Of a stretch of DNA of 64,000 nt, positions 1-64,000 are shown in pieces (the first letter of the stretch is position 1; each line of letters opens with the position of its first letter). The translations under genes and the position numbers were made by a program. The DNA lies in the NCBI RefSeq assembly GCF_001723175.1, contig NC_064650.1, forward strand, positions 5,704,001 through 5,768,000, read 5' to 3'. The DNA is from Penicillium oxalicum (lineage: Eukaryota > Ascomycota > Eurotiomycetes > Eurotiales > Aspergillaceae). Under the pieces are notes generated by a model that saw nothing but the letters and a program-made list of their open reading frames with translations, ran no database searches and had not been told where the DNA came from.

Positions 1-770
1 TCGATCCTCCACCGCCAAGAAATGACGGTCGGAGAAGGTCGCGCATGATGGTGTGCGCCTGTCGAGGTCAAAAGGAACGTGAAAGCCTTCAAGATGACCC
101 TCTCAAGTCCCCACGCGACGGAACATAGGGACCAGACTGAACCGCCAGCGACGGAGTCGAAGCGCACCGAATTTGTCCACCTCTGCACATCTTCGAGCCC
201 CAACGACGTCGACCATGTTAGATGCAGAAAGCGCTAGAATACCCTGAATATTAATCCAACGAGGCGTAGAACCCACTTGAGCGCCTATTTGACTGTCAGT
301 GGATGATCGCCGGGGGGGCGAGACTCCCCTGGAGGGGGAAAACGGCCCAAGGGGGCTAGTGGATTCGAGTAGTGTGGGATATCGTCCACTCCTGAGAATT
401 ATCGGGGCTCCCCTTTGAGATCAACTCCCTTTCCTTCCTTTTGCCAGCCTCCCTCGACGGTGCGCGTGTATCACCGACCATCAGTCTTTTCTTCTCAGCC
501 AGATTGACATCGCGTTCGAACTGCAGTTCTTGAGTGGTGCCGGATCACCACTGGGTATGTGATTCCCCTCGGCTCTTCCCCAGACACTTGGCGCGCGGAG
601 CTAACGACTGCACGCTTTCACGTAGCCGATGACACAGGATTGACAAATTCCTCTCAACGATCTGAAGCCTCGTCACTCATTCCGGTGATCACTGGAGCGT
701 TGTTCGGTCCCTCGTTTGAATTCATACCCGCCCCCATACCAGACAGAACCAGATCCGCGAGACCATCGAG
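1..770. other. Left-edge noncoding region and 5' leader of the GAP gene
   Basis: I see no supportable gene here. Open frames are short and overlap in several frames, with no splice pattern or motif. The stretch from about 400 to 770 is pyrimidine-rich, as is usual for promoters and 5' leaders of filamentous fungi, and leads directly into the start codon of the TBC-domain gene. The first 110 bases could be the edge of another gene, but nothing supports that. Confidence 0.5.
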
Positions 771-3757
771 ATGGAGAGCTTCGCACCTGTTTCGCCAGGC
801 GTGCCGCAAGCTCCCAACCACGACTCCATGGTCACCGTCTCTCTATCCGACATTCATTCCAACTCAGAGCATACACAACCCGACTGGCGAAGTCTCGATA
901 TCCCTCCGACGCCCGTCGAGTCACATGGACCAGATACTCTGCAGGACCAACCCGAGTCCTTTGGTCCCCGGGTGCTTCTCGATGCCGCCAAGACCACTCC
1001 CCCTCTCACGGACGAACTTCTCTCGCCAACCTTGCCAGTCTCGAATGGGGGGAAATCTAACCTAGTAGATGAGGAAATGAAGAGCGAAGGGGATTGGACC
1101 AATCTCGACCGCACCGAAGAACAAGAGCCGCGCGGAGAGGGAACGGACGATGTATGTTGACCCCAAAGGAATACTTCCCCCTCCCGCCTTCTTCTTCCCT
1201 TCTCCTTCCCTTCTCCCCACCCAGCGATCGTGCGGCCCAGCCCGTGGAATGTGAGATTGACATACCACTCCCTTTTGGTTCTAGTCCACTGCCCTTTTGC
1301 TCGCGCGTCTCGAACAAGAAAACAATGCACTGGCGACGAATCCCAAATCGGCCTTGTCCAATGCGCCCCGCAGCCAGCACCATCAGCGACAGTCACGCTC
1401 CGAGTCGCTGTTCCAGATACAAAAACTAATCAATGAACCCACGCGATCTGAGTTGCGTTACTCGCAGCTTCAACCACCGCCGATGACGGAACTGGAATTC
1501 TGGGCCGCCCTTGTGGCAGACTATCCCCAGACCGCACAGCGACTGCCAACGTTGACATCGAACAAAATTCAACAGGGTGTGCCTCCACCGCTACGAGGGG
1601 TCGTCTGGCCGAGCTTGGCGGGCGCGCGCGATCCAGCGTTGGTGGAAGACTTTCAGCGATTGAGTGGTGAAAGTAGTCCCTACGATGGTCTCATCGGCAA
1701 GGATATCGGTCGCAGTTTTCCAAACGTGGAGATGTTCCGCGATCCCAATGGAGAGGGGCAGCAAATGCTGGCACGAGTCTTACGATGCTTCTCCTTGTAT
1801 GATTCGCAAATTGGTTACTGTCAGGGATTAGGGTTTGTGGTTGGCCCCCTCTTGATGCACATGTCGGACGTGGAAGCTTTCTGTGTGCTGGTTCGGTAAG
1901 CCCCGAAAGGTTCCCAAGAAGAGCTTGCGCATTGTTGCTGACCGGCTTCTTTAGACTCATGGACCATTATAACCTTCGGACGTGCTACCTTCCAGACTTG
2001 TCGGGTCTTCACCTCCATGTGTACCAGTTTCAGAATCTCCTGGCCCGGCATCGTCCGGCACTCTTCCAGCACCTCGAGGCGTTGGGAGTCGAACCCGTCT
2101 ACGTCTCGCAATGGTTCTTGTCCTTCTTCGCTGTGGCGTGTCCCTTACCCATGCTCCTTCGCATTTACGATGTTATCTTCCTCGAAGGTGCTTGTGAGAC
2201 TCTGATGCGGGTCGCACTATCTTTGATGCAGCGCAACGAGAAGCGAATCATGGCTTGCACAGAATTCGAAGATGTCATGCAATTGCTGCTGTCGCGCAGT
2301 CTGTGGGACACGTACGTACCGACCAACTATCCCCTCCCCTTCCCCTTGACTCAGTTTGTCGCAGTGAGACTGACCAATTACACAGATATGCGTTCAACGC
2401 GGACGATCTTGTCAACGACTTTGTATCTCTGACGTCCCTCGTCACGCACGAGAGCCTCCAGGCTCTTGAGGTTAGCTACAATCACTCTCAAGGTGTTCCG
2501 ACCGGAATTTCCTTCCCTCAGATGCAAGCCGCGGCGTCGCGGTTCCTTGGTCGTCTTTGGGCAGGCTCCAATTCCCACAATTCGGTGAAAACCTTGAACC
2601 CAAACCTTGGGTGCTCCCGCCCCGCGAGCGTCATTCGCCGCTCGACCTCGAAGCAGAGCCTGACCTCGACCCTCAACTCGGTGGAGTCGACATCTGACGC
2701 GAGCACCGCCCCGACCGAGCTGTCTACCAATTTAAACAGTGATCAAAAGTCACGGAAATCTAACATGTCCTCGCACCACAAGGACCGTGATCTGCACACT
2801 CAGATTGAAGATTTGTTGATGGCGTTGGGGGATCTGCAGCGTCAACACGCGGACCTGACCCGTGACTTGCAGCAAGAGCGGGAGGAGCGCGAGGAAGATC
2901 ACACGTTGGCACGGGAGATGCTTCAATTCATTCAAGAACAACCAGAGGAGGTGCGACCACAGGAATTGGTCTCCAAGGCTCAGGATCGCTTCACCACTGG
3001 ATCCAGCGAGCATCAACGCTCGTCTCTGTATCAGACAAAACATCAGCTTCATGACGACATGGTTCGATGGAAGCAGATGCACGAGGTTGAGGCAAGCCGT
3101 TGCCTTGATTTGACCCGGCGCATGGATGACTTTGAGAAGGAGAACAATTCCCTCAAGGAGCAGTTGCGAGAGGCACGCAGTCGGATCCAAGATGGGTACC
3201 GCGATCGCCAAAGACTGGAGCGACTGAACAAGGAACTGAGGGTGCTCAAGATGCCTGAAGCAGCGACTCCGCCAGATACTGCCTTCGCCTCTCCCGAAAA
3301 CGAGACGCCCTCTCCACCGGGAGGTCTTCGTGAGCTGCGGCTGGTCCGAACTAACTCTCACAAATCGCCACCCAGTACACAGAAACCGCCCACATTCAAC
3401 AAGCGCTCGAGCAGCTTGGGCCTTCAGAATGTGCTAGCTACCGAGAATCAGAAGCCCGCGGCCGAAGACTCCCTGCTGCTGGAACTAGTCAACTCCAAGA
3501 CTGCCGAGGCCATTGCCAAGCAGGAGCTGGAGGAAGTGAAAGGCAAGCTGGAGGCGTTACGAAAAATGATCAGCAAGCCTGGCGTCCAACAGGCGCCGAA
3601 ATTGGAGAAGCGACATTCTTTCCTCAGTCAATCGCCCACTCAATCCGACCACTCACGTTCACCCGGCTCTTCTGGAAATGCTAGCGGTGGTGGTGGAGGA
3701 GGATTCTTTAGTGGTTGGGCTCGGCGAGCTCCTGCTACGAACAACGAGTCTCCATGA
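771..3757 (+). CDS. TBC-domain Rab GTPase-activating protein, Gyp5-like
   Basis: Exons 771-1151, 1285-1895, 1955-2311 and 2386-3757 join in phase and give 906 residues. The TBC domain runs from about residue 225 (GVPPPLRGVVW) to about 460. Both catalytic fingers are present: the arginine of the IxxDxxR motif (IGKDIGR, Arg about 270) and the glutamine of YCQG (about 307), so the protein should stimulate GTP hydrolysis by a Rab/Ypt GTPase. A long coiled coil follows (about 590-730) with a second near 815-850, then a Gly/Ser-rich tail. TBC plus C-terminal coiled coil and this length fit the Gyp5/Gyl1 group, which acts on Ypt1/Sec4-type Rabs in ER-Golgi and polarised secretion. The start at 771 is the first ATG in frame. 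The 133-nt first intron splits a low-complexity acidic N-terminus from the first helical segment. Family call firm; the exact Rab is not visible in the sequence. Confidence 0.9.
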
Positions 3758-4143
3758 CGGGTGGCGGTGGAGGGCTGGCTGGAAAGTGATACCTTTTTTT
3801 TTTTTGCTGGCGAGTCTCTTTTGGTAAAGATTTTGTTCTTGTTTCTTTTTTTGTTCTTGGCCGATGTTCGATGTACTTTCTGTTCTCTTCATCTGCTGCA
3901 AGTCTTTGTACATACAATGATATCCCGTCTTAATGACAGTTCCAGGCGTGTTGAACCTGCTGCCTTTCAAGGCACGCGGTTACTCTACTCTTCACAGGAC
4001 TTCTCCACAGTGTCTCACTATTGATCAAACTGGTTCGAGTGATAAGTGCCGGCTGGTCGCTTGTAACACTAGTTCTTTGCTCTTTTTCACTCGAGCAAAA
4101 GCTAGACGAGCACCTTCTGGTTCGACTCAATGACCGACCACAA
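3758..4143. other. Convergent 3' intergenic region
   Basis: Separates the stop codons of the GAP gene (plus) and the mannosidase gene (minus). It contains a 12-base T run at 3794-3805 and further T-rich stretches, consistent with 3' UTR and polyadenylation sequence of the plus-strand gene. No gene seen. Confidence 0.6.
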
Positions 4144-6901
4144 TCACTGGTAATGACTCAGACTCGGCGGCAGATCTTCCTTGCGAGTGCCCCAGCCACT
4201 CTCCGTCGAACCCAACGTCAACTCAAGCACACCCCCCTCGATGAAAAAGGCATGCGTCAACCAATTATTCGTCCACTTCTTCCCATCCAGCCTAGCATCC
4301 TGAATGAAAATAGCCTTGTAGCTAGGATCGAAATTCTCATTCCGAATCGTGGCCGTCTTCCCCGTAAGCGGATTCGTGATACTCACCTCCTTGAAATAAG
4401 GAGGCGTAATTAGATACACATCTTGTCCGGGGACGGGCCAAAGACCCATCATGCTGAGCATCACAAAGGATCCCATGGCTCCGCTGTCGTCATTCCCCGC
4501 GATGCCGGCGACTGTGGTGTTGAACTGTGAGGGGATGTAGAAGTGACTATATTTGGCGGAGAGAGCGGGCCGTCCCCCATAATGGAACTGGAAGACGGTG
4601 AGGAAGGCCTGTTCGTCGCCGACGTAGAGGAGACCGGATTGATGAAGATATTCCAGGCGGGAGGTGAACTTTTCTGCGCCACCGAGCGCGTGGATGAGTG
4701 CTCCCATGTCGTGAGGGGCGTAGCTGCGATGACAAGGGAGAAACACGGATTAGCTCATGTGGGGAACGAATATCTTGACTTGATAATAGAAGAATGAATG
4801 AAAGGTTGAGAAATCTCAGGATTTTTCACTTACAATGTATAAAGCCAGGAGCTTCCTTCGTAGGTCTCATGGCCATCTGGATTCAAGTAACACGAGGTGA
4901 AGTTTAGCAGAGGGCTGCAGAAAATAGGATCTTGGTAGCCCCAGGTGCCGTTCATGTAACGCGGTTGCAAGAACCCAGTAAAGGTCATGTCGGACCCGTT
5001 CAGGCTGGAAGTTTGATCTGCTTTGAACATATGCGCCCAATTTCGCGAGCGATTTGTGTACTTCTCATAGTCTGCCTGCTTGCCCAGCCCCTTGGCCATC
5101 TCGGCGATGCAGAAATCGTCATAAGCGTATTCAACGGTGCGCGAGATGCTGCGAGTATGAGTGCCCACCCCATACGGATCAAAGTCATCGGTGGGGATGT
5201 ATCCGAGACTCTTCCAACTGTGTAGACCACCGCGACCCTCGACGTTCCAGTTTGCAGGCTCAACTTCGGCATCTTTCACAACGGCTTCGTAAGCAGTGTC
5301 CCAATCGATGCCTTGGACCTTTTTCAGATAGGCATCCGCCATGAGGACGTCGGCATTAGAGCCTCCCTGGGTAAAGCCCTTGCAGAGTGACATACGGCAG
5401 TCTGGAAGATAGCCTTCATGACGGTAGATATCAATCAGACTGCGCAGCATGCGAGATTGGGACAACGGGTCCACCATCGTCAACAATGGGTGAATACTGC
5501 GGAAGGAATCCCAGATACTATGAGGTGTGTGAGTGTTTCTTTCCATGTTCGAAAGAAAATTCAAGAGAGATTTCTGGAAAAAGAAAGAAAAAAAGAAAAA
5601 AGAAAGGAGATCTCACCAATAATAGCTGTCATAGTAGGGCTCATCGCTATCCCAAAGAGGATTCTCTCCCGTGTAGTCTTGAGGGCTGATCAGAGATCGA
5701 TATGCACCGCTCCAGAAAATCTCCTGAAAGTCGTCAGACACTCCGGACGCATCCACGGTCACCACATTCAATTTCTCCCTCCATGCATCCTCGGCCGCGG
5801 ACCGGGTCTCTTCAAAGTCAAAGTTTGGCTGCTCGCGTTCAGCATTGGCACATGCTTGATGAACGCTAATGAAGCTGACACCCGCGCGGGCCAGAATGCT
5901 ATTGTTGGCTGGGCTGTGAAATCGTGCAAATGTTCCGGCCGATAGTGAGGAAGGCGTATTGGTACCATCTGCCAGCATAGAAACAGTGTTTGGTGCTGTG
6001 CCAGCCCGATTCTTGGTCCAAGTCCCGGTTTCGCGAAGCTCGGCACCTTTGAAATCGATACAGAAGTGAAGATCATAGGACCCGATGCCAAAACTGGGGT
6101 TGAATGTGCCGTTTCCAGTGAGGCGTCCAGTAGTACGGTCAACGTCGGCTGTACCGCTTGTGCGTGATTGTGGAAGATCTATCAGATCCACGAGGATGAT
6201 TGGGCTTAACGATTGGGATGAAGCACCGTCGAAGGTGAATCGATAGAGCGCAGATCGATTGGTAGTAGTCATCTCGGCCTGAACACCATTTTCTAATGAG
6301 ATACTGAAGTAGCCCGGTCGTGCTTTGACTGAATCCTTCTTCCAAGCCACGGCTCGATCGTTGAGTTGCCATTTGCATTGGTTAATGTCATCATTTGGGC
6401 AATACGGCTGAGGAAAGATGGGAAAATTCCCCAGTGATGGTGACTGTAAACTAGTCAGAAACATAATTTCTCCAGAGCTAAGAAGACATTCTTACACCTC
6501 CAGTGCCGGAGTCGTGCATGTGGGAGAAACCAGTGACATATTGCGTGTCGAATGCAAAGCCCGCCTGATTTTCGCCAATGGTGTCGGCGACTGCTTTCAC
6601 CATTCCTAACTTCTGTCAGAGAAGTAGATTCTGAGATTTTTCTCAATGCTTCTTACCGAAAGGCAGAGTCGCCCCAGGAAACACATGGCCTGAGAGAGAA
6701 TTTCATTAGCTGCCCCGACGAGAAAACGTATCGAGTCTTGAATGTTTGGGCTCAATTACCTCCATTGGCTGTTCCAATCAAAGGATTAACATGATTCAAT
6801 ATATCGCTTTGACCTGTTGACGCGGCTGAAGCAGTCAGGGCCCATGAGCCGTAGAAGGCCGCAGCCCATGCGTTCCGGGGGCACAATATCTGGAACTGCA
6901 T
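4144..6901 (-). CDS. Secreted GH92 alpha-1,2-mannosidase
   Basis: Reading on the minus strand, exons are 6901-6760, 6689-6657, 6605-6496, 6443-5617, 5517-4834 and 4723-4144, all in phase, giving 791 residues. The N-terminus has a hydrophobic Ala-rich stretch ending ALTASAAS, probably a secretion signal, followed by VNPLIGTANGG and VFPGATLPFG, the standard N-terminal signature of glycoside hydrolase family 92. Later family motifs are YCIWDSFRS, SRTVEYAYDDFCIA, GNDDSGAMGSF (about 675) and GLWPVPGQDVYLITPPYF. GH92 enzymes are calcium-dependent exo-alpha-mannosidases that trim mannose from N-glycans or mannoproteins; secretion suggests nutrient release or cell-wall turnover. The second exon is only 33 nt, yet it encodes the conserved HVFPGATLPF block, which makes the model convincing. 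The start at 6901 is the only in-frame ATG that includes the hydrophobic leader. Confidence 0.88.
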
Positions 6902-8786
6902 GCTCGTCTCGACCAAAATTCAGATACGAGCGGTAGCATAGACAAAGATTTTCAACAGTACCAAACAGCCAAGCGTCCAGGTGAAAGGGAGCTTCGAAGG
7001 AAAACGCGCGTGCTTTGGGTGTACTTTGGAGTCCACGCGTGAAGAACATTCCATATCCCTGGGCAGGGTTGCTGATCCGTATTTCAAGTCCATGGCGGGC
7101 TCAAGAGCTTCCGAAGATGGGGTCCTCGACACCAAGAAGCCAGACAGACCACAGTAACATTCAGGACCTGCATGGTGTGACATTTGCTTTCCCTAGTCCA
7201 GGCTGGTTGAGCAGCAGCTATGACGGACAGGTCACAGGTTGGACGCTCCACGAGCCCCTCAAGGCGCGCGGCACAGACCGCGCCAGGCATACTAGTAGAC
7301 TTTGTAACAAATCATGAAAAAGCCGTATAATAGAAATGAACGTCAGTGTCGTAGGTGGAGCGCTGATCCTTGTTGATCTTTCACCTGGAGGGGGTTCGTA
7401 GTTCCCCAACCTGCGGGGACGGACTTGCAGCTACAGTGCTTGATTTGCCATGTTTGTGGGCATTTTGAGAACGCGGGGTAGCATTTTCGGCATCTGATCG
7501 ATTCCCATCGTATCGTATGTCCTGAATGTAACCTCTTTGCGATACTGAACAATTAGAGAATAGCTGATCGGTAATTGGTGGGAATCAGGCTTGTCGAGTT
7601 GAGGCCGACGAGGTAAAATGGCCCAAATAGGATGACGCTCTTCGGGTATTTCATTCGGCTGCCTGCAGACATCAGACAGGCTCACGTCCACTCGTATTGG
7701 GGGTCATCAAGCAAGAGGGAAGAATATCACTCGTTCGAATTGAACGATGAAATATTCTGTCCCCCTCTAACTCGATACAGGAGGGATTTGGCGGTCAACC
7801 GTATAATGTACAACCATGATAAAAGTGCGACTATAGGACAGACTTGAGAGTCGTGCTCAGATACAAAGCTTAGCAGGGATCAGGGCAACAACGAATAGCA
7901 CTGGAACCCTACTTTCTACTCCAGCGACAATGGAATACCTCCACCATGAACTGGAAACAAATGCCCTTTTATTGTGAGGGCAAGTCAGACCGCAGAAGGA
8001 CATTCATTGAGGGTGACATCTGGGCGAGATCAAGCCGCATCCAAAATGATTCCACGATATCAAGGGTTTCTCTATAGAGCCGTGAGGGTCTCTCGCACCT
8101 GGCTGAGCTAAGAGTACGACTGTACATTTTACGGTGTCGCTACATTGTACACTACACGACGGATATACGACGCACTTCACGGGTACTTGGAAAGAGATCA
8201 ACATGCCGGCTGTGTTTGCCGATCGGGAATATCCAGGAAGTACTGGATAGCTGCTAGGAGTATGCCCCCATTACTCCTGTTCCAGCTACGAAGACAGAAC
8301 ACACTCTTCGGAGTTCTGACTCTAACAAACACGACCTCGATCGTCATCACTTGGACTCAGAGCCCCGGCGGCGAATAAACCTGCATCTTGTCAGTCACAC
8401 ATTCTCTGAGTTCAAGCTCAGCCTGGGCAATGGCATCGTTTCTGGTCGGGATGCATCGAGGCTGGATAGCCGAGTATCTGCCGAGACATCTCCGGCTTAG
8501 ATAAGAATCGACGGTCCGCAGTAGGTACACGAGGGAAGTGCTTGGCACAGGCGTCATACTTGGTAAGTTGGTAATTGGTCACTGTTCGAGCACAGTTCAA
8601 ATTTCACCCTGTCACTGAGGGTCTCGACCGGTTGTTGATTCTCCGAAATGTGATTTGTGAAGACTGCGCTGTCCACTTTCTCACAATACGAGCGTCGCGT
8701 CGCGGGGGTGTAGTCCCGAAAAAAAAGAGTGCGTATCGCCACATCCTCATTGTCAGGATCTTAAAGGGTCATCGCATTAAACTACA
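6902..8786. other. Divergent promoter region, mannosidase / Zn2Cys6 gene
   Basis: A 1.9-kb spacer between two divergently transcribed genes. Frames are short with no splice support, and I recognise no RNA gene or mobile element. It holds the promoters of both flanking genes. Confidence 0.5.
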
Positions 8787-11210
8787 ATGCCGGGAGTTCC
8801 TTCAAACAAGGCATGTGAGCGTTGTAAGAAACGCCATCTAAAAGTAAGTATCCCCAAGCTCAATTATTACCTGAGGTAACCACTCGACTCATCGTTCCAA
8901 GTGCGATGAAACCCGTCCTCAATGCCAGCGGTGCATCAATGCAGGTGTAGAATGTCCCGGGTATCTGCAGACTCGCAAATTTATTGACCAAGGTGCCACG
9001 GTGCGCCGGCGGTACGCCCCTTACCAGGAGAGCCATTCAAAAACAACATCGAATGTGAGACTCCCGAGGCGGTCGTGGCGAGCACATTGACTGCGCGAAC
9101 AATGTACTAATTTCGATCGAAAAGGGACATGAAACCGCTGTGAGTCTTGGCGATTCGGGTGTAAATCCAAGCTTGCAGTATCGAGGCAGCGTCCCAGTGT
9201 CCTTTGCGAAGGATGCGACCAGCTCAGAGCCTGCTCGTCAATCGACCCTATTGAGAGCGAGTTGTGAGTCGGAGCCATCTACAGGCGAAACCTCCGATCC
9301 AAACCAGCTTGGCAATTTGCTACAATCACCAAGCGCAGTTTCGTCATCTTGTCAATCTTCTGGTAGACAGCATACTGTTCGACCTGCCTCGTTCCCCGAG
9401 GATCATACTCGAGCACAAATGCCCACTCAAAGCCCAGAGGTGCTAGGGAATGCGAGAGTTGAGGTCGATCTGGAACATCCCTTTACGCACGATCCCATAA
9501 TCGGTTGGGATAGCCAACATGATCGAGGACCACCAGCATCGGATATCTCGACCAGAGAAGCTGATAGAGACGACTTTCAGAATATCGTTTCCGAGTTGAT
9601 GACGGGGACAGAGCATGAGTTGGCATTTCTGACGCGCTATTTCGCAGAAAATCTAGGCCCATGGTAAATATCTCCTCGGTTGCCATTGTACCCGACTGTG
9701 AGGCTTACTCTTCTTTTTTTTCCCAGGCTGGACCTTTCGGACGCAGTAAAGTTCTTTGCAGTTCATGTCCCCATCAGAGCCATCAACTGCGTATCTCTGA
9801 AATATGCCATGGCGGCATTTGCAGCGAAACAGCTTGGTCGGGTCAAAGGTGTCAAATCCCACACTGGACGTGGGATTCTGACCAGTCCTGCCGCGAGTGA
9901 AATATATCCCAACTCTGAGACAGTGGATTGGTTCCTGAAGGGAGTTAATTATTATTACCTCTCTGTTTCGGACATGTCCAAATCAGCATCGGATGGGTAT
10001 TCCAGCGTGTCGACCTCGGTGGTGATTGATTCCCCCATCGAGATACTCAAAAAGTGGTTGTCGACTCAATCGGCCAAAACAACCGGACAGGATCTCAGCA
10101 ACGGGGTATTCTTGCGAAAAGTGGAGGATATCTTGGCTACTGTTGCCATACTGATCTACTACAAGCTCCTGGACACGAAAGGAGAGACATGGCATACGTG
10201 GGTACCATCTTCATTACTAGTACCTTCGAATCTACCGACTAATCAGCTGACTCTTCTCGGGAAAACGCCCCAGGTATCTCGCGGGTACGCATGAAGTCTT
10301 TAGTGCTCTCATGCAAATGAAGCGAACGGATACAATCCCTTTTTCTCATGGCATCCAGGCCTGTTTCTGGAATTTCGCGCGTCTGGACTACCTGGGGTCC
10401 TACTACATCCGCGCAAAGACGCATTTAAACCCTTCAGACACCTCGCTCTGGCGTGCAGCGGGAATCTCTATAGACGAGAACGAAAAGTTCAACATCGTTG
10501 ACACCGCCGACCCTTACATGTCAAAAGAGGATCAGACTTTCAACGGTCTTTGCTGGCTGGCATTCAAGGTGGTCAACTTTCTTGCTCATTCGAAACAAGC
10601 CCAGGTCGCCCAGTGGGTAGGATCTCCCATCGCGCGAACCCCCTCCAGTTCTGGAAGTTCGCGTGCCACCTCGGTACAGTTATCCCAAGTTCCCGACACA
10701 AACACCTGGCTCGACCTATGTTTTGAGCTGCAGACTTGGTTTGAGGGTGCCCCGGAAACTATACGCCCGTGTGTACGCATCGAGCACCCCCGGGATTTGT
10801 CCCGTCGATCCGAGGACCACTCGTCGCCTTTCCCCGAGGTGGTTCATACGATGGCCCCGTGTGCGGCTGCCATGCAACATTATCATTTTGTCAGGATCGC
10901 GCTCTTGTTGAATCGTCCTCCGGATGTGGTGGGCGGGCCGAGCACGGCGTTCGATCGTCTCCAAAGCTATAGAGAGGTCACCAAGGAAGTCGATCATCGG
11001 TGCCGCGAAGTATGCGGTATTGCTTTGGGTCGACCACATGCCGAGGTCCGCATCAACATGATTCCGCTTTTATTTGCTGTGGGCCAATGTCTAGAGATGG
11101 ACAATGAACGGCAGATTATCGTGGATTTGTTGCGAGGCATCGAGGCTGATCTGGGATTGGCCACGGGATACGCCGTTGAGAAACTTCAGTCCTCGTGGCA
11201 TCGTGGTTGA
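8787..11210 (+). CDS. Zn2Cys6 transcription factor
   Basis: Exons 8787-8843, 8902-9054, 9125-9663, 9727-10197 and 10274-11210 join in phase to give 718 residues. The zinc cluster occupies residues 10-37 with spacing CX2CX6CX6CX2CX6C (CERCKKRHLK then CDETRPQC and CINAGVEC); the six cysteines bind two zinc ions and the cluster contacts DNA. A linker basic patch (VRRRYAP) follows. The C-terminal half, containing FARLDYLGSYYIRAK and TSLWRAAGI, resembles the fungal-specific regulatory domain of Arg81/ArcA-like regulators. The first intron falls between the second and third cysteines; the second intron has a TACTAAT branch site. Target genes cannot be inferred: neighbours are a mannosidase and Mediator subunit 4, with no obvious pathway. 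The intron ending at 10273 could also use a nearby donor, so the junction at 10197 is less certain. Confidence 0.85.
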
Positions 11211-11866
11211 AGACCTCTGAAATGATCAGTCGGGAGAGGGCAGCAAAAAGTTTCTGGTTCTCGTGATTATCCGCCTGACGGTGTCTCCGATCGAAGTGGC
11301 TGGGTCAAGCTATTCGCTACTCGCTATTCGCTACCCACTTGGATGAAAACTCATCCAGCCTTCAACGGACCAAGCACAAGTTTATCCACTGGGTCAATAT
11401 AATGCACGTGCTTGGAGCTCAAGGTGACTTGGATGTATTGCATCACATGAAATCTACCTATCAGATCAAGGCTGGTTGGCAAGCACGACTTCTCCGTAAC
11501 TCCAGCGGCCGACAAAGACGTGTCAGCTCCGCCATAGCAGGCCGATCACCAAACGCGTGCGACGATCAAGAGATTGCTTATTTAGCGCTCTCATCGAAGG
11601 GCAGCAACTCCATCACGTCTCTTTGTTGTCAAATTTCAAAAAAAACAATAGGTGCAGGAACCAGTTCCGAATACCAACGCTCACAGCGAGAGATTTTGTA
11701 ATGGCGTACTTTCCTTGCAATTCGAACGGTAAGACAAGGCTTTGTTGGAAATGCATGTGGAATGGTATTTGTTTTCTCTATGGTAATGGATGAATAATTG
11801 ACAAGTTCGCTTTATTGGTATCATCATGTAGAAAATGCAGAGTCGGCCGTACAAGTCCGTGGTGGT
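11211..11866. other. Convergent 3' intergenic region
   Basis: Between the stops of the Zn2Cys6 gene (plus) and Mediator subunit 4 (minus). A short duplication (TTCGCTAC/TATTCGCTAC) occurs near 11315-11335. No gene seen. Confidence 0.5.
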
Positions 11867-12808
11867 CTAGAAGTCATCATCATCGGGGTCATAGAGATCC
11901 AGGTCAAGTGTGGCCTTCGGTTTCGGTTTCGAAGCCGGAGCTGGCACTGGCACTGGTCGAGCTGGCAAAGGAACGGACGGGCCTGCAGGAGGAGCGGTAG
12001 GCATCACGGGCTCGGGGGCTGGCGGTTCGGTGGCTGGAGCTGTCGCGGGCGGTTCTGCAACACCCAACCCTTCGGCGTCGCGCAGCAATTTTTCCAACTC
12101 TCTCTCCGGATCGTCATTCTCAATGGACATCTTCCCCATGACACCCATGCGTATCCGATCTTCCGTCGGGTATGGTAGCATGTTTGCCTCGCGAGTCAGG
12201 GTTGCCGAGTCATCCAGCCATTGTGTTGCCTCTTTAGTGACCGCTGTCACGGGCTCCGCATTTTCATCACCAGGTCCAGCCTCCCCGTTGGTCTCCTTCA
12301 TGGCCACATCCTTGTCCGCAATCTGTGGTCGCGCCTCAATACGAGCGCCGCGACCAAGGCCCTTTGCGACGTCCGCCGCAGCTTCCTGGTTATATTTGCT
12401 GATCCGTCGTGCAAAATCCAGCAGAAGCCGATAATCGATCTCCTTGCGAGCGGAAGCCCCGGTTTTCTCCGTCTCGCTCTCGTCCTCCGTGTCCGAGTCG
12501 CTGGCACCGTCGTGGTCCTCACCACAGGCTAGTCTAATTTCCTTGTCGAACCCTTCCAGATCTCGCACGATATTCTTGACGCGTTCCTCCAGCCGATCTG
12601 CTTCCGTGCGCAGCTGGAGGATCTTGGCATAGTTTTCTTGATGGAGTCGAAGGACATCGATGGAGGACGTTAATTTGTCGTCAGCTTCCAGCAGGGAAAC
12701 AGCGGCTGCGGGAGCTCCAGCGGCACCGGGGGAGGATGTGAGATGTTTGAGAAGTGTGTTGAGCTTCGACTCGACCTCAGTCAGGGAAGATTGCATGAGC
12801 GAATTCAT
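11867..12808 (-). CDS. med4: Mediator complex subunit 4 (Med4)
   Basis: Single exon, 313 residues. Med4 belongs to the middle module of Mediator, which bridges transcription factors and RNA polymerase II in the nucleus. Visible support: an N-terminal helical coiled-coil region (about 1-115, with HQENYAKILQLRTEADRLEE), an acidic spacer (DSDTEDESETEK), then the conserved segment EIDYRLLLDFARRISKYN and PYPTEDRIRMGVMGKM, typical of fungal Med4. The C-terminal third is Ala/Pro-rich low-complexity sequence ending in DPDDDDF. The start is the ATG at 12808; the codon at 12817 is TTG, so a longer form is unlikely. An open frame of 174 codons on the opposite strand is only a shadow of the low-complexity region. 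Confidence 0.87.
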   Translation of the reverse strand: MNSLMQSSLTEVESKLNTLLKHLTSSPGAAGAPAAAVSLLEADDKLTSSIDVLRLHQENYAKILQLRTEADRLEERVKNIVRDLEGFDKEIRLACGEDHDGASDSDTEDESETEKTGASARKEIDYRLLLDFARRISKYNQEAAADVAKGLGRGARIEARPQIADKDVAMKETNGEAGPGDENAEPVTAVTKEATQWLDDSATLTREANMLPYPTEDRIRMGVMGKMSIENDDPERELEKLLRDAEGLGVAEPPATAPATEPPAPEPVMPTAPPAGPSVPLPARPVPVPAPASKPKPKATLDLDLYDPDDDDF

Positions 12809-14200
12809 TTTGAACAATCTCGATCCTGTCGAAGACGCGTAGATAGCAAATTTTGATACAAAAAGGAACGAACTCCGGGGGCAGAAAAGCCTAGGTCATT
12901 CAGCTACCAGGCGCTATTTTCGGGGAGGTGGTGGCACGGCAGAGTGGAATCTTGATGGATTAATGGTCGCGACCACTTGAGATTCTCATCCTCGGCATGA
13001 AGGGAATAGAAACGCTTCACTGCCCGCGCGTGGAGAGAGAGATGTGGGGAGCTCCCGCTGTATCACGTGAGAAACAGTCCACGATGAGTGCTACAATTGA
13101 TGAATAAGAGAATTAAGAGGCAGATGAGGGAGGAATTCCTTGGATAGAGGTGGGCTGGAGGTCGGGGCAAATTCTCCGGCAGTTGATCGATTATTAGAAA
13201 TAATTGAAAACAATCGTGAACGAAACCAATGGTGACAGCCTATCTCCTTCATGCGCGGCAGTCTGTTACCAGCACGCTCCAAGGAGATCAATCAAACTGC
13301 GTTTGTCTGTCGACCAGTTTTTAGCCATCAAGGTCAACCCTCTATATTGTGGAACTATTTTTCACGGAGCCAAGCGACACCATGGAATTAACAAATCATC
13401 ACTGTATACAGAACTCTCTTGCGCAAAAATTGGCTTGCAAAAGCTGTATTTTTCGTTGAAGTCAGCTGAGTTCGAGGCGCAACTGAGTTCGACGCTCAAT
13501 TCGATGCTTGAGATGCTGAATAGGATGTTGAATGAGGACCATCTCAAGGTACTGAATTAGTCACGAAAGTAAATCCATAAATTGAATGATAAGGTTGGGA
13601 TGGATTTAATATTTGGTGGTTGATTTGACTTCCATGGCGCATCGCTTTATTCCGTGGTTATTTCCGACGGCAGACAAAGTCTCTGCGCCTAGGAAGACTA
13701 CTATTTCAAGAATTGAACCAGGTACCAGGGGAAGCCATATACTCAAAGATTATGGAAAGTTTCAAGCCGCCAATTTGCTTCCTACGGGGTGCTCGATTAG
13801 AGAGGCTCAATGGACTTTCTGGTAATGATGTCTGCGATGCCAAGACATGATGATCTTCTTTTTCTTCAGGACGTCCCAACGGCTGCCAGTGTCTATCGTG
13901 CACAAGGTTGGCCGACATGCACCGGACAGATCCTTCCAGGAGTTACAGCACGGGTAGCCTCATCCGGAGCTCGCGGAAAAGGTCCTGAGGATGATTGATC
14001 AGGGCGTATAGAAGCCCACCCTGGCATCCACTTATACCTGGGAGCAAACAGGAAGGTGGCGTCACACGCTTGGCCAATGGTATGCCTATGTCCAAGGCGT
14101 CAGGATTCTTGTCAAGTCCTCAATCTGGAAGGTGAAATTGAGCGCAGCCACTCCGAGGGACCAAAGTAGCAAAGCCAGTCAATAGTGTGGAAATTGGTGT

Positions 14201-14230
14201 GCTCTGAGCTCTGAGCTCCGAGCTCTGAGC
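14201..14230. repeat. Heptamer tandem repeat (GCTCTGA)n
   Basis: About four units of a 7-base motif, GCTCTGA with one variant unit (GCTCCGA), in the spacer between Med4 and the esterase. Because each unit holds GAGCTC overlaps, the tract is partly self-complementary. Length is small, so it may be ordinary slippage. Confidence 0.6.
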
Positions 14231-14499
14231 CCTGTGTTGCCAGGACGTCGGAGGGTTTTTGTTTGTTGACCGGAGAGCTCTCAACTGGAAGATGGCACGT
14301 GCCTCGACATGGGATTCGAGGATATGCTGGGGAGAGGCGCGGTCGTCTTGCTTCCTTGACCGCTTCTTCTTTGCTACATGCTCTATGCAGCACAGTCGAG
14401 ACTGAAAGTCATGAGCTGGTCTCCAAAGGGATGGTGATCGTTTGTTCACTGAGAATGCCTTGCGAATATGTCGACAGCGAGCGAGAGCGGCACGCGACT

Positions 14500-14519
14500 G
14501 CGATCGCGATCGCGATCGC
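14500..14519. repeat. Palindromic GCGATC tandem repeat
   Basis: The 20 bases consist of GCGATC repeated, so GCGATCGC occurs three times in overlap. The whole tract equals its own reverse complement. Function unknown. Confidence 0.75.
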
Positions 14520-15300
14520 TTGCTTCCCCTCTCTGACGATGGACCAAGTGGACCGTGATATTTGCATGTTTGGAAAGGCACCGAAGCTCAACCTCCGAGT
14601 TGAACCCGAGTGTTCCAAACGGGGATAGCGGTCTCTTCTAGCGCGTTCCTTCAACGGGGCCTGGCAATGCCCCGGAGTCAAGCCAATAATGATTCCCCAG
14701 ACTCAAGCCCTGCAGGCCTCAGAGCACGACTCCATCCATCTGACCCCACAGTCTCTGGGGATGGGTCTGTGGTCATTCTCTCCCTTTGAGCACGCTTAGC
14801 CCAATTGAGGCTTGCGAGCGAGGAACCATTCCCCAGAGCTGTGTCTTGGCTGTGATGGGTTACTTGACCTCTTTCTCAGCATTCCAACTCTTCCAAGCCT
14901 TCCAGTTCCTGTTCCCGTTCCCCAGATCGGAGGAATCATTTCCCAGCGGGGTATAAGTGGAGCTCGAGGACTCTGAGCCTCTGAAATCTTTACGCAGACT
15001 GGATAGCCGGCACCTTTGACATCATTTACGTCGGGCTCATGTCCTCTTTTGGAGTAATAGTCAGGTCGTCGATGCACGAGTGTGGCGCCCCACCTGAACG
15101 GGGCATGATGCTTCCCGGCTGCTTGACGCACTGTCCTGGAGTCCCGAGTAGCTTACGAATCAATGTGCCAGACCTTGAACCTACCTAAAGCTTGCGAGCG
15201 GATGATGGAGCTCAACGAATGGATTTCCCCGCACAGATTCGCCGAGGCTCGCTGCCGGATCTGTCATAGATTCCTTCGACGGATTGCTGGTGCTCGGGTG

Positions 15301-15309
15301 GTATATAGG
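15301..15309 (+). promoter_or_regulatory. TATA box of the carboxylesterase gene
   Basis: GTATATAGG lies about 62 bases before the ATG at 15371, a normal distance for a strongly expressed secreted fungal enzyme with a short leader. Assigned from position and match only. Confidence 0.5.
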
Positions 15310-15370
15310 TCCCGCGCCTCCCGGGAAATCGGGATTGCGAAGCGGAAGTGCAAGCATCCCTAGCCGCATC

Positions 15371-17248
15371 ATGAAAGCTGCTACTTTGCTTCTAGGACTG
15401 GCTTCGGCCTCCTTTGCGGCAGACCTCCCCGTCGTGGACCTCGGATATGAATTGCATCGCGCATTCTCCTTGAATGTGAGTGTATTCTGGCAACCAACGC
15501 CGCCGATATGAAAGAAAAAAAATGGAAGAAGAGATCCGCGCCGACTCACACACGTATTAGCACACAACGGGTCAGTACAATTTCAGCAACATTCGATATG
15601 CGGCTCCTCCCTGGGTGACCTTCGCTTCCGCGCGCCCGTGGCCCGGAGAAGAACCGATCCCACGTTCAGACCGGTGATGTCGGGCGCATGTGCCCCCAGG
15701 CTACTCCCTTGTGGGAGACCGCTATCGAGCCGTCATTCCTGTTGAGTCTGCTGTACAACACCACGTTTACCAAGTCCACCAACATCTCCTCCTACAACTA
15801 TACCGCGGAGAAGATCGATCCCCGCGTGACCGAGGATTGCCTCTTCCTTGATGTGGTGGTGCCTCAAAAGATCTTCGATCGTGCTCGCTCGTACACCAAC
15901 AGCACGAAGAATAAGTCCTTCATTCCTAAGAACAAATTGGCCCCTGTGCTGGTATGGATCTACGGTGGCGGTTACGTGGGCGGCGATAAGAGTGGTCAGG
16001 ATCCACGGGCCTGATCACGCGCAGTCAAGTCGTCGGTGAGGGTGTGGTATACGTTGCGCTTAACTACCGAGTAAGTGATGGAAACCTCATACAGACCTCA
16101 TTTCTGGGGGAAAGAGAAGAATCCCCCACACAAAACCATGTCCTAACAAGTTTGCTCTCTTGTAGCTCGGCGCTTTTGGGTGGCTTGGTGGTGAATCTAT
16201 CAAGGCGAATGGAACTGCCAACGCTGCTCTGCACGACCAGCGGTTCGCTCTGGACTGGGTGTACAAGAACATTCACCTCTTCGGCGGCGACCCCACTCGA
16301 GTGACCGTCATGGGCGAGTCTGCCGGTGGTGGTTCCATCATGCACCAGATCACGGCCTATGGAGGCAACGCAGGGCCTTCTCCCTTCAAGCAGGCCATTC
16401 TCCAAAGCCCCGGCTGGGTTCCCATTCCGGATGAGAGACAGCCTGAGCAAACTCTGCAGCAGTTTCTGGATGTTCTCAACGTGAGCACCATCGACGAAGC
16501 TCGCAAGTTGCCCTCGAGCAAGTTGATCGCGGCCAATGCTTATCAGGTCGCGACCAAGTCCCAATGGGGCTCCTTCATCTACGGGCCCGTGGTTGACGGG
16601 ACCTTTGTTCCTGAATTGCCCGGCAAGCTTCTCAAAGAAGGCAACTTTGACCACAACCTGAACATCATGGTTGGACACAACGCCGATGAGGGACTCGTCT
16701 TCACGTCTCCGGATAGCCGCGATGAGAACGGACTCACCATGCAGCTTAAACAGCAGTTCCCCTACATGAAGAAGAACGTCAGTGATTACGTCGCCAACAC
16801 CTTGTACCCACCCAAGTACGATGGCTCCTACGGCTACACCACGCCCCTGGCGCGTGCCGCCTTGGTGATCTCGGATTTGGTCTTTGTGTGCAACACCGAC
16901 TACTTCAACCGAGCCTACGAGAACCAGACCTACGCGTACGAGTTCAGTGTCCCCCCAGCCATCCACGGGCAGGATGTCGGGTATACCTTCTTCAACAAGG
17001 GCGAGCAGTCTGGTAATTCCCTGCTCGGCAAGCAGAATAGCACTGTCGCCGAGGTCATGCAGGACTACTTCACCTCCTTTGCTCAGAGTGGCAAGCCTCG
17101 CTCTCCGCTCGGTCCGGGCTTCCACCAGTACGGTGAGAAGGGCACCCTGGTGGATTTGAGCACCACCAAGATCGCGAGAGAGCGTGACCCGACCAACAAC
17201 CCTCGCTGCCGATTCTGGCAGACTGCCAACTTTGCTGGTGAGGCCTGA
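15371..17248 (+). pseudogene. Type-B carboxylesterase/lipase, secreted, with three frameshifts
   Basis: Exon 1 is 15371-15475 (signal peptide MKAATLLLGLASASFA), exon 2 15561-16070 and exon 3 16166-17248. The fold is the alpha/beta-hydrolase of the carboxylesterase type-B family: TTGQYNFSNIRYAAPP, VTEDCLFLDVVVP, VLVWIYGGGYVGG (oxyanion hole), YVALNYR, then GDPTRVTVMGESAGGGS with the nucleophilic serine. Exon 2 cannot be read in one frame. At about 15607-15612, 15641-15645 and 16006-16009 one base is missing relative to the conserved reading (PPLGDLRF, APVAPEKN, GQDPRGLIT). In each case the site is a run of three C or G where four would restore the frame. Splice phases elsewhere are intact, as is the rest of the protein. 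Either three homopolymer errors in the assembly or a young pseudogene; the regular pattern favours sequence error. Substrate unknown. Confidence 0.8.
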
Positions 17249-19807
17249 GGGGTGGGGGTGGAAGCGAGTGCGGTGTTGCCATCCTGACTCTTGAGGCAAT
17301 TCTTGACGTCAATTAATGAATCTCCAATAATACTCTGATCATGAAATGTTTTAAATGGGTCCCGAGGGGGCGTGCGATCCCCTCGGTATTCTGATTTCAA
17401 GTACAAGATTCGAGGTTTGATCCTACAGAATTAATGAGAGACCAGACTCCATCAACCTTACACAGAACGAGTAGAGAGTCCCGTACCTGTAATCAACCTT
17501 AATCTCCTCACCCCACCATATTATCTGATGACCCACGCGGACAGGACGAGCTTCCATTCACTTACGAAATCGGCTCTGAAGAGTCTGTCCGTATACTTCG
17601 TCGAGCGAACTAAAAGCAGATAAATGAATGGAGCTCCCGGACGCAGCTCAGGACGTTCGCGCGCCGCATCTCTTTTTTCTTTTCTTGCTTTCACACAGGC
17701 ACAACCCGGATGCTTTATTGGTGGAAGATACATCACGTGGTGAAGTATTACCCTGATCTTGCGTATAAGATGTCTACGTGAGAATAGAAAACACAAAATG
17801 GAACCCCACGATTGTATCAATATGGGTCTATACGATAGGTAGATTGTTGTCCCCATTACTTTGTATGGACAATGTGGTTACGTGGTGAGCTCCAAAACAT
17901 GGAGCTCGAGCTGCGATAGGTTGGGGACTCGAGGAGTCCTCCATACATCCTATTCACGCCACTTACGCAGGAACAGACTATTGTACTATGTTTATATCAG
18001 AGGTGATCATCATGGGTTCATCTGATCACAGATGCGGGTCCCTTGACTTTTCGTGTCGAGAGATTGACAGATTACTTGAAAACATTGAGCTTTTCTTACT
18101 TGCCGTTGCACAACTGGACACTCCGCGCCAGGCTATCATACGGTACACACTTGTCAAAGATCCATTGTGACTACAGTATGTAGTACTAGACAGCATCCAG
18201 TCCACCAGCATGTGCCTAATTAATGGAAGACTGCCCGGATGAATGATCACTCTGAGAAGATGGAGCAAGAGTTGCGATAGTACTAAGACGAAGCAGTTTG
18301 CCAAAATGACAAGATCTGCCGACAGACACTTTTTTGAAGGACTCCAAAGGTGTGAATCGTACGTGGAGATGAGTGGGGTGAAGGGAGGGGGGAGTGGTGA
18401 GCTCTTCTACTTGTGGTATAAGCGGCACTTTAAGCCGCAAATTACCGTCCGTGATTATTCTGCACAAGACATCTATTTCCCTGCTCTTCCGATCAAGATA
18501 GCTGTAGGCATCGTACTGTAGTATGTTCTGTGGCGAACCCTGTTTTCCCCGGCCTGCTTCAGGAATATTCAGTGATATGTGATATTCCAGACCCTCGAGT
18601 CGTTCCCACTTGCTGCGCGTGAGTTAGTAGATCATGATATCATGCCCATACCCAATAAAAAGTTCCAGTTTGGAGGGACACCCTCCTTAATCTAAGCCAA
18701 CTGCCAGCCTTTAGCCCGGAGAAGACTTCAAAAAGAAGTATTCACTCCATCGTATCAACGTAGAGACTTTGTAATTGAATTTTGCTTTCAATTTTGCATA
18801 TACATCTGTGTATAAATAGCTGTGTGTCCATGTGTATGTGTGTATGTGTGTTTCCAGTTACCCCAACCGACAGCCCCCCACACATATGGATTGGTATTAA
18901 GGTAATGATCTATCCGATTGAAGGTATAAGGGTGCCGTGCCGTGCGGCCGGGCCCGTTCCAACCAAGCCAAAGGACCGGGCAATGTTACGCACACCCAGA
19001 ACGGGATACATCGATCATCGGAAAGCAGGTACAGTGATGAATTTCGCACACAACAAGAAAAAAAAAACAAAAGCAAAGATCAGGTACCCGGAAACCCACC
19101 AGCCGAAATTCTTAACAATCTTTCTAGTCATGGCGCCATAGGGATGTGTGTATTTGATCGCAGGGGTGGCCAGTCTATTTCTTTTTCTAAGACCGACTGT
19201 ATCAATTCGATTCTCGATCCCAATTCTTCAGATCGTCGCGGGAGTAACCGGCTATAAATACGATCCTACCATGGCTGTCATTTTTAATTAATTGAGGCTG
19301 AAAATTCATAGCAACCTTAAGACAGAAGAGCTCAGTGCTCACACAGATGGAAGAATCGGGTCTTCAGTGCTGGTATAGCTCGCACATGCATTGTCGAGCA
19401 GATTGACAGTCGACTTGGTGCGGGGACGTTGCATCGATTCTGAAGGCCTTGGTAAAACCATGCATAGTAACGATATGATCAGAGACATATGACGATAGCT
19501 GGGATTCTGGTGTGATCTCACACCTTGCATCGTGTACAACCTAATGCTTTGCTTCAGCATAACCAAATCGAGCTCTCCAAGATCTGCAGACGGGAGAAGA
19601 TTCTGCAAAATCAAGGAACAAGAGTCTAAGTGACCAATATGGGTCTTGTTGGACATGAAATGGCATCAATAGCTGTCTAAAGGGCTATAAAGTGCCTTCC
19701 TTTCGCTCCTGATCTGATTGCTGTTCAAACATCTTCCCTCAGCATGAAACTTCCTCCCTATCATTCGACCACTGATCTCCCTATTTCACGCAAATCTCTT
19801 CCATCAG
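17249..19807. other. Gene-poor intergenic region
   Basis: No supported gene in 2.56 kb. An ATG-started frame of 92 codons (18243-18521) has no codon bias or motif I trust. A run of GT dinucleotide variants lies at 18822-18852. A TATA-like CTATAAAG at 19685-19692 may serve the small gene that follows. Confidence 0.5.
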
Positions 19808-20379
19808 GAACTTTGTGGCCCTGTCCAATGTCTCAACTGCCCTTGCACTCGAGCAATTGAATGAATTGAAGCAGCTTATCGAGCAGAGCTGTGGGGCGGT
19901 CGACCCAGAATGTAAGTCTCCTGTCCGCAGAACAGTATCTAGTAGATACTGTCCAGTAGGTAACAGGCGTGGGAACCCCCCCCCGGGCCATTCGAACCAA
20001 GAGGATCTCCATTTTATACAGGTGGTTACAAGGATGAGCAAACCTTCACCAGGAACATACAAATCATGGAAAGTATACTGCTCTGGTCGCATGTCGAGTA
20101 TCCTTTCCTCTTGGAGTTCCCGATTCCAAAGAAGTCTCTAATCTGAATCTTTGTGCAGTCTCTGCTGGCGACTTGATTGGGGCAAAGAGGTTCAAGGTCG
20201 ATACTCCTCAGCAGTGCGTGGACCGTTGTGTTCAGCACTCTGAATGTACTCATGCAAACTGGTCGAAGAAACGGGTGGACAACCAGATCACCTGCTGGAA
20301 CAAGAAGAAGGGGAAGGACACATCGCCTTCGGATGACCACCCCGACTACGCCAGTCTTTTTGTCCAACCCAGGAAGTAA
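19808..20379 (+). CDS. Small cysteine-containing protein, PAN/Apple-like, 5' end unresolved
   Basis: Three coding segments join in phase: 19808-19911, 20022-20072 and 20159-20379. Both introns are convincing (GTAAGT donor with an ACAG acceptor; GTATAC donor with CTAAT branch and GCAG acceptor). The N-terminal part is helical (STALALEQLNELKQLIEQSCG); the C-terminal part, DTPQQCVDRCVQHSECTHANW to TCWNKKKG, has the cysteine spacing of a PAN/Apple-like module, usually a protein- or carbohydrate-binding fold in secreted proteins. No in-frame ATG exists before the helical part. The ATG at 19744 is out of frame, though a neighbouring frame there encodes a hydrophobic, signal-like stretch (LPIIRPLISLFHANLF). 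So the first exon is missing, misread, or disrupted. Function unknown; the domain call is tentative. Confidence 0.5.
19932..19952. repeat. Perfect inverted repeat in an intron
   Basis: Arms ACAGTATCTA and TAGATACTGT flank a single G. It sits in the first visible intron of the small PAN-like gene, whose transcript could fold here. A run of nine C follows at 19976-19984. Confidence 0.75.
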
Positions 20380-23300
20380 ACGTTGCCTCCGGACCAGAAA
20401 GGACGAGGTCGTTTTTGCGTCAATGCACGGACCGAGAGAAGGATATCTCTGGTTGTTCAACAAAATTGCTCTCTTCTCCGCGTCGCGCGCCCCAACGTGC
20501 CCAGTTCCATTGGAGTCCTACAGGATTGGATCCATTCTTGAACGTGGCTGTGGGTTGGTTGATTTCAGCCCCCGCTCTTCTTTAAATTGACCTGACAGTC
20601 ACCGTGAGTGTGGCCGAATTCCCAGGATGAAAGTCGCTGGACAGCTCAACCTGCTCCTTCCCCCGTCTCACTTTTGGGTATGGTGGTTTTCGTGGTCTTT
20701 TTGCGTTAAAACTCAATATGAGTGATGAAATACTTCGTCTAATTCTTATACATGTCCATTTTGGTGCATCCGAAGAATACCAGATTCATTAGTCTTGATC
20801 AAGTGTACCGTGGAATTGATCCGAGCTCAACGGCGTCGGATTTATTTCACCGTGCGGGTTTACCCTTATGAGGTCCTTTCATCCGAGCCGACCTTAAAAG
20901 CGGTTCCGGGAGATGAAAAAACAAAAAAAAACTGCCAAGCGACGAGGGGATGGAAAAGGAAGACAATAGAGGAAGGCAAACCCCCCGGATATGGCTCAGC
21001 TGACTTTTCCAATGAACCATGATCATGATCATAATATAATCCGGAGCCTTCGAGATTGTGGTGAGTCTCGGTCTCAGCCTAGCGAGGCGAAGCTATCGCG
21101 GAAAGTAGCAATCTGAGCGGACCAGATCCAATCAGCCGTCGCAATGGCCGCAGGTGCCTAGACGAAGAAACCCCTCGTATGGTCGCCAAGAACGCCGCCG
21201 TGGCCCCCTCGGCCTCATCCTGAGGACTTGGGGCTTATTTTTTTTCTCACTCACAATGCGGTGTCCATCGAGCGGAGATTTTGCCTCTAAGTGTGCTTAC
21301 CTGGGGAAGGGACACGCGTGTGGTTGACGTGCAATGAGTGATGGAAAGGGAGAATAGAGAGAGAGGGAGGGAGAGAGAGAATGGAGTCTATGGACGATCG
21401 AGTGACCTACTGTTCCTTTTGCACCGGGTCTCAACTCGTTGCCCTCCGAGGTACAGGCACGTGATTTCGTCTTTTCTCCGTCAACGTATTGAGAGGCGCA
21501 CTGAAGCAGTACGGTGGTCAGGGACGTCATGACTACTAAATAATTCCGGTCGGAACACAGCAGATGTCTCTCGTGAATGAGTGGGAGCCTTCTCTCTCTC
21601 TCAGACAGTAGTCACAATGCTACTACTGTAGAGCACTAGGACTAAGCTCAAAAATAGATCTACTCCACCTGGACCTGAGTGGACAGTGAGACCTCGTTTG
21701 TCACTCTTTGGTCACTTCTTTGTCACTCGTGGGAAAAAAAAAAGAGAAAGAGAGAGAGAAAAAAAGGGCCAAGAGCCTGAAAGGGTCCGACACAGGGTCC
21801 CCGTTTGGGGAGAGGGGAAAGGCCAAGGGCACCAATGAGACACGAGAAACCCTTCGGGCCAAAAAGCTTACGCCGGAACGTTAATGTGGAATCGGCCACT
21901 CGACTCGCTCCGACTGGACTCGACTGATCCTCGCACCATTTGGGCACAAGGAGTACATTCGGCTGCCCCGACTTTCCATTCTGTCTGTCTCTCTCTCTAG
22001 CTATTCCCAGGCCGTTCATCTGTTGATCCTGGGCAGTGCTGGATATTTCCTTCCGCACCTGAAGGGGGAGCACAATGACTTTGGTCGTTCGTTTCCCCAC
22101 CCCATCGTTGTAGCTCGGCGACCAGAGAGGCCAGCGTCGACTGGGGATAGAGTTTTGGGAGAGAGTGGGCAGAATTAGGCAGAGATGGTGTCCCGAACGA
22201 TCTTCCGGAACTCCCGTGTTTCGCTCACGTCTAATAATACTCTGAGCCTGGACAGTCCCGGTCTCACTTGGTCCCATGTCTCGACACCGTACATCCGTAC
22301 TTCGGTATGAGGGGAGAAGACTCGGTACTCGGTCGATCCAGAGATCCATAGGCATCTACGTTTATCGTCTTTGACTCCGGCCCATCCACCTCTTGCATCC
22401 TTTTAGTCTCGGGGATCATGTGAACGGCAGGGTACCGTGACTTTCTTTATAATCGTCTCCCCTCGTTGCGACCCATCCGCGAGGTCGCCTTTGGTCCCTC
22501 TCACTGCTGGTCCTCTCAGACGAAAGGTGTGCTCGGTTCTTTCCTCTTGCCTTTCCCAGACTCTCCCTTGCGCTTCACCGTGCGGTCGTGCAGTCATCCT
22601 ACGACCGGAAAGGTATCGAGGGCAAACTCCTCGAGTGCGGTATCAGATTGCGCCTCTGCCAAGCTTCCCTCTTGGTTCGCTCGGACCCTCCCCTCACAGT
22701 ATACGGCTCGACACGCTATACTCCTCCACCGAACGAGTCGCACTGCTTGGTATCCTCTGATCCGGTGCGGGACTCCCTACCGTCTCTTCTTTCGGAGATT
22801 ATTGAACTTTCCAGGTTCGACCCGTCTCGACTCGGTGTGCTTCAATTCGCCTCATTCGAATCTCATCGGCTAGTCTCACTCTCACGGCCAATTTGGGGGC
22901 GGCCCTTTCTCTCTCTCTCTCTTCCCCCAGCTACGATTGGCCCCTGGGAGCTTGTCCATCATCAGACAACGCTGATTCCACTTTTTTCCTCCGGGAAGTG
23001 TGATCGTCCTCGTCGGATGCTTACAAGTGGTTCGCAATCCCCCTCCTCTGCTGGCGTGATCGCACACTGGTGTCCGACTCTTTTTTTTTGGTCCTCTTCT
23101 TCTCCCTCTCATTCTCTCCACTCTCTCCTTTCTTGACAAATCGCAGAGATCTCAGAACTCGTCACCGTCCTGATCAGTTCGTGGGCCGTTACCGATTCCC
23201 CCACTCACCTTGGGCGCAACGGTCCATCTACTTTTGGGGATCGTCCTTCACCCGGCGCGCAGTGGGCAGAGTCTCTCATACAGAAGGGCGAGGGAGAATA

Positions 23301-23420
23301 AAGCAAGAGCAACAAATAACAGTGTTTGAGGAAAAGAAAGGTCAAAAAACAAAAGGCACGACTTTCATCTCATCCCATCCACCCTCTTCGTGCGACTTAC
23401 CGGTCCCCGATCCACCCACC
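20380..23420. other. Gene-poor region and long pyrimidine-rich leader
   Basis: Three kilobases without a supported gene. Between 21330 and 21400 there is a purine-rich (GA)n stretch, and from about 22440 to 23420 the plus strand is strongly pyrimidine-rich with many CTCTC tracts. A frame of 182 codons at 22588-23136 follows that composition bias and has no recognisable domain. The right end is probably promoter and 5' UTR of the membrane-protein gene at 23421. Confidence 0.5.
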
Positions 23421-24454
23421 ATGTGGCTTCTGTCGTGGTCATATCTCGCCGCGGTCGCGATCGCATCGTCCATTCCTCTCTCCGTCTCACATGAGCTCCA
23501 CCTCCCTTATTATCCCGCTACGCATGCCTCTCAACGTTCGAATACCTACTTGGTAAGTCTCGACCCTGTGGATCTTCCGCCACTGCCACAATCTGGAAGG
23601 TGCATGGACTGACAGCTCTTCCACAGTCCCTACAATGGTCCGTGACAGATGGCTGTCTCTATGCCAATCATGACCAGGTCTTCCCCCCAACCACGTCGAT
23701 GCAGATCCGTGCGCCCGAGGTCCAGGGCGAGTCTCGTGTGCCTCTGAACCAGCGTGAGCTGGAATTTACATATTCGCTGAACGCGCGACGTCTCTCCTCC
23801 GAAGAGGTGGGCAACACGTCCAAGATTGTGCGCATTCAAGTGGAACTTCAAGACCTTCAGGGCGCTCCCGTCACGCACGATGTGGTGGTCCTGGATCTCC
23901 TCGCCCACCCGGACGGCAGTCAACGCATCACCCGCCTCCGAATCGAGCCCGGGATGGGCCATCGCATGCACGGGAATCGCCCCTGGCACATGACCTTCTG
24001 GCAGAGTCAATCCTCCAAATCCAACCCCGAATCCGTCTCGCCAGAGGGTCCAGCATCCAAGACGGTCCCCGACCGGCCCGCTCCCGCCACCATCGACGAC
24101 ACCACCGAAGGAACCTCCGTGGGGTTCATCTTCTCTCCCTACTGGTCCCCTTCCACCTCCTACAACTCCCATCGAGGGCACGGCCACCGACGACCGCCCC
24201 ATCCAGCTCGTCCCTTCATGCACATTGTGCGACCCGTCATTCTCCCCGCCGTCCTGGGCGCCACGGCCGGTCTGGTGGCCTGTCTGGTGGGCTTTGTTAT
24301 TGGCCATCTATGCATGTCGCTGGCGGCTCGTCTGGGACTGCGCCGACCCGGATCCTCAGGACCACCCGCAACAGTTGATGTGGAACAAGGCTCACTCGGA
24401 GAAAAGCTTCCGATCATCTTGGAGGTCTGCGAATCTGAAGAGGACTCGGATTGA
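23421..24454 (+). CDS. Single-pass membrane protein of unknown family
   Basis: Exons 23421-23552 and 23627-24454 give 319 residues. The first about 24 residues (WLLSWSYLAAVAIASSIPL) form a signal peptide. A lumenal or extracellular region follows (about 45-265), with a Ser/Pro-rich part and a His/Arg/Pro-rich segment (HRGHGHRRPPHPARP). One transmembrane helix lies near 275-300 (VILPAVLGATAGLVACLVGFVIG), then a short cytoplasmic tail ending in an acidic cluster (EVCESEEDSD). This gives a type I topology. I do not recognise the family; fungal genomes hold many such conserved but unnamed proteins. The start is supported by the signal peptide, the CACC context before the ATG and the clean phase-0 intron. 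Confidence 0.75.
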
Positions 24455-25329
24455 TTTGGGGCGATCGGTAATTGGTGTGGGAGGATTTCAGTAGATGCGA
24501 TTTGATGGGAGACACGGTATTTTGTATGGCATTCTGGGAGGCAACGGCGTTGATCGGTTGGGATGATACCTTATTTCGTTTTGGGCGGTTGTTTTTTTTC
24601 TCTCTCTCTCTCACACACACACACCCTTTCTTTTTGTGTCTCCGCTACATGTCTCTTTCCATCGTTGGTGCATTTGTGGTGCGTTGCGCCCAACTCGACA
24701 TTCTCTCGAGCATCTCTCGCCTTTTCTTTGTCTTTGTCTTTGATCCGCACCCCTCCCTTTCCTTCATGATTTTAAGGGTACCTACTATTGACCAGATGGT
24801 GTGGGGATGATGGACACTTTTCTTATTCGATCTCATTCAACTCTCTTTTTCGGGTCGACGCAGACGATTTCTCGGACATTCCATTCTCAAGGTTCGATGG
24901 GTATTTTTTTCCCATAGGCAATGGTCTCGGCGTGGCTCACCTCGAATGGATCGTGGGGAGACCATCGAGTCAGCCGGCTGGAGAGATAAATATATTCTAC
25001 CTATCCGTCTCTCTTCGGCCCCCCCCATCTTGGCCAACCGAAACACACGGGTGCACCTACCTATCCAGCAATCTTGAAACACAAATGGCAAGATTGAACA
25101 TACACATTACGTGGGGAACGATCCCGATCGATTTTGCCTGAACGACCGAGCACCATTTAGGTTCGGGTTCGGGTATATCCACCCATCCAAGAACGACGGG
25201 CTTTTATGGCTGTCATTTGTGAGCCACGCCCTTTTGCCTCGAATACGTGCAATGCCGCTCGAGTATGGTAGACCCTTCGTTTCAAATTAGTTCATGAGAT
25301 GTAAATAGCGATATGTTTTCAACAAGCAA
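24455..25329. other. Intergenic region upstream of tRNA-Arg
   Basis: Contains a (TC)n then (AC)n microsatellite around 24595-24625 just after the membrane-protein gene, and otherwise pyrimidine-rich sequence. No gene seen. Confidence 0.5.
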
Positions 25330-25401
25330 GGCCGGCTGGCCCAATGGCAAGGCGCTTGACTACGAATCAAGAGATTGCAGGTTCGACCCCTGCGTCGGTC
25401 A
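25330..25401 (+). tRNA. tRNA-Arg (anticodon ACG)
   Basis: The 72 bases fold as a tRNA. The acceptor stem GGCCGGC pairs with GTCGGTC, with two G-T pairs, followed by discriminator A. The anticodon stem CTTGA/TCAAG encloses loop CTACGAA, so the anticodon is ACG (read as ICG after editing), decoding CGU/CGC/CGA arginine codons. The T arm GCAGG-TTCGACC-CCTGC is perfect and doubles as the B box. No intron. It lies in the spacer between two membrane-protein genes, 71 bases before which nothing is coded, and is followed by a short T run. Confidence 0.93.
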
Positions 25402-25405
25402 ACAC

Positions 25406-25410
25406 TTTTT
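25406..25410 (+). terminator. RNA polymerase III terminator
   Basis: Five T residues begin four bases after the tRNA discriminator base, the usual Pol III stop signal. Confidence 0.75.
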
Positions 25411-25906
25411 GCCATTCGAACAATGACATGTCTCCTACGTACTGCATCGTGGAAGTTGATCTTTTTTTTCCAATTCCTTAGCGCTTGCAATGGCTGTCCA
25501 GGTCCCCCAAGCACACTTGGTAGTCTTTTCTTTTCTTTCTTTTCTCCTCCTTGCAGCCATGTGAGCCGAAACTGGACATCCTTGGATGTGGGTGGGAGAG
25601 GAGGAACAACCTCGGGATAGGAGATTCGATTTGATAATCCATAATCCATAAAAGATAACACCAAACTTGGGAAAGTCAGCCAGCATACATGGTCATACTA
25701 TGTACCTACCTAGTACCCACGCAAGGACAGGTAGTTGTTGACTGGTATCTTTTGAGAAACAAGAAACAAAACACACACACGCGCGCGCGCGTGGGGTGTA
25801 GTGTGTCTTGTGTAGAGTGTAGAACTCCGATAGATTGTTGATCGCCCTCTACCTCAACCTCGACCTCTCATCGATTCGTCCCGTCTCTCGGTAGCTCGGC
25901 GTCGGG
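25411..25906. other. Spacer with alternating purine-pyrimidine tract
   Basis: 3' region of the minus-strand membrane-protein gene. No gene seen; the main feature is the AC/GC tract listed separately. Confidence 0.5.
25771..25792. repeat. (AC)5(GC)5 alternating tract
   Basis: Five AC followed by five GC dinucleotides and a GT, giving a strictly alternating purine-pyrimidine run of about 22 bases. Such sequence is the classic candidate for left-handed Z-DNA. It lies about 370 bases from the tRNA gene. Confidence 0.8.
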
Positions 25907-27282
25907 TCAAGAGGTGTTGGTCATTCCATCTTCTCTCGCTTGTGCGGCACTTTGATCGATCGCCTCCCACTTCGATAAATCCTCCGGATGTAGTTTTCTA
26001 GGGAAAAACTCCTCGAGTAAAGCCCGGCCCATGCCAGAGTACTTCTTTTCCATCTCCAGCAAAGTATCCATCACCTTGGTTCGACCCAGGACCTCGACAA
26101 AGTCGAGGTGAATACCAAAGTTTTCCGGGCGTCGGGATCCGCCCGCGACAAAGACATTTTGTATAATACCGATCCCCCCCACCGCGAGAAGGTACCAGGT
26201 ATGATCCTTGACGCCACTTGCAGTGATCAGGAGGAGAACCCATAACAGAGCAAGGACCAGCAGCGTCAGCCGGGTTAGAGCATTGGTGGAGGCTTCAATG
26301 TTCGTCTGTCCGGCGGCCAGATCTTCGAGGTTCAAACCATGCCCGTTACCCACGATGATGATCACATGCTGTGAGCCATTCCCCCGAGTGAGGATATATG
26401 TCCCCTTGGCTTGAGTGCGACAGGCCCATTTCTCCTTTTTCCACTGGGGTAGATACCCCGTCGCCAGAGCGAGAATGTTACCGCAGACTGTGATCAATAG
26501 GATCCCCCAATCGTCGAAGAGACCACACGGTATCGCGGCGATACCAAGCTGTACCGCCATGGTGAAGATTCCACTCCAGTATACAAAGTCGCGCTGGGCG
26601 ACGCCCAATCGCTGCGTCTTGCTGGGCTCGTAAATGGTCGCAATCAGACCGGCGCGAGTTGGTCGCTTGGCTAGTGGTCTGGATCGTTTCAGCTCCGTCC
26701 ACTTCTCGTCTAAGAGGCATTGAGCTTTTTCTTTGGTGGCGGGGTGACTCCATTGATCGAAATCGCGCATCATCCGGCCAAGAATCCAGCTTGAATTGTC
26801 CCGAGTGAATCCGTTTCGGCCATTGATCACCTTGCATTTGCAATCGGGATCTGGGGGCATGAGTTTATTCTCACCCACCGCGGAGACCAGCGCAGTCACG
26901 GAATAAGCGACCCATCCTATTTTTTTCGAACGCGAAAAAAAGAAAGAAAAAAAGAATCAATTCAAGGTGAACCATAAGTAGCTCGCAAGAATCTCTCCTG
27001 ATTCTTGCCCCCTCCTTTTTCTTTCTTTCTCTGTCTCGCGGAATAAAATGGATGTTGGTAGTAGATACCTCTCTACCGTCCCATACCAAATGAAAAGGTG
27101 ACCGGAGTTAGTCCACTGCCGGCGAGCTGGGCCAGTGCACGAGCGATAATCTCGCCGCCCAGAATCAGGAGCACCGAAAAGACATCTCCCGGGTGAAGCC
27201 ACTGGGACTTGAATTCGTCAGAAATCGAACGAGAGGAAAGGAGTGACTCGCGAGTCATCAAGGTTGAGAGGAAGGGGGCCAT
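25907..27282 (-). CDS. Six-helix membrane protein of unknown family
   Basis: Exons 27282-27087 and 26916-25907 on the minus strand give 401 residues. Three hydrophobic pairs are visible: about 30-80 (VFSVLLILGGEIIARALAQL and WVAYSVTALVSAVG), about 180-225 (IFTMAVQLGIAAIPCGLF and GILLITVCGNILALATGYL) and about 280-330 (LTLLVLALLWVLLLITAS and WYLLAVGGIGIIQNVFVAG), so about six transmembrane helices. Between them is a cytoplasm-like loop with a DCKCKVINGRNGFTRDNSSWILGR segment and another with GNGHGLNLEDLAAG. The C-terminus is charged. I cannot name the family; similar uncharacterised proteins occur widely in Pezizomycotina as far as I recall. The intron junction (TTTG|GTATGG to AATAG|GATGGG) keeps the frame through a helix, which supports the model. 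The start is the ATG at 27282. Confidence 0.75.
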
Positions 27283-28353
27283 TGAAGTCGGTGCGATGAG
27301 GAGGGGAGCATGAAAGGCGAAGATGAAGGTGGGAGAGACGGCCGATCAGCCGCAGTAAGCGTGAAGAGCATGGAGGGTGGGAAGACTGGGGTCTTTTTTT
27401 TTTTGGCAGACACTTGCCCCCACCAAGAGGCCAGCAGTACGGGAAATTGTACAAACGTCAGAGCTGAATCAAACCTCAATTTGTAAGCCAAGAAGTACGT
27501 AGTTTGTCTCTTCCGTTGATCACGGCCGTTTGGCCAGTAAGCGAGTAATGTGCTGTTCAGAGAGCTCTGGCGTGGGCGACCTCGCGCGACCTCAGAGCCA
27601 GGAGTCCAGCACTCATCTCGCTTCCTGTTTGTCTCCAGTGAGAACCCTCTGCACGTGGAGGGGAAGGGAATCAAAGACACCCGGAGTCCCACTGTCTTTA
27701 GAAGTGGGCTTAGGCGGTACAGTAGAACGCACGAATGGGGGAAGCTGGGTGAAGAGATGAGAAGTGGCTGGACGAGGCAATTCGTCCGATGATCTTTCTA
27801 ATCGACCATGTGACTGCCGAAGGCCCAACCCACCGAAAGACCACACAGATGTAGACGCTAAAGCAAAAGCAAAGCAAAAGTCAAGGCCGTGGATGTGCCA
27901 AGCTGGACCTCAATTCTCGGCGAAACAAGTAGAGCCAATCATTCTCAGCCCCAGCCTCAGCTGAAGTCAGTGTGCAAAAGTACGTTGGGATATTTGACGG
28001 TTCATTTTGCCCAAGCTGAGATGACAGGGCTGGTGCTTGCGCCTTGGCTAAGATCTGGCTGGATGGAGTGGGCAGCACCCACTTCTTCCTCTCCCCGTCA
28101 TCTTGATTGCCGGGAGGCTAACGTGTATCATTCTAGATCAAAGCGCATTGCTCCCACGGATACTCACAGAGCCAGAAATGCGGGGCCTTCTGGCTTCATC
28201 TTAAGCCTAGATTGAGTCCTGTGTGTTGTCTGTCCAACATTCATCCGGAGTGGTATCGATGAACCCCACCTAAACGGACAATCAGACTCGAAAGTCATTT
28301 AAGCTCTCTGGGTCCTCACGGGAGGCGTGGGGCTTTTGGCTGTGTCGGACAAG
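27283..28353. other. Divergent promoter region
   Basis: Between the minus-strand membrane protein and the plus-strand HET-like gene. Frames on the minus strand (to 144 codons at 27258-27692) run through this region but overlap the start of the known gene and show no motif. No gene seen. Confidence 0.5.
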
Positions 28354-30060
28354 ATGAAGGATGCGGAGCGTCAAGCACAATCAACTTCAGAGTCAACCCG
28401 ACAGCACATCAAAGCTGTTCTTATCCAGAACTGGGTGGGATCTAAGCGAGCTCTCCTCGCGTCTCTGAACGAATTTCGCTACTGGAAGACGGAGCAGGTA
28501 TCTGATCTCTTCCGACTACTCCCTCCGACAGGCGCGGCCCATGGAGAACGAAAGCTCTACCCTCTCGGTCCGGTATTTCGACCCCCGCCAGATGGGATGA
28601 GACGATGGATCGAGCTCGGCGGCAAGATTCTGATGTTGGCTGCCATCGATGGGCTTGTCCTGCTCTTTTCACCTTTTTTTCTCCTCGCTTCCAAGGAAGA
28701 GCGAGCAAAGGCTACCAGCGGGTTGTCGACCTTACACACCGAACTGGTTTCAAGTTCGTTATTTATCAAGGCCCCGTTGTCGATGATAGAGAAGGCTGGA
28801 AAGACCCAACGGGCGCTGTGCGTCAACAAGAGCGGTCGATTCCGGTTGATGAGCAGTGGATACGCAGCAATCTCCCACGTGTGGATGGAGACGATGGGTT
28901 ATGAATATCAAAATGTGAAGGCGAATCAGGATGATCGAGGGCTTAACCGTCACCACTTTCAGCGCATCATGGCACAAGTAGAGAAATCAGGCGTCGAGTG
29001 GGTGTGGTTTGACCTTCTCAGCATTCCAAAGGGTACTTGCGACACCACCAAGCGAATCAAAACCATGATCGTCAACAGCCTGCAGAAAGTGTATCGAAAT
29101 GCCGACATGGTCGTCGTCTTGGATGCGCTCACCTTGCAGCTGAATTCGGAAGACCCGCTGATTGCCGCATCGATTCTTTCATGCGGGGCCTGGCTGTCGC
29201 GAGTCTGGACATATCAGGAAGCAAAACTCGCTCGCCAGGTGAAAATCATCACGGCCGGGCGACACCCGATCGACTTTCAGGAGATGGTGGTTGCACTTAA
29301 AGTGGCCGAGCAGCAGGATCCTCTACGGTGGCATGAAATACGCCTCACCTTCGACAGACTGCTCCCACACTGGGATTTGGGCGTTTCGCTTCCAGATATT
29401 GCACTCTCATGCACTCATCGGGCAACAGAGAATGATAAAGACTACGCAAAGGCATTCTTTGCGTGTCTGAATCTAACCTGGACCCAGGGCTGGAGCTACG
29501 AGGACGGTATGATGGAGATTCTTCACTCGAGACCGCAGGATGCCACTCGGCTGGCTTTCATGCATGGTCCTCGAGGCCTCCCGGCTCCATTCTCATGGGC
29601 ACCACGATCCCTCGCGCATCTTCAGGGCAAGATCCATGGTGGATTACAGTTCAGGCCAGAGTCCAATGGGCTCCAGGGATATTGCCATACGGCCCGTGTG
29701 TGTAAGTTACTGGGCCATTTTGTATCAGAGTCTTTGCAAGGGGTGGTGTGTAATCTCGTAGTGCTCGACAAAAACCAGAGGGAAGTCCAGATTCAGATCT
29801 CGCTCTATCCCGGACAGCCAGGGCCCGACATAGAAAACTGGATGTCCAGGACCATTCCAGACGGAAAGGCGAGACTGTTGAGCTGCGACCCAATGGTTCA
29901 GTTAGAGTTTTGCCACGTTGCTTTGCTGGTGGAACAGGAGAAAGGGTTGGATGATGAATTCGCTTTTGAGGACCTCGATGCGAGAGGAAGAGTCGTAGGA
30001 AGTGCCGTCATCAATCACGGATCAGTGGATTCGGCTGAAGTTCGATGGTGTTTGCAATGA
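28354..30060 (+). CDS. HET-domain-like protein
   Basis: Single exon, 568 residues, starting at the first ATG in frame (28354). Residues about 175-300 carry the three HET signatures in diverged form: YAAISHVW (usual YxALSYxWG), WVWFDLLSIPKG (usual WIDxxCINQ) and RVWTYQEAKLA (usual RxWTxQE). HET proteins take part in heterokaryon incompatibility, in which contact between genetically different hyphae triggers cell death; many HET-domain paralogues have no assigned role. A hydrophobic stretch at about 95-110 (ILMLAAIDGLVLLFSPFFLL) may be a membrane anchor, unusual for HET proteins. The C-terminal part, about 330-568, is unlike anything I can name. The protein lacks WD or ankyrin repeats and a NACHT domain. 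Confidence 0.75.
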   Translation: MKDAERQAQSTSESTRQHIKAVLIQNWVGSKRALLASLNEFRYWKTEQVSDLFRLLPPTGAAHGERKLYPLGPVFRPPPDGMRRWIELGGKILMLAAIDGLVLLFSPFFLLASKEERAKATSGLSTLHTELVSSSLFIKAPLSMIEKAGKTQRALCVNKSGRFRLMSSGYAAISHVWMETMGYEYQNVKANQDDRGLNRHHFQRIMAQVEKSGVEWVWFDLLSIPKGTCDTTKRIKTMIVNSLQKVYRNADMVVVLDALTLQLNSEDPLIAASILSCGAWLSRVWTYQEAKLARQVKIITAGRHPIDFQEMVVALKVAEQQDPLRWHEIRLTFDRLLPHWDLGVSLPDIALSCTHRATENDKDYAKAFFACLNLTWTQGWSYEDGMMEILHSRPQDATRLAFMHGPRGLPAPFSWAPRSLAHLQGKIHGGLQFRPESNGLQGYCHTARVCKLLGHFVSESLQGVVCNLVVLDKNQREVQIQISLYPGQPGPDIENWMSRTIPDGKARLLSCDPMVQLEFCHVALLVEQEKGLDDEFAFEDLDARGRVVGSAVINHGSVDSAEVRWCLQ

Positions 30061-30963
30061 GACCGAGAAGGAGGAAGGGGGTCTGTAACTTCTCATCTCT
30101 TGTCCACGTGCAGTGTGATCACGGGATCATCTGCGTTTGCTATCCTTTGTTTGCAGTCTCTGCTTTGATGTACAGAACATGATGCTTGCGATCCGGCATA
30201 TTAGCATACGTAATGTAGAGCAAGTTCAATTTTTCTTTCCTCTTCCCGATGCGACTTCATGCACTCCACACCCGCAGTGTCCACGGGTCCACTGTCTACA
30301 GTTTCTTCTTTACACGATGCTGCTCAGGCTGCAAACCTACTGTTTCCACCAGATTTGTCCAAAGAAGAGCAGGTGCCTTGGTTACAATTTAGTAGAGTGC
30401 CGTGGATGTGGACCTGGACCGGCCTCTTTTTGAACAATGTTGATGAATTTTAGATTAAGAATGATGTATGTCGTCCCCAAATCTCGGAACGGAACGCCAT
30501 GAGGATGTCTCCTCCCCCGTGTCCCTTTCGAAGGGCGGATCTCTTTCGTCACGAGTCACGACCCGCACGACCGCCGGCTTGGTTTGAGTTGGCTGGGAAA
30601 CACGGATTGAATCGCCTGATCGGGCTACTGGGGCTTGAAGAATATCGGTGAGATCATGACTGTGGCGGTGCCCCGCCACGATTTCCTCGTCACTGCCACA
30701 TTGACCGGGAAAAAAAAATCAGAGTTTATTTACCGACTCGGGTCAATTCCACTAAGTAGGCAGGCAGATACTTCGGAGTACGCAGAGTTGTAAGAAAAGG
30801 AGATCGGGATGAAGATGGTCCCGCCTGGTCAAGGTTCTCAACCATGGATCAGCTGTGGGCTTCTCGATTATTTTCTACGTGTTGAGGACAATGCGTTGTG
30901 TAGTCATTCACAGTGCGGGTCTCTAGTTAAGTTCCACATGCACTACTAACGCAGTCCTCACAG

Positions 30964-31374
30964 ATCCATTTCGAGAGGTAGAGTATATCTCAGTAGCATT
31001 TAGCGATGCGGGCAGGGCAAAAGTGGCCGTGGAGCGGTGGCTGGTGATTTTTGGACGGAGAAGAATTAAGCAAAGAAGAGCGAACCAGTATCACCATCGG
31101 GTCGGCTAGATTGACCGCGGAATCCAGCGTGCCGTTCGAAATCGCGGACTTGGTCTGGGAGACGGCCAGCGATCTCCGCCACTCGAGACTGCGACCGGAG
31201 CATCCTCGGGAGTGGCTCACCGGCTGAGTGGCTACAGATGAGGGATTTGGATCCCTCAACCACCTGATCGAAGAAATTCAGGTGAGACCGAGCGATGATT
31301 CGCTCGTGCGACGGCCCTGGAGGTGGGTGGTGCTGGCCCTCTGCCAACCGACGTGGCTGGGAGCATCTAGATGA
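30964..31374 (+). pseudogene. Decayed protein-coding relic of unknown family
   Basis: A CTACTAAC branch site at about 30941-30949 and TCCTCACAG acceptor ending at 30963 introduce sequence that reads as protein: PFREVEYISVAFSDAGRAK, VAVERWLV, then after a T5 run (31048-31052) in a shifted frame EELSKEERTSITIGSARL, VPFEIADLVWETASDLRHS and PEHPREWLTG. Removing one T would join the two frames. The second frame meets a TGA at 31225-31227 and then continues in the same frame (GFGSLNHLIEEIQ, WRWVVLALCQPTWLG) to a stop at 31372-31374. Codon choice is like that of the genuine genes nearby. So this is probably the 3' part of a gene with one frameshift and one nonsense codon. An upstream ATG frame (from 30809) could be its preceding exon. 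I do not recognise the family. Confidence 0.45.
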
Positions 31375-31450
31375 CCTGTCGAAAGCTTCGACCCCATGTG
31401 TGATAATCTGTTAGAGATTGGCAGACAATCATCCCCTGGAGCTTAGAACG

Positions 31451-31474
31451 CCACCAACCCGGCCGGGTTGGTGG
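31451..31474. repeat. 24-base perfect palindrome
   Basis: CCACCAACCCGG is followed directly by its exact reverse complement, with no spacer. It lies 76 bases after the relic stop codon. It could be a cruciform, a dimeric protein-binding site or a transcription-end hairpin; nothing decides between these. Confidence 0.85.
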
Positions 31475-33177
31475 AAAGGCCGAGGAGGAGTGTCATGGCA
31501 ATTTTGGTGGGGGAAAACTAAAGGGAGGGAAAGGAAATCAACAATCTATCATGCTGAACGCCACGAACACGGATTCGCAGCAATGACGCATGCAATTGAG
31601 TTTGAGAGGGTCGAGATGGCCATTTTCCAGGGCAATGACATCGAGGGTAGCGCATCACCGCCTTCACGGCGTGATGCACCCTGCGTACTCATAGTCATAC
31701 ACTCTGGAAGTGCACGAATAAGAAAAAAGTAAATACTCCTCCAATACCATAGTACCTCTCGTAGAAAAGTAACCTTCAGAGCAGTGTCAGTCAACAGGAA
31801 AAATCAAGAAAGAAAAAAGAAAGAAAGAAAATGCTAGTCCGTCGAGTTCTGCTCTCTCTCTCTGCTTTGGCCTTTTTGCGCTCGAGGCTCCACTGGGGTA
31901 TTAGCTCCTTCCAATCAAGTGGCACAACGCACCAGCATCAACAATCCACCTCCACTCGCTTTAGTTCCACTGGAGCATCAAAGCTCCTCCGAACGAGCTG
32001 GCTCACTCGTCAATCCCTGATCAAACCCAAAACCAGATCGTGGGCCCTCTTCCAGGGCTGAGAAAGTTGGCTCAGTCGGGGGAACCCCTGCGATGAGAAT
32101 GACTTCATCATCACTCTCGATTGTTGCTGCCTTCCCATTCAATCCCTGAATGAGATGGCTGCACCCGAGCCCAAGCTTGTTTTCTTCCCCTTTGCCCCCG
32201 GTCGATGTGGCTGAAAAGAGAGTCGGATGCAGGTCCAGTAGACGGCCGCACAGGCGCAGTTGGGCAGCTCAAGCCGCCTCGATAGCAATCGTAGAGGGAC
32301 TTCCCATTCACGTCCAGGCTCCTGGCTCCAGGCGCTGGATGTCCTATCATCACAGTGATAGTCGATCACGAATGAGACGAACGGCTGAGCGCCTCATGGG
32401 TCACCACCGCAGACTGCTGCTCCACATGGCCGATCAGCGTGGCTGGGGAGGGGGAGTTTCCGAGGGTGGAGAGTGGATGCGAGCCCACGCTTCGTCGGCA
32501 ACATAGTGCAGCACGCAGCACACACAGCACACAAGACACAGCAACCAACACTGGATCGCATCACATCCCACTGCATCATATAGAATCTGAAGGCTATGGG
32601 CCCTAAAGGGCAGGGCGCCGGGCCGGTTCTTGCTACCCATTCAGGCCAACGCAGAGCTCGGTCTTCGGTGATCCAACCACATCGCAGCCTGTGGTGATGG
32701 TGACTCCATTTCTTTTCCTTTCTTTTTCTCTCTCTCTCTCTCTCGCTGCACCAACCATTTTAGCTTCAAGAGAGGGCCCCACTCCAGGCAAAATGGAAAG
32801 ATGGCGAGAGGCTGGATAATGGGGGAAAACAGCCGAAAATCGTCAGTTGCTCAGTTGTGGAGATTGGAGATTGGAAATTGAAATTGAGAAAGAGGGAAGG
32901 TGGGACAGTGGCCACTGGACGGTGACCAGGCTACGTGCAGATCGGGGTTTGTTTGGGTTTGGAATGGTGGACATACGCTTGTTGTACCCAAGCTTTGTAT
33001 CTCCTCTACTTCCTGCCTCTCCCAGAATACTTAATAACAGTCCCCAATCCCCCCCGTCATTGATTCTTCTCTCTCCCTCATATCCAGTCACTCACGAGTA
33101 ATCTTAATTTGAACCTCACCTGCTCATCCCACGCTTCCTCCATCAATCCACCCTACTTCCACTCTCAACCCATCACA

Positions 33178-34316
33178 ATGAAGTCCGTTTCCGGTGTTGC
33201 TTTCGCCCTCCTGGCCGCGACCTCCCTGGTCGCCGCCGAAATGTCCAGCCAGGACTGCGCTGTATGTGCTTCCCCTTTCTAGTATTGAGTCGCACCCACG
33301 ATATCACCCTCTGGATGCCTGGGTGCAGCCGCTACTGCATTCATTCATGGGTATAGAAGGTTGACCGAGTCTCGATGCCAGCAAATGTGTATCAGCAACA
33401 TGAACAATAAGGCCCAGGAGCTGGGATGCAGCTCTGACGACAAGTCTTGCCTGTGCAATAAGATGGATTACATGTATGGTGTCCGCGACTGTACTGCTGA
33501 GGCTTGCCCCGAGTACAACGTCGACTCTGTGCTCCAAATGGCTTTGTCTGGCTGTCCCGGTATGTTTTCTTGATGAAATCTTAGTACCTCCTCCGTTATC
33601 CAGTCCATCGAGGGTTTCCACCGCTCATACATCTTTCTTCTCAGCTGGCTCTGGCTTCGGCTACGGTACTGGCGCTACCGGCACTGGTGCCTCTGGCAAC
33701 GGCGCTTCCAGCACCTCTGCCTCGAGCTCCACAACTCCCACTAGCTCTGATAGCAGTTCTGCTAGCACTGAGTCTGGGGACATGACTTCTACCAGTATGG
33801 GTATGGGTGCTGGTGCCGGTGGTGTTGGCTCGTCCACCATTGTCACTTCGGGAACTGCGACAAACACCGCGACCAACACTTTCACCAACACCGTGACCGA
33901 GACTCTGACCGACGCCTCCGGAAGCCCAACTGCTACCCTCACTCAGACCCTGACCGGCACTGCGACCGGCACTGCGACGGGTATCGTATCTGGCACCTCG
34001 ACCATGACTGATGCTGTATGTGTTCACTACGATGCCTTCATTTCTTCCCTCTAGTTTGCAACCATACTAACGCGTCTTTTAGTCTACTGGCAGCGGCACC
34101 ACCCTCACCACCATGACCATGACCTCCGGCACTATGGTCTCCACCTCCGTCAGCACCATCAGTGGCTCGAACTCCGACTCCAATGCGCAGAGCACCAGTG
34201 CTGGCGACAACAGCGCTCCGGCCAGCAGCACCAGCTCCGGTGCCGCCTACCCCATGGCCACCGTTGGCTCTGGTGCTATGGGTGTTCTGGGCTTGGCTGC
34301 TATGCTCATTCTGTAA
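33178..34316 (+). CDS. CFEM-domain GPI-anchored cell-wall protein
   Basis: Exons 33178-33261, 33382-33559, 33645-34015 and 34083-34316 give 288 residues. A signal peptide (about 1-20, VAFALLAATSLVAA) is followed by a CFEM domain: DCAQMCISNM, AQELGCSSDDKSCLCNK, VRDCTAEACP and ALSGCP, with the eight-cysteine pattern. The remainder is Ser/Thr/Gly-rich (heavily O-glycosylated stalk, with repeated TxTxT and GTATGT-like peptide motifs) and ends in a hydrophobic tail (GAMGVLGLAAMLIL) typical of a GPI signal. CFEM proteins sit on the cell surface and act in wall structure, haem/iron capture or, in some pathogens, host interaction. The first intron must end at the CAG at 33379-33381: only this acceptor keeps phase and gives the conserved CAQMC start; an earlier acceptor would add a non-conserved segment. 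Role here not decided. Confidence 0.87.
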
Positions 34317-35504
34317 GCGGATGGACTGTTTTGTGGCTTACCCTTATGACGAACGAACCCCGGAGGAAATACCCTCCCTCTTGTACTTTTTTTTGACCCC
34401 TGCATTACTATGCTCCGCTGTGGTTGGGTTTATAAACCTTTCACGCGATCACGATCACTCATTTTACGAAGAATGCTGTAATGTCGACCGACTCAAGATA
34501 CATTTAATGAAGTCATGCTCCACCAAAGGCACGTGCCATGGGGCCTTTTACATGTGATTTAGGGTTTCTGCCCATCAATGATCTGTAGTACACTTCCATT
34601 ATCTCTGTAGCATGGCGATGATCTCGAGCATAGGAAACTTTGGAGCGCTGCATACATGTAGTATCATCCCCGAATTGATGTAAATATGGCATTGGATTGT
34701 ATCAATTCCTGTGGTTTACCGACAAGCCGACGTCTTGAGCAGGTTGAGATTTTGAAGTGATATTTCCATGTTTCCACGAGGCCGAAAGTCGCGCCCGTAC
34801 GCTTTCTCCCGTTCATCCGGGCTTGGCGGGGTCACAATGGGTGACGGACGGTGTTTGGTGCCCCCATTGACAGATATATCTCAATTGTGTACACGAGGTA
34901 ATTGCGGACGAAATTATGAGAATCAGTTACATTCAATGACCGGTTTATCTGGTAACAAGGGGGATTCTGTTGTGGGTCGAGAGATTGCTCCTTGTCTTTA
35001 CCCGAGTCCATTGCAGTGACTGGTCCTTGACAGTGTGAAGGGCAGTCATGAGCCACGTCCGAGCCGGAAACTCAGATTCTCCGATCCCCGAGCCTCGGCT
35101 CAAGCGCAGTTGTCCGGGGGAAATCTGCCCCAGGGTGACCGACGCCGCCCGTTCGGCTTCGGTCCGCATTACGCAGACCAAGAATCTTCTCTCGACGGAT
35201 ATTTTTTTTTTCTAGCTTCGTCCAGTTTGTTTTTTGTAATTTCCCTGGCTCTACCGGTGGCTTCATTTCTTCTTTAGCCTCTGCTTCTCCCCATTTCAGG
35301 CCTCTTCTTCGAGTCTTCGTGCCCTCATCCCCAACCACCTACTCGTCCCGAGCTTCTTCCTCCGCGTGCTCGCGCTCACACCCCCGCAGACCTCCTTTGG
35401 ACCGCCCACCTGCAGACTCTCTTTCTCCCCCCACCTCCTGTTCACCTGCTACTCTCTCCTTCGTCTTCCCCTCTACGCTCTTCACTTCTTCACTCGCAGC
35501 AACC
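34317..35504. other. Spacer and promoter of the carrier gene
   Basis: No gene supported. The last 200 bases before 35505 are a pyrimidine-rich leader (TCTTTCTCCC-like) typical of highly expressed fungal genes. Confidence 0.5.
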
Positions 35505-36841
35505 ATGTCGTCCTCGTCAACCTCCCCGCAGGAGATCAAGGAGGAGGTCAAGAAGGTCCTCGATGTCAAGCCTGTGAACCAGACCATTCAGCAGATTCGC
35601 TCGCTCGCAGCCGGTGCGGCGGGAGGTCTGTGTGCGGTCGTGGTGGGACACCCCTTTGACCTGGTCAAGGTCCGTCTGCAGACCGCCGAGAAGGGCGTGT
35701 ACGCGGGTGCCATGGATGTGGTCCGGAAAACCATCGCTCGCGAGGGTCTGGCTCGTGTACGTTCTTTCTCCAACTGCCGTTGATGCGACAGCAGCAGCAA
35801 CTACAACAACAAGGGATCATGAGACTGACCGGGCGCGTGACGTATGACAGGGTCTCTATGCTGGTGTGTCTGCTCCTCTCGTGGGAGTGACTCCAATGTG
35901 TAAGTGACCTTTCCATGGCCATAGAACCAATGATGGAAGACGCTAATCAACCATTTTCCTCCATATGTATACAGTCGCTGTGAGCTTCTGGGTATGTATC
36001 TGATTGTTTCACCGTGATTTCACACCAGACGAAGCTGGTCCGAGTTCTATTTTCTTTATGGGGGAATCCACTCCGTTCTAATCCGACTCCCTTCGCAGGG
36101 CTACGACGTGGGCAAGAGCCTCGTGGAGAAGGTTTCGACCGTGCCGGTGGTTCACGGCACCCCCCAGTACTCCATTGGGCAAATCTCTGCCGCCGGTTTC
36201 TTCTCTGCCATCCCCATGACCCTGATCACCGCACCCTTTGAGCGCGTCAAGGTCCTCCTGCAGATCCAGGGCCAGAACCCGCCTCCGCCGGGCCAGAAGC
36301 CCAAGTACTCCGGTGGTGTCGACGTGGTCCGTCAATTGTACAAGGAAGGCGGTCTTCGCAGTGTCTTCCGCGGCAGTGCCATGACGTTGGCTCGTGACGG
36401 ACCCGGTTCGGCCGCCTACTTTGCTGCCTACGAGTACATCAAGCGAACGCTCACCCCCAAGGATGCTGAGGGCAACGTGACCGGCGAGCTCTCGCTGACG
36501 GCGGTGGTGGCGGCGGGTGGTGCCGCCGGTATTGCCATGTGGATTCCCGTCTTCCCCGTGGACACCATCAAGTCTCGCCTGCAAAGTGCTCCTGGCAAGC
36601 CCACCATCGGCGGCACCGTCCGCACGATATACGCCAGCGGTGGCTTCAAGGCCTTCTTCCCTGGATTCGGTCCTGCCCTGGCCCGTGCCGTTCCCGCGAA
36701 TGCGGCGACTTTGTATGTTTCCCAAAAATCCCCTCTCTCCATGTTTCTGGTCTGAGAAAGCAGACTAACCCATTCCCTCTTTCGATGTTTAGCTTGGGTG
36801 TCGAACTCGCCCACAAGGCCATGAAGTCGATGTTCGACTAG
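35505..36841 (+). CDS. acuH: Mitochondrial carnitine/acylcarnitine carrier
   Basis: Exons 35505-35756, 35851-35899, 35975-35991, 36099-36712 and 36793-36841, all in phase, give 326 residues. The three repeats of the mitochondrial carrier family each show their PX[DE]XX[KR] signature: PFDLVKVRLQ, PFERVKVLLQ and PVDTIKSRLQ, so six transmembrane helices in the inner membrane. The sequence AAGAAGGLCAVVVGHPFDLVKVRLQT, and RGSAMTLARDGPGSAAYFAAYEYIK in the second half, match the acylcarnitine/carnitine exchanger (AcuH in A. nidulans, Crc1 in yeast), which imports acetyl- and acylcarnitine for growth on acetate and fatty acids. One internal exon is only 17 nt and another 49 nt; both are needed to keep the conserved GLYAGVSAPLVGVTPMFAVSFWGYD block intact. 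AcuH-type assignment is from motif memory; other carriers of this subfamily are less likely. Confidence 0.87.
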
Positions 36842-37478
36842 AGAGTTCCAACCGTCCCGTGTCCAACCATAATGTCGTGTGTACATACTTCTTGAATCAC
36901 CTCCTCCATTGCAACTATCGACTCAGCATTCGCCCTGTCATATATCCCTTCTTGGACAGATGGACCTGTTTTTTTTATTTTTATTTTGGGAATTTTCCGT
37001 CGGTCTCGGTTTCACATGAGATTGGATTTGACGGTCGTTGTGAACCAGCTCTTTCGCGGAATGACCTTCGCAGTATTATAGCTGATGACCCCTGTCGATA
37101 CATCGACATTTCTTTTGGACTTGATTCCTCCCCGTATCCTCTATGCTTGAGTTGTGGCGGCCCTCTGTGTTTCTTTCCTTTTTTGTCTCCTATAGACTGG
37201 GTGCACCCGTGCACTATACCGAAGATTGCATTCCAATTTCAGATACATGGTTGTTGTTATGATCTAATCCTGGGAAACGGGGGTGTCTGACACCGCGATA
37301 CGCATTCCTGCTCTGGGGGAGGAGTATAGAAAAGTACAGATGATATCTCCCTCGAGTTGATAAGATTCTTCTAAAACGAGACAGCATGGCTGATTGGTCC
37401 CTATCGAGGGAAGAGGGAAGGAAGGTGGAGGGGAGTAAATGAAAACCTCTCGTGACTTTCCACTCTTCTTTCACAAAT
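36842..37478. other. Convergent 3' intergenic region
   Basis: Between the carrier (plus) and the carotenoid dioxygenase (minus). T-rich 3' UTR-like sequence near 36965-36990. No gene seen. Confidence 0.5.
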
Positions 37479-39485
37479 TCAGTAGTCACTCGCCTGCGTC
37501 TCTGTCCGCACCCGCGCATAAGGTCTCTGAGCTTCAAGTTGCTCCCGACTGAACCAGTTACCATGGAATCCATACGGGACCCGTTGCGGCAGCACAATCT
37601 TCGTCACGACACTGGTCATATCTCGCGCATCGATGATCCACAACTCACTCTTCGCGTGATCGCCGGCTTGTCCCTCCGCATCGAGTTGGGACTCGTCAAA
37701 CATCAGGGTTAAGAGGTAGCCGTCATCTTCGGAATGTGCGTCCTCTCGTGGCACGAATTGAGGTTCCTGCGCGTACCAGCCGGGCGGGGCTTGGAAGATT
37801 TTGATCGGATCTTCCGTGTCTCGGCTGGAAAGAACCTCGTCTATGCTTCGATTGTCGACGCAGCCCTCGATTGGCTGGGGTGGCTGTGCCATCCCGCGCT
37901 GGATCAGCGTAAGGACGTCGACTTTGACGAGACAGTCGACTTTCATCGGTTCGCCGGTTTCTGCGCCAAAGATGGCGTCACGCGAGGAGCAGCCGAAGAC
38001 GAAGCGGGCACCGGTGGGTGGGGCGGTGGGAGAAATAGTGGGCATTTCGAGGGGGATCGAGGACAGGGCCCATTGATGGGTGATCATGTTCTGACTGCGG
38101 TCGGAGAGAGAGAAGCGATAATAGTACATTTTGCTGTCGCTCAATTCGGCATTGGTAGGCTCGATAGCGCCCATAGAGTGCAGCATGTTCCCGTTGGTGT
38201 AGCGGCAGGCGACCATGCTGACGGCCTCGGTGGGAGAGCTTTTCGAGTCGGGTAGGATGGATGCCGGCTCATCCCAGGTGGTTGCAGTATGGAAGATGAA
38301 GCATGGATCTGTTTCGAACCAGCGGACCTGTTCAGGATGTCGTCGCGGAAAGATTCCGAATCGTGACGGAGAGTCCCGATCAAAGTGGATGATCGGCCGT
38401 CCACGAAGCATATTGATGGGATCGAGTGTCACCGGGAGATCCATGATCACAGTGTGATTTTGGGAAACTCCAAAGTCGTGCATCAGTTTCGGAATCGAGA
38501 CTCCCGGAACTGGAGCATACAACACCGGAACCAGGGACCTGCCCGAGTCAGACTTGGGAATCAGAGAGTACCACACAAAGGGAGGCAGAAACGACGCTTG
38601 GAACGAGATGAGATCTCCCGTGGTTGGATCAACGTGAGGCTAGATTTGCGCATAGTTAGTGCACAGATTCCCCTATGAATTGATCAGGCTATTACAAAAA
38701 GAGGGCAGGTCACCTACATGCGCCGTCGTCCAATCTCTCAAAAAGCCAAAGGGTCCATTACAGCCAAATGCGTCTTGTTCCTCCGAGTAGGATTTCCCCT
38801 CATTGAGTGCAGAATGTCCGTTAAACCAGCCGATGGTATCCAGACCGGGCAGTTGCACCCTCATCGGGGGACCCGTCTGACATGTAGCCAACGCGCGCTT
38901 GTCATGATAGAGGATCGCCGTGTTCGCAACGCTGATTTTGCGAACAGGGTGTTTATCCGGGCTGATGAACGACCACGCAATCAGTGCCAGAAACCGGCAA
39001 AGTTTGAAGAATGTCGAAATCGTGGATCTGAATGGATGCGCCAAGGTCGCAATGCTGGGTAGAATGGGAGATCGGAGATTTGGCATGGATCTGGCGCCGA
39101 GGTAAAGATCCGTCAAGATGTATCGGTTCACGAAGCAGGGCTCGACTTTTTGGGGTTGGTTCGTGATGCGAAACCAGATGCCACTCAGCATCCCATCTCC
39201 GTCGAACATGTGCACATCCTCGGACAGGTGATTTCCAAAGCTTGGATTACCGCCGTTTCGCACATACTGGCCGCCGTGAAGCTCGGCAGGAATTGTGCCC
39301 GAGAAGGTACATGGCGTGATGGGGAACTGTCGATGAACAGGCGCAAAGTTTCCAGTGAGGCATCTACAGAGAGGTCTGGTTTAGTCCACCTACCCGAGAT
39401 TCAAGCGCTGCCCACGTGCGCCATCTAAAGATAAGAGGACATACCGGTGTCTCGTCGGTGCAAAGGGTTTGCGTGCCTCCGTCAT
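37479..39485 (-). CDS. Carotenoid cleavage dioxygenase (RPE65 family)
   Basis: Exons 39485-39445, 39363-38718 and 38639-37479 (minus) give 615 residues. This family uses a non-haem iron held by four histidines to cleave carotenoid double bases with oxygen, giving apocarotenals. Family motifs in order: NFAPVHRQFPITPC, GGQYVRNGGNP, MFDGDGMLSGIWFR, then the histidine-bearing segments TAHPHVDPTTGDL (about 226-238), LMHDFGVSQNHTVIMDLP, CFIFHTATTWDEP, and near the C-terminus RVPYGFHGNWFS. All four ligand histidines can therefore be placed. Fungal relatives are CarX (beta-carotene to retinal) and CarT/CAO-2 (torulene to apocarotenal); length and the N-terminal block lean to the CarT type, but I cannot separate them without alignment. 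The gene is divergent from desaturase A across a 1.49-kb shared promoter region, so its substrate is probably the product of this cluster. Confidence 0.87.
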
Positions 39486-40972
39486 GATCGGCACTCACTC
39501 TCTCTGTGTATCCTTGTCTCGCGCACACTCATATTCGCGTGAATCACTACCAAAGACGTCGCTGATGTTGACAAGGAAATCATTGAAGTGTCTTGCTTGC
39601 GACCCTCCTCCAGCATCGAGGCACGGTACTCGTGCAAGGGACTGTGACAGGGACGGGGACGGGCTTTGAGACATGCCGAGGAACCAACATCTCCGACGGG
39701 CGGAGCAACTTGACAAGATCGCGGGACGCGATGTGACGTCACAGATCTGAGTAGCTGCGGGGTCTAGACTTCAAGCAAGCTTCCCTTTTTGGCATGCCCT
39801 GCTGTATTGTCAATCCCACAAGATTCTTTTCACTTGTATTGATCAAGTAACTTTACGATACCAGTACATAATACAATACAGTGTTGAAAGTGGATCTCCT
39901 ACGATACATTTCTACTTTCACGTGTCAAAGCGAGTCATGAATGGAACCTGGCGCTTTATCCACTGACGAAAACGTCCTCAAAGGGGGGGGGGGGCGACCT
40001 AACTCGTCTGAGATGAGAATGGATCTCGAAAAAAGGGGAATGAAACAGAATGGGAGAAGGAATCAAGGGCCTGCAATTTTCCCTCCCTCGAGCACGGGCG
40101 TAGTTGGGTCAAGACTCGAAAGTAAGGTGCCTTTACGCGGTTCTGTCGAGGACTGAACTACCCCAAACTTGTTTTTGTTGCTTGTTCCTGGCATTGCGGG
40201 CATTGATCAAGATGTTCAAAAAAGGAAAAGGAAAAAGGAAAAAAGGAAAAAAGAGCAGCTCTGCCCCCAATTAACAATCTAGTATATAACTGTGCACGAG
40301 TCAATCATTATAGCAAAGGCCATGTAGACAGGGAAAAAAAAGGGTCAACAGTCAAATTAAACGATGGGATCCGAGTCATTGGTTTGGACCACTGGGAACT
40401 TCAGCCATCAGATAACAGGCTCGGCACGACCGGCCGACAAGGCGGTGGACTTGCACTGTCGAGTAAGCGATTCATGGAAAAACCAGCCGAGGCGAATTAT
40501 GTAAACTGCGATTCCTGGTCATGAATTAGGTGAAACGACACACAACCCCGGCCAAAGCGGACACTCTTAGTGCTGAAGCGTTGTCGCAAAGATACTGTAG
40601 AATAATAATCTCTGAGACAAATAAAGCATCGAGTTCGCTCGGTCGTTTGCAGGATTCATCCGCAGCGGGCACTGCCAAATCGGGACGTTCTGTATAGGAA
40701 TGGCAAGGGTTTGGTGTACAATACAAGATCGTGTTACGGTACTGCCCGGTATTTCCGAGCCATGTACCATAACAGGTAATCGATTCACATGAGCGAACGA
40801 TCACGCCAATAGCCAGCTACCGCGGTCAAATAATCAGAGGGATCTTGTTTTGATCGGAGAGAGAAAAAAAGGGAAGCATTCGCTGCAGAGTACGCAAGCA
40901 CAGCTCGATATATCGTTGGAGATCTCGGTCAACCTGACAAAGCAGATTCAAAACTGAACCGACACAGTTGCG
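39486..40972. promoter_or_regulatory. Divergent promoter region, dioxygenase / phytoene desaturase A
   Basis: 1.49 kb between the two start codons with no supported gene, so it should hold both promoters and any shared control sites. It includes a 12-base G run (39983-39994) and a purine run of GGAAAA units (about 40220-40255). Light-response or stress elements may exist here, but I identified none with certainty. Confidence 0.45.
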
Positions 40973-42818
40973 ATGGATACAACAAGGAGAAGAAAGAAGG
41001 TGGTTGTTATTGGTGAGTTGGATGACTCGAACAACTACATTTTGGGAGGTTCAAGATCAGGCTCATATTGGCGTGTTCCCCAGGGGCTGGAGTGGGTGGC
41101 ATCGCAACCGCGGCCAGGTTAGCACAGTGTGGACTGGATGTCTCCGTCTACGAGAAGAATGACTTTGTGGGAGGAAAATGTAGCAGTATAATGCAAAACG
41201 GATACGTGAGTTCAATGAGTTGCATTGCCATCGCCGCTGCTAACCTCATGTGCTCAGCGCTTCGATCGTGGCCCGTCTCTCCTGCTCATGACTGAGGTCT
41301 TTGAGGAGACATATCGACACCTGGGGACTTCCATGTCATCAGAAGGCGTCGAGTTGCTCAAGTGTGATCCGAACTGCAACTTCTGGTTTCCCGACGGACA
41401 GTGTTTTACCACATCGACCGATATTGCCCGAATGAAGAACCAACTGGAGAAGCTGGATGGTCAACATGGGTTCCAAAGTTTTCTGTCCTTTCTCGAGGAG
41501 TCGCATCACCACTACCAACAAAGCATCCCGCATGTGCTGAACAAGGACTTTGCCAATTACTTTGCACTCTTGCGACCCGGATTTTTGCGCTACTTATTCA
41601 AACTGCATCCTTTCCACACAGTCTGGCAGCGTGTGTCACATTTCTTCCAGCCTCATCAGTTGCGACAAGTCTTCAGTCTTGCAAGCATGTACCTCGGCAT
41701 GTCGCCATTTGATACACCGGGGACGTACACTCTTCTTCAATACACGGAGCTGACTGCTGGGATATGGTATCCCCGTGGGGGATTTAATCGAGTAAGTTCC
41801 AGGTCGTTGCTGACGCGGTTCCGACTTTTGCATTTTGACTGATCCATCCTTCGTGTAGATCGCGAGAACGCTAGTGGACGTCGGTGAAAGATTGGGTGTC
41901 AAGTATCATCTCTCGCAGCCTGTCAAGAGTGTGTCGATATCATCGGATAAGAAAGCTCGAGGAATCACATTGGACGCGGACGAGATCATTGAAGCCGACG
42001 CAGTCGTGGTGAACGCTGACCTCCTCTATGCCTACGAAGAGCTCTTCCCCTCACACCAGTCCAAGCCTGATGTGACCAGGGAAAAAGAGGATGTATCCTG
42101 CAGCGCCATTACCTTCTACTGGTCCATGTCCCAACGGATCCCACAGCTGGAGTCTCACAACATGTTCGTGGGACAACCGAGTGGGGAGCAATTCCCCGAC
42201 GTGTACTGGAACCGAGATCGTGAAACCATGCCCTCCTTCTACGTCCATGTGCCATCTCGCACCGATCCGTCCGCCGCACCGGAGGGCAAAGATACCGTGA
42301 TGGCACTAGTGCTGGTCGAGAACGTGGATATGTCGAAGACGACGCAAGAGAACCACCTGGACAGCCTCATCGCCGCCACACGCCAGTATGTCCTATCGTC
42401 GATGCAAAGTCGCCTCGGCGTGGATCTCCGCGACTTCATCGAGCATGAGACGCTACATTCACCAACCACTTGGCATCAGATGTTCAACTCGCATCGCGGC
42501 TCGGTGTTTGGACTCAATCACGACTTCTTCAATATTCTCTCTTTCCGGCCCCACACCAAACATGACGTCATTGACGGTGTGTACTTTGTGGGCGCGAGTA
42601 CGCATCCCGGCGCGGGTGTGCCCACCTGCCTGTCGGGCGCAAAAATTACCGCCGAACGGATCTTGCGCGACTTGGACATTCCGATCGCCTGGGAGGGCGA
42701 TGCGATCCGACCTCAGAAGGAAGCGGCCAAAGCCACCGTGGTGGAACCCTCAGGGGCGTGGAAAGGACTTGCGCTCGTGTCTGCGGTACTGGGGATTGTT
42801 GCCGTCTGGCGAGCGTGA
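40973..42818 (+). CDS. Phytoene desaturase A (carotenoid 3,4-didehydrogenase family)
   Basis: Exons 40973-41012, 41084-41205, 41258-41791 and 41859-42818 give 551 residues. An N-terminal FAD-binding Rossmann motif (VVVIGAGVGGIATAARLA) starts near residue 10. Then follow RFDRGPSLLLM, ASMYLGMSPFDTPGTYTLLQY, and the C-terminal family signature YFVGASTHPGAGVPTCLSGAK. A final hydrophobic helix (GLALVSAVLGIVAVW) anchors it in membrane, as in AL-1/CarB enzymes. The family inserts double bonds into phytoene stepwise to give neurosporene, lycopene or 3,4-didehydrolycopene. Its intron pattern is the same as in desaturase B downstream. It has diverged at otherwise conserved positions: GGFNR where B has GGFVK, and GGKCSS where B has GGRCSL. 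It may therefore do a different desaturation step. Divergent from the dioxygenase, in tandem with the synthase/cyclase. Confidence 0.88.
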
Positions 42819-44580
42819 GGAGAGAGGAGAGAGAGACCTTGCTGTGAAGTGGGAGTGGCACCCTGGCAGCCTGGCCCGGTGTCGATGATTTCCTTGTTGA
42901 GAGATGGACAAAAACCACACACCTTGGATGTCGTGGTAGTCATCCCCCATCACTTGTCGCTTTTACCACGTTGAATAGAAGGCAGACCGAATCGAGGGAC
43001 AGGACCTATTGACTTGGCGCGTATGGGACTGATGAGGTATTGGGTCGGTCAGGGTGATGACTTGGTCGACCAGAATCCAAAAGCCGAGAATACGCCCGCA
43101 TTCGGGTTTGCAGCCAATTCGCTCGAGGCCGCAGTGTTGCGGTACGGTCGCCAGTCGCAACCGCAGTCACCGACTCACCAGTCTCATGTATATGCCTAGA
43201 GCCAACAATTGGACTCGGCTCACCACCTCACCACTCGGTGGATCACGACGCCTGTCTGGACCTGCTGTGGTACTTGGTCCAGGGACCAGGCTCAGCGCTA
43301 GACATGCAGCTCAAATGTTAAACCTGCTTTGCGCCAGCAGTGGAGCCGGTAAGGTTCGATCGATCGGTGTAAGACTGCCCCAGTCGGTATTGTCAATACA
43401 TAAGCTTAAATATTGCGATCAGAGATCCGGCGTCGTCTCCGCACACTCCAGCGTCGAGACGGGAGCCTGTCAGGCCCTCGCCATTTGAAATTATTTGCCG
43501 CATATGCAGTTGTTCCCACCGTGGGCTGGCTTTTCTGCTAGAGAGATATATACACCCTGAGAAAGTAGTGCGCCAACATGGAAAGCGTGGGTGGTACGTC
43601 AGTGGTAGCGAGAGCTTGCCCATGCACCTGCACCTGCACTGCTCTGGATGAGAGCTACGAAGAAGAATGGAGCTAGCACCCGAAGCCGGATGAGTGTACC
43701 GTAGCGCTGCAGCACTACTCCGCCAGGGAGGACCAGCTCCACTGGAGACGACCGATGCACGATTCAGTTCGGGAGTAAAGTACAGTCTGCTGTATACTTA
43801 CATACGATCCCTGGAATTTGATACTGTAATGCGTAATCATTCTGGCTTTACATTACATGAACAACCTGTACTGCCAGTGTGGGCATATTATTATTATTGA
43901 GAGCCATTTGCGCCAGTCCTCCCCTCCCCGAGGACAAAATCCACCAGCGACAAGCTCCAAAGGATGGCCGAGGGGCCATGGAAGAAAAAGAGCGAACACA
44001 ACGGAGAGACAATTGATTCTGCTCGGATGTTTGACGGAATTATTCGGACTGTATTGGCTTCCGAAAATGCGACAGCTGCGTAGCTTTTCTTTTCTTTTCT
44101 TTTTTCATTAATGTTTTTTTCCCTTTCACTTATTCTTCGAAGTTCTTACCCTTCTTGGTCCAACCTGGGGGTCCTCTTAGTATTGTAATAAACTGTCCGT
44201 GGTAAGTGTGAATACTGGTTAGACTCTCTGGGTAAGATGGTTACCTATACATCATGTAATATGAATTATTCCTTTTTATCTTTTGGTCTTTTTATTTTGG
44301 TTTAATCCACTCTCGCCTGGGACTCGTACAGGGCTTTAGCATCCCTATCCCGCAAGAAACCGGACGAGCAAGTTTCGGTCCAGCCTGACGATAAGAAGTC
44401 GTAGGTAGTCAGCAATTCACGGAGCCTGGGGGATCCTCTTTTTTTCAACAAAGACAAAGGTCGGAACGAAGACCGTCGACTACCTTCCAGTTTCCTCTGG
44501 CTCGCATTCTTAACTTTGACATGCTACTTGCACCTTGAGCTCACCGGCACTATTCAACGGGTTCGACAGTGTGATTCACG
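42819..44580. other. Intergenic region, desaturase A / synthase-cyclase
   Basis: 1.76 kb, no gene supported. Frames to 144 codons (43054-43488) have no motif or splice sites. Contains the promoter of the synthase/cyclase; a T-rich tract lies around 44085-44125. Confidence 0.5.
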
Positions 44581-46917
44581 ATGGGTTATGATTATTGGAT
44601 GGTGTGAGTCGTCTCTTCCAACGGACAAGCTTGCTGAAGCGATCACGACAGCGTCCAAGTCTTGGTCAAACCCAAATTCTCTCGATTTCCCATGAAACTG
44701 ATCGTGTCCTCCGTTTCTGCAGGCATTTGACGTGGACAATTCCCCCTGCGGCGTTGTTCACGGTGGCATATTGGCCCTTTTTTACACGACTAGAGATTTG
44801 GAAGATTGTCATTTTGATCAATGTATGTCGATGAGCTTGCGCAGTTGGTTGTTTTTTTTTTTCTTTTTTCTTTCCTTTTCTCAGTTTCCCACTCCTCTCT
44901 CTGTCTCTTTTTATTTTTGGCGGCATTCAATGTTATGCGATCCGAGCTTTGGCTGCTCGCAATCTTCACTTTCATCCCTGCGGTGCGGAGTCGCGACCCT
45001 TGACTGACTCGCGATTCAGGTTGCTGTCTATGCCACGATACCGTGGGATTCATTCTTGATCCGCAATCGGATCTGGACATATCCAGCCGATGCGGTGGTG
45101 GGATGGACTCTATTCGACATCCCCATTGAGGAGCTGTTTTTCTTCGTGATTCAGACGTACTGCACCAGTCTGCTGTACACGATTCTCACCAAGCACTTGG
45201 TCCTTCCGTCCTTTTTGCTGGACCGCTCCAAGCCCTGGGCGAAGAATGTGGGCTCCGCCGCCATCATTGCCGGAATCGGCTTCGGTGCTCTCTGTATCAT
45301 GACGAAGAGTAGTCTGACCTATATGGGCCTGATTTTGAGTTGGGCGTTGTCGGTCATCTTGTTCCAATGGTGAGAGAATCCGAAAGAAAAAATGGGCAAG
45401 TACGGAGGGGCGATAATCACAGACACACTGACACGTCATCGATTCTAGGTCTCTCTGCGGGAGCTTCTTACTTTCTTTCCCCAAGAAACAGATTTTCATG
45501 TCCATTTTGATCCCAACAGTCTATCTCTGGATGGTCGATCGCCTGTCCTTGCAGCGTGGAACGTGGGTGATTGAAAAGGGCACCAAATTAGACATTCAAT
45601 TCTGGGGGTTCCTGGACATCGAGTAAGTGTTGCGCCCCCGAAACCGTTCCCGGTATTGTCAAATACCCGCGAACCTTCCCCCCTACCAAAATACTGACCC
45701 CCCGAACAGAGAAGCTACCTTCTTTTTACTGAGCAATGTGATGGTGGTCCTGGGCATGGTCACCATGGACCATGCCATCGCTCTGGCCCAGTATGATGTG
45801 GTGACCTCCGACTCCCCTGGTCGGTCACTGCCGTCTCTGGGCAAGATGGCCTGGTCGTACATGGCTCAGCGGCGGAAGCCCCTCGACGAGGGTTTTTTAG
45901 ACGGGCTTTGCGCCGCAGTGACGGAGCTGTCGCGCAAAAGCCAGAGTATGTATCTCGGTAGCGCCATGTTCCAAGATGGACTCCGAGTGGATCTGATCTT
46001 TTTGTGAGTGATGAGTTTGAACGGCGGAGACCGCCCGATGAGAACAACCAGGGATCCGCTGCTAATCCTCTTGACCCAGGTATTCTTTCTGTCGTGTGAT
46101 TGACGACTTGGTCGATGAGGCACCCTCGCGGGAAAAAGCCCAGGAGAGCATCAAGGAGGCTTCTCAAGTGTTGCATTGGCGCTTCTCCGAAAAGAGCCCG
46201 AAGAAGCCTCTGTACGATTATCTTCAAGCGGATATGGATCGCAAACAAGCTCTCAAGGCGTCACCCTTGCTGCACTCCATCGCTTTGCTGCCGGCCTCGC
46301 GCCTGAGCCTCGGCCCGCTGCTCGAACTCCTGTCGGGATTCGTCATGGATCTAGGATTCTCCTTTGAAAAGCAGGAGTACCCCATCGAGACCGAGGAGGA
46401 TCTGGAGGTCTACGCACAGCGTGTGGCCGGCACCGTTGCCGCGGGACTCTTGGAATTGGTGTTCAGCCATACCGACGTGCAATACAGTCCGGACAAGCAG
46501 GAGGAGATCATCCAGGCCGGTCAGCAGATGGGCAAGGCTCTCCAATATGTCAACATTGCGCGTGATATCAAACGTGATGCCGCGATCAAGCGTGTCTACA
46601 TCCCCACCGTCTGGCTGAAGACGAAAAACCTCACCCCCACTGACGTGGTGACCAACCCCGATAACCCTGCCCTGGCCACCTTTGAGGACCGGATGCTCCT
46701 CAAAGCCGACCACGCGTACCAGATGAGCGTCCAGGCGATCGATCAGCTCCCCAAGGACGTGCGCGGCCCCATCAAGACCACCATCGAGAGCTACATGATG
46801 ATCGGCCAGATGGTCCGTAAAGCGCGACGGGAGTCGACCAAAATCGAGGGCAAGCTCAAGGTGCCGTTGTGGCGGAGGTTGAAGTTGGCTTGGTCGGCCA
46901 TGTACGTTAATCACTAG
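44581..46917 (+). CDS. carRA: Bifunctional lycopene cyclase/phytoene synthase
   Basis: Exons 44581-44603, 44723-44822, 45020-45369, 45449-45622, 45710-46003 and 46080-46917 give 592 residues, close to the usual about 600 of AL-2/CarRA proteins. The N-terminal half is the membrane-bound heterodimer-type lycopene cyclase: two repeats with IPWDSFLIRNRIWTYP and FDIPIEELFFFVIQT in the first, and TKLDIQFWGFLDIEEATFFLLSN in the second. The C-terminal half is phytoene synthase: YSFCRVIDDLVDEAPS carries the first Asp-rich motif (DDLVDE) and ARDIKRDAAIKRVYIP the second (DIKRD), which bind Mg-diphosphate of two geranylgeranyl diphosphates. It thus makes phytoene and cyclises its desaturated product. It is the committed enzyme of the cluster, located between the two desaturases. 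The very short first exon (23 nt) begins MGYDYWMV; the join restores the first membrane helix. Confidence 0.92.
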
Positions 46918-48523
46918 GCGGGGTGGAATTCGTTGGAGAAGCTTTCCTTTTGTTTTGTTTTATTTCTCTTCTAGTCTATGATTGTGAGCGGTTTTTGTTA
47001 TGGGACCGAATCGTTTCTTCCCCATTTATGTTTCTCTTCCGTTTTTTTTTGATGTGTTTCTCCGCCGAGGCATTTGGCAGCGTCTGTCGATGAGGTTTCC
47101 ACACCTGAGTGGTTTACATGCCTGTACTACCAGCATGAATTTTGAATAATTGCACTACATCACCTCTCTGGGTGATTGATGGATGAAATCATCGTCACTT
47201 TTTCCCTAAGCGGAACAAATCCTGAGGGGATCATGCCGAATCTCCTGGTGCCACTTGACCGTCATGTTGACTCCACCATCAGACTGGGATCAGTAAACAG
47301 GTCACGCATTAAATGGGATTAAAATAAATAAAATATCCACAATCATAGAATGTACCAGAACTCTACGCGAGTCCATTGATAAATTTAAACAATGCACACC
47401 CCACACCACCGTCCCCCCCCTCAAGACCCAGGCGATCGGGTACGATGGGACCAACGATCGGGGAAAGGGAACAGGTTCAACATCGGAATAACCAACGGAG
47501 CTCAGATGCTCTACACGGACTCCAACGCCGACGGAAAGGAGGCGCACTGCTCAGCCCACTCCGATCGGCGTGATGCTCTTCCGATTGACGTGTGTCGGGA
47601 GTGTCAAAGTGGGGGGGGGGGGGAAGAGAAAGGAAGGATCAGGGAACGGGATGACGTGAATCAAGGCATTCGGCTCACGGGCAGCCTCCTCCATTGCGAT
47701 CTGCCCCATGAAAGTGTCTGACGAGAAAGTGAATCGAGACCTAAGCTTCGAGCATCAGACGAAGAGAGAAGAAAGAAGAGGAGGCGCCCGGCGCATGGAT
47801 GAGGGGGAAGGACCTTGGACTCTTCCTCCACCAGCTGCAAGGGCCAAAGACCCAAAAAGGAATGGGGGAGTCCACTCGGCTCTCACAGAGAAAAAGACAT
47901 GGAAAAAAAAACCACACCCATCTTGGTACCGATGTGAGATAAGTTTTTTTTTTGTGGACTCTTGATTCCTGCCCTTCTGATTAGTGCCAAACCTGAGATC
48001 TTATCCCGAACGGGGCTCAATTGGGCTTCTGTCAGCCCGTGGCAGGTGAAGGGTTGACTTGCAAGGAAGCATCAACGAGAGTGGAGAGGGCCGATGCTTT
48101 CTCACTTCCGCGATCGATGGACTCGGCAAGTCGGCGGAGTGGAACTGGGACGCCGCGGGTCGGGTACCTTACTGTATTGATCTGGGTATGGTCAGGTATG
48201 GTAATACTGGAGATCGAATCGGTTTTCACATGCCGTACGCAGGTCGTAACGGTCTGATCAGATCCGGGACTTGCGGGCCAGGCCCAGCAAGAGGAAACGA
48301 GGGCTTGACACGACACCGGTTTGTTATGATAGATAACTCCAGGCCCACGGGATTGAAAAAGAGACAGCTGGGAATTAAAAAAAAGGAGAAGAACACGTTT
48401 GATCTTTCTCATTCTACCGTCTCTTCCATTGAACCTCTGCAGCATCCCAGAGAGCCTTTCTTAGTGAAGTGGACAGACTCGGTCCTTACGAAAGCTATCT
48501 CGTCACATAGTCTTGCTGCACAA
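46918..48523. other. Intergenic region, synthase-cyclase / desaturase B
   Basis: 1.6 kb, no gene supported. A 13-base G run lies at 47611-47623. An ATG frame of 109 codons (47392-47721) crosses that G run and has no recognisable domain. The right end is the promoter of desaturase B. Confidence 0.5.
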
Positions 48524-50463
48524 ATGGCTCCCCCGAGTGCGATTGTCGTGGGTACGTATAATGTACTGCAGGATCACGCGATCTTGAAAGAAATGACCTA
48601 GAGAGAAGAGCACCGCGACTGATGATGACTACAGGTGCTGGAGCTGGAGGTATCGCCACCGCCGCCCGTCTTGCCAAAGCCGGGTACAAGGTCACGGTTG
48701 TGGAAAAGAATTCCTTCCTCGGCGGCCGGTGTTCACTAGTGCATCACGACGAATTTGTGAGTTTTTGCTTCACCCACTCTGGCTTGTGACTGGCAAAACT
48801 GTCGGTATCCTTCGAGGCCTGAAGAGAACCAGCGACCCCCAAATTAGCGACTGTTTTCTAAATCTGGTCTGTAGCGATTTGATCAAGGGCCGTCGCTCTT
48901 GTTGATGCCCGAATGTTTCCAGCAAACATTCGAGGAACTGGGCACCACCCCGGAAAAGGAGAATGTCAAGCTCTTGACATGCGACCCCAACTATCGCATT
49001 TGGTTTTCCGATGGAGACCACCTGGAGATGTCGACCGATATTGCCAAAATGAAGCCGCAAATTGAGCGCCTGGAGGGTGCCAATGGCCTCGAGGGGGTGT
49101 TTGGGTTCTTGAAGGAGTCTGGCGCTCACTACGACTTGGCCATGGAGCATGTTCTCTGCAAAGACTTTCCTAACATTTTCGCCATGCTTCGTCCGGGCCT
49201 CGTGAAATCACTTCTCGCTCTGCACCCCTTTGAGAGCATGTTCAGCCGCGTAAAGCGGTATTTCAAGTCGGACAAGCTTCGGAGAGCGTTCACATTTGCC
49301 AGCATGTACTTGGGAATGAACCCGTTCGAGGCCCCCGGAACGTATTCGCTTCTGCAGTACACGGAGCTGGCACACGGTATTCTCTACCCTGAGGGTGGTT
49401 TTGTCAAGGTAAGCTGTCTTTCTTTTGTTTTGATTTTTTTGGTCTTTCAATGAAGGAAGATCCCCGATCTTCACGTCACATTCTGGTGGGCTTCCGGCTA
49501 AAAAAAAAACGACTGCAGGTTCTTGAAGCGATCGCCCGGGTTGGAGAACGGCTCGGGGTGACTTTCCGCTTGAACACGCCAGTTGCCTCGATCCTTCAGG
49601 CGGCTGATGGCTCCGCCCGTGGAGTGCGCCTCACCTCGGGAGAGGAGCTCCTGGCCGACGTGGTGGTCATCAACGCCGATCTGGTGTACGCCTACAACAA
49701 CCTCCTGCCACAGACCAGCTATGCCAAGAGCTTGACCAAGCGCAAAGCTTCCTGCAGCAGTATCTCTTTCTTCTGGTCCTTTGACCGAGTCATCGACGAA
49801 CTCTCCGTCCACAACATTTTCCTGGCCGAGGAGTACAAGGAGAGCTTCGATTCCATCTTCCACCGCCACCAACTCCCCAAAGATCCATCATTCTACGTCA
49901 ACGTCCCCAGTCGCATTGATCCCACGGCAGCCCCCACGGGGAAGGACTCCGCGGTGGTGCTGGTCCCCGTGGGTCACATCGACGACGACCCTTCCAACCC
50001 GCAGGACTGGGATGTGCTCGTTGACCGTGCTCGTGAAGCCGCCTTCAAGACGATCGAGGCTCGCACGGGAGCCAAGGGTCTCCGCGAGAGCATCATTCGG
50101 GAAACCGTCGAGACCCCCACCAGCTGGAAGGCCAAATTCAACCTGGACCGTGGCGCCATCTTAGGTCTCTCCCACTCCTTCTTCAACGTCTTGAGCTTCC
50201 GCCCGCAGAACCGACACTCGGACATCAAGGGCTTGTACTTTGTGGGTGCAAGCACGCATCCCGGTGCGGGTGTGCCCGTCGCCCTGATGAGTGCCAAGGT
50301 CACCACCGACCTGATTCAGAAGGATGCTCGCAAGCCCACCGGCGGACGATCCGCCTGGATGGTCTGGTGGTTCGTCGTACCTCTGTTGCTGGCCGTTTTT
50401 TCGTTCTCCAAGTACGGCTCTGTGGCCTGGTCAAGGGTTCTGCCCCTGGGTGCAAAGCACTAA
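48524..50463 (+). CDS. carB: Phytoene desaturase B
   Basis: Exons 48524-48551, 48635-48756, 48875-49408 and 49519-50463 give 542 residues. The FAD-binding motif is at the very start (AIVVGAGAGGIATAARLA); then RFDQGPSLLLMPE, SMYLGMNPFEAPGTYSLLQY, LYPEGGF followed by RVGERLGVTFRLNTPV, and the C-terminal YFVGASTHPGAGVPVALMSAK. A C-terminal hydrophobic segment (WWFVVPLLLAVFSF) is the membrane anchor. This copy keeps the more standard AL-1/CarB sequence at the sites where copy A differs, so I infer that it is the main phytoene desaturase; the symbol is given on that basis. Exons 2 and 3 have exactly the same lengths (122 and 534 nt) and phases as in copy A, showing common descent. Same direction as the synthase/cyclase, 1.6 kb after it. 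Confidence 0.9.
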
Positions 50464-52234
50464 ACCAATCGAGAGACGTCAATGACCGGGGCGGCGTTTT
50501 GGATGATATGATACCTGTTTCTATATCTATTTTCCCCCTTTTTTTGCAAGATATCCTCCCCTTCTCTGTCTGCGATTGTGATCATAATGATGCTGCTGTT
50601 TCTTCTTGGTTTTTTTTGCCTATCCTCCCTGCTCATGTGAACTCTTATTGGCTGCAAATGGAATTAAATAGAATACTCGGAGCGAATCGAGACCAAGGAC
50701 TGATATTGCTATGCAATATATTATTTAAGTGGACACAAGGTCCTGTGGGGCCAGGCTCTAGAGGTATGGACTGCTGTAGAGGACGCAAAGGGATTTTTGC
50801 GTTCGTCGACCTCATTAGTTATAGAATCAACGGTCTTGGCCGTGGCAAGGTCCGAACCTAGCTATATTGATCCTTCATACCCTCATGTCGGAGATTCGGT
50901 ATTTCCATGCCCTCTGACAGGAAGACGCACAGGCCCGTCCAAGAAGCAACTCGAATATTTGACAAGATAGATGCAGCGGATACTCTGAAGGTACGGACAT
51001 TGCCTTAAATAATACAACCTAATCAAGGTATGAATTTGCGCTAAAGGATCCTTTTGTCTTACCGAGCCCAAGGCATTTTGACATCAATAGTATCGTCAGT
51101 GCGATTAAAAATTGATTTGGATGGTGTACCGGGTACATTTCAGAGTATTTGATTGTACCTAGTTAAAATTGAAGCTTCCATCTGTTGGTGATCTATCACG
51201 GAATAGAGGTCTCTCCATACATATTCTCACGCTACATACACATCTTGTCGAGACTGTTCAATCAGAAAGTTAGAGACAGGGAATCAATCTACATACAGGA
51301 TAGATATCCAGATAGCCGATGACGATACAGAAGAGTGTAGAGGAGAATCTTTGAAGGGGATCCACCCATTACCACTCGTACGCTTGTTTTTCATGGTGAA
51401 GGCTGTGATGGAGTAGTCTATGTTCACTACCATGGTTTGAGAAGATGCATCGTGAGTGAATAAATTCGACTCTCCCTTTCTCCTCCTTGGACCCTTTGGG
51501 TGGACTGAGATGGCAATCACTCGAGTCTCGTCCTGTAGATCCGCTCTGCATCTCCCGTGCCCTGACTGGCCTTGAGCCTCAAGTGACCCATCAAAAAGGG
51601 TTCGTGGCCAAGTCCCGCCCGTGGAAATCCCCACCACGAGGGGGGAATTCCCTTTGGACATAGCAACAAAGAAATCACCTGCATCGAGAACCAATCACTT
51701 CAGGATCGACATGGATGCTTGAATTGGCCGAGTTGAAGTGGTTGCTCTCACCCTCTCATTAACACCATCAAAATCAAGAGCTGATCCGGGGCTACCTGCT
51801 ATATCCGTGACCATCGTTGCTGCAAATATAAACTACATGCTGGACGGAGTCTTGGCTTAGTTTGTCCTCGTCTCCGTCCCCATTGATTAGCGCTGCTTGC
51901 ACAGGGGACTTTCTTCTCTTTGTCTTTGACCCTCGAGTCCCCATATGAACGTGCATCGGCCCCCAATAATGATGAATAGGCCCAAAGTACGGTACCAAAT
52001 AGTAACTACACTAACTCGAGGGAGGGCAATACCCAAGTTAAATTGCTAGCGCCCCCTGGTGCGGCGACCGTCGCCAGCTTCCTTTTTCTCCCTCAGGCTC
52101 GTTTATACTAATCTGTAGGACCCTGTGCATATTTCAATTCTCCCTCTTGGTCTAGGTTCAGGTCCACTTCTTTCGCTTTTAGTTCTTCCCTAGGATCTCC
52201 CTGCCAGTAACCTCACCGGGTCACCCCAGTCCCC
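50464..52234. other. Intergenic region after the carotenoid cluster
   Basis: 1.77 kb. One minus-strand frame of 136 codons (51694-51284) with an internal ATG at 51661 (MSKGNSPLVVGISTGG) looks mildly protein-like and has a GATGCAG acceptor before it, but resembles no family, so it is not called. Nothing else seen. Confidence 0.45.
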
Positions 52235-53378
52235 ATGCAGCACGCTGTCGCCCATCTCATCGGGCGGAGCGCCGATAGAGCTTCCCTTTCAGTGCAGAAA
52301 CGGGCAGGTCTCTCTACAACTCGTCTCTCCGAAGCGCCGTTAGGAGCTTTCATCGTGCTGGTTTTGTCCCTCGCTCTCTTGTTTCTGGCCTTTGCAATAT
52401 GGGTAGTGAGTCACCCACTCATTGTGAATGGAGGATTGTCACGACAAAAAAACCTGGGTGTACCCGGAAGGATCCCTGCTGACTCTCTTGACTCTGGTCC
52501 AGGTGGACTATACATATGGCCAGGTCGTGGCTACTCTGGCGGCGGTGGAGAATTCCAATCCGGACATCTACATTTGCATTGACGATCACTCCAGCGATCA
52601 GGATCCAACCAAGCCATCTGTTCCAAGTGGAATCGAGGATGCGACTCTCTCGCACCCCTCTCAGCCGGTCACGACAGGGTTCCGGAGTACCATCAAACAC
52701 CTTCGCGCCCAGGCGGGCTTTTGGTCTCGCCTACGTGGATTGTCTGCATATCTTTGCTTCGTGGTCCCGCAAGTTTATGTTATGATCCTGTTGTCATCGT
52801 CCAAGGGCACGACACTCCTGGTCGTGACTTGTCTAAACGTTCTCCTTGCCCCTTTGCATCTGGCCTGGGTGCATATCGTCATCTCTCAGCCCTCGCCTCG
52901 GCGCTTCTACCAGCGCATCCCCCATATTCGCACCTGTGCCAACATTGCTCCAGCGATTGCGCTGAGAGATGGATTGAGTACCGCGGTGTATTTCGCTACG
53001 GCGGCATTGACGCATAACCTGCGTTGGAAGGCTTTGGATGACCTGAGTCCCAGTATCCTTAGCCTGGGATTGCCTGCATTGATGTCTGCGGTGGTTCGCG
53101 TCCCGACTCATGCGATCTTTGTCCGGGTTGCTGCATCGATGCTGCCCGAGGAGGACGAGACTATCGTGCCCTTTGATCGTTCCTTTGGTGGAAAAATCCA
53201 GCCCCGGGTCATGGGTGAAGGCAGTCATCTTGGCCTGCTAGATGCGTGGCAAACTTTTGACCGGCCTGCACGACTTCGATATGGCTGGGTGATCATCAAG
53301 ACCTTTTTCATTGAGGTGTTCTTGGGCGTCTTCCTGCTGATCACGTGGTACCCGTTCATGCTGCTGGCGCTGTTGTAA
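52235..53378 (+). CDS. Multi-pass membrane protein of unknown family
   Basis: Exons 52235-52405 and 52503-53378 join in phase 0 and give 348 residues. One hydrophobic helix lies near 38-58 (AFIVLVLSLALLFLAFAIWVV); further ones lie near 140-160 (LSAYLCFVVPQVYVMILL), 165-185 (TTLLVVTCLNVLLAPLHLAWV) and at the C-terminus (FFIEVFLGVFLLITWYPFMLLALL), with weaker ones between. So four to six helices. The part between them holds a conserved-looking stretch VPTHAIFVRVAASMLPEEDETIVPFDRSFGGK. The layout recalls carrier-like proteins but no carrier signature is present, and I do not assign a function. It lies between the carotenoid cluster and a housekeeping ubiquitin-conjugating enzyme, so a link to the cluster is not indicated. 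Confidence 0.75.
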
Positions 53379-53980
53379 CTCTCGCAAGTGTTGATCACGG
53401 CTTTACACTGCTAATGCCAGATGCTCAATAACACTCTGTGGGGGACATTTGTTCGACCCCCGATATCGAGACAATCAGTCAATGCATAAATTCCATGTAA
53501 AAACCTTGCATTGCTGGAGATGCTGGAGAGTGGCGATAATAGTGACTCTGACGACCCTCTCTGTTAAGACTAATCATTTGACTCACAGCCCTAGCTTGTA
53601 AGCGTAGTCCTTAACAGGCTCAGCTTGGTAGACAGGCAGCCTTGATCACTGCATTTGCACTCGGCTGCCTGTCTTCCTGCGGCACATTCTAGCACAGGCT
53701 CACGTAGCAATTCGATTTCAAATTCCATTGATGAAGGCGGCCTGGCGGAAGTTTCTCCAACGACTGCTTGTCCCGACTTTGCCCCCCGCTTATTGTTTCC
53801 TCCGTCACCGCCTTCATTACTTTTTGCATTCCCCTCCCCCTCCATCTTTAGCTTCTTTCTCATCGCCACCGATCTCGCTTTCGATTAGAAATCTCCGCGT
53901 GCCCTCTCAGCTCCGAGTTTTGGACCTATATCCCTTTTTTTCGGCCCTCTCCCACCTTGCGTCCGACACCACTACCCGCC
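53379..53980. other. Intergenic region and leader of the E2 gene
   Basis: About 600 bases without a supported gene; strongly pyrimidine-rich near 53790-53950, as expected for a promoter and 5' leader. Confidence 0.5.
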
Positions 53981-54784
53981 ATGGCAGCCTCTCCCGCTGG
54001 CCGTATGCTAGCCCGCCAACTGCAGCAGATGCAGTCCGATAAGGATATCCCCGGGATCAGCTGTGGCCTGGTAGACAACAATATCTTTGAGTGGGAGGTC
54101 ATGTTGATGATCTCAGATGATGTCAAGCTATATGGAGGTATGTGAATTACCCGTCCATCAATAGCCAGCCAGGTCTCTTCAAAATGAAGTGGACGTCTCC
54201 CCCCCTCTCTCTATCGACAATCACATAGATGGGGAGGAAGCAGCTGCTGGACCCGATGAATTGTGGATGATCAACTCACACCCTTTGAATTCTAGGTGGC
54301 TTTTTCCGTGCTCGTCTCACATTTCCACCTGAATATCCCCACATGCCTCCAAAGATGAAATTTGAGTCGCCCATTTTCCACCCCAATAGTAAGTAGTTAT
54401 TGTTTTTGAGCTCGGTAGATCCTGATTTCCATGCGCTATCCCGCTCGGCGGGAATGGTGACCGAAGTCAACATGTGTGCAACATCCGTATTCGAAATACA
54501 CAACGCTGATTCGTCAATCTCCGACAGTCTATGAAAATGGCGAAGTGTGCATTTCGATTCTGCACCCCCCAGAGGAAGACAAGTACGGATACGAGTCTGC
54601 TGCCGAGCGCTGGTCGCCCGTTCAGACCCCCGAAACCATCCTCCTTTCGGTCATTTCGATGCTGTCAAGTCCCAACGACGAGAGTCCCGCCAATGTGGAA
54701 GCTGCGCGGTTATGGCGTGAAAACCCTGCCGAGTTTAAGAAACGGGTGCGCCGTTGTGTCCGGGAGAGCCAAGGCGAGGATTGA
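53981..54784 (+). CDS. Ubiquitin-conjugating enzyme E2, Ubc15/UBE2G1-like
   Basis: Exons 53981-54137, 54296-54388 and 54528-54784 give 168 residues, the size of the family. The E2 fold is complete: IFEWEVMLMISD, GGFFRARLTFPPEYPHMPPKMKF, FHPNIYENGEVCISILHPP with the active-site cysteine at about 93, then the acidic insertion EEDKYGYESAAERW of about 13 residues, which marks the Ubc7/UBE2G class, and PETILLSVISMLSSPNDESPANVEAA. The insert and the start (SCGLVDNNIFEWEVM) match fission yeast Ubc15 and human UBE2G1 better than Ubc7. It accepts ubiquitin from E1 and passes it to RING-type E3 ligases; the UBE2G group works in proteasomal and ER-associated degradation. A housekeeping gene. Confidence 0.92.
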
Positions 54785-55420
54785 TCGTTGGAACAAGCCG
54801 ACCCTATTTTTTCATGATTTCCGCTTGTTTCATCTAATGCACGGTGCATATGGCCTGAATTCGACTTTTTTTTTTATCTCTCTCTCTTCTCTTTCTCTCT
54901 TCTTATGAGGGGGGCAATTCGAATCTTTTGACCTGCTTGATTCGCACCTATCTTCACCTAAGACATGCCCCGCGATGTCCCATCTCCTAGGGCTCTTTGT
55001 CTCTGGAAATGATTCCTATCTCCATGGTCGCGTCCTCGGGGTTGCTTCGTTTTATGGTATCATGGAATATGCGCTGATATGAGCTCTTCCCTCTGGGCCC
55101 GTCTTACCCGAATAAACGGGCCTCGCAATTGTAGTATATGGCAATGAAAACTTGGAAACGTATTGGCGTGGCACTTTTCTTTTTTTCTTGGGTCCGTTTC
55201 AACGGGGCTTTCACTGATCAGCAAGTCATCATTATGGATACGGAATCACGCTAATGCTAAAACAAATAAAGTCTATGACATGTAACAATCAAAGCAAAGG
55301 GTATGGAGATATCAAAGGAGCCAGAACAGGAAGAAACTAGGAAGGGGAAAAAAAGAATTGTCTGAAGGTTAAGGCGGAAGAGCAATATCAGATAGCGTGG
55401 GAAGAGGGAAAACCATTCAC
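54785..55420. other. Convergent 3' intergenic region
   Basis: Between the E2 gene (plus) and the RTA1-like gene (minus). A T-rich and CT-rich 3' UTR lies at 54868-54905. No gene seen. Confidence 0.5.
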
Positions 55421-56611
55421 TCAAGCACTCTGGGGTCGATTCTTGTATCCCGTGCGCATCGACGGGATGAAGAGTCCAGGGTGGACCAAGGTAAAAGCGG
55501 TGCAAGCAAGGGCAATCATCCTATGAGAGTGACAAGTTTAGATTAGTAAGAAGGTCCAAACTGACGAAGCTTCTTGATTTTTCCTCTTTTTGAGAATGGG
55601 GGAAGGTTGTGAGAAGCACTTACATTCCGTCGAGGACGAGGAACTCATTCTCCTTTTGCATGAGAGGGCTACCCCAGCCACCTGCCATTTCGGGGATACT
55701 AGATAGGTTGAAGTATGTTAGCAAAATACTGATTGAACTGTGGCAAGCCTCGTCTTCTTTTCCTTCTTCTTCTTCTTCTTCTTCTTCTTCTTCTTCTTTT
55801 TCTTCTTCTTCTTCTTCCTTCCTTCACCTCGAGCTAGTGGAGAAGAAACCCAGGAAAAAAGAACAAGAAAAAGGGGTTCAGAATGAGATCCTTACCGGTA
55901 GATACACCGAATCAAGATGGTGAAATAGGCAAAGACCTCGGCAATGATCACGAGCTTCATGCGTGAAGGAGTGACGGAGGGAGACGCATCCTCCAGCGTC
56001 TTCTCTCCGGCCAGACCGTTCCCACTCCGGTGCAAGGTCCAGAAGTAATGGGCCCCGAGCAGGCCACAGATGGCCATGGTGGCCACCTGGAAGGCAATAC
56101 CCGCGATGATGATATTGTCGCCCACCTTGAGGAGGAACTGGTTGGTCTTACCCGCAGCGGCCGCGACACCACCACCCGCGGCTTGCAGGACCAACGAGCC
56201 GACGTCGCAACTGATGAAGATCCATGTGAACAGCTTGGGCTTCAATTTGGAGTGCTCTGGCCCCAGATTCAAGACGATATGCTTGAGGGTGAGGTAGACG
56301 CCCGCCGCGACGAAGGTGGGCGCGAGGACCAGACACACGATTTGGAGCTTGAATGCGCTCTCATCCCACGGATTGGCGTGCATCAGCACTCGACCGACGT
56401 AACCCGCCATTTCCATCGCGGCGCCCGCCCCGAGAGCGATCATGAAGGTCCAGGTGCGAAAGTAGATTCCAAACCCGATTTGGAAGAGGGCCAACACGCC
56501 AAAATAGGCTGTGAAGAAGATGTTGGCACCCAAGTTGGGATAGTAGCCATAGGTGGTGGCTTGAACGGGACAGTATGGCCCAACCTCGGTGCAGTCCGCG
56601 AAGCCCGGCAT
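55421..56611 (-). CDS. RTA1-family membrane protein
   Basis: Exons 56611-55896, 55698-55624 and 55520-55421 (minus) give 296 residues. RTA1 (lipid-translocating exporter) proteins have seven transmembrane helices and in yeast confer resistance to sterol-targeting or lipophilic compounds and affect lipid asymmetry. Signatures: YGYYPNLGANIFFTAYFG near the N-terminus, AAMEMAGYVGRVLM, LKPKLFTWIFISCDVGSLVLQAAGGG and, after two introns, IPEMAGGWGSPLM plus NEFLVLDGMMIALA. The start used is MPGFADC at 56611, which gives the usual short extracellular N-terminus; an in-frame upstream ATG at 56695 would add 28 residues of Pro/Leu-rich sequence and cannot be excluded. The first intron (55895-55699) carries a long GAA repeat. 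Confidence 0.87.
55763..55816. repeat. GAA/TTC triplet repeat in an intron
   Basis: On the plus strand 12 CTT units, a TTT interruption and 5 more CTT units; on the RTA1 coding strand this reads as GAA repeats within intron 1. Polypurine-polypyrimidine mirror sequence such as this can form triplex DNA. Confidence 0.9.
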
Positions 56612-59357
56612 GGTGGAAAGATATGGAGGTGTCAACTCAGGAAGACCACCTTTTGGGGGGGAGGGGGGGAAAGGCGTTACGGAAAGAAAGGTCAAGGGCA
56701 GTGTGGGCGAAGCGGGTGGTATTCAAGGTGGGATGTTGTTGGAAGTCACTGTTGTAAGTGAGTGTTGACTAAGAGAGCTGTGTAGTGAATGACGCTCGCT
56801 GAGAGAATGGGAAATCAACACTGGTTCTTTTTCCGCCGCCTGGAATTATTAAAAAAAAGATGACAGGGGAAATGCGATGCGCTAGTGGACACTGAAGTGA
56901 AAGAGGTAGTTGGGCGACTCCACCAGCGCCACTTTGTTCGATCAAGATGTCGTCGCAGGGGACCGATCGATTATGATTTCTTGCTTCTTACTTGTTTTCC
57001 ACTTTTTTCAGTGTCACCGGAGTCGCACCCACCACGAAAGATATGAAGACTGCTGTTCCCAAGTTGGAAAGCCGGCGATAGCAGGGAGGCTGACGACAGG
57101 GAATCGTTATTTTATAAGATGAATCTCGGCCACCCTGCACCTGGCTCAGATGCAGTCTCAGCTTAGCATGCACGCGCCTTGTAGCGAGCATTGGCACTGT
57201 ATCTTGGAAAGTGAGACGGCCCCACGGAGCAGCGTTGACCACGTTGGGCAGGTCGGTTCCAAGACCGACTCGGCGGCTCTTTGCTGACCGAGACGCGTGC
57301 ATGGGGAGGAGGTAAGAGGGGGTTCAGAGAGGTCAAGAAAGGTGTCTCTGTTGAGCCACGCAAATCCATATCGAAATTCTCCTGATCCTATCTTTGTCCA
57401 TCGCATGGGAGAATTCCAGATGCACAGAAACCTCATGCATCGTCCAACAGGCGTCGAATCTTCTATCGAAACGCTTCGATGCAACAGAGCCGTCGGGCTG
57501 GCCTCGTCGGTACCCGGTACACTGGCTGGCTCGGAGATTTGTGGAGGACATGCAGTACTCTCTACTTTGTCACCGCTGATTGGCCGGCCCATCCATGTCA
57601 GATTGTCACTGCCATCGTTCTCGTTCTCGTTTTCGCGTTAAGCCCCATGTTTATCCCCTTTGGGAAGTGGTCCTTTACCTCTCTTGGGCATTTTGATTGT
57701 TATCACCTGTACACTTATTGTCCTTTTACCCACTCTTGGCCGCAAGCGAGCTCCTAGCGAGCTCCGCTTGAGGGTCTTGGTGATGGAGGTCGGGCCTTGG
57801 GACGTTTCCACTTTCTCCACGATCCGTCCACAGTTACCTGCGCTTGGACGTCTCTATTTCCATGATATGATTGTTCTAACACAAGTCATCGGCCGGCTGT
57901 CCATGGCGGTCGGAGATCCTTTCTTATCGCCGAACCCACTATCCAATCAAAATGATACTCATCGTTTGAATACTCTACAGGCCCACCTGGACACTGTTGT
58001 CGTAGGTACATATGAGCGCAACAAGTATACACGAAGAAGAACGTGGTGCATATCAACCACCGAGCTTCTCGACACGCGTGGTACCACGTTCGACTGCTAT
58101 GAGAATGCTACGATGGTCGCCAGCTCGACGAAACTCGTTTGTATCTACAGTAAAAGGTTATGCGCTTGTTATTATTGTTAACCGTTCTTCATGTCTCCAT
58201 GGTACCTCACGATCCTTCGTCATACCCGACTCGAGTCAAAAGTTCCAATGCTGCTGATGCCCATCTGGATATTGACCAGGAGTTGACCACGATCGTATTC
58301 GCATACGGACTCGCTTTCTGCTCCCGCAGGATTGCGGTCCCTGGGTAGATGTGGCAGTGACATGCCCGGCCTGGATTCTATTGATATCGTGGGATTGCCC
58401 CGTACAGTAACGGCAGTCCTTGTTCTCATGAGGGAATCGAGACAGATTCATTGAAACGGCTCCCCTCAAAGTCTCCATCGCATCACAAGGATGGACTCAA
58501 ACAAGAACCGACTGGTCTGCTGAGCCTGGATCAGACCAAATCACCTTTCTCTACTCAGCTTTAAATAACGAACCCCACGCTTGTGTGCATACTCATGATG
58601 ACCCGAGTCCTACAAAGTTTTCCATTGTGGCCCTTGACAATTACGAATATGAAGAGGTTTTTATGTTATGCTCTTGTCACTCCCTCAGTTTCCGTCTAGA
58701 CTCGTAAAGGGAGAGGGGGTGGGATTTGCGCAGAACTTGATTCAAAAGAGATCATCATCCCCCACCGTCTCTTGCTGTTGATCTTCTGTTCATCATCCTC
58801 TCTTTGATTCTTTCCCCCTCTCCATTTCCTTCACTTCTCGCTCTCTCTTTTCCGCTCTTCCTCTCTGGCCTTTTCACCTGTTTCGGGTTAATCTCTCTTC
58901 TCTCCACCCCCGCATATTGTTCGCACTGGGCCTGTCCGTCGGACTCGGAGATAAAAAAAACCTCATCTCACAGATGACAGACCGAACACTGCCCCCCTCG
59001 TCTCCAGGACCTCCTCACCTTCCATGCGTTGAGTGACTCCTGCAGGTCCCCTCCCCTTCCACTCCCCAATGAGTCTTCCTGATGAAGTCTCCATGTTGCC
59101 CCAGCCGTGAGAGGAGGCAACGCTTACTCCCCTTCTGGCCCGAACCCGGTCGCATTTTGCCTCTCTAGTCTCGCTTGGACTTTTTTTCGCCATCGCGCGT
59201 CTATCTCCGTTGGGCCATCGGGGTCTGCTGCATCTCAGATCAACCATGCCACGTGACTCTTTCGTTCGCGGCCTCTTTTCCTCGCGCGACGTCGCCCTCC
59301 AGTCGACTTCCGTCTCGGACGACAAGACAGGAATGTCGATGGTTTGAACCACTCGTT
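56612..59357. other. Long divergent intergenic region, RTA1 / Zn2Cys6
   Basis: 2.75 kb without a secure gene. A minus-strand frame at 57592-57158 (144 codons, ATG start) has no motif. On the plus strand two frames carry hydrophobic helices: IVTAIVLVLVFALSPMF (frame ending 57757) and LLGILIVITCTLIVLLPTL (frame 57660-58181). They would be one protein only if a frameshift lay near 57680. Both are recorded as an open question, not as genes. Confidence 0.4.
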
Positions 59358-60797
59358 ATGCCTCCGCGACGGGCGCACACTAAATCTCGTAACGGCTGTG
59401 ATCAATGCAAGCGACGTCGAGTCAAGGTACGTCTGGAGCCGAATTCAACCATGTTCATTTGATGTTCGCGTTCCCCCCCCCCCCCCAAATTACTTCCTTT
59501 CCCCCTCAAAAAACGGTCACACTGTCGATCTCCGGGGACTACGGCGCGCGACCGCACGGGTGACGTCTGCGGATGAGCATCACTTTGAATCATTTAACCT
59601 GATGGACAACTCAACTCCCCTTCCACTCCCTCTCCCCCCAAAACGAAAGGCATCCATCCCGATGGACGGGGATTCTCTCGAGCTAACGAGACTGTCGCAA
59701 TAACGCAGTGCGATGAAAAAGGTCCGCCTTGCTCAAATTGTATCTCTCGTGAGCTCAATTGTACGTATCTCAAAGCTCCGCCGCGCGATGGGTCGAGTGC
59801 CCGCAAGCGCAGTTCGGCGTCTGCGTCGACGCGGGAGCTGGATGTTGCCCGACCGTTGGCGCCCATCAGTCCGGCGTCCACGCCATCCAGCATCTCCGGT
59901 GTGCGCGATCTCGAGTTGATGCACAAATTCGCCACGGAGACTTTCAGCACCGTCTGCACCGCCGAGTCCAAATATCATGTCTGGCAAATTGTCATTCCGC
60001 GCCTGGCTCTGCAGTATGATTTTCTCATGAACGGTATCCTCGCATTGGCCGCCCTGCATATTGCTACCACGACCAAGTCGCCCACCTCGCTGGCCTACGT
60101 GGACACGGCCCTGCAATACCACAATTTATCGTTTGCGCCCTTTCGAGCCGCAATTGACAATCTCACCCAAGACAACTGCGAAGCTGTACTCGCGCAGTCG
60201 ATCGTAACGACGGTCATTGGCATTGCCTTGCCGCGCCTCACCGCTCCACGCGACGAGAGCTTAAATATGGCCGAGAACATACTGGTGGTCTTCCAGCTTC
60301 TCCAAGGGGTGAAGAAGATCATTCTCATCGGCCGGTCGTGGATTAAGATCAATCTGTATTCTCGCCATCGGGAGCTCTACGAAGCGCCCCCTACTGAGTT
60401 GGATGGCGATGTGGCGGCGGCCCTCGACCGACTTGCCCGATTGAACGAAGAAACCCGGGCCGAGGTGGACGCTCAACAATTTCAAACTAACAAAGAGGTA
60501 ATCGAAAATCTTCGGCAGTGCTTCACCTTTTATTTGAGTTCCCAAGATCCCGGGGAAGTCTTGTCGTGGCTTGCGGCCGTAGATAAGGAGTTTGCGGATA
60601 CCGTGAGGCGTCGACAACCTTTGGCCTTGCTGATTCTCATGCACTGGGGCGTCTTGTTGGGGGAGCTCCATGGGCGATGGTGGTGGGCCCAAGACTCTGG
60701 CAAGTCCTTGGTGGCTGAGTTGTCTCAGTCTCTCAGCAACACCGATCCCCGGTGGTCCGAGTGCTTGGCCTGGCCGCAACGCAGACTGGGCCTCTAA
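59358..60797 (+). CDS. Zn2Cys6 transcription factor, Upc2/sterol-regulator-like
   Basis: Exons 59358-59426 and 59709-60797 give 385 residues. The zinc cluster is at residues 14-41 (CDQCKRRRVK, CDEKGPPCSNC, ELNC), spacing CX2CX6CX6CX2CX6C. A basic Ser/Arg linker follows. The rest, from ELMHKFATETFSTVC and HVWQIVIPRLALQYDFLMNGILALAALHIA to the C-terminus, resembles the ligand-binding region of Upc2-type fungal regulators, many of which are annotated as sterol-uptake-control-like although few are proven. The intron (59427-59708, 282 nt) is long for this window, holds a 14-base C run and splits the cluster before the third cysteine, exactly where the intron of the other Zn2Cys6 gene lies. It lies 9 kb from the carotenoid genes, so regulation of that cluster cannot be claimed. 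The gene is convergent with the reductase downstream. Confidence 0.82.
59473..59486 (+). repeat. Poly-C run in an intron
   Basis: Fourteen consecutive C residues in the intron of the Zn2Cys6 gene. Homopolymer length here may be unreliable. Confidence 0.85.
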
Positions 60798-61458
60798 TGG
60801 ACCTCGCTTCTTCACTGCACAACCCGATCAGGAGTCTGAACCAGCGTCCAAGATGACGCTTTGGTTCTCTCCCCTCTGGCCCACTCTGGCCTGCTGCGAC
60901 CAGGGAGGGGGGATCCCTTGAGAGTGCCATGCGCTGGACATGCCACAGCCTGGGAGCATACGCTCTTTGCTTCCTGACAAGCGCCGCCTGCTCTGGACAA
61001 CACCACCGTCATTGTCGACATCTTCGATAGAGCAATGCACGTCCAGGCATCACTGTGACTTGATGGAAGCTGCGGGTTCTGGGGGATCACCACTTGGTCC
61101 TGAAACAACTAATCAAACGCCTCAAAAATGTCCTCTGTCCAGAGACATCCCGATTTTGTTCCTTTGCTGCTCCGTACCAGAGCATTTTTCCGTGTTACGG
61201 TCGGTTTTCCAACCGTCAACACTCATGGGGAACGATCCGATCCTCCTCAAAATGACCATGATCCTCCCAGCAGAGGTTTATAGACGAAATCCTCTCAGAG
61301 GGCCTCTCCCATCTCTTGTCCAATCTTCATTCCTCTCATCTCTTATAATATTGTATATAAATATTCATCCAAATTTCTATTTGATTTTTTTTAAAATCTT
61401 TTCTTATTCTCACTCGTACGCTACCTTTCTTTGTGCAGTGAACCGTCCTGTAGCTCTC
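60798..61458. other. Convergent 3' intergenic region
   Basis: Between the Zn2Cys6 gene (plus) and the reductase (minus). A T/AT-rich tract at 61340-61410. The frame 60940-61716 runs antisense into the reductase and is not a gene. Confidence 0.5.
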
Positions 61459-62718
61459 CTACATTCTTGCCACCTCTGCCGCACGTTGGTAGATTTGCCG
61501 AATGCGCTGTCGATTCAATTCCTCGGCCTCCAACTTGTCCGCACGAAGACTCAGGGGCCCTCCGACCTGCTTCAACCAGTACGAACGACCACAATCAAAC
61601 AGCCAATTCCTCGACGCTACCCGCACCATTTCCGCCAAGAAACACTGCTGAGCCGTTCGATCCTCCGTGAAGATGACCTGAGGCAACTCACGCCGAATCA
61701 CCGGCGGAGCATTTGACACGGCAATGTCCAAGTAGTCGTCAAAGGTGAGAGGGTGATACAATTCCGCTCCGATCTGCACGATCCCCGTGGTTCGGGCCGC
61801 CGCGTGCAGGAGACATGCATTGGCGACCAAATCCACGGGGATCTCATCGAGAATGTTGGCGCCGGTCTTGTACCCCTCTGCAGCGTGCCAGATCTGGAGA
61901 CCGCCCCGATCGGCCATGAAATATTGGAAGAATTTGTTCATCGGGGTGGAGTTTCCCAGTCCGTACGTTGGGAAGGGATGACGCAGGGCCTGGCCAAAGA
62001 TTGTCGGCCGAAGAAGAAGGATGGGTAGGAGGGGGTAGCGGCGAAGGAGAAGTTGTTCCATGAGATACTTGGCGTGGGCGTATGTGGATGAGAATCGATC
62101 ACTCCCTGCTCTTGCAGAGGGGTGCGTCTCCGACGATGCCAACGCCGACGCCAATGTCTCTTCGGGGTCCTCGTCAGAGAAGGAATATGATCGTTCCAGA
62201 ACGGGTCCATCGGGCAGGAAACTATTCACATATGCGGTGGAGATTTGAATGAGCAACTTAAGCGCTCGAAATCGTGAGGCGATTCGAGCCAACTCCAACG
62301 ACGGAAGACAATTGTTCTGAATCGCATCGTACAAATTGGCATCCAAGCTGATCTTGGCCGCAGTGTGAATCACCAGAGTGACCTCGTCGCTGAGTCTTTC
62401 CAAAACCTCGGATGTCATGTCGAAATTTTCCGCCTTGATGTCACCAATTACAAAGTCGACCTTTTGACAAGACGAGATCGCCTGAGTGTGTTCAGGCATG
62501 GCCCTTTTCCATTTGGCAATGGCCTGGTCGGGCGTACCCCGGATCAAAGCGTAGATCTTGCGTGTGGGGAGTTGAAGGGCGAGTTTGTACAGTAGACACC
62601 CTCCTAATGAGCCGGTGCTCCCCGTCAGGAAGATGGTCTGTCCTTTGAAAAATTTCGCGTATCCTTCATGAAGAATGTCATCTGCGCGCGAAGGTCTGGG
62701 ATTTGGAACGGACGACAT
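61459..62718 (-). CDS. Fatty acyl-CoA reductase-like protein (male-sterility / NAD_binding_4 family)
   Basis: Single exon, 419 residues, start at the ATG at 62718. An extended short-chain dehydrogenase: NAD(P)-binding TGSTGSLGGCLLYKL at about 31-45, VFIHTAAKISLD-like active-site region (VTLVIHTAAKISLD), and the YxxxK catalytic pair in YAHAKYLMEQLLL, followed by LRPTIFGQ. This is the Rossmann/reductase fold that reduces acyl-CoA or thioester substrates to aldehydes or alcohols. There is no C-terminal sterile domain and no adenylation or carrier domain, so it is a stand-alone reductase about 100 residues shorter than typical eukaryotic fatty acyl-CoA reductases. Substrate unknown. It is 11 kb from the carotenoid cluster; a role in reducing apocarotenoid products is only speculation. 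Confidence 0.82.
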   Translation of the reverse strand: MSSVPNPRPSRADDILHEGYAKFFKGQTIFLTGSTGSLGGCLLYKLALQLPTRKIYALIRGTPDQAIAKWKRAMPEHTQAISSCQKVDFVIGDIKAENFDMTSEVLERLSDEVTLVIHTAAKISLDANLYDAIQNNCLPSLELARIASRFRALKLLIQISTAYVNSFLPDGPVLERSYSFSDEDPEETLASALASSETHPSARAGSDRFSSTYAHAKYLMEQLLLRRYPLLPILLLRPTIFGQALRHPFPTYGLGNSTPMNKFFQYFMADRGGLQIWHAAEGYKTGANILDEIPVDLVANACLLHAAARTTGIVQIGAELYHPLTFDDYLDIAVSNAPPVIRRELPQVIFTEDRTAQQCFLAEMVRVASRNWLFDCGRSYWLKQVGGPLSLRADKLEAEELNRQRIRQIYQRAAEVARM

Positions 62719-63514
62719 GTCGGGGGTGTACAGGGGGGTTCAATACCCCGTTCATCCCATGGAATATGCAATTTCCAACATGGACCAGATTATCTGGGCT
62801 ACAAAGGAGTGTCTGCCGACTTATATATAAACCCTCCAAACTCTACCGGCTAGCTCTAGCTCTAGCTCTCCCAAAGAGAGTAAGTAGTTGAATGGAGAGG
62901 GCAGGGTTTGTCAAACGATCTCGACAGGGTCTTATTCCACGTCAGTGGTTGGTGAACATGCCCTCCCGGAGGCCAGATCCGTGTCTCGGCGGGGACCATA
63001 TTTATCGAAGCCTGAAATGCATCTTTCGTAATGCCAGGCACCGATCAAGGTGGTACAGTTGAGTGATACGACCGGCGGATGTTGTACGCCGCGAGATCGG
63101 TGATCAAAGGGATAGGTGGGAATGCACTAAACTGTGGTTTGTCTTTTTGAGATGATTGAGTTGATAATCAACAGGTCTCGTCAGTGGGTTTCATGTCAGA
63201 TATATTTGAAGACCAGATCTACATAAACCATATCGATGACGCCCTTTTGGTCTTCTGGAGCACAGCTCGTATGTCCAGGTAGCCTTCAAGTCCTTAAAGC
63301 CGAGAAGAGATCACTAGTTCAGAGTTCAAGCAGAATCCTCTGCATGTGTTTGGTAGGCTTGTGCGACTTGAATTTCGAAAATAAAAGAATTACGAACTGT
63401 TCGAGGCCAAGGAATGTCTCACGTTAAGAAATTTGGTTTCCATGTTGAGGACTGACAGGGCGGGAATAAGCGCCACTTGATTCTTGCTCAAGAGTCAAGG
63501 GAACGCAACGCATG
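62719..63514. other. Upstream region of the reductase
   Basis: A short (AGCTCT)n repeat lies near 62850-62870. No gene seen. Confidence 0.5.
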
Positions 63515-64000
63515 TTACATTGTATTCAGCGAGCCAAAAACCCCGAAAGACATGAGCGAAAGCAGAGAAATGCCATACAGCCACTCTAGATGAAACTCAT
63601 CGTCCTTGTAATGCAGTATTTTCACAGAAGATTTGAGAGAAAAGAAAAAGTACATACTCGCCGAGCTGGATTCCGGGGCCCAGCAGCCCGAACCCAAGCC
63701 TCGTCGATTTCCCCTTTGTTTGTACATTCATACCGGGGACGGAAGAAGTTTGAAGAAATTGCTCGATATCGTAACAGACCGGCCGCTTGCTGGTGCTGGT
63801 CGAGCGAGAAATCAAAAAAAAAAAAACGTGCGCATTTTGTCTCACCCAAAGACAATTTCGCCAAAATCGCTCAGGGACTTTTATTGCCAGCCCCGCACCA
63901 GCAACGACCATCTCCGTCGCGCTCCACCTGAACGACGACGTCGATTCCTTTCTCCCGAAGGTACTCCACGGTCCGGTGACGGACGTCTTCCAGGTCCGAC
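63515..64000 (-). CDS. Unresolved gene, 3' part only (cut by the window edge)
   Basis: The minus strand enters the window with sequence that reads well as protein in more than one frame. From the edge, one frame gives DVRHRTVEYLREKGIDVVVQ and stops at 63871. Further in, another frame gives YRAISSNFFRPRYECTNKG and EIDEAWVRAAGPRNPARR, ending at a GTATGT donor near 63650. After a short intron to a CAAG acceptor near 63600 it continues as DDEFHLEWLYGISLLSLMSF to the stop at 63515, which includes a hydrophobic segment. A GTGAGA donor near 63847 and a pyrimidine-rich tract to an ACCAG acceptor near 63800 could join the parts, but no single model satisfies all phases. Family not recognised. Confidence 0.3.

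What the first reader, a model, noticed from the sequence alone, without database searches (positions are those of the whole stretch)
37479..50463. Carotenoid cluster with two phytoene desaturases flanking the synthase/cyclase, plus a divergent cleavage dioxygenase
Seen: a complete set of four genes with intact motifs (dioxygenase histidines, two FAD-binding desaturases, cyclase PIEEL and synthase DDLVDE/DIKRD). Known: the characterised ascomycete pathways (Neurospora al-1/al-2, Fusarium carB/carRA/carX) use a single phytoene desaturase for all steps. Inference: the second desaturase may split the desaturation range (for example lycopene versus torulene precursor), or act on a cyclised intermediate, giving a product not made by single-desaturase fungi, which the dioxygenase then cleaves. 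This is the most likely undescribed system in the window.
Basis: partly seen in the sequence, partly recalled or inferred. Interest (0 to 1): 0.75.

Follow-up and report, generated by a model that had tools for sequence, protein, structure and literature searches.

The report
Carotenoid cluster with two desaturases
A Penicillium mould carries, next to its normal carotenoid-making genes, a second and very different copy of the enzyme that adds double bonds to carotenoids, and what that copy makes is not known.

Summary
Window 37479-50463 holds four intact spliced genes: a carotenoid cleavage dioxygenase (A), a CrtI-type desaturase (B, PDS1), a phytoene synthase/lycopene cyclase (C, CarRA) and a second CrtI-type desaturase (D, PDS2). 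The organism is Penicillium oxalicum or close kin: B matches PDE_08072 at 549 of 551 residues. A genome search with PDS2 finds CrtI-type matches only in B and D. D is the ordinary CarB type. B is 47.5% identical to it, shares all three intron positions and phases, and belongs to a fast-evolving clade seen here only in Penicillium. The arrangement fits the Fusarium car cluster with PDS1 added between the carX-like gene and carRA. Most likely PDS2 does the main phytoene desaturation and PDS1 is a specialised late-step desaturase whose product feeds the adjoining dioxygenase, as pea aphids split fungal-derived desaturases. Activity and product are untested. New variant of a known kind.

The parts
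37479..39485 (-). Gene A: carX-like carotenoid cleavage dioxygenase, 615 aa, exons 39445-39485, 38718-39363, 37479-38639
   Evidence: Spliced model; PF03055 355.2 bits; P0184 83% identical; keeps the six His that are invariant in 108 of 108 other sequences
39486..40972 (.). 1487-bp intergenic region between the divergently transcribed A and B; possible shared promoter (inferred)
   Evidence: Gene models, length; no excess of GATC-type words in this region
40973..42818 (+). Gene B: PDS1, divergent CrtI-type desaturase, 551 aa, exons 40973-41012, 41084-41205, 41258-41791, 41859-42818
   Evidence: Spliced model; 549 of 551 residues identical to PDE_08072; TIGR02734 405.1 bits; CrtI fold of P0001, which differs from B at two residues
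44581..46917 (+). Gene C: CarRA, bifunctional lycopene cyclase/phytoene synthase, 592 aa, 6 exons
   Evidence: Spliced model; TIGR03462 117.4 bits; PF00494 146.7 bits; only lycopene cyclase domain match found in the genome (1 match)
48524..50463 (+). Gene D: PDS2, canonical CarB/AL-1-type phytoene desaturase, 542 aa, exons 48524-48551, 48635-48756, 48875-49408, 49519-50463
   Evidence: Spliced model; 96% to P0121 of P. ucsense, which scores TIGR02734 455.7 bits; inside the Eurotiales CarB-type clade

Best explanation
This is an ascomycete car cluster with an added, functionally diverged desaturase. C makes phytoene and cyclises ends; D (PDS2) is the CarB-type enzyme that carries phytoene to lycopene or beyond. 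B (PDS1) is an old paralogue that kept the FAD-binding motif and fold but changed residues in and around the predicted substrate pocket. It most likely works as a carotene desaturase on a late intermediate (for example lycopene to 3,4-didehydrolycopene, or gamma-carotene to torulene), so that the balance of beta-carotene and torulene-type carotenoids is set by two enzymes instead of one. A, which faces B across 1.5 kb, then cleaves one of these to an apocarotenoid. Shown: genes, intactness, family membership, genome copy number, divergence, presence in relatives and equal contig lengths there. Inferred: catalytic activity, substrate split, co-regulation and cleavage product.
Against: No expression, pigment or enzyme data. 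PDS1 evolves faster than PDS2 in 10 of 10 species pairs, which relaxed constraint would also give. Three of 8 PDS1 rows lack a core stretch (P0003, P0008, P0009), and P0003's H362 lies in an aberrant stretch; annotation error and decay cannot be told apart without DNA. Two of 10 other rows checked lack a stretch too (P0127, P0132). P. ucsense and P. chermesinum have gene A and PDS2 proteins listed but no PDS1 among the 120 rows. Of the mutated pair in CrtI, the H323 equivalent is invariant in both types and the H322 equivalent is conserved in neither, so it does not itself separate the two enzymes. The proposed catalytic D149 is D in 2 of 53 canonical rows and no PDS1 row. No family model points to a specific late-step activity. 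The altered loop near 341-350 is low-confidence in the model (block pLDDT 58). The PDS1 branch is long and one search warned of long-branch joins.
Confidence: 0.5

Rival explanations
1. PDS1 is redundant: it does the same desaturations as PDS2 and serves dosage or a different condition (for example sclerotia, light or stress).
For: Same family, fold and intron structure; several pocket and flavin-site positions agree with canonical enzymes (for example F152, R160, N284, H332, Y360).
Against: At conserved columns it is more than twice as divergent as any of 53 canonical rows, two basidiomycetes included, and changes are shared within its clade (C94, H187, L384, S443, F449 in 8 of 8; in none of 53 canonical rows).
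Confidence: 0.2
2. PDS1 is no longer a desaturase but another CrtI-family oxidoreductase (end-group oxidase, ketolase or isomerase, or an enzyme acting on an apocarotenoid made by gene A).
For: Clade-specific changes include a predicted pocket residue (H362) and the strongly conserved segment after H332; it faces the dioxygenase gene. CrtI-related genes used in end-group oxidation exist (crtNb, crtNc in Bacillus; passage of PMC8879039).
Against: Isomerase and ketolase model scores of six PDS1 rows overlap those of six canonical rows and do not exceed their maximum.
Confidence: 0.15
3. PDS1 is under relaxed constraint: weakly active, inactive, or on its way to loss.
For: Fast evolution; three of 8 rows lack a core stretch; no PDS1 listed for P. 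ucsense and P. chermesinum; third-position G+C of A and B is 0.63 against 0.72 in C and D, which may mean lower expression.
Against: Intact spliced reading frame here, 549 of 551 residues kept against strain 114-2, presence in several species with equal contig lengths, and 154 of 195 conserved columns (79%) kept against about 47% identity overall.
Confidence: 0.15

Closest known systems
Fusarium fujikuroi car cluster (carX, carRA, carB, carO)
   Same: carX transcribed divergently from carRA, carB closely linked to carRA (passages of PMC5715946)
   Different: A second desaturase gene lies between the carX-like gene and carRA; no opsin in the cluster: the two opsin-family matches are on another contig, one about 3.3 kb from a second CCD
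Neurospora AL-1 / Fusarium CarB five-step desaturases
   Same: PDS2 belongs to the CarB-type canonical clade
   Different: One enzyme is reported to do all five steps there (passages of PMC5715946); here two exist, and PDS1 departs from the canonical conserved columns. No AL-1 sequence was compared directly
Pea aphid ApCrtI2 and ApCrtI4 (Tor)
   Same: Two working fungal-type desaturase paralogues in one genome; Tor forms 3,4-didehydrolycopene (passages of PMC10127341)
   Different: The aphid genes are of fungal origin and sit in an animal; the split of roles is shown there, not here
Aspergillus tubingensis FF14 CrtI-type genes
   Same: Three CrtI-type genes in a Eurotialean, one next to CarRA by gene number (passages of PMC13340296)
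   Different: The other two are on other contigs and have no role assigned; the A. tubingensis proteins in my set (P0128, P0174) do not group with PDS1
Fusarium CarX retinal-forming dioxygenase
   Same: Gene A has the RPE65 domain, the conserved His set and carX's place in the cluster
   Different: A is 51% identical to this genome's second CCD, the one near an opsin gene; which of them makes retinal is unknown. No CarX sequence was compared directly

Membership tests
CrtI-type phytoene desaturase family (TIGR02734) | Whole-protein score above the curated cut-off of 238.1 bits | tested here: met
   PDS1 405.1; P0121, 96% identical to PDS2, 455.7
CrtI-type phytoene desaturase family (TIGR02734) | CrtI-like fold | tested here: met
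CrtI-type phytoene desaturase family (TIGR02734) | Desaturates phytoene | not testable with these tools
   No enzyme assay
Canonical ascomycete CarB/AL-1 desaturase: gene D (PDS2) | Groups with ascomycete CarB-type enzymes and keeps their conserved columns | tested here: met
   Trees; P0121, standing for D, is not among the 20 most deviating rows shown
Canonical ascomycete CarB/AL-1 desaturase: gene B (PDS1) | Keeps the columns conserved in canonical enzymes | tested here: not met
   41 of 195 columns differ; the most in any of 53 canonical rows is 18 of 196
Canonical ascomycete CarB/AL-1 desaturase: gene B (PDS1) | Branches inside the ascomycete CarB clade | tested here: inconclusive
   Outside it in the mixture-model tree (87/82); union with the Eurotiales-type clade not rejected (p 0.396); union with Penicillium PDS2 alone rejected (p 0.0008)
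CarX-type carotenoid cleavage dioxygenase (gene A) | RPE65 domain with conserved His | tested here: met
   PF03055 355.2 bits; six of six His invariant in 108 relatives kept; that four His bind the iron is recalled, not tested
CarX-type carotenoid cleavage dioxygenase (gene A) | Cleaves beta-carotene to retinal | not testable with these tools
   No assay
CarRA/AL-2 bifunctional enzyme (gene C) | Lycopene cyclase domain fused to phytoene synthase domain | tested here: met
   TIGR03462 117.4 bits and PF00494 146.7 bits, both over cut-off
Fusarium-type car cluster | Opsin gene linked to carRA/carB/carX | tested here: not met
   Both PF01036 matches are on contig C2; the window is on C1

The most novel reading that the evidence does not exclude
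PDS1 and dioxygenase A form a Penicillium-specific two-enzyme module, facing each other across one intergenic region, that turns a carotenoid made by CarRA/PDS2 into an apocarotenoid not known from single-desaturase fungi, while retinal for the opsins is made by the separate CCD/opsin locus on contig C2.
Probability: 0.25. Interest if true: 0.7.

Novelty: new variant of a known kind. Interest (0 to 1): 0.5.

Why it matters
Fungal carotenoid pathways are usually described with one desaturase plus one bifunctional synthase/cyclase. A conserved second desaturase inside the cluster would show that fungi too can split desaturation between two enzymes, as aphids do with fungal-derived genes, and it makes the question of what sets the number of desaturation steps testable with two natural paralogues from one organism. 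It may also lead to an unrecorded Penicillium apocarotenoid.

Tried and rejected
Recent Penicillium-only duplication of PDS2: rejected (AU p 0.0008; the groups were named after the tree was seen). Bacterial origin of PDS1: not tested by a tree with bacterial enzymes; the three shared introns speak against it. Affinity of PDS1 to bacterial 3,4-desaturases (TIGR02733): PDS1 100.4 bits against 60.1 for P0121 looked like a lead. Five further PDS1 rows score 61-95 and five canonical rows 62-88. Only PDS1 of P. oxalicum and P. diatomitis exceed the canonical maximum, so I dropped it as a clade property. Promoter words: the A-B region shows no excess (CGATC 5 against 4.7 expected by length, GATCGA 0 against 1.3); the C-D region has CGATC 10 against 5.1 and CGATCG 4 against 0.85; no shuffle test was made; the longest word shared by two promoters is a 12-mer, between A and B. 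No light element is claimed. Structure: CrtI relatives rank high for both models and do not tell them apart. Rooting of the two CCDs of this genome: gene A's clade, the C2 gene with its P. ucsense relative, and the other fungi meet at one point, and no outgroup was at hand. Neighbouring ORFs: 9 scanned, none a further carotenoid gene by Pfam. Literature: the listings (20 of 115 shown; 17 of 17; 30 of 106; 12 of 17; 4 of 4; none found; 15 of 28) show no paper on a two-desaturase cluster in Penicillium; most subscription journals are not held. dN/dS was not possible: no DNA of relatives was held.

Full report
What is there. Four genes were modelled by splicing at GT..AG sites. Gene A (39485..37479, minus, 615 aa) is a carotenoid oxygenase (PF03055, 355.2 bits over the genomic stretch). 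Gene B (40973..42818, 551 aa) and gene D (48524..50463, 542 aa) are CrtI-type desaturases. Gene C (44581..46917, 592 aa) carries lycopene cyclase (TIGR03462, 117.4 bits) and phytoene synthase (PF00494, 146.7 bits) domains. All four models are open from start to stop. The intergenic distances are 1487 bp (A-B, divergent), 1762 bp (B-C) and 1606 bp (C-D).

Organism. B matches PDE_08072 of Penicillium oxalicum 114-2 at 549 of 551 residues, so the window is P. oxalicum or very close kin. The genome held is 30.77 Mb in 17 contigs. A search with PDS2 gives six matched stretches, all in B and D. The lycopene cyclase domain matches only C. There are two carotenoid oxygenase matches, A and one on contig C2, and two opsin-family matches, both on C2. 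The C2 oxygenase (610 aa, model) is 51% identical to A and lies about 3.3 kb from one opsin match.

The two desaturases. B and D are 47.5% identical over 484 residues, and all three introns sit at the same positions and phases: they are paralogues from an intron-bearing ancestor. D groups with Penicillium and Aspergillus CarB-type enzymes. The first nine rows (120 of 1813 matches listed) are eight Penicillium proteins and P0005, a 314-aa metagenomic fragment identical to B over its length. Seven of the eight were put in a tree with both window genes and 62 other proteins; they form one clade with B (100/100), and the nearest other row, a basidiomycete, joins only weakly (66/93). The eighth, P0001, is B's own database copy. 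In a mixture-model tree (37 rows; P0008 and P0009, which lack about 60 core residues each, were left out) the PDS1 clade lies outside the other ascomycete enzymes on a long branch (1.18), with modest support (87/82). Holding it with Penicillium PDS2 is rejected (p 0.0008); holding it with the whole Eurotiales-type clade is not (p 0.396). Under this model the duplication looks older than the Penicillium PDS2 radiation; its exact age is open, and long-branch pull is a risk (warns of it).

Conservation and divergence. At the columns that at least 90% of 53 canonical rows share, the 8 PDS1 rows differ at 20.5-23.6% (41 of 195 in P0001), while no canonical row, two basidiomycetes included, exceeds 9.2% (18 of 196, P0174). 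PDS1 identity is lower than PDS2 identity in all 10 pairs among five species (for oxalicum PDS2 the P. ucsense protein P0121 stood in, and some rows are incomplete). Five changed residues (C94, H187, L384, S443, F449) are present in 8 of 8 PDS1 rows and in none of 53 others. H362 is H in 8 of 8 and N in 51 of 53 (the exceptions are P0149 and P0103); in P0003 it lies in an aberrant stretch. By the alignment it corresponds to H353 of Pantoea CrtI, listed among the pocket residues in PMC3382138 (passages). That paper also reports that an H322A/H323A mutant lost the two extra desaturations; the H323 equivalent is invariant in both types here and the H322 equivalent is conserved in neither. The strongly conserved segment after H332 is degenerate in PDS1, but the model is uncertain there (block pLDDT 58). 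R152 of CrtI is kept (R160 in 7 of 7 rows with a letter, 46 of 53 canonical rows); D149 is D in 2 of 53 canonical rows and in no PDS1 row. Both proteins model as the CrtI fold with a C-terminal helix.

Linkage in relatives. No DNA of other fungi was held, so I used the longest-contig lengths in the listings. They are identical for PDS1 and PDS2 in P. verhagenii (1797460), P. frequentans/glabrum (4095106) and P. odoratum (3247549); for PDS1 and gene A's clade in P. verhagenii and P. longicatenatum (2037444); and for PDS2 and gene A's clade in P. verhagenii and P. chermesinum (5100085). In P. longicatenatum PDS2 shows another length (1822983). P. chermesinum and P. ucsense have gene A and PDS2 proteins listed but no PDS1 row; clustering at 90% identity could hide one. 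This is linkage by contig, not adjacency, and a listed length belongs to a cluster of sequences. Three of 8 PDS1 rows and two of 10 other rows checked lack a run of eight or more core residues.

The dioxygenase. Gene A keeps all six His invariant in 108 relatives. A, the C2 oxygenase and the other sequences are about equally far apart (49-51%) and their clades meet at one point of the tree (50 of the 120 listed proteins used). In Fusarium carX is transcribed divergently from carRA, with carB and carO linked (passages of PMC5715946). The window fits that arrangement with PDS1 placed between the carX-like gene and carRA, and without the opsin. Locus tags (for example BP5796_07541 for the desaturase and BP5796_07543 for the dioxygenase of Coleophoma) suggest close linkage of one desaturase and one dioxygenase in other ascomycetes. 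A is thus most simply the in-place gene, and PDS1 the addition.

Interpretation. The ordinary core (C, D) should make beta-carotene or torulene-type carotenoids. PDS1 is intact, present in several species and altered in clade-specific ways, so a changed substrate or step range is the most probable reading. Pea aphids show that two fungal-type paralogues can split these steps (ApCrtI2 and ApCrtI4/Tor, passages of PMC10127341). Redundancy, new chemistry and relaxed constraint remain open. A and B share a lower third-position G+C (0.63 against 0.72 in C and D) and a divergent arrangement, which fits joint regulation, but no promoter motif supports it: the A-B region shows no excess of GATC-type words. 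Family models do not name an activity: isomerase and ketolase scores overlap those of canonical enzymes, and a raised CrtD score is limited to two of six PDS1 rows.

Novelty. Reviews seen in passages describe one desaturase gene (PMC8879039; PMC5715946 for Fusarium). One 2026 paper lists three CrtI-type genes in Aspergillus tubingensis without assigning roles (passages of PMC13340296). No paper on this Penicillium arrangement appeared in the listings, within the limits of an open-licence library. I rate it a new variant of a known kind.

Noticed in passing
G000:C2:4637891-4639696 (L032) and C2:4643101-4643820 (L033, ORF 1081-1452 and on): A second carotenoid oxygenase gene (610 aa model) about 3.3 kb from an opsin-family match, unlinked from the car cluster; a likely retinal/opsin pair. 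The opsin gene itself was not modelled.
   Followed up: partly
P0083, P0090, P0129, P0130, P0136, P0141: CarB-type enzymes of Hypocreales (Ilyonectria, Cladobotryum, Ophiocordyceps, Escovopsis) fall inside the Eurotiales-type clade (100/100), unlike the Fusarium rows; possible horizontal transfer.
   Followed up: no
P0174 and P0128 (A. tubingensis); P0144, P0127 and P0009 (P. frequentans/glabrum); More than one CrtI-type protein per species name in other Eurotiales; P0174 and P0144 lie outside the PDS1 clade and away from P0128 and P0127.
   Followed up: no
window 55892-56722 (-), 59598-60797 (+), 61459-62739 (-): RTA1-like protein, an ORF with Fungal_trans_2 (and a sub-threshold Zn_clus match), and an NAD_binding_4 reductase downstream of the cluster; relation to it unknown.
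   Followed up: no
window 52428-53378 (+): 316-aa ORF with no Pfam match at E 0.001.
   Followed up: no
window 28303-30060 (+): ORF with a HET (heterokaryon incompatibility) domain.
   Followed up: no
window 25330-25401 (+): tRNA gene by Rfam.
   Followed up: no
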